In this document: positions 1 to 38,558 of the stretch, in pieces
How the letters are laid out: each line of letters opens with the position of its first letter
How positions within the stretch are numbered: position 1 is the first letter of the stretch
Source of the DNA: Nitrospirota bacterium
GTDB lineage: Bacteria > Nitrospirota > Thermodesulfovibrionia > Thermodesulfovibrionales > JdFR-88
DNA: 38,558 nucleotides
NCBI GenBank assembly: GCA_021813405.1
Contig: JAKAKS010000011.1
Location: 1-38,558 of the forward strand
Direction: 5' to 3'
The notes under the pieces: model-generated
Database searches by the model: none
The model's input: the letters and a program-made list of their open reading frames with translations, nothing else
Told to the model about the DNA's origin: nothing
Program-made: the position numbers and the translations under genes

Positions 1-581
1 ACGTCCGCGCCCATTGCGGAAAAGAAGTGGGCGTATTCCATTGAAATGTAGCCGCCGCCTATCATGATGATGTTTTTTGGAAGGGTGTTTAAATTCAGCA
101 CGCTTTCATTCGTGAGATATCCGGAATCCGCCAGGCCTTTTATGGGCGGCAGCATCGGCCTGGTGCCGGAGGCTATGAATATTTTTTCTCCCGTTATCCG
201 CCGACCGGACACCTCCAGCTGGCAAGGGCCGGAAAAATGCGCTTCACCCTGATAAAGCCGGATGTTTTTTTCGGAGGTTATGAAATTTTCAATGTTCTGC
301 CTGGCCTTGTTTATTGCGCCCCTCATCCTGCCCATGATGAACTGGAAGTCCGCCGTTATCCCCTCGGCCTTTATCCCCAGTTTTCCGGAATCGCGTATCA
401 TGGAGATTCTGCTGGCCGCAACAAGCAGGGACTTTGACGGCACGCACCCGGCATTAACGCAGGTGCCTCCGGGGTTTCCTTTCTCGATCAGCGCCGTTTT
501 CAACCCGGCGGCCGCGGCGCTGAAGGCCACGGACAACCCCCCGGACCCCGCGCCAATAACCGCCGCATCATATTTTTCCAC
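1..581 (-). CDS. lpdA: Dihydrolipoamide dehydrogenase (E3)-like flavoprotein, N-terminal part
   Basis: The first 193 codons are present; the rest lies beyond the left edge. The protein opens with an FAD Rossmann motif (VIGAGSGG, residues 8-15). The redox-active disulfide motif GGTCVNAGCVPSK follows, with Cys41 and Cys46 spaced C-x4-C as in lipoamide dehydrogenases and mercuric reductases. A second nucleotide-binding motif (MIGGGYISMEYA) begins near the window edge. The GTG start at 581 is chosen because AGGAGG lies about 10 nt upstream and the FAD motif starts right after it. The family reoxidises lipoyl groups of 2-oxoacid dehydrogenase complexes using NAD+. The pdhABC genes at 10.6-13.9 kb lack an E3, so this is the likely partner. 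A mercuric-reductase-like or other disulfide reductase role cannot be excluded from the N-terminus alone. Confidence 0.85.
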   Translation of the reverse strand, partial: MEKYDAAVIGAGSGGLSVAFSAAAAGLKTALIEKGNPGGTCVNAGCVPSKSLLVAASRISMIRDSGKLGIKAEGITADFQFIMGRMRGAINKARQNIENFITSEKNIRLYQGEAHFSGPCQLEVSGRRITGEKIFIASGTRPMLPPIKGLADSGYLTNESVLNLNTLPKNIIMIGGGYISMEYAHFFSAMGAD

Positions 582-992
582 TGGCAATCACCCTCCTGTT
601 TTCTGCCTGGAATGTTTTAAAAATTCTATCACGCGCCACGCCCGCCACTTCCCCTTTTTTTATGTGTTCAAAGGGGCTTTTGCAAGTGCCTGATTTTAAA
701 TCTTTTTACGGAAATTGTTGTTCAATCTGTTCAAACCAGACCCTTCCGGAACGTGCGGCTGCCGCCGCTGGCGGACACTTCCACCGCTTATTAAAACATG
801 CAGGAACATGACATTGTCCATATGGCGCATGTCATGAAGTTGAGGGTAATAGGGGTTGTCATTTTGAAAACAATTATACAGTGGTGAAAAAGGGCGTATG
901 GCGATTCGCTGCCGTCACTCTTGATTCATTTGCCATTGCCAGCCTGTTCTCTGGTTTTTTCGCGAGGCGGTGTTCGTCAGCGTTGTAGTTTT
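582..992. other. Gene-free stretch upstream of lpdA
   Basis: I see no convincing gene here. The right part (922-975) holds one copy of a dispersed repeat also found at 22686-22739. The remainder should contain the lpdA promoter, but no clear -35/-10 pair stands out. Confidence 0.5.
922..975. repeat. Dispersed repeat, copy A
   Basis: About 54 bp align with 22686-22739 at roughly 48-49 identical positions, with one or two single-base indels. The shared part runs from TGATTCATTTGCCAT through TCTGTTCTCTG to CGGTGTTCG. Its right end matches, in inverted orientation, the 19-bp string at 1314-1332. It lies outside genes at both long sites. Confidence 0.7.
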
Positions 993-1277
993 TTACCCGC
1001 AAAGAAAGCCTGAAGAACCGGTTATTTCAATCCCCGTAATTCTCCTGGCCGAAGTCCAGGCTGTAATTTTTGCTGAGGTCCACGTTCTGGGCGCGTTTGA
1101 AGGCGGGGACTGTGTACGGGGCGTGCGGTTAAGTTTTTGCGCGGCTGTGATACTAGTCCCGCATCCACAGAAGGGGTCCAGAACAATATCATTTTCATTT
1201 GAAGAGGCATTTATTATGCGTTCCAAAAGAGCAATGGGTTTTTGAGTTGGATAACCTAAGAGCCTGCCCGGATACTG
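993..1277 (-). pseudogene. DNA methyltransferase relic (TQKP...DPFCGCGT segment)
   Basis: Reading the minus strand from about 1277 to 1125 gives a segment with [15 protein letters not shown], a short linker, then [18 protein letters not shown]. This is the C-terminal hallmark of beta-class (N4/N6) site-specific DNA methyltransferases: the TQKP segment followed by SAM-binding motif I. An in-frame stop (TAA, 1278-1280) lies directly upstream, so the catalytic (D/N/S)PP(Y/W) half is missing. Downstream of AAQKLNR the expected W-I-G-I-D-I continuation is replaced by unrelated residues until the stop at 993. Another frame between about 1110 and 1030 reads as a protein-like tail ([20 protein letters not shown], stop at a TGA), which may be a relic of a second gene. 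The region looks like a mosaic of decayed fragments, not a working enzyme. Confidence 0.7.
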
Positions 1278-1313
1278 TTACCTGGTTGGAAATAATGCCC
1301 AAAAAGTGAGAGG

Positions 1314-1332
1314 CGAACACCGCCCGCGAAAA
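1314..1332. repeat. Dispersed repeat core, copy C (inverted)
   Basis: The string cgaacaccgcccgcgaaaa is the exact reverse complement of bases inside copy B near 22719-22738, and nearly of copy A (957-975). It sits just right of the methyltransferase relic. Confidence 0.55.
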
Positions 1333-1393
1333 CACCTTGGGATAACGAAAGACTAAAACCGGAATCCGAAGCCTGATAATGAGGGCGGGTCCG

Positions 1394-1645
1394 TTACTCC
1401 GGATAGGCCAGCCGGGCCTTTTTGTAACTGGCAAGTATCAAATTTTTAAGGGTGTCTTTTTCGGACGGCCTGTAGTTGATGAGATCTCCGGAAAAACTGA
1501 TGCTATTACGGAATGCGTCAAACTTTACAAAGCCGATTTCTTTATTGTTCCCGATGTTCCATATTTCAAATCTGTCATTTCCGCGGCAATTTACCAGAAG
1601 GTCCTGTTTCTTCAGCAGCGCTACGAAGCTTTCGATAAACCCCAT
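1394..1645 (-). CDS. Small hypothetical protein (83 aa)
   Basis: I do not recognise the family. The ATG at 1645 is preferred over longer in-frame starts because AAAGGAG lies about 9 nt upstream and the residues before it (Arg/Gly/Pro-rich) look non-coding. The product starts MGFIESFVALLKKQDLL and reads as a compact soluble alpha/beta protein with no signal peptide, membrane segment or cysteine cluster beyond one Cys. Phrases such as RFEIWNIGNN and ISFSGDLINYRPSEKD look like genuine protein. It lies 79 bp downstream of another unknown gene on the same strand, so the two could be co-transcribed. Neighbouring DNA is full of gene relics, so this may be accessory. Confidence 0.55.
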   Translation of the reverse strand: MGFIESFVALLKKQDLLVNCRGNDRFEIWNIGNNKEIGFVKFDAFRNSISFSGDLINYRPSEKDTLKNLILASYKKARLAYPE

Positions 1646-1724
1646 TGGTTTGATCGTCTCCTTTCGGCTGATTGTTTTTGGGCAGACCATTGCCGGCCCG
1701 CCCCGCATTGAGGATTTCAACAGG

Positions 1725-2102
1725 TCAGTGCAAGTACTTTATCGAAATGTCGTAAGAGAGACTGGCATGATTGGAAGCGCCGGCCTCGTCCTTTTCTGCG
1801 CAGACCATCTTTCCCTTGCCCGATTTCTTATGGTTGCGGACCAGTTCTTCAACCCTGGGGGTAAGGTCAAACCCGCCATTGACGCATCTTCCTCCAGAGC
1901 ATTGCAGATGGAGAAGATATATATTGCTGTTTGGCACCATGTTGATGGTGCGCTCCATGTACACGGGGCCGCTTTCTCCATAGTAATGGACAACATTGAT
2001 GGTTATGCTTAAGACCTGAGGGAACCTGTCCGACAGTAAACCGGCCAGTTGTTTCTTCTGGATCAGCGCAAGCTTGTGGGCATTTTTTTCGGCGTTAATC
2101 AT
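1725..2102 (-). CDS. Hypothetical protein with C-x4-C motif (125 aa)
   Basis: The family is not recognised. The protein has a Lys/Ala-rich N-terminal helix (MINAEKNAHKLALIQKKQLAGLL), then a beta-rich part with HYYGESGPVYMERTINMV, then QCSGGRCVNGGFDLTPRVEELV, which contains Cys-Ser-Gly-Gly-Arg-Cys. A third Cys follows in KMVCAEKDEAG. Three cysteines in a small soluble protein could bind a metal, but nothing proves this. There is no signal peptide. A purine-rich GAAAGGGGGGC lies just upstream of the ATG at 2102. The gene precedes 1394-1645 on the same strand and diverges from the permease genes at 2468. Confidence 0.6.
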   Translation of the reverse strand: MINAEKNAHKLALIQKKQLAGLLSDRFPQVLSITINVVHYYGESGPVYMERTINMVPNSNIYLLHLQCSGGRCVNGGFDLTPRVEELVRNHKKSGKGKMVCAEKDEAGASNHASLSYDISIKYLH

Positions 2103-2467
2103 TTTCCAGCCCCCCTTTCCGGTGTTTGTACTGTGCTGAAATCTTTATCGCACTCAACTATATATTGTGGCATAAAATTTGCTAATAATCAAATGCTCAT
2201 AAATAACCAATTATGCTTATCCGGTTTAATCATAATTTATTCCCGGAAGTCCGCCGTACCAGGCAAGGCGGGGTGGGTAGTAAGCGAAGTGGCCGGGCGA
2301 GCCGTGGCGGACCTTTGGCGCGGCGTTGGCCGTTTGAAGAAAGGCTCCGGACGGGATCAAGCAAGAATAGCGATCAGGTGAGTAAACCGGATAAGCGTAT
2401 AACCAATTTCATCAAAGCCAATTGGCCAGAACTAAATAATCCCCGGAAATTCTATAATAGAACCTGT
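2103..2467. other. Divergent intergenic region before the ABC permease genes
   Basis: An open frame extends upstream of the permease start through most of this gap, but its peptide (Arg/Gly-rich, low complexity) does not resemble the family, so I treat it as non-coding. The part around 2281-2350 loosely resembles the reverse complement of about 22800-22870 (shared GCGAAG and GGCCGTTTG blocks), hinting at another degenerate copy of a dispersed repeat. A perfect TATAAT sits at 2453-2458. Confidence 0.45.
2453..2458 (+). promoter_or_regulatory. TATAAT -10 box 9 nt before the permease start
   Basis: A consensus -10 hexamer ends 9 nt before the ATG at 2468, with no Shine-Dalgarno sequence in between. 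If used, the transcript would have a leader of only a few bases. No good -35 is visible at 16-18 nt. Confidence 0.4.
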
Positions 2468-3400
2468 ATGGATTTTGTTTTGTACCTTGGCAAAAAATTC
2501 CTTCTTACCGTCATCCTTCTTTTAGGCATAGCTCTTATTACCTTTTCACTCACCAAGGCCCTGCCGGGCGACCCGGCGCTGGCGCTGGTGGGCGAGCGGG
2601 CAAGCCCGGCAACAATAGCAGCCATAAGAAAGCAGATTGGCGCGGACAAGCCCTTTCTGGTGCAGTATGTGGATTACGTGAAGATGATCTCCAGGGGGGA
2701 GCTTGGGCGGTCCTATTTCACCAGGCGCGAGGTGCTGGACGAGCTGAAGCAGAAATTCCCCAACACCATGCGGCTGGCGCTTCTGGCAATGGCGCTTGCC
2801 TTGCCCGCAGGCCTTGCGCTAGGGTTTTTGGCGGCCATGCAGCGCGGACGCCCGCTTGGGGAGGCGCTGAACTCGATATCCATAGTTGGGATAAGCGTGC
2901 CAGTCTTTTTCAGCGGGCTTCTGATAATGCTTTTTGCCAGCCTGGAGCTGAAACTTTTCCCGCCAGCCGGGACCGGCGGCACGGAATTTCTGATACTGCC
3001 CGCCATAACGCTTTCACTGCCCTCGATAGCAACGCTTAGCAAGGTTTCAAGGACGTCCGCCCTGGAAGTGATGGGGCTTCCGTTTATCAAGACCGCCAGG
3101 GCCAAGGGCATATCGGAGTTCAGGGTAATGGCGGTGCACATCTTCAGAAACGCCATTATCCCGATAGTTACGGTTGCCGGGCTGGACTTTGGCAGCTACT
3201 TAAACGGCGCGGTGCTTACGGAGACGATATTCGGCTGGGACGGGATTGGCCGGTACTCCGTTGAAGGCGTGATGAGAAGGGATTACCCCGTGGTGCTTGG
3301 CACCGTGCTGGCCGGCACGGTCATATTCATTGTTATAAACATGCTGGTGGACATTGCCTATCATGTTCTGGACCCGAGGGTCCGCGTATATGGGCGTTAA
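2468..3400 (+). CDS. dppB: Dipeptide/oligopeptide-type ABC transporter permease, DppB-like
   Basis: A 310-residue inner-membrane permease. The N-terminus (KKFLLTVILLLGIALITFSL, then KALPGDPALALVG) is the DppB/OppB signature: one membrane helix followed by LPGDP. A periplasmic loop with QIGADKPFLVQYVDYVKMI and about five further membrane segments follow. The cytoplasmic EAA loop that contacts the ATPase is visible as FIKTARAKGISEFRVMAVHI. The start at 2468 places the first helix at the N-terminus, as in the family; a longer frame exists but adds a low-complexity 85 residues. It overlaps the next permease gene by 11 bp. Neither an ATPase nor a binding-protein gene is in the window, so the substrate (peptide, nickel or other) is unknown. 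Confidence 0.88.
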   Translation: MDFVLYLGKKFLLTVILLLGIALITFSLTKALPGDPALALVGERASPATIAAIRKQIGADKPFLVQYVDYVKMISRGELGRSYFTRREVLDELKQKFPNTMRLALLAMALALPAGLALGFLAAMQRGRPLGEALNSISIVGISVPVFFSGLLIMLFASLELKLFPPAGTGGTEFLILPAITLSLPSIATLSKVSRTSALEVMGLPFIKTARAKGISEFRVMAVHIFRNAIIPIVTVAGLDFGSYLNGAVLTETIFGWDGIGRYSVEGVMRRDYPVVLGTVLAGTVIFIVINMLVDIAYHVLDPRVRVYGR

Positions 3401-4172
3401 GGCGAAGGTCTCCGCGGCAATTCTTGTGTTCATTGTGGCGGCCTCGCTGCTGGCCCCGCTTTTCTACCACTACAGCCCCCACCGGATAGACCTGGACCAT
3501 ATAAAGACCAGCCCCGGTTTCAGCCATCTCTTTGGCACGGACCAGGAGGGCAGGGACGTGCTGGCCAGGGTGCTTGAGGGCGCAAAAATATCCATCGGGG
3601 TTTCCCTGCTTGCGGCCATAAGCGCAATGGTTATTGGGCTTGCGGTGGGCGTTGTCTCCGGTTATGCCGGAGGGAAGGTGGACACCGCGCTGATGGCGTT
3701 TGTGGACCTGATACTTGCGTTCCCGTCGCTGCTTCTGGCCATCGGCATTTCCGTTGTGCTGCCGCCGGGGATGTTCACCGTTATGATTGCGATAGCGGCC
3801 GTGGGCTGGGCGTCATTTGCCAGGCTTGCAAGGGGCTACGTGCTTGGCATAAGGGACGCGCAGTACGTTGAGGCCGCGCGCGCGATAGGATGCGGGCGCT
3901 ACAGGGTATTGTTTGCGCACATACTGCCGCAATGCATGCCGCTGGCCCTGACCATGCTTACGCTTAAGATTGGCGGGTTCATTATCACTGAAGCGTCGCT
4001 GAGCTTTCTTGGACTGGGCGCCCAGCCCCCGGTAGCCACATGGGGAGGGATGATAAGCTCCGGAAGGGCCTATCTGGAGACAGCCCCGTGGATATCAGTG
4101 TTTCCGGGCATCGCCATAGCCCTGACCACGTTCTGCTTTAATGCCCTTGGGGATGCGCTGGCCAAAAATTAG
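3390..4172 (+). CDS. dppC: Dipeptide/oligopeptide-type ABC transporter permease, DppC-like
   Basis: A 260-residue partner permease. After one N-terminal helix it has the DppC-type periplasmic motif HLFGTDQEGRDVLARVLEGA, several membrane helices, and the EAA loop DAQYVEAARAIGCGRYRVLF near residue 165. The C-terminal part has the family phrase EASLSFLGLGAQPPVATWG. The ATG at 3390 is supported by GAGGGT about 9 nt upstream and by an 11-bp overlap with the upstream permease gene, typical of translational coupling. It would form a heterodimeric channel with the upstream gene product. The ATP-binding subunits and solute receptor must be encoded elsewhere. Confidence 0.88.
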   Translation: MGVKAKVSAAILVFIVAASLLAPLFYHYSPHRIDLDHIKTSPGFSHLFGTDQEGRDVLARVLEGAKISIGVSLLAAISAMVIGLAVGVVSGYAGGKVDTALMAFVDLILAFPSLLLAIGISVVLPPGMFTVMIAIAAVGWASFARLARGYVLGIRDAQYVEAARAIGCGRYRVLFAHILPQCMPLALTMLTLKIGGFIITEASLSFLGLGAQPPVATWGGMISSGRAYLETAPWISVFPGIAIALTTFCFNALGDALAKN

Positions 4173-4191
4173 GGCCTGCCGCACAGGCCCT
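4171..4191. terminator. Hairpin at the end of the permease operon
   Basis: AGGGCCTG (4171-4178) pairs with CAGGCCCT (4184-4191) around a 5-nt loop, overlapping the permease stop codon. It lies between convergent genes. No T-run follows on the plus strand, so termination is only plausible. Confidence 0.45.
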
Positions 4192-4257
4192 GGAAACTGG
4201 AGAAAAGAAGTTTAAATCTTTTGAAAGGGGCAATTATTAAATGGCCCCTGGTTTCCG

Positions 4258-4722
4258 TCAGTGGTTGCCCTGTATTTTTTCTTCTTCTTCCTGCTCGGTT
4301 TTGCATTCGATGCACATGGTTGTGACGGGCCTTGCGCGCAGCCTCTTTATGTCTATCGGCTCCCCGCAGGTCTCGCATATGCCAAACGACCCGGCCTCGA
4401 TCCGCTCGATCGCCTCTTCGATCTTCTTGAGAAGCTTCTGCTCCCTGCCCCTCAGCCTCAGCATGAAGTTGCGGTCCATCTCGGCGGAGGCCTGGTCCCC
4501 CAAGTCCGGGAACACCGTTTGTTCCGGCAGGGCGTTCATTGCAACCTCGGCCTCGCCGATTATGATCTCCCGCTGCTTGGCGAGGTCATCTTTTATTCCC
4601 TGGATCGCCGACTCGCGCTGGCCATGTTTTTTCGGCTTTTCGCCGGATGAACTGGCCTGCTTTCCGGGAGCGGCTTTCCCGGACCTGGATTTGCTATTAG
4701 AGGAGTCCTTGCTGATGGCCAT
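4258..4722 (-). CDS. dksA: DksA/TraR-family zinc-finger regulator of RNA polymerase
   Basis: A 154-residue protein. A disordered Lys/Ser-rich N-terminus (about 1-35) is followed by a coiled-coil region that carries D-L-G-D-Q-A, matching the DxxDxA tip that DksA inserts into the RNA polymerase secondary channel. The C-terminal zinc finger has GICETCGEPI and MCIECK, giving C-x2-C...C-x2-C. The helix before the finger (IEEAIERIEAGSFGIC) is typical. GGAGG lies about 8 nt before the ATG. In known members the protein tunes transcription initiation, often with ppGpp. The long basic N-terminal tail differs from E. coli DksA, and a TraR/YteA-type role is also possible. Confidence 0.85.
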   Translation of the reverse strand: MAISKDSSNSKSRSGKAAPGKQASSSGEKPKKHGQRESAIQGIKDDLAKQREIIIGEAEVAMNALPEQTVFPDLGDQASAEMDRNFMLRLRGREQKLLKKIEEAIERIEAGSFGICETCGEPIDIKRLRARPVTTMCIECKTEQEEEEKIQGNH

Positions 4723-4843
4723 GCTAAAAACCTCCGAACAGGCGATTATAAATGAAAACGATACCAGAAAAAATATACGCTAGTCAAGGCGAACCACGCA
4801 CAAAAAAGCGCCGGGTATTGACTTCTTTGATGTGATTCAGATT

Positions 4844-5281
4844 TTAGGAGATGCCCCCCGGCGCGAGCTTGGAAAAATTCATCTTAAGCTCATAGAGGAC
4901 CGCCTTCACGGTCTTTTCCTCATCGGGGGTGAGATTGCCTTTGGTTTTTTTCTCCAGCATGTCTATCGAGTCTATTATGTACATCGCTTCACCTAAATTT
5001 GGCGCGGACGGAACATCCCCAAGCCCCATTGCCATGTAGGCCATCGCCGCAAGGTTCATTACAAGCGCGGCGAAACTTGCCCCGGAGCCTGCCGCTTCAT
5101 GGCCGTGCGCTTCTTCCGCGGCATGATGGTGATGATGGGCATGCTCTTTCTCATGCCGGCTTTCCGCTGGCTTGCCCGCCGCTTGCGCCGGCTGTGCCTG
5201 CTCTTTTTTATGCTGGGCATGCCGGACCTCGCCGGCCTGGTCTATGCGCCGTTTGTCCCGTATTTCGAACCGTTCTTCCAT
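4844..5281 (-). CDS. DUF1844 protein with a His-rich insert (145 aa)
   Basis: The C-terminal 80 residues have the DUF1844 pattern: SFAALVMNLAAMAYMAMG (a hydrophobic helix), an APNLGEAMYIIDSIDMLEKK segment, then TKGNLTPDEEKTVKAVLYEL. The N-terminal part is charged and carries a His/Ala/Glu-rich block (HEKEHAHHHHHAAEEAHGHE, roughly residues 44-63) that could bind metal ions. The molecular function of DUF1844 proteins is unknown. The ATG at 5281 has no good Shine-Dalgarno sequence. It is followed by the dksA-like gene on the same strand after a 121-bp gap. Confidence 0.75.
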   Translation of the reverse strand: MEERFEIRDKRRIDQAGEVRHAQHKKEQAQPAQAAGKPAESRHEKEHAHHHHHAAEEAHGHEAAGSGASFAALVMNLAAMAYMAMGLGDVPSAPNLGEAMYIIDSIDMLEKKTKGNLTPDEEKTVKAVLYELKMNFSKLAPGGIS

Positions 5282-5350
5282 AGGAGTAGTCTATATAATT
5301 TATAAGAAGGGTAGCTGGCTGTCAATCGGGGAAACAGTGCGGCAGTACTT

Positions 5351-5407
5351 ACAGAGCGGCAGTGCGACAGTATAAACAAGGATAATACTATCGCTCTGCC
5401 GCGCTGT
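5351..5407. repeat. Imperfect 24-bp inverted repeat downstream of the peroxiredoxin gene
   Basis: Arm 5351-5374 matches the reverse complement of 5384-5407 at about 20 of 24 positions (both arms read ACAGnGCGGCAGnGCGAnAG), separated by 9 bases. A further partial GCGGCAGTAC copy lies just to the left (about 5340-5349). It lies between two same-strand genes and could act as a transcription terminator or mRNA-stabilising hairpin for the peroxiredoxin, or be a small palindromic repeat element. No T-run follows in the minus direction. Confidence 0.55.
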
Positions 5408-5412
5408 AGTTG

Positions 5413-6018
5413 CTATTTGAATGCTTCTTCCGCGCGGCCCACGGCCTCCGGCCTGGGCGACATGGTTTTTTCTCCGGGCTCCCACTTGGCCGGACAAACC
5501 TCTTCAGGATGCCCGAGCTTGTAAATATTGGCCTCGAGCTTTCTTAAAATCTCGGTGGAATTTCTGCCTACGTCTATATGGTTTACCTCGGAGCCAACCA
5601 GCACCCCGTCCGGGGTTATTATGAACGTGCCGCGGCCGGCAAGCCCGCTGTTTTCGTCATAAACGCCAAACATGCGGGAGACCTTGCCGGAGGGGTCCGC
5701 CCCCATAGGGTATCTTACGTTTTTCAGCATGTTTTCTTCCCTTTGCCACGCCAGGTGCACGAATTTGGTGTCCGTGCTTACAGTGACAATCTCCGCCCCC
5801 GCCTTCCTGAAATTTTCGTACTGGCCTGCCAGGTCAGCAAATTCGGTTGCTCAGACGAATGTGAAATCCGCCGGATAGAAAAACAGGACGGTCCATTTGC
5901 GCTTCCCTTTAAGTTCCTCCAGCGATATCTCGCCAAAACCTCCTGCATCCGGCTCGAATGTCTCCAGCTTGAAATCGGGCACGCTCTGGCCCACGCATAT
6001 TGAACAGCAGCCTTGCAT
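5413..6018 (-). CDS. prxU: Selenocysteine-containing 2-Cys-type peroxiredoxin (AhpC/Prx family)
   Basis: The reading frame is a complete 201-residue peroxiredoxin if the in-frame TGA at 5853-5851 is read as selenocysteine (residue 56). The context is FYPADFTFV-TGA-ATEFAD: family members carry the peroxidatic Cys exactly here (FTFVCPTE). Homology continues without a frame change on both sides: a thioredoxin-fold start (VPDFKLETF) before it, and VSTDTKFVHLAWQ, YPMGADPSGKVSRMFGVYDE and the resolving EVCPAKWEPGE (Cys175) after it. A stem-loop directly after the TGA fits a bacterial SECIS. The ATG at 6018 has AAGGAGG upstream. The enzyme would reduce peroxides in the cytoplasm. The N-terminus MQGCCSIC adds three unusual cysteines. 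A point mutation or sequencing error changing TGC/TGT to TGA is the alternative. No sel genes are in the window. Confidence 0.82.
5821..5837 (-). promoter_or_regulatory. Candidate bacterial SECIS stem-loop
   Basis: Starting 13 nt after the TGA, the mRNA reads CUGACC-UGGCA-GGCCAG: a six-pair stem with one A/C mismatch and a five-base apical loop. The loop begins about 20 nt after the UGA and has G in its first two bases, as described for bacterial SECIS elements recognised by SelB. It lies inside the coding sequence, as required. Confidence 0.55.
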
Positions 6019-6139
6019 GTTGTCCTCCTTTTTTCCGGCCTGTTTTGAAAATGTTAGTGGATAATGCCCGCGCGTGCAATATATTGAAAAGAAGGGCAAC
6101 ATCTGAAACCCGGGAGGAAGCGGCGGTGCGGGCCTGGCT

Positions 6140-6427
6140 TCATTTTCCCTTCAGCTTGCGGATGTCCTTGAGCCATCTTCCGCACTTGGGGCATCTGTCT
6201 ACTGAGAACACCTCAATCCTCAGAAAGCCGCCCATTCTCACCTCTATTTCGATATACGGCACATCTATGAAGATCTGGCAGCAATAGTCCAGGCCGGTGT
6301 CCACCGGCTCGTATTTGTAAAAGTCCCGCCAGATGGCTTCTGAATCTTCTTTCCGGATTCCTATGCGGTCGCTGGAGTCTTGCATGGGAAACTCCCCTGG
6401 ACTTCCTGGGAAAGGTTTGTAGCGCAT
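6140..6427 (-). CDS. Small hypothetical protein with a CPKCG half zinc ribbon (95 aa)
   Basis: I do not recognise the family. Visible features are an acidic middle part, DYCCQIFIDVPYIEIEVRMG (a Cys pair plus beta strands), and a C-terminal RCPKCGRWLKDIRKLKGK. The CC pair and CPKC together could form a four-Cys metal site. I took the ATG at 6427 because the product then starts compactly (MRYKPFPGSPGEF). An in-frame ATG at 6493 with AAAGG upstream is an alternative that would bring the gene within 45 bp of the divergent dehydrogenase start. It is followed by the peroxiredoxin gene on the same strand after 121 bp, so a shared stress role is possible but unproven. Confidence 0.6.
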   Translation of the reverse strand: MRYKPFPGSPGEFPMQDSSDRIGIRKEDSEAIWRDFYKYEPVDTGLDYCCQIFIDVPYIEIEVRMGGFLRIEVFSVDRCPKCGRWLKDIRKLKGK

Positions 6428-6537
6428 TTCGCTTTCTTTTACCTGCTTGCCTTGGTTAGATTCTACCACCGGCCCAACTGATGTCCACCCCATTATTTGC
6501 CTTTACTTACATCCATTATTTTGTTAAAAATAATTCA

Positions 6538-7641
6538 ATGTACGATATAAAATTCGATGAGCTTGGGCCCATGAAGATCGTTCGGCTGCACTCCGCAAAG
6601 GCGGGGCTGGATGCCGCCGTGGTTATAGACAATACCGCCCTTGGCCCCGCAATAGGCGGAGTGAGGGTTTCCCCGACAGTGGGCCCCCTTGAGATTGCGC
6701 GGCTTGCCCGCACTATGACGTTCAAGAACTCCATCGCCGGGCTCCCGCATGGCGGAGGCAAGGCGGGCATCATGGCGGACCCCGCCGCGCCCGGCAAGGA
6801 AAAACTCTTCAGGGGCTTTGCCAGAATGATTAAAACCCTGAACGAATTTATCCCCGGCCCGGACATGGGCAGCGACGAGGAGTGCATGGCCTGGATTTAC
6901 GATGAGACTAAACGGGCCATAGGCCGTCCTGAACGCCAGGGGGGGCTGCCGCTGGACAAGCTTGGAGCAACCGGGTTCGGGCTTGCCGAATGTGCGGAAG
7001 TTGCATGCCCTTACGCCGGGATAAACCTGGACGGCGCAAGGGTGGCGCTGCACGGTTTTGGAAACGTGGGCGGCGCGGCTGCACGGTCCCTTTTAAAAAG
7101 GGGCGCAATAATCGTGGCCGTTGTGGACAGGCGCGGCGGTGTGTTCGATTCCGGCGGGCTGGATGTGGACAAGCTGTTTGCCTTGAGAAGCCAGCGCGGC
7201 AGCGTGGCCGATTACAAGGCCGTTTACGGCAAGGGAGTTCAGCTTGCGCCGGAGGATGTGATCTCCGTGCAGTGCGATATACTTGTGCCCGCCGCGACCC
7301 CCGACGTTATAAACGCCGCCAATCAGGCTTCAATAAAAGCGAAGATGGTGCTTCAGGGGGCAAATATCCCCGTTACAGAGAAGGCCGAAGAACTGCTTGC
7401 CAGGCGCGGCGTGCTCTCCGTGCCGGACTTCATTGCCAACGCTGGCGGCGTTATAATGGCCGCTGCGGAGTACGCGGGCGAGACCTGCCATGAGGCGTTC
7501 AAGGAAATAGCCGTAAAGATAAAGAAAAACACGTCTGCCGTACTGGAGAAGGCAAAAAAGGAAAACAAACTGCCGCGCGCGGCGGCGGTGGAACTGGCAC
7601 GGCAAAGGATTGCAGAGGCGATGGAGAAGAGCGAGTTTTGA
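6538..7641 (+). CDS. Glu/Leu/Phe/Val dehydrogenase family amino-acid dehydrogenase
   Basis: A 367-residue NAD(P)-dependent oxidative deaminase. The substrate domain carries GPAIGGVRVSP, then LPHGGGKAGI with the catalytic/substrate lysine, and EFIPGPDMGSDEECMAWIYD with the conserved Asp. The Rossmann domain follows from about residue 165, with VALHGFGNVGGAAARSL as the dinucleotide motif and IPVTEKAEELLARRGVLSVPDFIANAGGVI near the end. The length is shorter than typical hexameric glutamate dehydrogenases (about 420-450) and close to leucine/phenylalanine/valine dehydrogenases. Substrate cannot be fixed from sequence. The ATG at 6538 fits the family start (MYDIKFDELGPMKIV); the upstream in-frame ATG at 6481 adds a non-family hydrophobic stretch. 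No Shine-Dalgarno sequence is evident. Confidence 0.88.
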   Translation: MYDIKFDELGPMKIVRLHSAKAGLDAAVVIDNTALGPAIGGVRVSPTVGPLEIARLARTMTFKNSIAGLPHGGGKAGIMADPAAPGKEKLFRGFARMIKTLNEFIPGPDMGSDEECMAWIYDETKRAIGRPERQGGLPLDKLGATGFGLAECAEVACPYAGINLDGARVALHGFGNVGGAAARSLLKRGAIIVAVVDRRGGVFDSGGLDVDKLFALRSQRGSVADYKAVYGKGVQLAPEDVISVQCDILVPAATPDVINAANQASIKAKMVLQGANIPVTEKAEELLARRGVLSVPDFIANAGGVIMAAAEYAGETCHEAFKEIAVKIKKNTSAVLEKAKKENKLPRAAAVELARQRIAEAMEKSEF

Positions 7642-7672
7642 AAAATTGCGGATTAAATAGCTGGTTTTAAAA

Positions 7673-8258
7673 TCATTGACTAACATATTTTATGGAATCC
7701 AGCATTTGTTTGAAAGTGGGAATTTCTGGAGCAACTACTGCTTCATCTTTTCCAAAAACGCCAATAACTACGAGTCGTTTGCCTAACGAAGTACAGTTAA
7801 TTCCATAACCATCAAAATCCGATTGCTTGCAACTCCGGTTTGCCTCAGAGTTGAGAATAGCTGCCTCTTTGGGCAATGGGTTAAATTTAAATCCCCGTAG
7901 GGCAGAATTATAGTACTCCTCGAAGTTTTTATAAGTATTACTTAGTTATAAAGAAATTAAAAAACGGACTTATTGAATACCCGGCGGGTAAGGGTTTTTT
8001 AGAAGAAGCAGTTTCGGCTACCTTAAATATGGTGTCTTTATCTTTCCAGAAGGTAATCACAAAATAATCTTTTGAAGTCTTAAATTTAGCGGGGTATTTC
8101 CTTGGAAAGTACCAATAACCTTTTGGAGGCAAAACACTGTATTCACCGAATCTTAACTGGCCATTTACCTGTTTTGGGCCGTGTTTGCTGATGCAGCCAA
8201 AAAGTGAGAAATAAATCAGTAGCAGGCAGACAGGTTTGTACATGTTCTTACTCTTCAT
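7673..8258 (-). pseudogene. Small lipoprotein gene, apparently frameshifted
   Basis: The first frame (ATG 8258, stop 7938) starts with MKSKNMYKPVCLLLIYFSLF and then GC: a lipoprotein signal peptide with an LFGC lipobox. It continues with a beta-rich domain (LRFGEYSVLPPKGYWYFP; FVITFWKDKDTIFKVAETAS) and ends ISPFFNFFITK. Immediately after, a shift of one base gives a second open stretch (SNTYKNFEEYYNSALRGF to FKQMLDSIKYVSQ, stop near 7673) that reads like the missing C-terminus. I interpret one gene broken by a frameshift near 7940, or a sequencing error. Base composition is clearly more AT-rich than the flanking operons. The family is unknown. It is fused in frame with the tail of the broken hicB gene upstream. 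Confidence 0.6.
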
Positions 8259-8267
8259 TCCTGATAT

Positions 8268-8588
8268 CTGGTTAGACAGCCACTTTTTTTCCAGTGCCTT
8301 ATGCACTAATTGATTCAGGTGCACGCCCATCATTGCAGCTTTGGCTGCCGCCTTTCTGTGGGGGCTGAAGGAATCCAACTGTCCTTATATGGTTTTTGGG
8401 GCTCCCTACCCATCTCCTTGCAGGTCTCAAGGTGGTCGTCAACGGCTTCGCGAAAGGCCTTCTTGAGCTCCTTTACACTTGTTCCTTCAAACAGAATAAG
8501 GTCGTTTATAGCCGCGATTTTGCCGTGAATAACATCATCACCTTCGCTGTACTGTGCCGACATAGCCCTTATAGGTCATTGTATTGCT
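8268..8588 (-). pseudogene. HicB-family antitoxin relic with two frameshifts
   Basis: Three frame segments together give a HicB protein: MTYKGYVGTV at the start (ATG 8579 or 8588, with GGAGAGG upstream), then YSEGDDVIHGKIAAINDLI and FEGTSVKELKKAFREAVDDH (the RNase-H-like HicB core), then GQLDSFSPHRKAAAKAAMMG with HLNQLVHKALEKKW, the DNA-binding C-terminal helix region. Small indels at about 8548 and about 8383 break the frame. The last segment runs without a stop into the lipoprotein frame. No hicA toxin gene is found upstream, where only 63 bp separate it from acdB. In working systems HicB neutralises the mRNA interferase HicA and represses its own operon; this copy looks dead. Confidence 0.75.
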
Positions 8589-8651
8589 CATTTAATTTAC
8601 ACCCTCTCCTTACTATCTCCCTTCAAGATCCCTGTTTTAAATCTTTTGCAG

Positions 8652-9329
8652 CTACCCTCTCACCGCCTTCGCATCCAGCACAACGGCCCTGTCGTGAAAA
8701 AGCGAAACCGGATTAAGCGTAATCTCGGTAAATAGTCCGGTTGCGATTATCTGTGAGGCCGTCACAATCGCCTTTGAAAGCGCAGCTTCGCTTACGGGCG
8801 GTTTGCCTCTGATCCCTCTGAGCGCGTCTGCCGCTTTAATGCTGTAGGCCAGTTTCAAAGCGCCGGCCTCATCAACCGGGGCGGGGGCGAAGGCAACATC
8901 TTTTGCAAGTTCTATAAAGAACCCGCCAAGCCCGAACATCGCAACCGGGCCAAACTGCGGGTCTATTATCCCGCCGATTGCGGCCTCTATACCGCCCTGG
9001 AGCATCTCTTCCACCAGAACACCCTCAGTCCCTTTTACATCTGTAAGGCGGTGTACCGCGGAGTTCAGTTGTTCCAGATTTCCGATGCACGTAACTATCG
9101 CGCCAGCTTCCGTTTTAGAACGGACGTCCCGTGATATAGCCTTTACCACCATGGGGAAACGGAGGCTTATCGACCTTATAACCAGCTTTTTCTTTCCCTT
9201 TATAAAAATGCCTTTGGGTACGTTAAGCCCCAATCCTTCAAGAAACGGTTTCAGTTCGTGCTCCAGGAAAATTTTTTTGCCTGGGGCAAATGACAAAAGA
9301 GTTTCCAGTTCATTTCTAACTTCAGCCAA
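8652..9329 (-). CDS. acdB: ADP-forming acetyl-CoA synthetase, beta (ATP-grasp) subunit
   Basis: A 225-residue ATP-grasp subunit. It shows LKPFLEGLGLNVPKGIFIKG, then RFPMVVKAISRDVRSKTEAGAI (nucleotide-binding strand and the K-x-E loop), EGVLVEEMLQGGIEAAIGGI, DPQFGPVAMFGLGGFFIEL and the terminal FTEITLNPVSLFHDRAVVLDAK. This is the beta-subunit layout of the NDP-forming acyl-CoA synthetase family. The reaction is acetyl-CoA + ADP + Pi to acetate + CoA + ATP. The TTG start at 9329 overlaps the alpha-subunit stop by 8 bp and has GGGGGTG upstream, implying coupled translation. It is the last gene of the five-gene operon; the substrate could also be another acyl-CoA. Confidence 0.85.
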   Translation of the reverse strand: MAEVRNELETLLSFAPGKKIFLEHELKPFLEGLGLNVPKGIFIKGKKKLVIRSISLRFPMVVKAISRDVRSKTEAGAIVTCIGNLEQLNSAVHRLTDVKGTEGVLVEEMLQGGIEAAIGGIIDPQFGPVAMFGLGGFFIELAKDVAFAPAPVDEAGALKLAYSIKAADALRGIRGKPPVSEAALSKAIVTASQIIATGLFTEITLNPVSLFHDRAVVLDAKAVRG

Positions 9330-10665
9330 GCAGCACCCCCAAAACCTTCGCGGCCCGTTCCGGAGTGGAAAAGACTGGTATGCCCGCGGCCTCGGCCCCG
9401 GCCGCAATTGTTCCGGCAACCGGGTCCGTCCCGATGTGCAGCACCACGGGTTTTACGGTGTGCAAACTGAACGCGGCCAGTATGCCCGCCAGCCCTTCCG
9501 TTACCCCGCGCACCGCCGAAAGGGCAATGATCAAAAACCCGTCGTAATGCGGGTGCAATTCATCCAGAACAATGCCGTAGTCTTCATCCCGAACCTGCGC
9601 GGTAAGGTCAAACGGGTTTCCAAACCCGTAAAAATCCGGCAGTTTTTCCCTTAACAGCCGTTCGCTTTCCGCCGGTAGCGGCGGCAGTTCGATGCCGCGC
9701 CTGGCGAACTCATCGGCGGCAAGCACGCCCGCGCCGCCGCCGTTTGTAAGCACAAGGATTTTCCGCCCGGCGGCTTTAAGGGGATTGGCCTTTGAAACAG
9801 ACAGCCCCCTGGCCCCATCCGCAAGCTCCTCAAGGTCCATTGCCTCCGTTATGCCAAACTGCCTTAAAACAGATGAGAACACCCCGTAACTGCCCGCCAG
9901 CCGCCCGGTGTGCGAGAATGCGGCGCTTTGCCCTGCATGGCCTTTGCCAGCTTTCAGAACAAGAAGCGGCTTCCCTTCAGCCGCAAGTTTTCCGGCGCTT
10001 TCAAGAAACCTCCTGCCGTCCCTTATGGACTCCAGGTAGGAGATAACGGCCTTGGTGTTTTTATCGCCGGCAAAATATGAATAGAAATCGCACTCGTCAA
10101 GGCCTGCGGCGTTGCCGTAGTGGGCCGCTGCGGATATGCCCGTGCCGGAAGCGTGAAAATATTCAAAAATAAGACTGAGGACGGCGCCGCTTTGTGTGGT
10201 AAAGCCGATGTTGCCCCTTTTTGGCCTTGGCACCCTGTCTGACGGGAGTATGAATGTGTCCAGGCCGCTTCCCGTGTTGTATATGCCCATGCAGTTTGGG
10301 CCAAGTATCTGAATTCCGGCTGAGGCGGCCGTTTTTTTGACCTCCTGCTGCAAATCGTCATGGCCCGCTTCGGAAAACCCGGCGCTTACGATTATTGCGA
10401 AACGGGTTTTGCCTTTCAGTTCCTTAAGTATCCCGGAGACCTCCGGGGCGGGTCTTATTATAATCGCCAGGTCCGCCCCCGGCAGCGCGGAAATTTCCCT
10501 GAGTGCGGGCACACCCATCAGGCTGTCATATACGGGGTTGACCGGGTATATCTTCAGGTCCCTTTTGCCAAGAAGGTTTTTCAGGACAACGCCTCCCAGC
10601 TTGTCTTCGGAGTGGGAAGCCCCTACAAGGCAGACGCTTCTGGGGGCAAAAAGGTTATCAAGCAC
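9322..10665 (-). CDS. acdA: ADP-forming acetyl-CoA synthetase, alpha (CoA-binding/ligase) subunit
   Basis: About 447 residues. The N-terminal CoA-binding domain starts LDNLFAPRSVCLVGASH and contains IYPVNPVYDSLMGVPAL. Two flavodoxin-like ligase domains follow: GNIGFTTQSGAVLSLIFEYF and, near residue 245, AAFSHTGRLAGSYGVF, in which the His is the residue phosphorylated in this family. The third part has KILVLTNGGGAGVLAADEFA and GNPFDLTAQVRDEDYGIVLD. It pairs with acdB to make ATP from acetyl-CoA. The start is uncertain: GTG 10665 best matches the family; TTG 10671 and 10695 are in frame. The start overlaps the pdhC stop by 8 bp. Encoding directly behind pdhC suggests its substrate is the acetyl-CoA made by that complex. 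Confidence 0.87.
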   Translation of the reverse strand: MLDNLFAPRSVCLVGASHSEDKLGGVVLKNLLGKRDLKIYPVNPVYDSLMGVPALREISALPGADLAIIIRPAPEVSGILKELKGKTRFAIIVSAGFSEAGHDDLQQEVKKTAASAGIQILGPNCMGIYNTGSGLDTFILPSDRVPRPKRGNIGFTTQSGAVLSLIFEYFHASGTGISAAAHYGNAAGLDECDFYSYFAGDKNTKAVISYLESIRDGRRFLESAGKLAAEGKPLLVLKAGKGHAGQSAAFSHTGRLAGSYGVFSSVLRQFGITEAMDLEELADGARGLSVSKANPLKAAGRKILVLTNGGGAGVLAADEFARRGIELPPLPAESERLLREKLPDFYGFGNPFDLTAQVRDEDYGIVLDELHPHYDGFLIIALSAVRGVTEGLAGILAAFSLHTVKPVVLHIGTDPVAGTIAAGAEAAGIPVFSTPERAAKVLGVLLG

Positions 10666-11908
10666 TTTCAATGAATATGAGGGCCGGGTCCTCAAGTAAC
10701 TGGACCACCCTGGTAAGGAACTGGGCAGCCTCGGCCCCGTCCGTGACGCGGTGGTCGAAGGTGAGAGAGAGGTGCAGTATCTTTCTTATCTCTATTTTGT
10801 TCCTGTATACCCACGGCTTTTCGGCTATGCGCCCCGTGCCCAGTATGGCCGTATCCGGCGCGTTTATTATCGGGGTTGCAAAGAACCCGCCGAAGTGGCC
10901 GTAATTGGTTATGGTGAAGCTGTTGCCTTTAAGGTCTTCCAGCGCAATTTTCCTGTCTCTTGCCTTGCCGGAGAGGGCCTCTATCTCCCTGGAAAGCTCC
11001 AGGACCGTTTTCTTGTCCACGTCCTTTAGCACAGGGACCATCAACCCCTCGGGCGTGGCCACGGCGATGCCGAAATTGTAGTAGTTCTTAAGCACAATCT
11101 CTTCTTTCTGGTCATCCAGGGCGGCGTTGAGGGCCGGGAACTCCCTTAAAGCGTGCTGGGCCGCCTTAATAAAAAATGGCAGAAATGTGAGGTGCAGGCC
11201 GGCTTTTTTGAGCGCGCCTTTTTCCCTTTCCCTCAGCTCCCACAGGTCTGTTACGTCCGCTTCTTCCATACCGGTGACAAAGGCAGTTGCCCTCTGGGCC
11301 GCAACCATATTTTTTGAAATGGTCCTTCTCAAGCCCCTGAGCGGCACGCGCTTTACCGGGCCGAAGCCGTCCTCATCAGCCTTAGAGGTTTTTTCCCTTG
11401 AATGCCGGAGTACGTCCTCTCTGGTTATCGCCCCGCCTGGGCCGGAGCCTTTTATTTTTCTTAAATCCGCAAAGCCCATATCCTTTGCAAGCGCCCTTGC
11501 GGCTGGCAGGGCAAGCACGGACTCCTCCTCGCCAGCCTCCGGCAGGGTGCCCATAACGGTAACTGATTCGCGCTCTTTTTCCTCAGGCTTTGTTTGAGGT
11601 GCTTCAGGTTGCTCAGGCTTTGCCGTTTCAGCCTCGGGCATTCCGGCGGGTTTATCTGCCGCCTTTGCCTCCACGGTCTCAATCACCAGCAGGGTTTCCC
11701 CGACGCGGGCGATCTCCCCTTCTTCCTTGCCCAGTTTCAAAACCCTGCCCGCCTTGGGCGACGGGACCTCGGCCACCGCCTTGTCAGTCTCCACTTCAAG
11801 CACGCTCTGGTGCTCCGCTACAACATCGCCTTCCTTTACAAGCCACTTCCTTATCTCGGCTTCCGTTATGCCTTCGCCAATGTCCGGCAGCCTGAATTCG
11901 TATGGCAT
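10658..11908 (-). CDS. pdhC: 2-oxoacid dehydrogenase E2, dihydrolipoamide acyltransferase
   Basis: A 416-residue E2 with the classic layout. The lipoyl domain (1-80) has VETDKAVAEVPSP with the lipoylated Lys43. An acidic Pro/Glu/Ala-rich linker follows (to about 130). The peripheral subunit-binding domain is LPAARALAKDMGFADLRKIK plus GSGPGGAITREDVL. The catalytic domain ends with SLTFDHRVTDGAEAAQFL, in which His386 and Asp390 are the catalytic pair. It transfers the acyl group from E1 to CoA and forms the core of the complex. The ATG at 11908 overlaps the pdhB stop (TGATG). Pyruvate is the likeliest substrate, given the adjacent acetyl-CoA synthetase; branched-chain 2-oxoacids cannot be excluded. 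Confidence 0.92.
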   Translation of the reverse strand: MPYEFRLPDIGEGITEAEIRKWLVKEGDVVAEHQSVLEVETDKAVAEVPSPKAGRVLKLGKEEGEIARVGETLLVIETVEAKAADKPAGMPEAETAKPEQPEAPQTKPEEKERESVTVMGTLPEAGEEESVLALPAARALAKDMGFADLRKIKGSGPGGAITREDVLRHSREKTSKADEDGFGPVKRVPLRGLRRTISKNMVAAQRATAFVTGMEEADVTDLWELREREKGALKKAGLHLTFLPFFIKAAQHALREFPALNAALDDQKEEIVLKNYYNFGIAVATPEGLMVPVLKDVDKKTVLELSREIEALSGKARDRKIALEDLKGNSFTITNYGHFGGFFATPIINAPDTAILGTGRIAEKPWVYRNKIEIRKILHLSLTFDHRVTDGAEAAQFLTRVVQLLEDPALIFIESA

Positions 11909-12876
11909 CAGTACTTTAGCACCTCCTCTATGGCGTCCGTGATCCTGCGCTGGTTAGGGATATAAAAATCTTCCAGTTTGGGAAACGGCAGCACAACGTC
12001 ATACCCGGCCACCCTTGTTACCGGGGCCCTCAGGGACAGTATCGCCTTCTCCGCAATGCATGCGGCCACCTCGGAGGCAAAACCGCAGTTTCTTGGAGCC
12101 TCCTGAATAATGACCGCCCGCCCCGTCTTCTTTACGGAGGCCAGCACCGCATCTTCGTCATAGGGGCTTAAAGTCATAAGGTCTATCACATCAACATCAT
12201 AGGCCCCGGCGGCTTTCAGGGTTTTCTGGAGCATGCTGCCCCATGAAATCAGCGTGGCGTCCCTGCCTTCCTTTAAAAGCCTGGCTTTGCCAAGCGGAAT
12301 GGTAAAGGGTTCTTCCGGGACTTCCTCTTTAATGAGCCGGTAAAGCCTTGTTGGTTCCAGAAACAGGACCGGGTCCGGGTCCCGGATGGCGGCCGCCAGA
12401 AGCCCTTTTGCAGTATAGGGCGATGACGGCACGACTACCTTGAGCCCCGGAATATGGCAAAAGGCGGCCTCGGCGCTTTCGGAGTGCAGTTCAATGGCCT
12501 TGATGCCCCCGCCATAAGGCGTCCTTACAACCATCGGGCACCCGTATCTGCCCCTGCTTCTGGCGCGTATCCGCGAGGCGTTGGATATAAGCTGGTCAAA
12601 GGCCGGATAAAGAAAACCCATGAACTGTATCTCGGCAACAGGCACAAGCCCGAAGGCGGACATGCCTATGGCCATGCCTACAATGCCGGATTCCGCAAGC
12701 GGCATGTCCATGACCCGCTCCGGGCCGAACATGCCGTAAAGGCCCGCGGAAACCCGGAACACCCCTCCGTCCACCCCAACGTCTTCACCCATTATTACTA
12801 CGTTGGAGTCCCTCGCCATCTCCCCCGCAAGGGCCATATTCAGGGCCTCAACCATGTTTACCATTTTACTTGCCAC
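11908..12876 (-). CDS. pdhB: 2-oxoacid (pyruvate) dehydrogenase E1, beta subunit
   Basis: A 322-residue transketolase-type E1 beta subunit. Visible motifs are VEALNMALAGEMARD, VVIMGEDVGVDGGVFRVSAG (with the Glu that activates thiamine diphosphate), FGPERVMDMPLAESGIVGMA and the arginine-rich loop ISNASRIRARSRGRYGCPMV. The C-terminal domain has DVDVIDLMTLSPYDEDAVL. It forms an alpha2beta2 E1 with pdhA and decarboxylates the 2-oxoacid. The GTG at 12876 overlaps the pdhA stop by 11 bp and has GGGG about 9 nt upstream; an ATG at 12864 is an alternative. The length is normal for the family. Confidence 0.92.
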   Translation of the reverse strand: MASKMVNMVEALNMALAGEMARDSNVVIMGEDVGVDGGVFRVSAGLYGMFGPERVMDMPLAESGIVGMAIGMSAFGLVPVAEIQFMGFLYPAFDQLISNASRIRARSRGRYGCPMVVRTPYGGGIKAIELHSESAEAAFCHIPGLKVVVPSSPYTAKGLLAAAIRDPDPVLFLEPTRLYRLIKEEVPEEPFTIPLGKARLLKEGRDATLISWGSMLQKTLKAAGAYDVDVIDLMTLSPYDEDAVLASVKKTGRAVIIQEAPRNCGFASEVAACIAEKAILSLRAPVTRVAGYDVVLPFPKLEDFYIPNQRRITDAIEEVLKY

Positions 12877-13933
12877 CGGAAAAACCCCTCAACTGTGCCA
12901 TCTGCCCCGCCGCAGGCGTTTTAAAGGTGTTCAGGAACATGTCTTCCGGTGAAGGGGGGCCGGCCTCCTCGTATTTTCTGAACCCTTCGTCAACCGCAGC
13001 TGTTGCCTGGCGGGCGGCTTCCTCCGCGTAGCCGGATGGCATCATGCCTTCTTTTTCCATGAATTTGCCCAGGCGCGCCAGCGGGTCCAGTTTCTTCCAG
13101 TGTTCCACCTCCTCGGCGCTTCTGTACCGGGAAGCGTTATCCGCGGTGGTATGGTCTGATAACCTGTATGTGAAGCACTCGATTAATGACGGGCCTTTGC
13201 CGTCACGCGCTTTGTCCAGCGCCCTTTTTACGGCGGTATAGACGGCGAAAACATCGTTTCCATCCACCTGGATGCCTTCGAATCCGTAAGCTATTGCCTT
13301 CTGCGCCAGTGTGGCGGCAGCGCTCTGCCTGGAACGCGGCAAGGATATGGCCCACTGGTTATTCTGGCAGATAAGCACCACGGGCAGGTTGAATGCCCCG
13401 GCCATGTTTGCGCCCTCGTGGAAGTCCCCTTTTGAAGTGGCCCCGTCGCCAAAGTACGCGACGGACGGCAGTTTTTCTTTTTTTATCCGGGCCGCCATCG
13501 CCGCGCCAACTGCGTGCGGCACATGTGAGCCAACCGATATGCAGACCGGAAATATGTTCATCCCGTCTGGCACCCGCATGCCTCTTTCGTCTCCGCTCCA
13601 GTACTGAAATAGCATGTAAAGCGGATATCCAAGCGCTATCAGCGCGCCCGTCTCCCTGTAAGACGGGAACACCCGCGCGTTGTTTCCGGCGGCATAGGCG
13701 CTTGCCACCTGCGACGCCTCCTGCCCCAGGATGGATGCATATGTGCCCATCCTGCCTTCCCTCTGAAGCGCCAGCACCCGCTGGTCAAAAGCCCGGGCAA
13801 GGACAAGGCGATGATAGATATCTTTTATTTCCGGCTCTCCAAGAGACGGCATGAGGGCGCGGTCTGAATTGCCATGGCTGTCCAGTATGTCCAGCCGCTT
13901 TACCTCGAATGTGCCTGCGGTGTACTCGGGCAT
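12866..13933 (-). CDS. pdhA: 2-oxoacid (pyruvate) dehydrogenase E1, alpha subunit
   Basis: A 355-residue E1 alpha subunit. The thiamine-diphosphate motif GDGATSKGDFHEGANMAG, followed closely by ICQNNQWAIS, is clear. It also has RVFPSYRETGALIALGYPLY, SVGSHVPHAVGAAMAARIKK and the phosphorylation-loop-like TYRLSDHTTADNASRYRS. It is the first gene of the operon pdhA-pdhB-pdhC-acdA-acdB, in which each gene overlaps the next. The ATG at 13933 opens a short N-terminal tail typical of the subunit. A promoter-like pair lies about 58-84 bp upstream. The matching E3 is probably the flavoprotein at the left edge of the window. Confidence 0.92.
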   Translation of the reverse strand: MPEYTAGTFEVKRLDILDSHGNSDRALMPSLGEPEIKDIYHRLVLARAFDQRVLALQREGRMGTYASILGQEASQVASAYAAGNNARVFPSYRETGALIALGYPLYMLFQYWSGDERGMRVPDGMNIFPVCISVGSHVPHAVGAAMAARIKKEKLPSVAYFGDGATSKGDFHEGANMAGAFNLPVVLICQNNQWAISLPRSRQSAAATLAQKAIAYGFEGIQVDGNDVFAVYTAVKRALDKARDGKGPSLIECFTYRLSDHTTADNASRYRSAEEVEHWKKLDPLARLGKFMEKEGMMPSGYAEEAARQATAAVDEGFRKYEEAGPPSPEDMFLNTFKTPAAGQMAQLRGFSGGK

Positions 13934-13990
13934 TTTACTTTTCCAGCGCGCCTCCCGTTTTTTTCAGCTTCAACCCCGGAGTTAACCGAG

Positions 13991-14017
13991 TTTATACAAA
14001 GGCCGTACCCTTGTCAA
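13991..14017 (-). promoter_or_regulatory. Candidate promoter of the pdh-acd operon
   Basis: On the minus strand TTGACA (14017-14012) is followed after 15 nt by TATAAA (13996-13991). Both boxes are good matches to sigma-70-type sites, but the spacer is 2 nt shorter than ideal. It lies about 58 bp before the pdhA start. Confidence 0.5.
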
Positions 14018-14046
14018 TCACAAGTGCAAATGCCTGGTTGACTGAC

Positions 14047-14075
14047 TTGACAGCCGTCCGCGCCTTTGCTAAAAA
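14047..14075 (+). promoter_or_regulatory. Candidate promoter of the small secreted-protein array
   Basis: TTGACA (14047-14052), a 17-nt spacer, then TAAAAA (14070-14075). It lies back to back with the pdh promoter, about 150 bp before the first small gene. Confidence 0.5.
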
Positions 14076-14222
14076 GTGGATAAGGGCGTAAACCCATATC
14101 CTGTTAAGCCCTGAATCTCTAAGTTCGGTCCGAAGCAAAATCTATCCGGAAAGTTACGGCAGGGCCGCCATGCTGTTTTCAGGGCCTGGATATCGCCCAA
14201 ATACGGAAAAAGGAGAGTAGAG

Positions 14223-14435
14223 ATGAAGAAATTGAAAACCGTTCTGGCAACTGTATTTGTGCTTGGCCTTCTGGCCGGGGCCGCATTCGCCCAGGGCATG
14301 GGCGGCGGTGAAACTGAGAACCAGTCCGGGGATATGACAAACCCTTCCGGCAACATGAATACACCTGGCGGCACGATGAACACGCCGGGCATGGAAAATA
14401 CACCGGGAGCAACCAATCCTGGCAGCGGATATTAG
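14223..14435 (+). CDS. Small exported Gly/Asn/Thr/Pro-rich protein (70 aa)
   Basis: The N-terminus MKKLKTVLATVFVLGLLAGA with AFAQ is a textbook signal peptide ending in Ala-Phe-Ala, so the mature part is about 47 residues. The mature part is low-complexity: GMGGGETENQSGDMTNPSG, then repeated short units built on Asn/Thr-Pro-Gly (NTPG, MNTPG, ENTPG, TNPGSGY). It has no cysteine, unlike its downstream neighbours. AAAGGAG lies about 7 nt before the ATG. It is the first gene of a run of five small exported proteins and may share their promoter. Many Thr/Ser/Asn residues would suit glycosylation, but this is only a guess. I do not recognise the family. Confidence 0.7.
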   Translation: MKKLKTVLATVFVLGLLAGAAFAQGMGGGETENQSGDMTNPSGNMNTPGGTMNTPGMENTPGATNPGSGY

Positions 14436-14508
14436 AAGCCGTAAACGGCCGGAGGGCAGCGGGGTGATTCCGGTTTCCCTCCGGGCCAACAATAAGGAGG
14501 ATACAGAA

Positions 14509-14781
14509 ATGAAAAAGATGCTTGTTCTGCCTGTTTTAACAGTTATTCTTGCGTTTGCCCCGGCGGCCATTGCCCAGACTGAAATGTATAATGCCCCCGC
14601 ATCTGGGCAATTGCCTACGCTTGCCGGGCCGCAAACATCCAATTTTGAGGCCGCCAGCGAAAGCAATGCGCAGAGCGTATGCGACCAGGTGGCCAGCGCC
14701 AATAATAAAACCAGCTGCACGGCCGTAAAAAACGAAGCCAACCCTGAAAACGTGGTGACCTATCACTGCGATTGCAGGTAG
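14509..14781 (+). CDS. Small secreted four-cysteine protein, tandem family member 1 (90 aa)
   Basis: The signal peptide is MKKMLVLPVLTVILAFAPAA ending AIAQ. The mature part has the family pattern NAPA-x-x-QLPTLAGPQ, NFEAASESNAQSVCDQVASA, then NNKTSC and finally NVVTYHCDCR at the C-terminus. The four cysteines follow C-x11-C-x16-C-x-C, suggesting two disulfides or a metal site in an exported mini-protein. AAGGAGG precedes the ATG. A small hairpin (GGCCG/CGGCC, 14783-14797) followed by TTTT lies right after the stop, so transcription may be attenuated between family members. I do not recognise the family or its function. Confidence 0.82.
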   Translation: MKKMLVLPVLTVILAFAPAAIAQTEMYNAPASGQLPTLAGPQTSNFEAASESNAQSVCDQVASANNKTSCTAVKNEANPENVVTYHCDCR

Positions 14782-14837
14782 AGGCCGTCCTTCGGCCGTT
14801 TTAAAAACTGAACCGGGGAAATGGAGGGCCCCTGAAA

Positions 14838-15110
14838 ATGAAGAAGATCCTTGTTCTGGCAGCATTTGTGCTGGCATTTGCATTTGCCCCCATGGCAATG
14901 GCCCAGGACAGCGGCATGATGAATGCGCCCGCAGCCGGACTGCCGACGCTAACAGGGCCGCAGTCCGACAATTTTGAGGCCGCTAGCAATAGTGATGCTC
15001 AGAGCGTATGCGACCAGGTTGCCGGCGCCAACAATAAAACCAGCTGCACGGCCATTAAGAATGAAGCGCCCCCGGAAAACGTGGTGACTTATCACTGTGA
15101 ATGCAAATAG
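14838..15110 (+). CDS. Small secreted four-cysteine protein, tandem family member 2 (90 aa)
   Basis: A close paralogue of the preceding gene. Signal peptide MKKILVLAAFVLAFAFAPMA ending AMAQ; mature part MMNAPAAGLPTLTGPQSDNF, SDAQSVCDQVAGANNKTSC and ENVVTYHCECK. Cysteine spacing (C-x11-C-x16-C-x-C) is identical to member 1, and the central Cys-Asp-Gln-Val-Ala and Tyr-His-Cys-x-Cys motifs are unchanged. The start is fixed by the conserved MKK and the signal peptide. The Shine-Dalgarno sequence (GGAGGG, further upstream than usual) is less ideal than in members 1 and 3. Member 3 starts 12 bp after its stop, so those two are co-transcribed. Confidence 0.82.
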   Translation: MKKILVLAAFVLAFAFAPMAMAQDSGMMNAPAAGLPTLTGPQSDNFEAASNSDAQSVCDQVAGANNKTSCTAIKNEAPPENVVTYHCECK

Positions 15111-15122
15111 GAGGACACTGAG

Positions 15123-15401
15123 ATGAAGAAGACTCTTGGTCTGGCACTGTTAGTATTGATGTTTGCGTTTGTTCCGATGGTAATGGCCCAGGGAAACGAC
15201 GGTGGAATGACGAATGCGCCGTCAGCGCAATTGCCCGAGCTTACAGGGTCGCAGTCCGGCAATTTCGAGGCCTCAAGCATGAGTGATGCGCAGAATATAT
15301 GCGACCAGGTGGCCAGCGCCAATAACAAGGTGCAATGCGTTCCCTACAGGAATGAAGCTGCTCCTACAAACGTGCAGACCTATCACTGCAACTGCAAATA
15401 G
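15123..15401 (+). CDS. Small secreted four-cysteine protein, tandem family member 3 (92 aa)
   Basis: A third paralogue. Signal peptide MKKTLGLALLVLMFAFVPMV ending VMAQ; mature part starts GNDGGMTNAPSAQLPELTGS, then SDAQNICDQVASANNKVQC and NVQTYHCNCK. The spacing C-x11-C-x16-C-x-C is kept, while residues between the second and third Cys have diverged (VPYRNEAAPT). GGAGG lies about 8 nt before the ATG. The stop is followed by a GCCGG/CCGGC hairpin (15403-15421) and GGTTTT, a weak terminator candidate. The pattern of a conserved cysteine frame with variable intervening residues suggests duplication with diversification of a surface or binding role. Confidence 0.82.
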   Translation: MKKTLGLALLVLMFAFVPMVMAQGNDGGMTNAPSAQLPELTGSQSGNFEASSMSDAQNICDQVASANNKVQCVPYRNEAAPTNVQTYHCNCK

Positions 15402-15471
15402 GGCCGGCTGATGAGTCCGGCGGTTTTGAAGGGATGCGGTTTTTACGTCCGCATTCCTTCCCGGGGGAAAA

Positions 15472-15708
15472 TGTGTCAGTGTTTGCCCCGCTTGCGGTTT
15501 TTGCGTTTCCTTATGTGGCAAGTGCCCAGCCTAGGCAATATTTTTAATGCGCCCGCAAGGCAGTGACCGTAGGCCATAAAACGGGAGGATTTCAGGCAGC
15601 CAAAGCGGCGCCAGCCAGGCAGCCACCGCCCATGATCAGAAAAAACTGTGCGGCGCAAAAGACAGGGCCAAAAACGTGCAGCTCTACCATTGCGAGTGCG
15701 AAACATAG
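15472..15708 (+). pseudogene. Decayed member 4 of the small secreted four-cysteine family
   Basis: Pieces of the same gene can be traced in different frames. VSVFAPLAVFAFPYVASAQ is a signal-peptide remnant. TTTAATGCGCCCGCAAGGCAG corresponds to the NAPA-x-Q motif, in a frame with a stop just before it. KNVQLYHCECET followed by TAG (15706-15708) is the C-terminal Tyr-His-Cys-x-Cys end. The CDQVA segment is largely lost and only one more Cys (KKLCGAK) remains. The copy lies exactly in line between members 3 and 5, which supports decay of a tandem duplicate. Confidence 0.7.
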
Positions 15709-15777
15709 GCGTAAGCATATAAAAACTGGAGCTGTAAAATTTTTTTATGGCTCCCCCCTCAACTATCCGGAGGCATG

Positions 15778-16074
15778 ATGAAGAACACGATTTTTTTTAT
15801 CGCGTCTTTTGTGCTGGCAATTGTGCTGGCGCTGGCAATGAATTCACAAGGGCAGACGGGGCCTGAAAAACTGCTGGCACAGAATCAGGCCGGGCTGCCC
15901 CAGTTGACCGGCAAAGAGACGGAACCGTTTACGTCGCCTGACAGGGACGCCGCCCAGAGCGTGTGCGATCAGGTTGCGCTGGCCTACAAACTGGGCGAAT
16001 GCACAGCCAAGCAGGCAGCGCCGCCATTAACCCAGGAAAAAAACGTCAGCCTTTGGTACTGTTCCTGTAAATAG
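15778..16074 (+). CDS. Divergent secreted four-cysteine protein, tandem family member 5 (98 aa)
   Basis: The most divergent intact paralogue. The N-terminus MKNTIFFIASFVLAIVLALA is a signal peptide or signal anchor; the Ala-x-Ala site is less clear than in its relatives (AMNSQGQ). The mature part keeps AGLPQLTGKETEPF, DAAQSVCDQVALAY, then GEC, and a C-terminal NVSLWYCSCK. Cysteine spacing is C-x11-C-x19-C-x-C, with Trp-Tyr-Cys in place of Tyr-His-Cys. GGAGG lies 4 nt before the ATG at 15778 and 1 nt before an adjacent in-frame ATG at 15775; the former is preferred. It ends 16 bp before the convergent alcohol dehydrogenase gene. Confidence 0.75.
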   Translation: MKNTIFFIASFVLAIVLALAMNSQGQTGPEKLLAQNQAGLPQLTGKETEPFTSPDRDAAQSVCDQVALAYKLGECTAKQAAPPLTQEKNVSLWYCSCK

Positions 16075-16090
16075 GGGGCAGACCGGTTAA

Positions 16091-17110
16091 TTAATAAGCG
16101 GACGGCACAATAACTACTTTCAATGATTCAGACGCTCCGGCAGCCAGCGCAAAGCCTTTTTGAATGTCCGGAAGCGCAATAGTATGCGTGACCATTTTTT
16201 TTGCGTCAAGGCCGCCTTTTTCAATAAGCGCAAGGGCCGCCTTGAGGTCGTCCGGAGCGGCGCCGTAAGAGAATGTTACAGTTATCTCGTTTCTCCAGAA
16301 CGTTGCAGAAGGTATGCTTATCTCCTCGCGCGGCACAGCAAAAAAGAGGATGGTCCCCAGCCTTTCCACAGATGAAACCGCCTGCTGGACGGCCTGGCTG
16401 GCCCCGGCGCACACGATCACGCGGTCAGCCAGCTTCCCGTTGTTTATTTTTTTAAGCTCGCCGGCCGAATACCGGCTGGCATGGAAAACATGGTCCGCCC
16501 CCAATTCCCTGGCCTTCTCCAGGCGATATTCGCTTATATCGGTTGCAAATACGGCGGCGCCTTTCAGCTTGGCCAATTGTATGTGCAGAAGCCCCGAAAT
16601 TCCGGACCCTGGCACAAGCACAGTTTGCCCGCTTTTTATTCCGGCGCGCTTTTGCCCGGCAATTACACAGGCAAGCGGCTCTATCATGGCCGCCTCTTCA
16701 TAACTTACGTTATCCGGAAGCAGAAGGGTCCCGTATTTTACGTTCATTGCCGGCACGCGGATGTATTCCGAAAACCCGCCCGGCTCGTAATTGCCCGTAT
16801 GCAGCGCCTCGCATGCCGTATAGCCGCCCGTTTTGCAATGATGGCATTCATAGCAGGGGACGTGATGGGAAACAAAAACCCTGTCGCCTTTCTTGAGGCC
16901 TTTTACACGGCCACCTACGGCGGCGACCTCCCCGGCCATCTCATGCCCTAGGACGCGCGGGGCCTTCTGCTGCCTGTACCACTGCATTACGTCTGTGCCG
17001 CAGATGCCCGACGCCATCATTTTTACAAGTATTTCGTCTTCAGATATAACGGGTATGGGGCGTTCTTCTATCCGGAGGTCTGTGTTGCTGTAATATACGG
17101 CTACTTTCAA
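16091..17110 (-). CDS. Zinc-dependent medium-chain alcohol/polyol dehydrogenase
   Basis: A 339-residue MDR-family dehydrogenase. Catalytic zinc ligands are visible as SGICGTDV (Cys37) and VLGHEMAGEV (His56, Glu57). The structural zinc lobe is CYECHHCKTGGYTAC. A Rossmann fold starts with VLVPGSGISGLLHIQLAK, and FATDISEYRLEKARELGADH carries the Asp that favours NAD over NADP. It resembles threonine, sorbitol and galactitol dehydrogenases. The TTG start at 17110 begins with KVAVYYSN, as the family does; longer in-frame starts would lie inside the aldolase gene. It follows the aldolase gene by 10 bp on the same strand, so the two probably act on consecutive intermediates. Confidence 0.85.
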   Translation of the reverse strand: MKVAVYYSNTDLRIEERPIPVISEDEILVKMMASGICGTDVMQWYRQQKAPRVLGHEMAGEVAAVGGRVKGLKKGDRVFVSHHVPCYECHHCKTGGYTACEALHTGNYEPGGFSEYIRVPAMNVKYGTLLLPDNVSYEEAAMIEPLACVIAGQKRAGIKSGQTVLVPGSGISGLLHIQLAKLKGAAVFATDISEYRLEKARELGADHVFHASRYSAGELKKINNGKLADRVIVCAGASQAVQQAVSSVERLGTILFFAVPREEISIPSATFWRNEITVTFSYGAAPDDLKAALALIEKGGLDAKKMVTHTIALPDIQKGFALAAGASESLKVVIVPSAY

Positions 17111-17120
17111 AAAAAAATCC

Positions 17121-17939
17121 CTACGCCTTTTCCATTTTTTCGTCGATTGTTTCAGCTGGTAAAGATTTGCCGCCTGCGCGGTAGATTTCAAAGGCTTCTT
17201 CGACCGAAACCCCTTTGTGCACAATCGCCCTTACCGCCTTCATCATGCCCACCGGGCTGTCACTCTGGAAAATATTTCGGCCCATGTCCACACCCTTTGC
17301 CCCGGCCTTGATTGCTCCCGATGTCATTTCCAGGGCATCCATTTCAGGCAGCTTCTTTCCGCCGGCAATCACTACCGGCACAGGGCAGCCCTCCACCACT
17401 TTGTGAAAGTCTTCACAATAATATGTCTTTACGAAGTTCGCGCCAATCTCCGCCGCCATTCTGCATGCCAGCCCAAGATACCGCGCATCGCGGGCCATCT
17501 CCTTGCCTACCGCGGTTATGGCCAGCACGGGCATGCCGTAGCGTTGTGCCTCGTTTACAAGCCTGCCCAGGCTGGAGATGGTCCTGTCCTCGTTCTTGGC
17601 GCCAACGAATATGGACATCCCCACGCCCGAGGCGTTCAGCCGGAGGGCCTCTTCCATCGATATTATAATGTCCTCATTGGACAGCTCACCAAGGATGCTT
17701 GGGCCGCCAGATACCCTCAGGCAGACGGAGGTCCTGACCGCCGGGTCTATTGATGTCCTTAATATCCCCCTTGTTGCAAACAGGCAGTCCGCCTGGGGGA
17801 CAAGCGGTAATATGTTTTTCATGTCCCTGAGTCCGGTTGTGGGGCCCTGGAAATAGCCGTGGTCCACGGCAAGCATCACGGTTTTACCCGTTTTTGGATT
17901 GAATATCTTTGAGAGCCTGTTTTTAATTCCAAAATCCAT
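17121..17939 (-). CDS. Class I aldolase of the DeoC/LsrF/FbaB family
   Basis: A 272-residue TIM-barrel aldolase. Conserved marks are VMLAVDHGYFQGPTTGL (Asp26, His27), SIFVGAKNEDRT, and GANFVKTYY with Lys171, the expected Schiff-base lysine, followed by VEGCPVPVVIAGGKKLPE and GAKGVDMGRNIFQ for phosphate binding. The VKTYY plus VPVVIAGGKK combination is closest to LsrF (thiolase of the AI-2 degradation pathway) and also to archaeal-type fructose-bisphosphate aldolase and ADH (2-amino-3,7-dideoxy-heptulosonate) synthase. No lsr transport or kinase genes are nearby; the partner is a zinc dehydrogenase 10 bp downstream. The exact substrate is therefore open. Confidence 0.85.
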   Translation of the reverse strand: MDFGIKNRLSKIFNPKTGKTVMLAVDHGYFQGPTTGLRDMKNILPLVPQADCLFATRGILRTSIDPAVRTSVCLRVSGGPSILGELSNEDIIISMEEALRLNASGVGMSIFVGAKNEDRTISSLGRLVNEAQRYGMPVLAITAVGKEMARDARYLGLACRMAAEIGANFVKTYYCEDFHKVVEGCPVPVVIAGGKKLPEMDALEMTSGAIKAGAKGVDMGRNIFQSDSPVGMMKAVRAIVHKGVSVEEAFEIYRAGGKSLPAETIDEKMEKA

Positions 17940-18020
17940 GGGAATTATCTCCTTAATTTGCGAAAAAAGTGGACTTACTGAGTATATGGAAAAGGTTCCG
18001 CACTGTCAATTTGCAGCGGA

Positions 18021-18048
18021 TTGGCATTTCCCGGAATTCCGCTATAAT
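18021..18048 (+). promoter_or_regulatory. Candidate promoter of the Yip1-like gene
   Basis: TTGGCA (18021-18026), a 16-nt spacer, then a perfect TATAAT (18043-18048), about 55 bp before the ATG at 18104. Confidence 0.6.
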
Positions 18049-18103
18049 TTTATAAGCCCGCGGAATTTCATCTTTCCATTATTTCATGTGGAGGTTTTTC
18101 CCC

Positions 18104-18637
18104 ATGCCCGTAATCTTAACCCGCGCATTAAGGGCGGCGGCGTTGGACCCCTATGTTTACAATGAGCTTTCGCCCAGGGGGCAGGCCATGGGGCAAGCTG
18201 TTGCCATAATCATTCTGTCTGGTGTGGCCGCCGGTATCGGCGATGCCCGGTCCGGCGGCATTGCCGCTTTCCTGATAGGGACTGTGGCGGCCCTGGCCGG
18301 GTGGTTTCTCTGGACGCTTGTGGCCTATTTTGCGGGCACCAGAATGTTTCCCGGGCGAAGGACAACTTCCGGTTATGTCCGGATGCTGACGTTTGCCGGG
18401 TTTGCCAGCACGCCGGGCCTGATCAGGGTCCTGGAGTTGCTGCCTGGTCTGAGAGTCCCTGTTTTTTTAACAGCCGCTGTATGGATGATAGCGGCCACCA
18501 TAATAGGAATAAGACAGTTCCTTAGATACAGCAGCACCTTCAAGGCCGCGGGAATTTGCATAACCGCATGGCTGGTTCAGGTGGGCGCAACCGGCGCGGT
18601 TATTTACGCCCTTCGCGCATATGCCGGGCTTGTGTAG
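18104..18637 (+). CDS. Yip1-like integral membrane protein (177 aa)
   Basis: The protein starts MPVILTRALRAAALDPYVYN, and residues 30-177 are almost entirely membrane segments (about five): AVAIIILSGVAAGIG, AAFLIGTVAALAGWFLWTLV, a GYVRMLTFAGFASTPGL loop, VPVFLTAAVWMIAATIIGIR and a C-terminal helix. The loop phrase with small residues followed by P-G-L, and the overall layout, fit bacterial Yip1-domain proteins, whose function is poorly known. GGAGG about 8 nt upstream fixes the ATG at 18104. It is a stand-alone gene between divergent and unrelated neighbours. Confidence 0.7.
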   Translation: MPVILTRALRAAALDPYVYNELSPRGQAMGQAVAIIILSGVAAGIGDARSGGIAAFLIGTVAALAGWFLWTLVAYFAGTRMFPGRRTTSGYVRMLTFAGFASTPGLIRVLELLPGLRVPVFLTAAVWMIAATIIGIRQFLRYSSTFKAAGICITAWLVQVGATGAVIYALRAYAGLV

Positions 18638-18764
18638 CATGCACCTGGTCCTCCCTGCCCGTTTAAAACTTCCAGCTGAACCATCCGCCTTGAATCGCAG
18701 GCAGGCTTTCCGATAATATAAGGTTTGCCTTGGCGGCGCATAATCTCTTAAAAGGAGCGGCTTG

Positions 18765-19784
18765 ATGCTTAAGCGGAAGGACAAATACGTAGTGGCGGTA
18801 GTGGGCGCAACCGGCGCCGTTGGCAACGAAATGGTCAAGGTGCTTGAGGAAAGGGATTTCCCGGTAAGCGGCTTGAGGCTGTTTGCGTCCGAACGCTCCG
18901 AAGGCATAAAGCTGGAATTCGGGGGCTCCGAGTTCCCCGTTGAAACGCTTAACGAAGACTCCTTTAAAGGAATAGATATAGCGCTGTTCTCCGCCGGCGC
19001 GGAGCGCTCGAAGATATGGGCCCCCGTTGCGGCCAAAAGCGGCTGCGTTGTGGTGGACAACTCCAGCCAGTGGAGGATGGACCCGGAGGTGCCGCTGGTT
19101 GTGCCCGAGGTTAACCCTGGCGACCTGAAAAAGCATAAGGGGATAATCGCAAACCCCAATTGCTCTACCATACAGATGGTAGTAGTGTTAAAGCCCATTC
19201 ATGACGCCGCGGGAATAAAGAGGGTGGTTGTCACCACGTTCCAGGCTGTATCGGGGACAGGCAAGAAGGCCATGGACGAGCTGCTCAAGCAGACAACGGA
19301 CCTGCTTAACTTCAGGGAGATAGAAAAAAACGTGTATCCGCACCAGATAGCGTTCAATGTGCTGCCGCACATAGACAAGTTCATGGAAAACGGCTACACG
19401 AAGGAAGAGATGAAGATGGTCGACGAGACCAAGAAGATTATGGGGGACAAATCAATCGCCGTTACGGCCACTTGCGTGAGGGTGCCTGTCTTCAGGGGGC
19501 ACTCCGAAAGCGTGAACATAGAGACCCGCAAAAAGATTTCCGCGGATGAGACCCGCGCCATACTTTCCGCGGCGCCGGGGGTTGTGGTTTACGACGCGCC
19601 TGAAAAAAATATCTATCCCCTTCCTTTATATGCCGCCGGCAAGGACGAAAGCTTCGTAGGCAGGATAAGGGAGGACGAGTCCATCGAAAACGGGATCAAC
19701 CTGTGGGTGGTTTCGGACAACCTCAAGAAGGGCGCGGCGCTCAATGCAGTGCAGATAGCCGAAAAACTGGCCGAGATGGCCTAA
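18765..19784 (+). CDS. asd: Aspartate-semialdehyde dehydrogenase
   Basis: A 339-residue enzyme of the lysine/threonine/methionine branch: it reduces aspartyl phosphate to aspartate semialdehyde with NADPH. The N-terminal motif VAVVGATGAVGNEMVKVLEE binds the dinucleotide. The catalytic Cys133 is in GIIANPNCSTIQM, and the catalytic His246 follows VRVPVFRGHSES. FQAVSGTGKKAMDEL is also typical. AGGAG about 8 nt upstream favours the ATG at 18765 over the preceding in-frame TTG. It has no operon partner here. Confidence 0.95.
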   Translation: MLKRKDKYVVAVVGATGAVGNEMVKVLEERDFPVSGLRLFASERSEGIKLEFGGSEFPVETLNEDSFKGIDIALFSAGAERSKIWAPVAAKSGCVVVDNSSQWRMDPEVPLVVPEVNPGDLKKHKGIIANPNCSTIQMVVVLKPIHDAAGIKRVVVTTFQAVSGTGKKAMDELLKQTTDLLNFREIEKNVYPHQIAFNVLPHIDKFMENGYTKEEMKMVDETKKIMGDKSIAVTATCVRVPVFRGHSESVNIETRKKISADETRAILSAAPGVVVYDAPEKNIYPLPLYAAGKDESFVGRIREDESIENGINLWVVSDNLKKGAALNAVQIAEKLAEMA

Positions 19785-19787
19785 CTA

Positions 19788-19836
19788 GAACCTATCTCAA
19801 AATCGCTACGCTTGAGGACGGATTTTCCTCAGGTTC
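19788..19836. repeat. 49-bp near-palindrome after asd
   Basis: The ends are GAACCT and AGGTTC, with AAAATC and GATTTT inside, so the two 16-17 bp arms are inverted copies with a few mismatches around a core CGCTACGCTTGAGGACG. It starts 4 bp after the asd stop. It lacks a T-run, so a small mobile palindrome or IS-end scar is as likely as a terminator. Confidence 0.5.
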
Positions 19837-20028
19837 CGATATTTGAATTGCGCCCCTTTGAGGTTTTTAATTTTTTTGTGACCTGTGTTACAGCGCTCCT
19901 GTCCGTTTTCCAGCCATTATTTCCATAACCTTTAAAGTGAGTTAGAATAATTAAACGGGCCTTTGGTGGAAACGCCTGGAAGTGCCCGGAGGGTTTTTCA
20001 AGAAACTTTGGATAAGGAGGACGTGCGC

Positions 20029-20550
20029 TTGAAGCTTAAAACGATTTTAATCACGGCTGCAGCTGCGGCTGTGCTGTGCCTGGTTCCGGCGGCTGGCTAC
20101 GCCGGGGTTAATTTGAATATAGGTATAGGGTTGGGTGTTCCCGTGGCGCCCCCTCCGCCTCCGCCGCCCGTGGTGATGCCCGGCCCGCCGGAAATGGCAG
20201 TGATACCCGGCCTCTCCGTTTACTTTGTGCCGGGCGTACAGGCCGATATCTTTTTTTACGGAGGGTCATGGTACAGGCGTGACCGCGGCTACTGGTACAG
20301 GTCCGGTTATTACAACGGCCCATGGAGGTTTGTGCCGCGTGGCCATGTGCCCAGGGTTTTCTACCGCTTGCCAAGAGACTGGCGCAGGGACCGTGGCGAG
20401 AGGTATGAATACGGTGATTTCAGAAGGCACTGGAGAGAATGGGACAGGGAAAGGGAGCACGGAGACTGGCATGACCGTGGCGAACACCGCGGCTGGGACC
20501 ACGACCACGGCCATGGCCGGTGGGGGCACGGCAGGGGCGATGACGATTAG
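20029..20550 (+). CDS. Exported protein with Pro-rich and Arg/His/Asp-rich regions (173 aa)
   Basis: The TTG start at 20029, 8 nt after AAGGAGG, gives a signal peptide (KTILITAAAAAVLCLVPAAG, then YAG). The mature protein has a VNLNIGIGLGVPV segment, a run of seven prolines (VAPPPPPPPVVMPGPP), then an aromatic-rich core (GGSWYRRDRGYWYRSGYYNG, PWRFVPRGHVPRVFYRLP) and an extremely charged tail rich in Arg, Asp, His, Gly and Trp (HGDWHDRGEHRGWDHDHGHG and onward). The core resembles exported YXWRxGxYxGPW-type proteins of unknown function seen in several Gram-negative lineages. The His/Asp-rich tail could bind metal. It ends before two hairpins, the second a strong terminator. Confidence 0.75.
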   Translation: MKLKTILITAAAAAVLCLVPAAGYAGVNLNIGIGLGVPVAPPPPPPPVVMPGPPEMAVIPGLSVYFVPGVQADIFFYGGSWYRRDRGYWYRSGYYNGPWRFVPRGHVPRVFYRLPRDWRRDRGERYEYGDFRRHWREWDREREHGDWHDRGEHRGWDHDHGHGRWGHGRGDDD

Positions 20551-20599
20551 CCAGGTTTCCAATTAGGCATTCCGGCTTGTCCGGAATCTTTTCTGTATG

Positions 20600-20627
20600 C
20601 CCCGCGGCATTTGCCGCGGGGTTTTTT
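20600..20627 (+). terminator. Rho-independent terminator
   Basis: CCCCGCGGCA pairs with TGCCGCGGGG over ten base pairs and is followed by six T. A second hairpin (ATTCCGG/CCGGAAT, 20569-20587) lies just upstream. It terminates the exported-protein gene ahead of mazG. Confidence 0.9.
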
Positions 20628-20654
20628 ATTGCCCGCTTGGATTAAAATACAAAA

Positions 20655-21422
20655 ATGGGCGCCGGTGAAAAATTTGAAAAGCTTGCGGAGATAACCAAAG
20701 ACCTGCGCGCCCGCTGTCCGTGGGACAAAAAACAGACCCCCTCATCACTTAAGCCCTACATAATAGAAGAGGCCTATGAGGTGCTGGAGGCGATAGACAG
20801 CGGCCAGCCGGGCCAGTTATCAGAGGAGCTTGGGGACCTTTTGTTTCAGGTGGTCATCCAGTCTGAAATAGCTTCTGAAAAAGGGCAGTTTTGCATTGAG
20901 GACGTGCTGGCCAGAATAACGGAAAAGATGGTGTCCAGGCACCCGCACGTCTTCGGGCAGGAGCAGGCCGCCACGGCGGAAGACGTGCTTTCAAGGTGGC
21001 ATGAGCTGAAGAAAAAAGAGGGAAAGCAAAAGCACAGCATTCTGGAAGGCATACCGGCAAGCCTGCCTGCCCTTCAGAGGGCCTTTAAAGTGCAGAAGCG
21101 GGCCGGGCGAGTGGGTTTCGACTGGAATGGGCCAAAGGACGTTTTGCCCAAGATCGAGGAGGAGATAGCCGAGTTCGGGGCAGCCATGTCCAAAAAGGAC
21201 ATGGCGGAGATGGAGGAGGAGCTTGGTGACATCCTCTTTTCAATTGTAAACCTTGCAAGACATGCCGGGATAGACCCGGAACAGGCGCTGGGCAAGTCCG
21301 TTAACAAGTTCTCGGCCCGGTTCGGGGAGATAGAGAAGGAAGCCAAAAAAAGAGGCATCGGGCTTTCGGATATGGGCCTTAAGGAGATGGACGCCGTTTG
21401 GGAAAAAACAAAACAAAAGTAA
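20655..21422 (+). CDS. mazG: Nucleoside triphosphate pyrophosphohydrolase MazG
   Basis: A 255-residue protein with two MazG repeats. The first has the start signature RCPWDKKQTPSSLKPYIIEE, then EAYEVLEAIDSG and LSEELGDLLFQVVIQSEIAS, the E-x-x-E...E-x-x-D metal site. The second repeats it with IEEEIAEFGAAM and EMEEELGDILFSIVNLARHA. The central segment MVSRHPHVFG is typical. MazG hydrolyses NTPs, including damaged ones and in some bacteria ppGpp-related pools, to NMP and PPi. A TAAAAT box ends 6 nt before the ATG and no Shine-Dalgarno sequence is visible, so the transcript may be leaderless. The end overlaps the next gene by 25 bp. Confidence 0.93.
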   Translation: MGAGEKFEKLAEITKDLRARCPWDKKQTPSSLKPYIIEEAYEVLEAIDSGQPGQLSEELGDLLFQVVIQSEIASEKGQFCIEDVLARITEKMVSRHPHVFGQEQAATAEDVLSRWHELKKKEGKQKHSILEGIPASLPALQRAFKVQKRAGRVGFDWNGPKDVLPKIEEEIAEFGAAMSKKDMAEMEEELGDILFSIVNLARHAGIDPEQALGKSVNKFSARFGEIEKEAKKRGIGLSDMGLKEMDAVWEKTKQK

Positions 21423-22570
21423 TTCCGCCGTCACTTTACATACACATCCCTTTCTGCCTTAAAAAATGCGCCTACTGCGATTTCCACTCCATACCGTTTG
21501 ATGGCCCGCTTGCCAGCCGGTACGTCTGCGCGCTTTCAGTTGAGGCGCAAAGGAGGGCGGGGGAAATGGGGGTATTGGGAACGGCTGGAACGGCGGCAAT
21601 GGAAACAGCGTACATCGGCGGCGGCACGCCAAACTCACTTGGCATAAAGGAACTGGAAACCCTCATGGGCGCGGTGCACAGAAATTTCAGCCTTAGGCCC
21701 GGAGGTGAGTTTACCGTGGAGGTGAACCCGGTATTTGGCAACCCTGATAAACTAAAACTGCTCTTCGATGCCGGGGTAAACCGGTTGAGCATAGGGGCTC
21801 AGTCTTTTTCGGAGCGGGAACTGGAATTTATGGGCAGGCCGCACGGAGAGGCTGAAATAGAGCGCACATTTTTCGATGCCAGGCAGGCCGGCTTCCAGAA
21901 TATATCCCTGGACCTCATCTACGCGATTCCCGGCCAGGGCATGGAAAGCTGGCAGCATAATGTGGAAAAGGCGCTTTCCTTACAGCCGGAGCACCTTTCC
22001 CTTTATGAACTTACCCCTGAAGAAGGCACCCCGCTTTACTCGCTTCTGGAGCGCGGCCATGCCGTGATGCCTGGTGAGGAAGATGTGCTTGCGATGCAGC
22101 AGAGGGCAGAGGAGATGCTGCTGAAGGCCGGATATGCCCGCTATGAGGTGTCCAGTTACAGCCTGCCGGCAATGGAGGCCGCCCATAATCTTAACTACTG
22201 GGCGCGCGGGGAATACTTGGGGCTTGGGGCGGCGGCGCACTCGTTTAAAAATAGTATAAGGTGGAGCAATGTTACGGACCCGCAGGCGTACGTTCAGGCC
22301 CTGGATGAGGGGCGATTGCCTGTGGAGAGGTCCGAACCTGTAAGCCCTGACGAGGCCGCGCGGGAGTTCGTTCTGCTGGGGCTCAGGACCACGAGGGGGC
22401 TGGATATGGAAGATGCTGAGGGCTATAAGCTTGATTTGGGGAAACATGCCCAGCCGTTTGTTGAAGGCGGTCTGCTTGAAATCTCCGGGGGCAGGCTGAG
22501 GCCAACGGGCAAGGGTTTTGCCCTGCTTAATCGCGTTACGGCGGAGCTTATAGAAGCCATCGGGCTGTAG
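21398..22570 (+). CDS. hemW: HemW-like radical SAM protein (coproporphyrinogen oxidase-like)
   Basis: About 390 residues. The radical-SAM motif is PFCLKKCAYCDFHSIPF with Cys20, Cys24 and Cys27 (C-x3-C-x2-C). YIGGGTPNSL, VNRLSIGAQSFSERELEFMG, ISLDLIYAIPGQGMESWQ and LSLYELTPEEGTPLYSL are standard for the HemN/HemW superfamily. The N-terminus lacks the long extension of true HemN, and the C-terminal domain is short, which favours HemW, a heme chaperone; this remains an inference. The TTG start at 21398 lies inside the end of mazG (25-bp overlap), implying translational coupling; no later start would keep the iron-sulfur motif. Confidence 0.87.
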   Translation: MGKNKTKVIPPSLYIHIPFCLKKCAYCDFHSIPFDGPLASRYVCALSVEAQRRAGEMGVLGTAGTAAMETAYIGGGTPNSLGIKELETLMGAVHRNFSLRPGGEFTVEVNPVFGNPDKLKLLFDAGVNRLSIGAQSFSERELEFMGRPHGEAEIERTFFDARQAGFQNISLDLIYAIPGQGMESWQHNVEKALSLQPEHLSLYELTPEEGTPLYSLLERGHAVMPGEEDVLAMQQRAEEMLLKAGYARYEVSSYSLPAMEAAHNLNYWARGEYLGLGAAAHSFKNSIRWSNVTDPQAYVQALDEGRLPVERSEPVSPDEAAREFVLLGLRTTRGLDMEDAEGYKLDLGKHAQPFVEGGLLEISGGRLRPTGKGFALLNRVTAELIEAIGL

Positions 22571-22685
22571 TTTTTGGCTTTGTTGCAGGCTTTTTTAGTT
22601 TCTTTTCTGTGGGTATCTGGCGTGCCCTCAAAGGGCAGTCACCCCGGCGAAAGCCTGGGGCCAGCGGCTTTGCTTCTGCCACTAG

Positions 22686-22739
22686 TGATTCATTTGCCAT
22701 GCCAGTCTGTTCTCTGATTTTTTCGCGGGCGGTGTTCGC
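22686..22739. repeat. Dispersed repeat, copy B
   Basis: It aligns with 922-975 in the same orientation; the last 20 bases also match 1314-1332 in inverted orientation. It sits in a gene-free stretch. Confidence 0.7.
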
Positions 22740-23010
22740 TCCGTTAGGGCGCGGTCTTTTTCCACCAGGTTCACAGTGGTTCCATGCGCGGCTCAAATGA
22801 ATACGGCAAACGGCCATCGCCGCTTGACTGCCGGCAGGTTCGCCGCGCCCGCTTCGCTCAACCGCCCGCTCCCCCGGGGTAAGATAAACCAACAGCCAAC
22901 AAACGGAATCCTTTTACCCAGAGCCTTTTTATTCCGGTATGGCCAAGGCCCAATCTGAATACCGCTTCTGATTTTCTCAGGCGGACGGGCGGGCAATGGT
23001 GGTAAATTGA

Positions 23011-23016
23011 TATAAT
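23011..23016 (+). promoter_or_regulatory. Extended -10 box 5 nt before the first TMTC-like gene
   Basis: TGATATAAT is an extended -10 element (TGn plus TATAAT), ending 5 nt before the ATG at 23022. With normal spacing, transcription would start at or within a base of the ATG, giving a leaderless mRNA. No Shine-Dalgarno sequence is present. Confidence 0.55.
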
Positions 23017-23021
23017 TCCTG

Positions 23022-24815
23022 ATGCGGATTGAAACGCGGCGCAAGACGGTTTACGCACTGGTACTGGTCCTTTTAGCCGCCCTGGTTTATATAAACTCCC
23101 TCGGGAACGGGTTTGTATATGACGACCCCAACCAGCTTGTTAAAAATCCCTGGATAAGAGATTTCAGAAACATCCCTGCCGTCCTTACCCATGAGGTGTG
23201 GGGCTTCCAGCCCGCCGTAAAGTCCAGCTTTTACAGGCCTACGATGCACCTTCTTAATATGCTTATATATCCTTTTTCCGGACTGAACCCGCTGGGCTAT
23301 CATATTGCCAACCTGCTGCTGCACTCGGCAAACAGCCTGCTTGTTTTCCTGCTGGCCATGGCTCTGTTCGAAGATATTGTTGCCGCGCTTGCAGCCGGGG
23401 TGCTGTTTGCCGTGCATCCTGTGCATACGGAGGCGGTGGACTGGATTGGCGGCTCCCCGGACCTGATGCTTGTCTTTTTTTCTCTTGTGGCCATGCTGCT
23501 GTTTGCGGCAAGGAAAAACCCTGTGCTGCAGGGCGTTTTTTTTCTTCTGGCCATGCTGAGCAAGGAACCCGCCGTTACACTGGTTTTTATACTGCCTGTT
23601 TTTGCATGCGCGCTTGATGCAGGTGATGCCGGGCCGGTTTTAAAAGCACGAAACGCACCGCCGTGGTATTTCCGGTTTCTGCCGGTTGTTGCCGCCGCCC
23701 TGGTTTATTTTGCAATGCGGATATACGCGCTGGGCGGTTTGACCACCGGCAACAATCATCCGGAGATGGGCCTTCTTTTTGAGGCGGCAAACGCGCCGTA
23801 TCTTTTTGCCAGATATATGGCCAAGCTTGTTTTGCCGCTGAACCTGAACCTTGCCTACAATTTCCATCCGGTGCGCTCTATGCTTTCCCCGCGCGCCATT
23901 GCGGGGTTTTTGGCCGCCTTTGCGTTTGCCGGGCTTCTTGCGATTTCATTCAGGAAAAACAGGAAGGTGTTTTTTGCGTTATGTCTGTTAGCGGTGCCGG
24001 TTCTGCCGGCGCTTTATTTTGCGCCGCTTGGGGACCTGGTGTTCGGGGAAAGATACCTGTATCTGCCCTCGGTGGGCTTTGCATTGGCGGCAGGATGGGC
24101 GTTTGAATATTTCCATAAAAAGGCAAAACACGTTTCCGTTGCCGCAGGGATTATGGTTGCGGCGATTTTTGCGTTTGGCACCATGCACAGGGCGCCTGTG
24201 TGGAAGAGCAATTTCTCTCTGTGGAGCGATGCAGTGAAAAAGTCCCCCACGGGGTACGTGCCGCTGGTGAACCTGGGGGTGGAGTACGGGAATATGGGAG
24301 ATTCGGGCCAGGCCATAGCGCTGTTTGAAAAGGCAGCATCCATCAACCCGGCCCGCTATGAGGCTTACCTGCTGGAAGGGCAGACTTACCAGATGATTAA
24401 AAAATATACCCTTGCCGGGAAAGCTTACCAAATGGCATTGAAGGCCGACCCCAGGCATTCGGAAACCTATCTGCGGCTTGCCATGATGTACCGCGCGGCC
24501 GGGGAGCCTGAGAAGGCCATACAGACATACCTGGCGCTGGTTTCGGTATATCCGGATTCCATGGCGGCATACACGGGCCTGGGGCAACTCTATTTTTCCG
24601 CCCGGGATTATAAAAACGCAGCGGAAGCCCTCGCGAACATTGCCAGGCTGGCCCCAGGCAGCCCCGATGCGCATTATAACCTGGCGCAGGCGCTCCGGCT
24701 GGAAGGGGACATGAAATCCGCTGCGCAGCAGTACCAGGCGGCCATCAGGCTGGATCCCGGTTTCACAAAGGCGTATGCCGGGCTTGGTGAAGCTATGCGC
24801 GGCGGCGGGAAATAA
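23022..24815 (+). CDS. TMTC-like membrane glycosyltransferase with C-terminal TPRs, copy 1 (597 aa)
   Basis: Residues 1-400 form a multispan membrane region of about ten helices. The first outside loop has GNGFVYDDPNQLV with Asp34-Asp35, the acidic pair expected in GT-C glycosyltransferases. Next come SSFYRPTMHLLNMLIYPFSG, HPVHTEAVDWIGGSPDLM, MLSKEPAVTLVF and FGERYLYLPSVGFALAAG, and then the APVWKSNFSLWSDAV entry into the soluble part. Residues from about 405 to the end are five TPR units. This architecture matches eukaryotic TMTC proteins (O-mannosyltransferases) and bacterial relatives of unproven function. The likely role is transfer of a lipid-linked sugar to exported acceptors, with the TPRs binding a partner. 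It is the first of seven consecutive large membrane-protein genes. Confidence 0.8.
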   Translation: MRIETRRKTVYALVLVLLAALVYINSLGNGFVYDDPNQLVKNPWIRDFRNIPAVLTHEVWGFQPAVKSSFYRPTMHLLNMLIYPFSGLNPLGYHIANLLLHSANSLLVFLLAMALFEDIVAALAAGVLFAVHPVHTEAVDWIGGSPDLMLVFFSLVAMLLFAARKNPVLQGVFFLLAMLSKEPAVTLVFILPVFACALDAGDAGPVLKARNAPPWYFRFLPVVAAALVYFAMRIYALGGLTTGNNHPEMGLLFEAANAPYLFARYMAKLVLPLNLNLAYNFHPVRSMLSPRAIAGFLAAFAFAGLLAISFRKNRKVFFALCLLAVPVLPALYFAPLGDLVFGERYLYLPSVGFALAAGWAFEYFHKKAKHVSVAAGIMVAAIFAFGTMHRAPVWKSNFSLWSDAVKKSPTGYVPLVNLGVEYGNMGDSGQAIALFEKAASINPARYEAYLLEGQTYQMIKKYTLAGKAYQMALKADPRHSETYLRLAMMYRAAGEPEKAIQTYLALVSVYPDSMAAYTGLGQLYFSARDYKNAAEALANIARLAPGSPDAHYNLAQALRLEGDMKSAAQQYQAAIRLDPGFTKAYAGLGEAMRGGGK

Positions 24816-24827
24816 AGGCAAGTGAGT

Positions 24828-24833
24828 TATAAT
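24828..24833 (+). promoter_or_regulatory. TATAAT box 5 nt before the second TMTC-like gene
   Basis: A perfect TATAAT, then TTTTT, then the ATG at 24839. The spacing is the same 5 nt as at 23011-23016. No Shine-Dalgarno sequence. It lies in the 23-bp gap after copy 1. Confidence 0.5.
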
Positions 24834-24838
24834 TTTTT

Positions 24839-26602
24839 ATGCTGACCGGCAAAAGATCACGGGAAGCCATATACGCCCTGCTTGTGGGCCTTCTGGCAGC
24901 CTCTGTTTATCTGAACTCGCTTGGCAACGGGTTTGTTTATGACGACTTTGCCCAGATTGTGCAGAACCAGTGGCTTGGGGATTTCAGGAACATTCCCGCT
25001 TTTTTCAGGACCGAGGTGTGGGGTTTCCATCCCGGCCTGATGTCCAATTATTACAGACCTGTTATGCACCTGCTTAATATGGTAGCGTACCATCTGTTTG
25101 GCCCCGGCCCGATGGGCTTTCATATGGCAAACCTGCTTTTGCATTCGGCCAATTCCGCGCTTGTTTTCCTGCTGGCACTTTTCATCTTCGGGGAGGCGGG
25201 CCTTAACCCACGGTTTTCGGGGGACCCGGTGACAGCCGCGCTTGCCGCCGGGATTATCTTTGCCGTCCATCCGGCCCATACGGAGGCGGTGGACTGGATT
25301 GGCGGCTCACCGGACCTGCTGATGGCTTTTTTCTCGCTCTGCGCGCTTGTTTTCCTTGTAAAAAGAAAATCGCCCTGGCTTCAGGGGTTATTTTTCCTGC
25401 TTGCAATGCTGAGCAAGGAACCGGCGGTGATGCTCCTGATTGCGGTGCCCTTATTCGATATCATTTCAGGCAGGGGGCAGCATTCCGCAAAGGCCGCCCC
25501 GCTTTGGAAAAGATATGCGCCGCTGGCTGTTGCCATTATCATCTATTTTGGCCTGCGGATTAATGCGCTTGGGGGCCTTGTGGCCTTTAAGGAGCCAAAC
25601 CCGCCGGTAGGGGGCCTGCTTCCGGCTGCGCTTTCAGCGCCGTTTCTTTTTGCAAGGTACATGGCAAAGATGCTGCTGCCGGCAGGGCTGAACGTGGCCT
25701 ATGATTTCCATCCGGTGCTCTCTTTTTCCGACCCAAGGGCGATTGAAGGGTGTGCCGCTATCCTGATATTTGCCGCAATTCTGGTCTTTTCGGCTTATAA
25801 GGACAAACGGATATTCTTCGGGCTTTGCCTTCTTGTTTTGCCCCTGCTGCCAGTATTTTATTTCCCGGCGCTGGGCAGGGTTGCCTTCGGTGAGCGGTAT
25901 CTCTATTTCCCGCTTGCCGGGTTTTCGCTGGCGGCTGGCGGGCTGTTTGCCGCCGCTGCCTCAAACAGCAAGGCAAAAAATACCGTGCTGACAGCCGGCG
26001 TTCTGGTTGCAGCGCTCCTTTCAATTGCCACTGTTTACAGGAACCCGGTATGGAAGAGCGACCTTACTCTCTGGGGTGATGCGGCAATGAAATCCCCTGG
26101 CGGTTACGTGCCGCTTGTAAACCTGGGGGTGGCAGAGTATAAGGCGGGCAATATACAGAAGGCGATAACGCTTTACCAGAAAGCGGCCATGCTGGACCCT
26201 TCGGACTATGAGGCCTTCTTTTACCTTGGCAAGGCGTATCTTGCCGCAAAAGAAAACGTGTTTGCCGAGGGATCATTCCTTCAGGCAACCAGGGCCAACC
26301 CCCGGTTTGCAGAAAGCTATTATTATCTGGGGGTCACATTCTGGGAAGAAGGGGAGCCGGGGCTAGCCAAGGAGGCCTATAAGGCGGCAATAGCAAGGGA
26401 CCCGCTTTATCATGAGGCGTACAACAACCTGGGGGGCATATATTTTGCCGAAGGGAGTTACTTAAAAGCGGCCGGGGCGTACAGGATGGCGCTTCAGCCC
26501 GGCCCGGAAGAGGCCGCCGTACGGTTCAACCTGGCCCTTGCGCTTAAGAAGGCCCGGGAGAAAAAAAAGGCCGGGACATTCCCTGATGCGGATAAAAACT
26601 AA
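24839..26602 (+). CDS. TMTC-like membrane glycosyltransferase with C-terminal TPRs, copy 2 (587 aa)
   Basis: A clear tandem paralogue of copy 1. It keeps GNGFVYDDFAQIV with Asp35-Asp36, the NYYRPVMHLLNMVAYHLFG loop, HPAHTEAVDWIGGSPDLL, MLSKEPAVMLLI, FGERYLYFPLAGFSLAAG and NPVWKSDLTLWGDAAMKSPG. About ten membrane helices are followed by four or five TPRs (EAYNNLGGIYFAEGSYLKAA is one unit) and a short Lys-rich tail. The DNA of the HTEAVDWIGGS segment is identical to copy 1 over about 32 bases, pointing to recent duplication or gene conversion. The start at 24839 follows a TATAAT box by 5 nt. The gene end overlaps copy 3 by 17 bp. Confidence 0.8.
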   Translation: MLTGKRSREAIYALLVGLLAASVYLNSLGNGFVYDDFAQIVQNQWLGDFRNIPAFFRTEVWGFHPGLMSNYYRPVMHLLNMVAYHLFGPGPMGFHMANLLLHSANSALVFLLALFIFGEAGLNPRFSGDPVTAALAAGIIFAVHPAHTEAVDWIGGSPDLLMAFFSLCALVFLVKRKSPWLQGLFFLLAMLSKEPAVMLLIAVPLFDIISGRGQHSAKAAPLWKRYAPLAVAIIIYFGLRINALGGLVAFKEPNPPVGGLLPAALSAPFLFARYMAKMLLPAGLNVAYDFHPVLSFSDPRAIEGCAAILIFAAILVFSAYKDKRIFFGLCLLVLPLLPVFYFPALGRVAFGERYLYFPLAGFSLAAGGLFAAAASNSKAKNTVLTAGVLVAALLSIATVYRNPVWKSDLTLWGDAAMKSPGGYVPLVNLGVAEYKAGNIQKAITLYQKAAMLDPSDYEAFFYLGKAYLAAKENVFAEGSFLQATRANPRFAESYYYLGVTFWEEGEPGLAKEAYKAAIARDPLYHEAYNNLGGIYFAEGSYLKAAGAYRMALQPGPEEAAVRFNLALALKKAREKKKAGTFPDADKN

Positions 26603-28391
26603 GGGCGGCGCCACCGGCGCATTCAATCCGGTTTACGCCTTGGCTATATTTATTTTTGCTTTTATTCTTTATTCCAATTCCATCAACAACTGCTTTGTCC
26701 GTGACGACTCCGCTCAGATTTTAAATAACCCCTGGATAAAGAGTTTTTCCCATGCCGGGCGGGTTTTTCTGTCCAACGTGTGGGCCTTTACCGGAAGGCC
26801 ATCCAATTATTACCGTCCTCTCATGTATTTTGGCTATATGATCGTATACAGCCTCTTCGGGCTGGATGCGCGTGGGTACCATCTGCTGAGCGTGCTCCTG
26901 CATTCCATAAATTCCGTTCTGGTTTATGCCGCCGCCTGCCTGGTGATTAGAAGATATAACGACGGCGGGCCAGTTCCCTCATCCGGGCCTATGGGAACTG
27001 GTTTCCCGGGGGCTGGCCCCATTGCGGCAGGGCTTGTGTTTGCCGCGCAGCCGGTGCATGTGGAGGCCGTTGCCTGGGCGGGGGGCTACCCGGACCTGCT
27101 GGCCGCCATGTTTTCGCTTGCGGCCTTCCTGGTGTTTGCCGCCTATTCCGGCAGAGGATATCTGAAATATTTTGCGCTGGAAATGGTCCTTCTGCTTGGG
27201 GCATTTTTCAGCAAGGAGCCCGCGGTTACAATCCCGTTTGTTTTCGTGGCTTACGACCTGCTTTTAAGCGGCAGGGGAAGGGGATTTGTTGCAAGGTACG
27301 CGCCTCTTTTTTGCGCCCTTGCCATTTATATGGGTATGCGCACTTACGCCATATTCTACGGGCCCGCAGGGTGGCTTACGGCCAATTTCCGGGCAGAGGT
27401 GGCCGGGCACCTTGGTATAGCTGGAATTAATTATCATCCGGAGATTGGGCCGGTAACAGCTTTTCTGACCGGCGTCAGTTTTTTTGCCGGGTATCTTTAT
27501 AAGATGCTTGTGCCCATCCGCCTGAATCCGGCCTACGGTTATCAGCCTGTCAGTTCCGTGAATGCGGCGTTCGTGGTCCCCGTATTGGCCGCTGCGCTTT
27601 TTGCCTTTTTGCTTTACGTTTCATTCCGGCGGGACAGGAGGTATTTTTTTGCCGGGCTTTTCTTCTTATTGCCGCTTGCTCCGTCTTTATACATATCGCA
27701 CGGGCTTGGGCAGTTCCTGTTTGCGGAGAGGTATCTTTACCTGCCGTCCATAGGCTTTGCGCTTGCCGCGGGGCTTGTTCTGGACGGGGTTTGTAACGGC
27801 GGAAGCGGCGTCCTGAAAAAGGTTGTTCCAGGATTGTTTGCTGTATTGCTGGTCTTTTACACGGCATCGAGTTTTGAGAGAAATCACGTATGGAAGGACG
27901 ATTTTTCGGTATGGTCCGACGCGGCGCTTAAAACCCCGGATAACGGTTTTGTGCAATACAACTACGGAGTGGAATTGGAGCACAAGGGGTTGCTGGACGG
28001 GGCCATAGCAGCGTTCCGCAAGGCCGTTGCGCTTCAGCCGGATTACATGAAGGCTTATTCCGAGCTGGGCGGCACTTTGATGAAAAAAGGCGAAAACGAG
28101 GCCGCGGTGCAGGTATTCCAGACTGCGCTCTCCATAAACGATGCATCTCCCGATACGCCCGGCATCCATTACCGGCTTGCCAGGGCATACCTGGCGCTTG
28201 GGAACCCGGATGCCGCTATAGGGGAATACAGGGCCGTCCTTGCCGTAATGCCAAACGCCGGTATAGCCAGGGAACTTGCAGGCCTTCTTTACCGCACAGG
28301 AAGCCCCTCCGCGGCTGAAGATATGTTTAAGAAGGCCCAGATGATGGACCCCGCACATGCCGGCCCCACTGGCTGCGGGGATTTCAAGTAG
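26586..28391 (+). CDS. TMTC-like membrane glycosyltransferase with C-terminal TPRs, copy 3 (601 aa)
   Basis: The ATG at 26586 gives MRIKTKGG, similar to the MRIETRRK start of copy 1; an upstream in-frame start lies inside copy 2. Features: Asp40-Asp41 in FVRDDSAQIL, SNYYRPLMYFGYMIVYSLFG, QPVHVEAVAWAGGYPDLLAA (the usual HPxHTE is altered to QPVHVE), FFSKEPAVTIPFVF, FAERYLYLPSIGFALAAG and NHVWKDDFSVWSDAALKTPD. About ten membrane helices precede four TPRs. A Gly/Pro-rich insert (GGPVPSSGPMGTGFPGAGP) lies in a loop and is absent from copies 1 and 2. It overlaps copy 2 by 17 bp and is probably translated from the same message. Confidence 0.8.
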   Translation: MRIKTKGGATGAFNPVYALAIFIFAFILYSNSINNCFVRDDSAQILNNPWIKSFSHAGRVFLSNVWAFTGRPSNYYRPLMYFGYMIVYSLFGLDARGYHLLSVLLHSINSVLVYAAACLVIRRYNDGGPVPSSGPMGTGFPGAGPIAAGLVFAAQPVHVEAVAWAGGYPDLLAAMFSLAAFLVFAAYSGRGYLKYFALEMVLLLGAFFSKEPAVTIPFVFVAYDLLLSGRGRGFVARYAPLFCALAIYMGMRTYAIFYGPAGWLTANFRAEVAGHLGIAGINYHPEIGPVTAFLTGVSFFAGYLYKMLVPIRLNPAYGYQPVSSVNAAFVVPVLAAALFAFLLYVSFRRDRRYFFAGLFFLLPLAPSLYISHGLGQFLFAERYLYLPSIGFALAAGLVLDGVCNGGSGVLKKVVPGLFAVLLVFYTASSFERNHVWKDDFSVWSDAALKTPDNGFVQYNYGVELEHKGLLDGAIAAFRKAVALQPDYMKAYSELGGTLMKKGENEAAVQVFQTALSINDASPDTPGIHYRLARAYLALGNPDAAIGEYRAVLAVMPNAGIARELAGLLYRTGSPSAAEDMFKKAQMMDPAHAGPTGCGDFK

Positions 28392-28541
28392 AGCTTCCGG
28401 GGCGTGTTCGCCGGGTGTTGGCGATGATAGCAATCAGCTTTTTCGCATTGCTGACTGGCAGGCACAAGTCGGTTAAAAAACGGAAGCCCGGCCCTTCGCG
28501 CTTGGCGGGCCTTCAGGAACATATTTTATAATATCCGGCAT
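28392..28541. other. Short gap before the duplicated membrane-protein pair
   Basis: No gene. It holds a weak GCCCG/CGGGC hairpin (about 28488-28510) and a TATAAT box (28527-28532) that ends 9 nt before the next ATG, without a Shine-Dalgarno sequence. Confidence 0.5.
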
Positions 28542-30188
28542 ATGGGGACTTTTAAAAAACTGCTGGTTGCCGCGCTTATTCTGGCCGTTGCCTTTGGGCT
28601 GTGGACAAGCTTTCATTACACCTTTAAGGCTTATGTATTAGAAGGCGATTCAGCCGTTTTTCCGATGCTCTGGCGCGGGTTGCAGGAGCACGGCTTCGCT
28701 TTTTTTAGGACATGGCATTTTACGCAGGACAACTGGCTGCTTTCCCCCGCTCCTTTTGTATTTCTTGTCTACTATATTTTTGGCGTTACCGGATACACAG
28801 TGCTGGGTTTGGGATGGGCGTTCTTCGTGATCAACGCCGTATTGCTTGCCGTTTTAACGAGGTTCCTGGCTGGCAGATGGTCCATGGCCGCGCTTGTAAT
28901 ATTGTGCCTGGGGTTGTTTGCAAGCGAGAAGGCGGTGGAAAACGGATTTTTATCCTACATTATTTGCCACAACACGTCGATGGCGTGGGCTTTCGTTGCT
29001 GTAATGGCTGCGGCTTACGGAATGGAAAAACGCAGCGGTCTGTCCGCGTTCGCGCTGGCCTGCATAATTTTTATCGCAGGCGTTTCGGACCCATGGTTTC
29101 ACGCGGCCTGCACATTGCCGCTTTTGTTTGTACTGTGCTTAATATATCTGAGGGGCAAGGAACACCGCAGACAGTCACTAATCATGTTGCTGGGGGTGGC
29201 GGGCGGATGGGCGCTTGCTTATACAAGAGGCCTGGGGCTGCTGTCTTTCCTTCCAAGGGGCGGTTTTCAATTCATATCCACATGGGAACAACTGCGGTCC
29301 AATGCCCACCAGCTTTTACAGGCAACCGGCACGTTCTTCTCATTGTCCGAAGTGTTTGAATGGAACCACATGGCGGGAGCTGTTTTCATTGCAATCAGTA
29401 TCTGCATCGCCTTTGAAACTTTCCGCTGGGCTGTGCGGAATATGAAAAGACTGCCTGTGCGCCAGGCTGTGGCTGCCGGGTTTTTCCCGGCGTCGGTTGT
29501 CATGATGTCCGCAGCTTATCTGGCTTATGATTTGCATGAAAATAATTTCATATACAGATATTTGATAAATATTTACTACGGCCTGATTGCCTTTGCGGCT
29601 TTTGCGATGGCATGGCGCTGGAAGCAGCTGCCGGACCTTTTCCGCGCGATGGCGTGCGCCTGGGTGGTTATCTTCCTGGCGGCCGGGGTGGCAAGCGATC
29701 CGGCGGCCTGGGAAAAGGATATCAACGTAAATGATCAGGGGGCGTCGGCGCTGGCGGGTTTTCTGGAACAAAACGGGCTGAATTACGGGTATGCGGATTA
29801 CTGGGCGGTCCCGGCCGATACGATAACCTGGGCCAGCGGCTACCGGGAGATCGTGCGCCCCATAGGCATGAAATTCGACCTCTCAGCGCGCCCGGAACCA
29901 CGCCTGTTCTTTGTCCCATGGCCGTACGAGACTTCCAGTACGTGGTACAAACCTGGGGATTATAAGGACCAGCGCAGGTTTTTTCTGGTGCTGAATGCCG
30001 CCTGGCCGGGCCATGCATTAAACAAGGTAAGCACCGTCCCCCGTTTTGATTTCTATACCATGGTATCGGCTGCGGAAAGGCAGTTTGGCACCCCGGAGAA
30101 AACCCTTCAGTTTGCGAACTGCGTGGTCCTGGTGTGGGACCATCCCGTCTTGCAGGCCCTGACCGGGGCGGAAACGCCCGGGCAATAA
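28542..30188 (+). CDS. Polytopic membrane protein, putative GT-C glycosyltransferase, pair member 1 (548 aa)
   Basis: A hydrophobic protein with about eleven membrane helices and a soluble C-terminal part from about residue 400. After the first helix comes YVLEGDSAVFPMLWRG; the acidic Glu-Gly-Asp sits where GT-C enzymes keep their catalytic Asp. HFTQDNWLLSPAPFVFLVYY, GVSDPWFHAACTLPLLFVLC and LAYTRGLGLLSFLPRGG follow. The C-terminal domain contains FLEQNGLNYGYADYWAVPAD and SGYREIVRPIG, phrases that recur in bacterial GT39-like membrane proteins. No TPRs. It is about 50-60% identical by eye to the next gene. The precise family is unknown to me; a role in transferring lipid-linked sugars is inferred from fold and context. 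Confidence 0.7.
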   Translation: MGTFKKLLVAALILAVAFGLWTSFHYTFKAYVLEGDSAVFPMLWRGLQEHGFAFFRTWHFTQDNWLLSPAPFVFLVYYIFGVTGYTVLGLGWAFFVINAVLLAVLTRFLAGRWSMAALVILCLGLFASEKAVENGFLSYIICHNTSMAWAFVAVMAAAYGMEKRSGLSAFALACIIFIAGVSDPWFHAACTLPLLFVLCLIYLRGKEHRRQSLIMLLGVAGGWALAYTRGLGLLSFLPRGGFQFISTWEQLRSNAHQLLQATGTFFSLSEVFEWNHMAGAVFIAISICIAFETFRWAVRNMKRLPVRQAVAAGFFPASVVMMSAAYLAYDLHENNFIYRYLINIYYGLIAFAAFAMAWRWKQLPDLFRAMACAWVVIFLAAGVASDPAAWEKDINVNDQGASALAGFLEQNGLNYGYADYWAVPADTITWASGYREIVRPIGMKFDLSARPEPRLFFVPWPYETSSTWYKPGDYKDQRRFFLVLNAAWPGHALNKVSTVPRFDFYTMVSAAERQFGTPEKTLQFANCVVLVWDHPVLQALTGAETPGQ

Positions 30189-30196
30189 GCAAAAAG

Positions 30197-31837
30197 ATGA
30201 GAGCTTTAAAACAACTTCTGACAGTAACGCTTCTTCTGGCCGTTTGCGCCGGGCTATGGATAAGTTTCCATTACACCTTCGCGGCTTACTCGCTGGACGG
30301 CGACACGGCAGTTTTCCCGATGCTATGGCATGGCTGGAGGGAGCACGGCTTCGCTTTTTTCAGGACATGGCGTTTCACCCAGGACAATTGGCTGCTTTCT
30401 CCCGCTCCTTTTGTATTTTTTATCTACTATATTTTTGGCGTTACCGGATACACAGTGCTGGGTTTGGGATGGGTGTTCTTCGTGATCAATGCAGTATTGC
30501 TTGCCGTTTTAATCAGGTTTTTGTCCGGCAGATGGTCCGCGGCATCGCTTGTTGCCCTGTGCCTGGGGTTGTTTGCAAGCCAAAGCGCGATAAAGGACGG
30601 ATATCTGGCCTATGTCGTTTGCCATAACTCTTCGATGGCCTGGGCGTTTATTGCGTTCATTTCCGCGGCTTACGCGATAGAGAAGCACAACAAGATAAAT
30701 GCTTTTACATTGGGCGCGATAGTATTTCTGGCCGGCGTTTCGGACCCCTGGTTTAACGCGGCCTGCACATTGCCCATTGTAATGGTTCTGCTGGCGCTCT
30801 GCATAAAAAAACGGCAATACCGCCGGCCGGCGCTGAACCTGCTTCTGGGGACGATGACCGGATGGGCGCTTGCCTATACAAGGGGGCTGGGGCTGTTGTC
30901 TTTTTCCCCAAAAAACAGTTTTCATCTTATATCCTCCTGGGGCCAGTTTATGGCCAATGCCCATACATACCTGGCGGCACTTGGAGTGTTCTTTCCGGTT
31001 TTGCGGACATGGGCGTGGAACCACATGGCGGGGGCGGTCTTTGCCATTATCAGCCTTTTCCTGGCTTTCCATCTGGTCCGCCATCTGGCGGGGCATGCAA
31101 TAACGCTGAGTGCCAGGCAGGCGATGATTACCGGTTTTTTCCTGGTTTCAATTCTTGTCATGTCTGCCGCTTTTTTGATTTTGGCCGTGGACAGAGGCGA
31201 TTACAGGTATCTGGTAAACATTTACTATGGTCTGCTTGCTCTCGGGGTATTTATATTTGCCTGGCAATGGAGGGCCATGCCTGTCTTTTCCCGATGGGCT
31301 GTATGCCTTTGGGTATTTATCTTTATTGCGGCGGGCGCGGCAAGCGGTCCGGCGGCCTGGGAAAACCGGGTGGAAATAAACGATAACGGGGCGCTTGCGC
31401 TGGCGGGGTTTCTGGAACAAAACGACCTCCATTACGGGTACGGGGATTACTGGGCGGCCCCTGCAAACACCATAAGCTGGATAAGCGGGTACAGGGTTGT
31501 TGTGCGCCCCGTAAGCCTGGAATATGACCCGGGGGCAAACCCCGCAATGCCTTTGTTTTTCATGCCCAGGCGGCATGAAATATCCGCTGCGTGGTTTGGG
31601 CCTGGGAACTCCGCTAACCAGCGGCGGTTTTTCCTGATACTTGGCATGAACGGCCGGCCTTTTGAGGTGGTAAGCAAGGAGAACGTGATAGGCCAGTTCA
31701 ATTATTACAGCTTGCTGGCATTAGCTGAAGAACAGTTTGGCAGGCCGGATGAAACCCTTGCGTTTGAAAACCATATTATCCTGGTGTGGGACCATCCCAT
31801 TGTGCAGGCCCTGCCGCAGGCTGCCAGTGCCGGGTGA
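30197..31837 (+). CDS. Polytopic membrane protein, putative GT-C glycosyltransferase, pair member 2 (546 aa)
   Basis: A tandem duplicate of the preceding gene. The ATG at 30197 lines up with its start (MRALKQLLTVTLLLAVCAGL), 8 bp after the upstream stop; a longer frame runs back into that gene. It has YSLDGDTAVFPMLWHGWREH (Asp-Gly-Asp in the first loop), RFTQDNWLLSPAPFVFFIYY, GVSDPWFNAACTLPIVMVLL and LAYTRGLGLLSFSPKNSFH, then the C-terminal FLEQNDLHYGYGDYWAAPAN and VWDHPIVQALP. A 50-bp DNA block (30424-30473) is identical to the first copy, while most of the rest differs. It ends with a TGATG overlap into the next gene. Confidence 0.7.
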   Translation: MRALKQLLTVTLLLAVCAGLWISFHYTFAAYSLDGDTAVFPMLWHGWREHGFAFFRTWRFTQDNWLLSPAPFVFFIYYIFGVTGYTVLGLGWVFFVINAVLLAVLIRFLSGRWSAASLVALCLGLFASQSAIKDGYLAYVVCHNSSMAWAFIAFISAAYAIEKHNKINAFTLGAIVFLAGVSDPWFNAACTLPIVMVLLALCIKKRQYRRPALNLLLGTMTGWALAYTRGLGLLSFSPKNSFHLISSWGQFMANAHTYLAALGVFFPVLRTWAWNHMAGAVFAIISLFLAFHLVRHLAGHAITLSARQAMITGFFLVSILVMSAAFLILAVDRGDYRYLVNIYYGLLALGVFIFAWQWRAMPVFSRWAVCLWVFIFIAAGAASGPAAWENRVEINDNGALALAGFLEQNDLHYGYGDYWAAPANTISWISGYRVVVRPVSLEYDPGANPAMPLFFMPRRHEISAAWFGPGNSANQRRFFLILGMNGRPFEVVSKENVIGQFNYYSLLALAEEQFGRPDETLAFENHIILVWDHPIVQALPQAASAG

Positions 31838-33519
31838 TGGATGCGAAAAGAAAAATGAATACCATGCCTGTTTCCTCCAGAAAATGGATTTTTATTATCA
31901 TGTTTGCGATTGCCCAGGCGGTAATTGCTGCATGGCCCTTATTTCATAGCGGATGGGTGGCCACCTGGGACGGGTACATGCATATCCAGAGAGCGCAAGC
32001 CGTGTCCTATGCGGTAAAACACGGCGATTTTTATCCCCGCTGGACAACAGCAGCAGCCGCAGGCAAAGGGTCGCCATTTCTTAATTTCTACTCCCCGGGG
32101 TTTTACCTGGCGGCGGGCTATCTGCACGCCCTGGGAATCCAGCTTGTCCCGGCTGTGAAAATTGTATGCATGCTCATGCTTTTTGCCGGCTGGCTGGGGA
32201 TGTTCCTGTGGGCCAAAGGGCATTTCGATATACCCGGGGCGCTTATTGCCGCCACGGTATTCATGTTTGTCCCGTATCATTTCCACGATTTATATCAACG
32301 CGGGTCTTTGCCGGAACTTGCCGCAATAAACCTTATGCCATTTCTGTTTTACGGCATTGATCTTATGTGCGCTCAAACAATCCAGTATATGCCCGGCATA
32401 ATTGTGACTGCCCTGGCAACGGCCTTGATAACGTTAACGCATAACCTGATGGGGTTCATGATCGCGCCTTTTGCTGCTCTGTATATAGGGTGGCTGGCAT
32501 TTTCTTCCGGAACTCCGGTAAAAATATTCATCAGGTCCGCCGTTGGTGTGGCCCTTGGCATGGGGTTGTCCGCTTTTTATTGGCTGCCGGTGCTCACAGA
32601 AATAGGCTACCTGGCCAGATTCAAGGAAGCTACCCTGGATGGTTATCCGTATTACAAGCTTTTCATGTCCGCCGCCGGATGGTTTAAAGCCGGATGGACT
32701 CAGCCCCCTAAAGATTTGTTTGATGACCTTCAGATCGGATACGCGGTTCTGGGGTTTGATGCCTTGGCGCTTGCGGGCCTGTTTGCTGTGCCGCGGCAGA
32801 AAAGGGGATTTGGCCTGATCGTACCCTTGCTGGGGGTTCTTGCCCTTTTCATGACGATACCGCTTTCAGCGGCTTTATACAAATACTTAACCCCGCTCCA
32901 GTATGTGTTGTTCCCGTGGAGCTATATGGGCATAGCAACACTGTTTTTTTCCGCGCTGGCAGGGTATTCCGCAAGCGTGATACCGGCAGGCAGGATGATG
33001 TTTTTGCCGGCTGCGCTTGTCTGCCTTGCGCTTGCGCTTTGCGTGTTTGTTTCCAGCCCGCAAAGAACTGCGTATGGAAGGCTGGCAATAAAAGACGACA
33101 TCCCCAATATCATGGGGATAGCGCCAGCAGACGAATTCCGGCCCAGGTGGGAGACCGTGCCTGTAACTGCAAAACGATACGATTTTCTTTACACCACCGG
33201 CTCCAGTACCAAGATTAAGGAGGCTAGCGCAAACGGCACTGAGATCCGTGTGCTTGCAGATGCCGCCGGGCCGGCCAACCTGATAATCACGCAATTCTAC
33301 TTCCCCGGCTGGAGGCTCCGGATAGACGGCCGCGGCTTGCCTGTTTCCACCACGCCGGAGGGGTTTATCACATTTGCCATACCACCCGGCCTGCACTCTA
33401 TAACGCTTTGGTTTGGCACTACGTGGCCAAGGGTTACGGGATGGGTGATATCGGCTGTTGCGGTGCTGGCTATTCTAGCGGGCACGTTAAAAAAAGCCGG
33501 GCGGTTAAAGGCCTGTTGA
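31837..33519 (+). CDS. Polytopic membrane protein, YfhO/PTPS-related GT-C-like (560 aa)
   Basis: The start at 31837 overlaps the upstream stop (TGATG). About ten membrane helices. The first loop has GWVATWDGYMHIQRAQAVSY, in which Trp-Asp-Gly-x-x-H is the acidic first-loop motif of this GT-C branch. It continues with GDFYPRWTTAAAAGKGSPFL, NFYSPGFYLAAGYL and PYHFHDLYQRGSLPELAAIN, all recognisable in bacterial 6-pyruvoyl-tetrahydropterin-synthase-related membrane proteins. The C-terminal 150 residues form a beta-rich outside domain (ITQFYFPGWRLRIDGRGLPV, FITFAIPPGLHSITLWF), as in YfhO-like proteins, followed by a last membrane helix. Bacterial relatives are thought to glycosylate lipoteichoic acid or other envelope polymers. 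Confidence 0.72.
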   Translation: MDAKRKMNTMPVSSRKWIFIIMFAIAQAVIAAWPLFHSGWVATWDGYMHIQRAQAVSYAVKHGDFYPRWTTAAAAGKGSPFLNFYSPGFYLAAGYLHALGIQLVPAVKIVCMLMLFAGWLGMFLWAKGHFDIPGALIAATVFMFVPYHFHDLYQRGSLPELAAINLMPFLFYGIDLMCAQTIQYMPGIIVTALATALITLTHNLMGFMIAPFAALYIGWLAFSSGTPVKIFIRSAVGVALGMGLSAFYWLPVLTEIGYLARFKEATLDGYPYYKLFMSAAGWFKAGWTQPPKDLFDDLQIGYAVLGFDALALAGLFAVPRQKRGFGLIVPLLGVLALFMTIPLSAALYKYLTPLQYVLFPWSYMGIATLFFSALAGYSASVIPAGRMMFLPAALVCLALALCVFVSSPQRTAYGRLAIKDDIPNIMGIAPADEFRPRWETVPVTAKRYDFLYTTGSSTKIKEASANGTEIRVLADAAGPANLIITQFYFPGWRLRIDGRGLPVSTTPEGFITFAIPPGLHSITLWFGTTWPRVTGWVISAVAVLAILAGTLKKAGRLKAC

Positions 33520-33528
33520 AAAAACATT

Positions 33529-35157
33529 ATGGAAAAATGCATGATGCCGCCGCGCGCTGAAGGTAATCTGATTTCAAAAGTAAATGCACTGCCAGTGCTT
33601 TTGATCCTGCTGGTTTCATTTGCGGTTTATGCAAACATTTTTTCAAACGGGTTTGTGGGCGACGATGCCGGGATGGTGGTTGGCAACCCGTCTGTAAGGA
33701 GTTTTGCCGCATTTACAAGGAGTTTCGCCAATATCCCGGCGGTGTTTGAGCGCCCTTCAGCGGGGGCATATTACAGGCCCGTGTCCTACGGATTGGCATT
33801 CATGGTCATTTATTCGATATTCGGGCTTAAGGCCTGGGCCTTTCACCTGGCAAACGTGGCGCTGCACGCGGCAAATGCCGTGCTGGTATATCTGCTGGGC
33901 TTGCTGCTGATTGGCAGAAGAAGATTCGCCCTGGTTGCCGCGCTTTTGTTTGCAGTTCATCCGGTTAATACCGATGCCGTGGACCTGGCGTCAGCTATCT
34001 CGGAACCCATGTATTCGTTTTTCTTCCTGGCCTGCATTGTCCTGTTTGCAGAAGAAAGAATGCCGTGGCTTCAGGGTGCATTATGTCTCCTTTCGGCATT
34101 GTCCAAGGAGCCGGGCGTGATGATACCCGCCGTATTGATCTCATATGGCTTGTGCATTGGCGGGCGCTTTTCATGGCGGAAATACGTGCCATTTCTGCCA
34201 GCGCTGGCGATTTATTTTCTGCTCCGGTGGAACGCGTTTCGAGTGATAACATTTGTAAGCTCCAGCTCCAGTTTGAATTTATGGCAGCTCATTCTTAATT
34301 CATTCCCCCTTTTTGCCAAATATATGGGCAAGCTGGCGTTCCCCGCCGTGTTGAATGCGGCTTATACATTCCATCCTGTTTCATCGCCTTTTGAATTCAA
34401 GGTTGCTGTTTCCCTGCTGGTGACGGCGTGTGTTGCCGGATTGATGGCGCTTTTCTGGAAGAAAAACCGGAGGGCCTTTTTCTGCTGCATTTTGGCGCTT
34501 GCCCCTCTGCTGCCGGCGTTTTATGTGCTGAGGCTTCCTTTCTTTACAGTGTTTGCCGAAAGGTATCTGTACCTGAGCACCGCCGGGTTCGCTTTGCTTG
34601 TATCCATTGGCTTAGAGAGATTGAGTTGCCTAAAAAATGCCATCTGGAAAAAAGCCGCGCCCGTGGTGGCGGCCATGGTTGCCGTACTTGCTGTCACCGC
34701 AGGGGCCGCTATTACTGTAAAGAGAAACCCTGTATGGAAAAGCAACGAGACTTTGTGGGGCGATACGGCCGCGAAGTCCCCCGATAACCCGGTACCTTAC
34801 ACATATCTTGGATTTGTGGCCAATGACAAAGGGCATGCCCGCGAGGCCGTTTATTTCTGCGATAAGGCATTGAGGATAAAACCTACTTACGATTCACTGG
34901 TGTGCCTTGGCATAGCTTACAATATGCTTGGCCGTTCCGGTATCGCAAAGGCGGCCTTTTCAGACGCAGCCAGTTTAAACCCTGGCGCTGCCGAGCCGCA
35001 TTACAGGCTTGCTTTGCTTTATTTGAAAAAAGGCGATCTTGCAGGCTTTCAGCGCCAGTTCGGGCTGGCTAGGAAGCTTAACCCGGGTGCGGCGGGGTTG
35101 TATGCCAGCCTGGCCCAAAAAGAGGCGGCCGGAAGCGCCGCGCGGGTGAAGAAATGA
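33529..35157 (+). CDS. TMTC-like membrane glycosyltransferase with C-terminal TPRs, copy 4, divergent (542 aa)
   Basis: The fourth TMTC-like protein, separated from copies 1-3 by three other membrane proteins. It keeps SNGFVGDDAGMVV (Asp45-Asp46), GAYYRPVSYGLAFMVIYSIF, ALSKEPGVMIPAVL, FAERYLYLSTAGFALLVS and NPVWKSNETLWGDTAAKSPD. The second conserved loop is altered: HPVNTDAVDLASAISEPMYS replaces HPxHTEAVxW and the DLL end. About ten membrane helices are followed by only about three TPRs, so it is shorter than copies 1-3. It starts 9 bp after the upstream gene and no good Shine-Dalgarno sequence is seen. Loss of the loop residues could mean a different sugar or acceptor. Confidence 0.78.
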   Translation: MEKCMMPPRAEGNLISKVNALPVLLILLVSFAVYANIFSNGFVGDDAGMVVGNPSVRSFAAFTRSFANIPAVFERPSAGAYYRPVSYGLAFMVIYSIFGLKAWAFHLANVALHAANAVLVYLLGLLLIGRRRFALVAALLFAVHPVNTDAVDLASAISEPMYSFFFLACIVLFAEERMPWLQGALCLLSALSKEPGVMIPAVLISYGLCIGGRFSWRKYVPFLPALAIYFLLRWNAFRVITFVSSSSSLNLWQLILNSFPLFAKYMGKLAFPAVLNAAYTFHPVSSPFEFKVAVSLLVTACVAGLMALFWKKNRRAFFCCILALAPLLPAFYVLRLPFFTVFAERYLYLSTAGFALLVSIGLERLSCLKNAIWKKAAPVVAAMVAVLAVTAGAAITVKRNPVWKSNETLWGDTAAKSPDNPVPYTYLGFVANDKGHAREAVYFCDKALRIKPTYDSLVCLGIAYNMLGRSGIAKAAFSDAASLNPGAAEPHYRLALLYLKKGDLAGFQRQFGLARKLNPGAAGLYASLAQKEAAGSAARVKK

Positions 35158-35317
35158 AACAAACGGCATAGAAATCGCCAGTCTGGCCCTGAGCGGCGGG
35201 CGGGGAATGGCAGGAATTCAAAGGCCCGGGGCCAAGCCTCCTGAAGCCGTCAGGGCCATGCAGGCCAGAGGGAAAGCCCTTAACATTTACCCCGGCTTTT
35301 TTAAATTAAACTTAAAG
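35158..35317. other. Gap between the membrane-protein cluster and the str operon
   Basis: One plus-strand frame across this gap reads IEIASLALSGGRGMAGIQRP and onward to about NIYPGFFKLN, which looks protein-like, but it has no good start and runs into the rpsL promoter. It may be a gene relic. Nothing else is seen. Confidence 0.35.
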
Positions 35318-35346
35318 TTGACAAAAAATTTTTACTCTGGTATTCT
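35318..35346 (+). promoter_or_regulatory. Promoter of the str operon
   Basis: A perfect TTGACA (35318-35323), a 17-nt AT-rich spacer and TATTCT (35341-35346). It lies about 76 bp before the rpsL start and is the strongest sigma-70-type promoter in the window. Confidence 0.8.
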
Positions 35347-35422
35347 TCTATTTCGGCCTTTGGAGAAAACTGCTTTTTTGGGCCGTCTTTAAATCAGCGT
35401 ACGGAAATTTTACGGAGGAAAA

Positions 35423-35794
35423 GTGCCGACTATTTCGCAGCTTGTAAGACACGGAAGGAAAGAGATCGAGCAGAAGACAAAGAGCCCGGCTCTTAAGTCC
35501 TGTCCGCAGAAACGCGGGGTCTGTTTGAGGGTATATACCCACACCCCGAAGAAACCGAACTCGGCCTTGAGGAAAGTGGCCAGGGTAAGGCTTACCAATT
35601 CAATGGAAGTCACGGCCTATATACCGGGTGTTGGGCATAACCTGCAGGAGCACTCGATAGTTCTGATAAGGGGGGGCAGGGTTAAGGACCTTCCCGGTGT
35701 CAGGTATCACATAGTCAGAGGCACGCTGGATTCTGCCGGGGTTGCCGACAGAAGGCGCGGCCGGTCCAAGTACGGCGCCAAGAGGCCCAAATAG
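35423..35794 (+). CDS. rpsL: Ribosomal protein S12
   Basis: A 123-residue S12 with the standard [13 protein letters not shown] start, [55 protein letters not shown] and [13 protein letters not shown]. It is part of the 30S decoding centre. The GTG start at 35423 follows GGAGG at a normal distance. The lysines where streptomycin-resistance changes occur (in TPKKPNS and in GRVKDLPG) are the usual wild-type residues. First gene of the str operon. Confidence 0.98.
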
Positions 35795-35807
35795 AGGTTA
35801 ATGGAAA

Positions 35808-36278
35808 ATGCCTAGAAGAAGGGTAGCCGAAAAAAGAGAGATACTGCCGGATCCGAAATACGGCAGTAAGGTTTTGAGCAAGTTCATGAACATTCTCATG
35901 GAAGACGGCAAGAAGGCCACCGCCGAAAAGGCGTGCTACGGGGCCTTTGAGATACTTAAACAGAAGACCGGGCAGGACCCGCTGAAGGTTTTCAAGCAGG
36001 CGCTGGAAAACGTGAAGCCCGTCCTTGAGGTGAGGCCGCGCAGGGTAGGCGGCGCCACTTACCAGGTGCCCGTGGAGGTAAGGCCGAACAGGAGAAGCGC
36101 GCTGGCGTTCAGGTGGATCATCACATACTCCAGGGCGCGCAATGAAAAGACGATGAGGGAAAAGCTTGCGGGAGAGCTTCTGGATGCGTTTAATAACACG
36201 GGTTCCTCTTTCAAGAAAAAGGAAGACACCCATAAAATGGCAGAGGCCAATAGGGCCTTCGCGCATTATAGATGGTAG
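35808..36278 (+). CDS. rpsG: Ribosomal protein S7
   Basis: A 156-residue S7, the normal length. It starts [20 protein letters not shown] and shows [40 protein letters not shown] and [20 protein letters not shown], all conserved. S7 binds the 3' domain of 16S rRNA and starts assembly of the 30S head. It lies 13 bp after rpsL and 18 bp before fusA, in the usual operon order. Confidence 0.98.
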
Positions 36279-36296
36279 GGAAGCAAGAGGTTAGAA

Positions 36297-38369
36297 TTGA
36301 GCAATCCACTGGAAAAAACGCGCAATATCGGAATTATGGCCCACATAGACGCGGGCAAAACCACCACCACCGAGCGGATACTCTATTACACGGGGGTTAC
36401 CTACAAGATCGGAGAGGTCCATGAAGGCACGGCTGTAATGGACTGGATGGTCCAGGAACAGGAACGTGGTATAACCATAACCTCCGCCGCAACTACCTGC
36501 CATTGGAAAGATTACAAGATAAATATAATAGATACCCCCGGACACGTGGACTTCACCATAGAGGTGGAAAGGTCCCTCAGGGTGCTTGACGGCGCAGTGG
36601 CGCTGTTCGATTCCGTCGCGGGTGTTGAGCCTCAGAGCGAGACTGTCTGGCGGCAGGCCGACAAGTATGGCGTGCCCAGGATTGCCTTCATGAACAAGAT
36701 GGACCGCGTGGGTGCGGATTTCGATATGAGCGTAAACAGCATGGTAGACAGGCTTGGCGCAAAGCCCGTTGCCATCCAGATGCCAAATGGCGCGGAGGAC
36801 CAGTTTGTCGGGCCGATAGACCTTATTACGTTAAAGGCCTATTCTTATTCCGAAAGCAATCTTGGCGCTGAATGCCACGAGATCGAAATTCCGGCCAATC
36901 TTGTTGCCGAAGTCAAGAAGAGGCGTGACAAGATGCTGGAGGCCCTCTCCGATGTGGACGAGAACATTATGGAAAAATACCTGGGCGGCGAAGATGTAAC
37001 GCCCGAGGAGATAAGGGCCGCCCTCAGAAAAGGCGCGATATCCATGCAGATCACCCCGGTTCTCTGCGGCACGGCCTTCAAGAATAAAGGGGTTCAGCAG
37101 TTGCTGGATGCGGTGGTGGACTACCTGCCTTCCCCCCTGGATGTGCCGCCGATAAAGGGTGTGGACGCCAACGGGAACGAAGTGGTAAGGCATGCCGACC
37201 CGGCCGAGCCTTTTGCTGCTCTTGCCTTTAAGGTTATGACGGACCCGTTTGTGGGCCAGCTTACTTATCTGAGGGTATATTCCGGCTCGATGGGCGCCGG
37301 TTCCTACATATACAACTCCACCAAAGACAGAAAAGAAAGGGTGGGCAGGCTTCTCAGAATGCACGCCAACAAAAGGGAAGAGGTAAAGGAGGTGCAGGCT
37401 GGCGACATAGTGGCGGCGGTCGGCCTCAAGGATACCCTCACCGGCGACACCGTATGCGACGATAAGAATATCGTGGTGCTGGAGAAGATGGAATTCCCGG
37501 AGCCTGTTATTTCCGTAGCAATAGAGCCCAAGAGCAAGGCGGACCAGGACAAGCTTTCCCAGTCCCTGGTGAAACTTGCGCAGGAAGATCCCTCATTCAG
37601 GGTGTACACCAATGAGGAGACGGGCCAGACGCTTATAGCCGGAATGGGAGAGCTGCACCTTGAAATTATCGTTGACAGGCTAATTCGCGAGTTCAAGGTG
37701 GGCGCAAACGTTGGCAAGCCGCAGGTTGCCTACAAAGAGACCATAAAATCATCGGCCAAGGCCGAAGGCAAATTCATTCGCCAGACCGGCGGCCGCGGCC
37801 AGTACGGCCATGTCTATATAGAGGTGGAGCCGCTGAAGGACGGTAAGACCTTCGAGTTTGAAAACAAGATAATCGGCGGCGCCATACCGCGCGAATATAT
37901 ACCGGCCGTTGAAAAAGGCATCAAGGAGGCGATGGACTCCGGCGTGCTGGCGGGCTATCCCGTTATGAACGTTAAGGCCAAACTCTATGACGGTTCGTTC
38001 CATGAAGTGGACTCTTCTGAAATGGCGTTCAAGATCGCTGGCTCCATGGCGTTTAAGGAAGCGGTCAGAAAGGCCAGCGCAATCCTGCTGGAGCCGATAA
38101 TGAATGTGGAGGTGGTCACCCCCGAAACCTACATGGGCGACGTTATAGGCGACCTGAACTCCAGAAGAGGTAAAATCCAGATGATGGAGATGAGGGGCAA
38201 CGCCCAGGTGATAAAGGCCCTCGTCCCGTTGAGCGAGATGTTCGGATATGCAACCGATCTGCGGAGCAAGACCCAGGGCAGGGCTACCTACACCATGCAG
38301 TTTGCGCAGTATGAGGAGGCCCCCAAGAGCATCTCCGAAACGATAATAGAAAAGGTAAAAGGGAGATAG
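36297..38369 (+). CDS. fusA: Elongation factor G
   Basis: A 690-residue translocation GTPase. G1 is [21 protein letters not shown]2 lies in the [14 protein letters not shown] region, G3 is [17 protein letters not shown] and G4 is [10 protein letters not shown]. Domains II-V follow, with [59 protein letters not shown] and [20 protein letters not shown]. It starts with TTG at 36297 ([12 protein letters not shown]), after AGAGG. Length and motifs are normal for a translational EF-G. Confidence 0.98.
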
Positions 38370-38433
38370 GAGATACAATGATGCTCCGCGAATTCGGAAA
38401 AACAGGATTTAAATATACCAGGAGGGCATTCTA

Positions 38434-38558
38434 ATGGCGAAGGCGAAGTTTGAAAGGGTAAAGCCCCATGCCAATGTTGGCACGATAGGCCACGTGGACC
38501 ACGGCAAGACCACGCTCACGGCGGCCATAACGAAGGCGATGGGCCTGAAGGGGATGGC
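38434..38558 (+). CDS. tuf: Elongation factor Tu, N-terminal part (runs off the window)
   Basis: The first 41 codons are present. [20 protein letters not shown] followed by [20 protein letters not shown] contains the GHVDHGKT P-loop of EF-Tu. GGAGGG lies about 8 nt before the ATG. It is 64 bp after fusA, in the conserved rpsL-rpsG-fusA-tuf order. Confidence 0.97.

Follow-up and report, generated by a model that had tools for sequence, protein, structure and literature searches.

Selenocysteine (Sec) forms of peroxiredoxins (Prx) have been on record since 2001-2006 (PMC9312934, PMC13188914, PMC1794560). Reviews list a selenoprotein family 'Peroxiredoxin (Prx), TxxU' together with other AhpC-TSA selenoproteins that carry different motifs (PMC9312934, PMC13188914), and a survey of 2006, where the motif is given as T/SxxU/C, found 12 Sec-Prx, for which it listed five changes from Cys to Sec and none from Sec to Cys (PMC1794560). 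The 'Prx, TxxU' grouping does not split proteins of the AhpC type (TIGR03137; Salmonella/E. coli) from those of the PrxU type (NF040737), and we found no NCBIfam model, nor any paper in the open-licence literature, that separates an AhpC-type Sec subfamily. The window analysed here, a stretch of 38,558 nucleotides from a Nitrospirota bacterium, contains a gene whose product fits the TxxU family by its motif; it appears to be a real selenoprotein, which this broad family already covers at the level of the motif. The features of the locus are the following.

6023..6030, minus strand: ribosome-binding site AAGGAGGA, strong, ahead of the ATG (from the sequence)
5413..6018, minus strand: predicted Sec-AhpC gene for a 201-aa peroxiredoxin of AhpC (typical 2-Cys) type, one UGA in frame (from frame, homology and model)
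6018-6016, minus strand: start codon ATG (from the sequence)
5995..6009, minus strand: N-terminal cysteine cluster CCSIC at residues 4-8 (its CC pair is found again in other clade members)
5851..5853, minus strand: UGA codon 56 at the peroxidatic position, FTFV-U-ATE, predicted Sec (kept in 69 distinct relatives)
5819..5839, minus strand: predicted bacterial SECIS hairpin in the reading frame, stem +15..+23 / +27..+35, apical GGC (from conservation and compensatory changes)
5494..5496, minus strand: Cys175 codon, presumed resolving cysteine, VCPAKW (Cys at +119 from Sec in most Sec forms)
5415-5413, minus strand: stop codon TAG (from the sequence)

In the frame 6018-5413, the TGA at codon 56 is the sole stop before the TAG, and 201 aa are obtained if it is read through. 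Matches to PF00578 AhpC-TSA (E 4e-37) and to the C-terminal 1-cysPrx_C domain span both sides of the TGA, AhpC crystal structures match residues 13-195 (E 6e-49), and an AlphaFold model from window and locus proteins (pLDDT 93) gave Salmonella AhpC as the top PDB match (TM 0.87-0.94). The TGA aligns exactly with the peroxidatic cysteine of the Cys homologues, FTFVC-PTE in AhpC corresponding to FTFV-U-ATE in the window protein. An earlier note, drawn from the DNA letters alone, had described a full-length minus-strand peroxiredoxin with one TGA at this very position, probably a selenoprotein, which gene callers would split; each of these points held, and the standard genetic code indeed yields two fragments, 5851-6102 and 5413-5760. 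Its observation that residue 57 is Ala instead of Pro extends to the whole group, since all 69 distinct Sec forms of this AhpC type read UATE. The three extra N-terminal cysteines that it had pointed out are also present (the protein has cysteines at 4, 5, 8 and 175), C4-C5 belonging to a CC motif that is common in the clade, while C8 looks specific to the genus. The peroxidatic-site and resolving set consists of P49, T53, U56, R129 and C175, in which the typical 2-Cys pattern P-x(3)-T-x(2)-C/U is found, and the equivalents of Pro49, Thr53, U/C56, Arg129 and Cys175 are invariant across the alignment. Directly after the stop codon lies an imperfect 23-bp inverted repeat (5351-5407; arms 5407-5385 and 5373-5351) that makes a strong hairpin with no T run. 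It is possibly a terminator; its assignment as a dispersed element was rejected, the repeat being single-copy in the genome.

The homologue sample comprised 80 homologous loci and 50 from genomes of the Nitrospirota phylum. The TGA was kept, with an intact downstream frame, in 69 distinct relatives of 55-99% identity, and this conservation excludes a chance in-frame TGA. By their record titles, the Sec forms include Nitrospirae, Desulfobulbaceae, other Deltaproteobacteria, Methylomirabilis, Rokubacteria, Planctomycetota and Krumholzibacteriota, and the nearest relatives are Nitrospirae MAGs. Cys forms were distributed between CPTE (35), CATE (9) and CSTE (1). A Cys at +119 from Sec was present in 70/73 Sec forms; the C-terminal resolving cysteine is replaced by I or V in three (L048, L086 and L091); of these, L086 and L091 carry a Cys 58 positions after Sec. 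The N-terminal CC pair was found in 44/73 Sec forms versus 4/32 Cys-Pro forms, and may possibly represent a second thiol relay.

To place the protein, a tree was computed after masking of sites 56-57. A single clade (SH-aLRT 99) united the Sec-Ala sequences with the nine Cys-Ala sequences and the one Cys-Ser sequence, and this Sec/CATE/CSTE clade arises among Cys-Pro AhpC proteins. While no Sec-to-Cys event was reported for Prx in the 2006 survey (PMC1794560), the present tree has nine Cys-Ala forms nested among the Sec forms. These CATE forms (L107, L141, L143, L145, L146, L148, L150, L090 and L092) have no SECIS hairpin and are apparent Sec-to-Cys reversions, several of them in genomes that still have SelA. 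The simplest reading of the sequences would be one gain of Sec together with Ala, followed by several returns to Cys in which the Ala stayed and the hairpin was lost, the exact number of reversions not being forced by the starred branches of the tree. The window protein scored 201 bits, below the TIGR03137 AhpC equivalog cut-off (272 bits). Since its Cys relatives also miss this cut-off (212 and 225 bits), we consider the group as a sister group and not as strict TIGR03137 AhpC. It is like AhpC in its fold, in the catalytic P-T-C/U-R set and in the C-terminal resolving Cys in VCPAKW, but differs by the predicted peroxidatic Sec, by UATE in place of CPTE, by the SECIS inside the coding sequence and by the N-terminal CC motif.

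The earlier note had compared the protein with PrxU. Membership in the PrxU family of selenoperoxiredoxins, as known from Eubacterium acidaminophilum, has in its favour the same AhpC-TSA fold with Sec at the same peroxidatic TxxU site, and NF040737 is the second-best NCBIfam match. However, the window protein reached 179 bits where the cut-off is 270 bits, a value that the PrxU paralogues of the phylum pass with 416 and 366 bits, it stands in the tree outside the PrxU clade (support 99), and it retains C175, whereas these paralogues have no Cys at +119. PrxU identity was rejected on these three grounds, and we hold it to be very unlikely; the comparison did not stand. The phylum also contains seven PrxU selenoprotein genes with an in-frame TGA (L132-L138, from G075, G047, G164, G178, G084, G015 and G126). 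The residue after Sec in these seven is Ala in 5/7 and Pro in 2/7, so that some PrxU proteins of the phylum, too, combine Sec with loss of the otherwise common +1 proline, and the sequence past their TGA shows no such SECIS stem at the same place. Sequence comparison thus places the window protein next to AhpC, as a close sister, and not with PrxU; it appears to be a typical 2-Cys AhpC in selenocysteine form, with UATE as its signature.

We then looked at how the UGA could be decoded. The predicted hairpin begins 11-13 nt downstream of the TGA, the earlier note having given 13 nt. With the U of UGA numbered +1, the scored 8-bp stem pairs +16 to +23 with +27 to +34. It was paired at >=7/8 positions in 69/69 distinct Sec forms (97.8% of pairs, a percentage that is partly by construction, the stem having been picked from Sec forms), and was absent from the Cys-Pro and Cys-Ala forms, with 0/35 CPTE forms (47% of pairs) and 0/9 CATE forms (44%). 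Because of this choice of the stem, the evidence for a SECIS is the contrast with the Cys forms together with the compensatory changes. Three pairs vary on both sides, giving 23 compensatory cells versus 6.5 after shuffling, with 0/500 shuffles as high, and shifting the stem partner by 1-3 columns destroys the pairing. Moreover, synonymous codons are frozen after the TGA in Sec forms (Leu CTG in 69/69, the next Ala GCA in 68/69), while the Leu and Ala codons at those two sites vary freely in Cys forms. In the window hairpin, pair +20/+30 is an A-C mismatch, common to the window's family f1 relatives, and the hairpin folded alone has an unremarkable energy (z = -0.23). Its identity as a SECIS is therefore supported by conservation and not by single-sequence energy.

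The genome of the window (2.9 Mb, 56 contigs, 100% complete) was searched for selA, selB, selD and tRNA-Sec, as the earlier note had suggested, and all four were found: SelA, SelB (356 bits, well above its cut-off), a tRNA-Sec with UCA anticodon, and SelD, itself a selenoprotein gene, its catalytic CAGU motif containing the U. The same genome also has an FdhA gene (formate dehydrogenase alpha subunit) with an in-frame TGA. Formate dehydrogenase-like genes with in-frame TGA lie at G000:C33:29009-31012 and C38:44358-45131, the latter on the same contig as the tRNA-Sec. Among 296 genomes of the phylum, SelA was found in 53/55 with the TGA form versus 16/29 that have the Cys form (Fisher P 7e-6, uncorrected for phylogeny), and one of the 2/55 TGA-form genomes lacking SelA is 65% complete. 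These results bear on another decoding of the UGA, either a genome-wide reassignment to Trp or Gly or an unprogrammed read-through with another residue, which would equally account for a frame that is open once the UGA is translated. Yet the Cys homologues have Cys at the aligned residue, the Sec machinery is complete and accompanied by two further in-frame-TGA genes of known Sec families, and the hairpin is confined to TGA forms, making such a decoding highly improbable. Judged from the sequence, it is almost certain that the mid-gene UGA directs selenocysteine into the catalytic position.

Could the gene instead be a pseudogene, a former Cys codon having become a genuine stop that truncates the enzyme at residue 55? 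The two fragments obtained with the standard code are what this would give. Against it, the TGA recurs in 69 distinct relatives with the downstream frame intact and the catalytic and resolving residues invariant, the synonymous codons past the TGA are frozen, and a decayed downstream half in near relatives was seen at none of the homologous loci examined. Cross-species conservation refutes the pseudogene, which we regard as extremely improbable. A sequencing error in one assembly is a vanishingly small concern: although the TGA is one base from TGC/TGT, it is also found in a near-identical gene (99%) of a second genome of the genus (L022/L103) and in dozens of assemblies.

We are highly confident that the gene encodes a Sec-containing, typical 2-Cys-type AhpC whose UGA would be decoded via SelB and the hairpin, and whose Sec56 would act as the peroxidase residue resolved by C175. 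From the anatomy and conservation of the locus, SelB carrying Sec-tRNA(UCA) would bind the hairpin 11-13 nt past the UGA, leading to Sec insertion. By analogy with AhpC chemistry, P49, T53 and R129 would activate the Sec56 selenolate, which would reduce H2O2 or organic peroxides and be converted to a selenenic acid; a selenenylsulfide would then form between Sec56 and C175 of the partner subunit, to be reduced by an AhpF-like or thioredoxin system. The reductant, oligomer and substrate are likewise inferred by analogy.

The window neighbours, a DUF1844 gene, an unassigned 117-aa frame and a Glu/Leu dehydrogenase on the other strand, include no redox partner, and a local operon was rejected on this basis. 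Elsewhere in the genome, an AhpF-like reductase is found at C12:17138-18712 (312 bits, under the family cut-off of 503) as well as two TrxR-like genes, and in a homology search the Sec-AhpC was the single AhpC/Prx1-class match. In more distant relatives, the gene is directly preceded by a Fur-family regulator in six loci and directly followed by a CMD (AhpD-like) gene in six loci, and a cytochrome bd oxidase lies nearby in eight loci, a neighbourhood that supports a probable role in peroxide and oxygen defence. In three loci (L023, L025 and L026), the Sec-AhpC gene is followed at a short distance by that of an ABC-type transporter ATPase, and L023 and L026 also have a YeeE/YedE (Sulf_transp) gene; a sulfur or selenium link is possible for this neighbourhood. 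Further along the window, a CoA-ligase/ATP-grasp pair in two overlapping frames (8652-10695) adjoins a pyruvate dehydrogenase E1/E2 cluster (10658-13933), and tandem large TPR-repeat and membrane-type proteins of about 540-620 aa, several of them with no Pfam match, occupy 23022-35157.

Altogether, we think it rather probable that these genes form an unnamed selenoperoxiredoxin subfamily, Sec-AhpC, marked by UATE and by a SECIS that hardly varies, which arose once from Cys-Pro AhpC, is present in several phyla and reverted repeatedly to CATE with loss of the hairpin. The coupling between Sec and loss of the +1 proline would then reflect a true constraint, set either by Sec chemistry or by the decoding of UGA. 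Standard gene callers are expected to cut the Sec-AhpC genes of dozens of relatives, from several phyla, in two. A peroxide-defence enzyme class of Nitrospirota and other uncultured phyla is probably lost or split by standard annotation, and for this reason such organisms look poorer in peroxide defence than is really the case. A signature model combining TFVUATE with CUCUGGCAGAG would permit correct annotation, and the UATE/CATE/CPTE series, with and without SECIS, constitutes a natural experiment on Sec-Cys exchange and proline loss.

What the first reader, a model, noticed from the sequence alone, without database searches (positions are those of the whole stretch)
14509..16074. Tandem array of small secreted four-cysteine proteins of unknown family
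Three close copies (14509, 14838, 15123), one decayed copy (about 15472-15708) and one divergent copy (15778) lie in a row. Each intact copy has a signal peptide, a conserved NAPA/LPxLTG segment, VCDQVA and a C-terminal C-x-C. The cysteine frame is fixed (C-x11-C-x16/19-C-x-C) while other positions vary. Repeated duplication and decay of exported mini-proteins suggests a diversifying role such as toxin, adhesin, metal-binding or envelope scaffold. I recognise no described family.
Basis: partly seen in the sequence, partly recalled or inferred. Interest (0 to 1): 0.75.

Follow-up and report, generated by a model that had tools for sequence, protein, structure and literature searches.

The report
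Family-restricted exported four-cysteine mini-proteins
One family of uncultured Nitrospirota bacteria carries small exported proteins, often as tandem copies at one conserved chromosomal spot, with four fixed cysteines and a small predicted fold; they match no described family and are most likely envelope proteins kept under purifying selection, not fast-evolving toxins.

Summary
Four intact genes and one decayed copy lie in tandem at 14509-16074, each intact one with a Sec-type signal peptide and a C-x11-C-x16/19-C-x-C frame. Searches put the window in a Nitrospirota MAG. The family is present in 11 of 12 genomes of its GTDB family (29 intact proteins) and in none of 49 from other families of the order. 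It matches nothing in Pfam, NCBIfam, PHROGs or PDB sequences above noise. Two AlphaFold models give the same compact beta-alpha-beta-beta C-terminal domain. Upstream linkers vary, and 8 of 29 carry N(T/A)PG repeats, as does the neighbouring gene 14223-14435. In 8 of the 11 carrier genomes the genes sit divergently beside a 2-oxoacid dehydrogenase E1-alpha gene. The diversifying/toxin reading is not supported: paralogue and pooled orthologue dN/dS are below 1, the window's four copies are acidic, and no partner gene was found. Best reading: exported envelope mini-domain, architecturally like DUF1471 or RcsF proteins but failing their membership tests. DsbA, DsbB and VKOR were not detected in this genome, so whether the cysteines form disulfides or hold a metal is open.

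The parts
14223..14435 (+). Linker-type exported protein (P0005, 70 aa): signal peptide and N(T/A)PG repeats, no four-Cys domain
   Evidence: (E 9e-33 in G001; in other genera only one weak hit)
14509..14781 (+). Copy 1 (90 aa), signal peptide plus four-Cys domain
14838..15110 (+). Copy 2 (90 aa); structure model m985e8ab85ea7
15123..15401 (+). Copy 3 (92 aa); starts 12 nt after the stop of copy 2; G001 orthologue has Trp at Cys2
15470..15708 (+). Decayed copy 4 (frameshifts, internal deletions); broken in G001 too
   Evidence: (E 0.28)
15778..16074 (+). Copy 5 (98 aa), old paralogue, groups with G003_c (support 89/90)
12866..13933 (-). Divergent neighbour: 2-oxoacid dehydrogenase E1 alpha (PF00676), beside the genes in 8 of 11 carrier genomes

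Best explanation
A lineage-restricted family of Sec-exported envelope mini-proteins. The precursor is cut by signal peptidase I (no lipobox), leaving a flexible linker of variable length, in some members N(T/A)PG-rich, and a C-terminal domain of about 55 residues. The domain is predicted to be one helix packed on a small sheet (beta-alpha-beta-beta), with one Cys in the helix, one in the second strand and C-x-C in the last strand. The four Cys are proposed to brace the fold: hairpin Cys2 to Cys4 and helix Cys1 to Cys3. The domain is proposed to bind an envelope component or act in envelope stress, with tandem copies adjusting dose or division of labour, as paralogous DUF1471 proteins do. Shown: genes, frame, distribution, place, purifying selection. 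Predicted: fold and export. Inferred: Cys pairing, ligand, function.
For: Signal-peptide-like N-termini and 0 of 29 with a lipobox. Invariant P, F, A, Cys1, A, Cys3 and Cys4, with Cys2 in 28 of 29. 23 residues from the [L]P motif to Cys1 in 27 of 29. Two models from different query members agree: P0002 has its domain at pLDDT about 90; the 6-Cys member L022 has mean pLDDT 87 and pTM 0.73. Weak structural rows to DUF1471 domains (Z 4.2, 3.4, 3.1), and DUF1471 proteins are small periplasmic paralogue sets (PMC4092069, passages and section 7). Purifying selection, conserved site, independent duplication in genera g1 and g2.
Against: All fold matches are at background level (best Foldseek E 0.87 and 1.8; VIA Z 5.0 or less). 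No sequence link to DUF1471 (hhalign probability 0.2%) or RcsF (0.1%). No DsbA, Thioredoxin_4 or DsbB in this genome and VKOR above cut-off in 0 of 12 family genomes, so bracing by disulfides is not secured. Both models rest on the same 29 sequences. No expression data.
Confidence: 0.45

Rival explanations
1. Metal or cofactor site: the four Cys (C-x-C plus two) bind zinc, iron or another soft metal in the periplasm of an anaerobe that makes few disulfides.
For: No DsbA, Thioredoxin_4 or DsbB in G000 while the same searches found them in 8, 9 and 6 of 14 control genomes; 0 of 12 family genomes with VKOR above cut-off; near-invariant Cys with C-x-C.
Against: One G001 copy has lost Cys2 with the rest intact (that contig is of low coverage, 1.38 in its title). 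No conserved His beside the Cys, no metal genes adjacent. Other oxidases may exist that these four families miss. That the organism is an anaerobe is assumed from its relatives, not tested.
Confidence: 0.2
2. Defensin-like (CS-alpha-beta) secreted peptide or bacteriocin.
Against: Helix C-x3-C and the canonical six-Cys framework absent in 29 of 29; 22 of 29 mature parts with net charge 0 or below by a crude cut at residue 22, window copies -5 to -1; Sec export in a diderm leads to the periplasm; no immunity gene seen; purifying selection and conserved site.
Confidence: 0.08
3. Near-neutral lineage-specific orphan genes, duplicating and decaying with little function.
For: Decayed copy in both species; copy 3 at dN/dS about 1 with Cys loss in G001; G005, 100% complete, has none.
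Against: Family kept across 5 of 6 genera with fixed Cys spacing; copy 5 dN/dS 0.06 and copy 1 0.28.
Confidence: 0.12

Closest known systems
DUF1471 (BhsA/McbA/YhcN/SrfN/YdgH) periplasmic proteins of Enterobacteriaceae
   Same: Signal peptide, small alpha+beta domain with a helix over a three-stranded antiparallel sheet, several paralogues per genome; weak structural rows Z 4.2, 3.4, 3.1
   Different: No sequence relation; DUF1471 has few cysteines (PMC4092069 section 7); the Nitrospirota domain has four conserved Cys and no clear extra N-terminal strand and helix
RcsF
   Same: Signal peptide, flexible linker, then a small alpha+beta domain with four Cys; RcsF shares the DUF1471 fold and has two non-consecutive disulfides (PMC4092069 section 7, PMC11709261 passages)
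   Different: RcsF is a lipoprotein with another Cys spacing; hhalign probability 0.1%; 0 of 29 with a lipobox
CS-alpha-beta defensin-like peptides, including bacterial cis-defensins (PMC11561630, PMC8819291, passages)
   Same: beta-alpha-beta-beta order and C-x-C in the last strand
   Different: No helix C-x3-C, no canonical framework (0 of 29); mostly neutral or acidic; bacterial cis-defensins of PMC11561630 come from other phyla ('nitrospir' occurs 0 times in its text)

Membership tests
CS-alpha-beta / cis-defensin | Framework C..C-x3-C..C..C-x-C with C-x3-C in the helix (PMC5234102 passages) | tested here: not met
   0 of 29 for C-x3-C..C-x-C and 0 of 29 for a Zhu-type pattern of my own wording
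CS-alpha-beta / cis-defensin | C-x-C in the last strand | tested here: met
CS-alpha-beta / cis-defensin | CS-alpha-beta fold | tested here: inconclusive
   Rows at Z 3.0-5.0, rmsd 2.2-3.1, 39-46 residues, within background
CS-alpha-beta / cis-defensin | Disulfide connectivity 1-4, 2-5, 3-6 | not testable with these tools
   no coordinates or chemistry
DUF1471 | Profile match | tested here: not met
   Not among Pfam families at E 0.1 for 29 members; hhalign against six E. coli proteins (five annotated DUF1471 or, for YjfN, taken as such by recall) 0.2%
DUF1471 | DUF1471 fold | tested here: inconclusive
   2m2j Z 4.2, 2.6 A, 52 residues; 4evu Z 3.4, 2.7 A, 50; 2ma8 Z 3.1, 4.1 A, 55
DUF1471 | Exported, several paralogues per genome | tested here: met
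   1 to 4 intact genes per carrier genome, 29 in 11 genomes; export by sequence inspection only
RcsF | Lipoprotein signal | tested here: not met
   0 of 29 with a lipobox pattern
RcsF | Sequence homology | tested here: not met
   hhalign probability 0.1%
RcsF | Two disulfides in the domain | not testable with these tools
   four conserved Cys only

The most novel reading that the evidence does not exclude
An undescribed exported Cys4 mini-domain that uses its four near-invariant cysteines as a metal or redox site in the envelope of Nitrospirota that lack the known disulfide-forming enzymes, amplified in tandem at one conserved locus next to central carbon metabolism.
Probability: 0.12. Interest if true: 0.6.

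Novelty: new variant of a known kind. Interest (0 to 1): 0.36.

Why it matters
It defines a small exported protein family that no library used here describes, restricted to one uncultured Nitrospirota family. It also poses a clean question: what do four conserved cysteines do in an exported protein of a genome in which DsbA, DsbB and VKOR were not detected?

Tried and rejected
Pfam, NCBIfam and PHROGs gave only sub-threshold matches, mostly to signal peptides or linkers. PDB sequence searches found nothing below E 0.97. Rfam: 0 matches; tRNA: 0. Phylum search with A3: 7 of 295 genomes matched, 5 of the same family; the other two were read and rejected (G203: a Spy/heavy-metal-type exported protein by my reading, matching over profile positions 1-64 only; G109: no coherent open frame). 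Order search with the domain profile A4: 20 of 176 genomes matched at E 0.05 or better; 11 are f1, the other 9 are 19-29 residue fragments in long frames (E 0.003-0.046) and were not followed up. Viral contigs: 49 pattern hits, none a relative. A VKOR match in G000 (E 9e-5, below cut-off) has a stop inside and lies antisense to an exopolysaccharide chain-length-type gene by my reading, so it is judged spurious.

RcsF itself was not among the rows of either model. The promoter and terminator scan was no better than shuffles. Papers: no text names these records (0 papers for JAJYLE, JAJYJS or DBS2-1); searches gave nothing on such proteins in Nitrospirota in their listings. These searches cover only the open-licence library.

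Rows dropped: the decayed copies of G000 and G001 are left out of the 29; the domain start was misplaced for two rows (L024, L027), so domain charges there are not used; one search's first domain cuts were wrong for several rows and were redone.

Full report
The window is one whole contig (38558 bases, contig 6 of a 2.9 Mb genome of 56 contigs). A near-identical locus lies in JAJYLE010000029.1, titled a Nitrospirae bacterium MAG, so the source is an uncultured Nitrospirota.

Observation. Four intact genes (14509, 14838, 15123, 15778) and a decayed one are confirmed on the + strand. Copy 1 starts best at the ATG at 14509, which has an AGGAGG-type site, not at the longer GTG form. The gene before them, 14223-14435, encodes an exported 70-residue protein with three N(T/A)PG units.

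Distribution. A profile of the four copies finds relatives in 11 of 61 genomes: 11 of the 12 of the same GTDB family (the exception is G005) and 0 of 49 from other families of the order. A profile of 29 members gives the same 11 of 12 within the family. In the phylum sample (295 genomes) and the order sample (176 genomes) no convincing member lies outside the family. The 29 intact proteins split into a main group and a four-member group with extra cysteines (support 100/100); copies 1-3 are genus-level in-paralogues (99/99); copy 5 joins a G003 protein (89/90); genus g2 has its own duplicates.

Anatomy. All 29 start like a Sec signal peptide by eye, none with a lipobox by pattern. After a linker of variable length, 8 of 29 with N(T/A)PG repeats, comes a domain with 23 residues between an [L]P motif and Cys1 (27 of 29), C-x11-C, a hairpin gap of 11-21 residues, and C-x-C (28 of 29). 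AlphaFold models of copy 2 (domain pLDDT about 90) and of a 6-Cys member (mean 87, pTM 0.73) both give short strands, a helix, then a two-strand hairpin, with Cys1 in the helix, Cys2 at the start of the hairpin and C-x-C in its last strand. The proposed pairing (Cys2 to Cys4 across the hairpin, Cys1 to Cys3) is inferred from strand positions only; I had no coordinates. Foldseek finds nothing significant.

Context. In 8 of the 11 carrier genomes (G000, G001, G002, G003, G006, G007, G008, G011) the genes lie divergently next to the E1-alpha gene of a 2-oxoacid dehydrogenase; for G007 this rests on two contigs whose ends read the same. In G004 the E1-alpha gene is about 12 kb away; G009 and G010 (84 and 82% complete) show no E1-alpha at E 1e-60; G005 lacks both. 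These genomes are relatives, so the synteny shows an old shared site, not a functional link. Further copies lie elsewhere with no shared neighbour that I could interpret (part of that output was cut).

Selection (Nei-Gojobori). G000 against G001: copy 1 0.28, copy 2 0.84 (4 changes), copy 3 1.0 (14 changes), copy 5 0.06; pooled about 0.33. Paralogues: 0.18, 0.38, 0.26 and 0.42, with two pairs saturated. Numbers are small, but they speak for purifying selection overall and against general diversification; copy 3 may be relaxed.

Redox setting. DsbA, Thioredoxin_4 and DsbB profiles find nothing in this genome (rated 100% complete), though they find 8, 9 and 6 of 14 control genomes; VKOR has a match above cut-off in 0 of 12 family genomes. 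Only VKOR was searched in the whole family; the others in G000 alone. This leaves the state of the four cysteines open and is the most interesting loose end.

Conclusion. A real, undescribed, lineage-restricted family of exported mini-proteins. It works perhaps like DUF1471 or RcsF domains (inference), is a member of neither by sequence, and fails the defensin framework. The defensin, DUF1471 and RcsF comparisons use PMC5234102, PMC11561630, PMC8819291, PMC4092069 and PMC11709261, of which I saw the passages found by term search, the abstract and part 1 of Results of PMC11561630, and section 7 of PMC4092069. That brazzein, PDFL2.1, noxiustoxin and gamma-thionins are CS-alpha-beta proteins, and that 2m2j and 4evu (titled STM1478 and ydgH) and 2ma8 (SrfN) are DUF1471, is recalled knowledge, the latter in line with PMC4092069.

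Noticed in passing
window 18086-18637: Membrane protein (my reading: YIP1-like; no Pfam match) whose relatives lie near the four-Cys genes in 8 of 17 loci compared.
   Followed up: partly
window 23022-28391 and 33529-35157: Four paralogous large membrane proteins, three of them in a row (cl14), with C-terminal repeats that read like TPRs, and two more paralogues at 28542-31837 (cl33): a second tandem-duplication zone in the window.
   Followed up: no
window 19963-20550: Exported protein with a strongly charged His/Arg/Asp-rich tail and no Pfam match.
   Followed up: no
genome G000 (the window's own assembly): No DsbA, DsbB or Thioredoxin_4 and no VKOR above cut-off although the genome is rated 100% complete.
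   Followed up: partly
window 14509-15401 against L045: Synonymous divergence of copies 1-3 between G000 and G001 (0.02-0.09) is lower than in the E1 genes beside them (0.30, 0.31), which may hint at recombination or small numbers.
   Followed up: no
L055 7970-8281: In G009 a 6-Cys member lies just downstream of genes that read like pilMNOPQ on the same strand (by eye).
   Followed up: no

Follow-up and report, generated by a model that had tools for sequence, protein, structure and literature searches.

An array of seven membrane protein genes

The window analyzed here is a 38,558-nucleotide stretch of a Nitrospirota genome (assembly GCA_021813405.1, contig JAKAKS010000011.1). A preliminary description of this DNA had claimed seven consecutive same-strand genes for multispan membrane proteins at positions 23022 to 35157, and all seven were confirmed as ORFs on one strand, encoding proteins of 542 to 617 aa with 8 to 12 hydrophobic segments each:

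23022..24815, + strand: T1, TMTC-like protein with a predicted GT-C membrane domain (residues 1 to ~400) and C-terminal TPRs (~395 to 597); from the ORF, Pfam TPR, AF2 model, structure matches, and motifs
24839..26602, + strand: T2, predicted TMTC-like GT-C plus TPR protein, 49% identical to T1; from the ORF, Pfam, paralog alignment, and motifs
26586..28391, + strand: T3, predicted TMTC-like GT-C plus TPR protein, likely ATG start at 26586; from the ORF, Pfam, paralog alignment, and motifs
28542..30188, + strand: G4, multispan membrane protein, putatively GT-C-like, without a Pfam or NCBIfam family; from the ORF and a profile match to the TMTC-like family over TM2 to TM6 (probability 93)
30197..31837, + strand: G5, paralog of G4 (57% identical), likely ATG start at 30197; from the paralog alignment
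31837..33519, + strand: Y6, PTPS_related/YfhO-type membrane protein (GT-C clan), likely ATG start at 31837 overlapping the G5 stop; from Pfam
33529..35157, + strand: T7, predicted TMTC-like GT-C protein with a short TPR tail; from the ORF, Pfam, paralog alignment, and motifs

The genes are closely packed. T1 and T2 are separated by 23 bp, T2 and T3 overlap by 17 nt, G4 and G5 lie 8 bp apart, G5 and Y6 overlap, and 9 bp separate Y6 from T7, while the gap between T3 and G4 is 150 bp. This spacing, together with the overlaps, suggests two putative cotranscribed groups, T1 to T3 and G4 to T7. Promoter and terminator scans of the array gave no usable operon boundaries, Rfam and tRNA scans had no match within the window, and PADLOC returned no match. 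The array is flanked upstream by mazG-hemW and downstream by rpsL-rpsG-fusA, the latter by reading of the ORFs; these neighbors are housekeeping genes, and no pilin, GT2, sugar, or polysaccharide gene lies directly beside the array.

T1, T2, T3, and T7 are paralogs (32 to 49% identity over most of their length, E values down to 1e-174), as are G4 and G5, both relationships being far beyond chance, and Y6 has no paralog in the array. The acidic first-loop motif described previously for each protein was found in all seven, as DD in T1, T2, T3, and T7, as LEGD and LDGD in G4/G5, and as WDG in Y6.

Four proteins are TMTC-like and have a predicted GT-C fold

Animal TMTC1-4 (CAZy family GT105) are O-mannosyltransferases for cadherins, in which an 11-TM GT-C domain is followed by TPRs. 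Four window proteins share this architecture, and the C-terminal TPRs reported for them were supported by significant Pfam TPR matches in T1, T2, T3, and T7 (E values of 1e-25 to 4e-7), with T7 scoring one to two repeats only. We compared their motifs with those of the human TMTCs (Table 4 of PMC7801869). Motifs M1 (DD), M4 (KE), M6 (PxxP), and M7 (ERxxY) are present in all four proteins, and the YRP part of M2 is kept (SSFYRP, SNYYRP, and AGAYYRP versus SHKSYRP). The TMTC landmarks quoted previously thus hold as motif types but vary in detail, given that T7 reads HPVNTDAV, SKEPGV, and ERYLYLS and T3 reads QPVHVEAV. Unlike the animal proteins, none of the four has the HK in M2 or the DW that forms motif M5 in the TM7-TM8 loop, and they are encoded in a tandem multicopy array. 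DUF1736 (PF08409) has no match anywhere in the genome; it matches 6 of 80 bacterial relatives, including a planctomycete protein (L070, 60.3 bits) and a gemmatimonad protein (L067, 34.6 bits). Because the four proteins have neither DW nor the HK of SHKSYRP and the genome has no DUF1736 match, we rejected strict TMTC membership and class these proteins as TMTC-like, a branch neighboring the TMTCs.

GT-C enzymes generally use a lipid-phosphate sugar donor, carry an acidic residue in the first loop, and transfer the sugar at the outer face of the membrane. Across 77 relatives, the first-loop acids D34 (100%) and D35 (95%) and the putative lipid-phosphate Lys/Arg residues K181 (99%) and R344 (95%) are conserved, a combination expected of GT-C(A) enzymes. 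High conservation also extends to P73 (100%), E182 (88%), P329 (97%), Y347 (94%), and W394 (100%).

The AF2 model of T1, built with 77 relatives, has a pLDDT of 95 and a pTM of 0.92. In VIA-align comparisons, residues ~1 to 424 matched GT-C enzymes and the remainder matched TPR superhelices. The GT-C matches cover 314 to 337 residues and include AglB (3waj; Z 20.5, 314 aa, 4.0 Å), yeast Stt3 (Z ~20), chicken ALG12 (Z 19.1), ArnT with undecaprenyl phosphate (5f15; Z 18.4, 326 aa, 4.4 Å), and Pmt4 and Pmt2 (Z 18). T1 by its model, and T2, T3, and T7 by homology, are thus predicted to have a GT-C fold, so the structural comparison proposed in the preliminary description (Z 18 to 20.5 to known GT-C enzymes) came out in its favor. 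TPR proteins fill the matches listed by Foldseek with the T1 model, only TPR matches were found among the matches listed in a plasmid search, and sequence profiles of the membrane region matched no GT-C chain in the PDB. By eye, the model has 11 membrane helices and a surface helix (residues 251 to 270), an arrangement described for TMTC and POMT (PMC6801728), with which the TPRs would face the periplasm.

G4 and G5 are putative distant GT-C relatives, and Y6 is of the PTPS_related/YfhO type

The GT-C assignment made for all seven proteins stands for the TMTC-like members through the T1 model and the catalytic motifs, whereas G4/G5 show a distant homology to GT-C proteins. G4/G5 matched no Pfam or NCBIfam family up to E = 1, and hhalign related them to the TMTC-like profile with a probability of 93 (E = 3.5e-7, 129 columns, helices 2 to 6), suggesting a distant GT-C relationship. 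The AF2 model of G4 is poor (pLDDT 59, too few relatives). This family is nearly confined to the genus: of 121 genomes from the order, 6 have a match, which in four of them is weak; the nearest relative (G001) has more G4-like copies than the present genome, on short broken contigs.

Y6 passes the cut-offs of PF10131 (30.4 bits; cut-off 26.4) and PF09586 (30.4 bits; cut-off 28.5), both at partial coverage. PgfM1 and PgfM2 are YfhO-type proteins of streptococcal protein glycosylation, and their likeness to the array is a weak match to the Y6 C terminus (E = 1e-5 and 1e-3), far below the curated cut-offs of 1400 and 1500 bits. PTPS_related/YfhO proteins have been linked to GT-C enzymes by the TMTC paper (PMC7801869) or by the NCBI PgfM models.

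The array is conserved in the genus, and TMTC-like genes are numerous

The closest named relative is Nitrospirae MAG DBS2-1.bin64, and the T1 ortholog (L001) is 94% identical. In this relative (G001), one contig keeps the order mazG, hemW, T1, T2, T3, G4-like, and a second carries G5-like, Y6, T7, and then fusA; the array is therefore conserved within the genus. A 204-sequence tree places the four window genes together with two further gene pairs of this genome (on C5 and C31) and their orthologs in a single 15-member clade (support 0.93), and the array therefore arose via duplication in the genus or a near ancestor.

The genome carries 19 TMTC-like genes, and copy number ranges from 0 to 26 in 41 relatives. 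Across the class, 106 of 163 genomes have at least one strong TMTC-like match. Tandem TMTC-like arrays are found repeatedly, and in deltaproteobacterial MAGs (L007, L010, and L015) there are arrays of five genes in which a GT2 gene is embedded.

Pilin and GT2 genes are enriched near TMTC-like genes

We counted genes within 2 kb of TMTC-like genes (near) and farther out (far), per kb scanned. Within the genome, one TMTC-like gene (L123) has three pilin genes around it, and another (L126) has pseudopilin and GT2 genes alongside. At locus C44, a TMTC-like gene is accompanied by three pilin genes, and the sole TMEM260-like gene in the genome lies there as well. TMEM260-like proteins (PF11028) are protein O-mannosyltransferases of the GT-C type that form a separate family, with none in the window. 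In this genome overall, five pilin genes were found in 53 kb near and none in 137 kb far.

The same was seen in low-copy genomes, with 15 pilin genes in 81 kb near versus 5 in 226 kb far (P = 3.5e-6, a value that, like the other linkage values here, treats related loci as independent and ignores shared ancestry) and a pilin gene at 7 of 20 loci; at L204, in a single-copy genome, the TMTC-like gene lies between three pilin genes. A held-out set of 33 loci, chosen by copy number only, included 8 with a pilin gene (11 in 120 kb versus 7 in 266 kb, P = 0.007). For the pooled Nitrospirota, the counts were 32 in 326 kb near and 12 in 780 kb far for pilins (P = 1.8e-9) and 16 near and 6 far for GT2 genes (P = 2.9e-5). 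GT2 genes were likewise enriched at GTDB-scan loci, mostly from other phyla (13 in 293 kb versus 2 in 745 kb, P = 3.5e-6). In a high-copy genome (G025), a pilin neighbor was present at 1 of 18 loci.

The pilin-linked sequences fall mainly into one clade of 14 tips (support 0.96), which differs from the clade of the window genes; cases outside it are L119/L204, L123, L126, L013, and L027. The pilin label changes 8 times on the tree versus 16.6 times in shuffles. The pilus gene neighbors of these relatives suggest that some array-type enzymes decorate surface fibers.

Multiheme cytochromes were considered as general acceptors and rejected, given that they were not enriched in the pooled Nitrospirota (7 near versus 11 far, P = 0.26). 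Separately, multiheme cytochrome genes adjoin TMTC-like genes at L122 and L131 in this genome and at L206, L277, and L278; the sister pair at L122, flanked by genes for a doubled-CXXCH protein and NHL proteins, is a lead.

Candidate donor sugars

The preliminary description had reasoned that sugar donors must come from outside the array, in agreement with the lipid-phosphate-sugar-synthase-like GT2 genes found in the same genome, also adjoining sister TMTC-like genes. Of 26 GT2 genes, two encode proteins with the 2-TM C terminus of DPM/GtrB-type synthases, and two lie immediately next to TMTC-like genes. The GT2 proteins encoded in the neighborhood of TMTC-like genes belong to PF00535 and resemble ArnC, PpgS, AglJ, and PgfS, below curated cut-offs.

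TfpW of Pseudomonas is a GT-C arabinosyltransferase for pilin, which is encoded beside its pilin and uses a lipid-phosphate pentofuranose donor. The likeness to TfpW is one of role and lies in the pilin-linked relatives, some of which have a DPPR-synthase-like neighbor. In some pilin loci (L211 and L207), a UbiA protein passes the model for decaprenyl-phosphate phosphoribosyltransferase. This enzyme starts the lipid-pentofuranose pathway, the proposed sugar source for the glycosylation of type IV pilins in Pseudomonas (PMC11127046). Unlike the tfpW locus, the window array has no adjoining pilin gene, and no DPPR synthase scored above the cut-off in its genome. An Araf donor is thus unlikely for this genome, although pilin-linked relatives carry such a synthase nearby, and its GT2s are the more likely source of donors.

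Discussion

The seven proteins are most likely membrane enzymes that glycosylate molecules beyond the inner membrane. We propose that the array consists of tandem-amplified GT-C glycosyltransferases of the inner membrane, and we infer enzymatic activity for G4, G5, and Y6 as well as for the TMTC-like members. GT2 synthases encoded outside the array would form a polyprenyl-phosphate sugar in the cytoplasm; after this lipid has been flipped, the sugar would be transferred on the periplasmic side via the acidic first-loop residues. The TPR tails of the four TMTC-like enzymes would lie in the periplasm, probably holding the acceptor. The acceptors would most likely be exported proteins (pilins, pseudopilins, and other surface proteins), by analogy with the pilin-linked relatives; we turned to relatives because the window neighbors are housekeeping genes and the window clade is not pilin-linked. 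Our estimate for this whole reading, a periplasmic GT-C array that uses lipid-phosphate sugars and acts most likely on exported proteins, is about 0.55. Counted against it are the lack of a pilin, GT2, or sugar gene beside the array, the separate clade, the few pilin neighbors in G025, the handling of related loci as independent in the linkage statistics, and the poor G4 model. The protein glycosylation reading put forward earlier gains from the family-wide pilin link, which favors protein acceptors, but not from any acceptor gene by the window array. The further proposal of a separate acceptor for each enzyme found no backing at the window array; neither an acceptor nor a donor gene lies alongside.

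We considered it rather unlikely that the enzymes instead decorate envelope glycans (O antigen or exopolysaccharide) in the periplasm in a Gtr/GT136-like manner, with the TPRs binding a polymer assembly partner. YfhO/PTPS-type proteins are frequent in polymer loci, and ABC polysaccharide exporter genes adjoin TMTC-like genes at L147, L216, L268, and L272. GT-C enzymes with lipid-phosphate donors commonly act in this way, as in three-component systems (PMC11127046). However, exporters were not enriched near TMTC-like genes in the pooled Nitrospirota (Wzt, 3 near versus 2 far; Wzm, 2 versus 4), while pilins were strongly enriched, and no polysaccharide gene lies in or adjoining the window array.

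A strict equivalence of the TMTC-like proteins to the animal TMTCs, with a role as bacterial protein O-mannosyltransferases using polyprenyl-phosphate-mannose, is improbable. The common architecture, motifs M1, M4, M6, and M7, and the relatives that pass the DUF1736 model argue for such equivalence, but the genome lacks DUF1736, the four window proteins lack DW and HK, the DPPR-synthase-like neighbors point to pentofuranose donors in some pilin-linked relatives, and we found no mannose-specific evidence. Equally improbable is a mostly redundant or noncatalytic amplification, in which the TPR membrane proteins would help to scaffold or assemble pili or other machines. The copy numbers of up to 26 per genome, the dispersed genes without fixed partners, and the nonenzymatic GT-C relative PIG-U (PMC7801869) would speak for it, but the catalytic and phosphate-binding residues are near-invariant in 77 diverse relatives, which would be unexpected had catalysis been lost.

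Full-length bacterial TMTC homologs of the same architecture (e.g., AMJ42_05695) were already noted in 2021 (Eisenhaber et al., PMC7801869), without copy number, genomic context, or acceptor. In the literature, covered incompletely for subscription journals, we found no function for bacterial TMTCs and no link between TMTCs and pili. New here are the 19 copies in one genome, with relatives having up to 26, and the linkage of TMTC-like genes to pilin and GT2 genes.

Returning to periplasmic protein glycosylation as the preferred reading, we tentatively suggest, though with the odds against it, that Nitrospirota of this class may have a multiparalog system of extracytoplasmic protein glycosylation. 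Such a system would comprise as many as roughly two dozen TMTC-like enzymes in a genome, each matched through its periplasmic TPRs to particular exported proteins (pilins, pseudopilins, and perhaps cytochromes), and the window array with G4/G5 would be the largest mixed cluster of its own genome. Bacterial TMTC homologs have so far been sequences only, and their linkage to pilins and lipid-sugar synthases points to a function that can be tested. Single-copy genomes, such as that of L204, offer simple settings for studying acceptor recognition. Collectively, our findings hint at the role of TPR-bearing GT-C enzymes outside animals and would bear on the modification of pili and other surface fibers in environmental Nitrospirota.

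Beyond the window, the same genome carries further TMTC-like and G4-like genes. On the very short contig C25 (locus L127, 4855 bases), a TMTC-like gene lies between transposase-like genes and another TMTC-like fragment, and a third G4-like gene, dispersed from the array (C53:26908-28551, locus L143), has an orthologue on contig C153 of the nearest named relative, DBS2-1.bin64. The region L122:941-12868 on C31 may be an extracellular cytochrome locus: its two TMTC-like genes sit between genes for a protein with doubled CXXCH motifs, a pair of NHL beta-propeller proteins and a peptidylprolyl isomerase. Within the window, the small protein encoded at 19963-20550 is exported and has both a run of prolines and a tail rich in His, Arg and Gly.

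Near the pilin/TMTC-like loci of six genomes, 119-2535 bp from the pilin gene, we observed a very large protein (up to ~1,480 aa; two of the six copies are incomplete, truncated where the sequence of their locus ends) that starts with GxDAGSVSVK and, judged by eye, resembles CoA-dehydratase activase (BadF-type) proteins.

Copies of the GxDAGSVSVK-start protein
L123:11859-16064, very large protein (own genome)
L204:2503-6933, very large protein
L209:3355-7611, very large protein
L222:15179-19001, very large protein
L254:9839-14200, very large protein
L270:12426-16001, very large protein

In four loci of relatives (L207, L211, L212 and L219), a UbiA gene resembling decaprenyl-phosphate phosphoribosyltransferase, the first enzyme of the lipid-pentofuranose pathway, was found at most 2 kb from pilin-linked TMTC-like genes; in L218, a similar UbiA-looking gene lies slightly farther than 2 kb from the TMTC-like gene. 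This gene neighborhood suggests that the pilins of the species with those four loci are pentofuranosylated.
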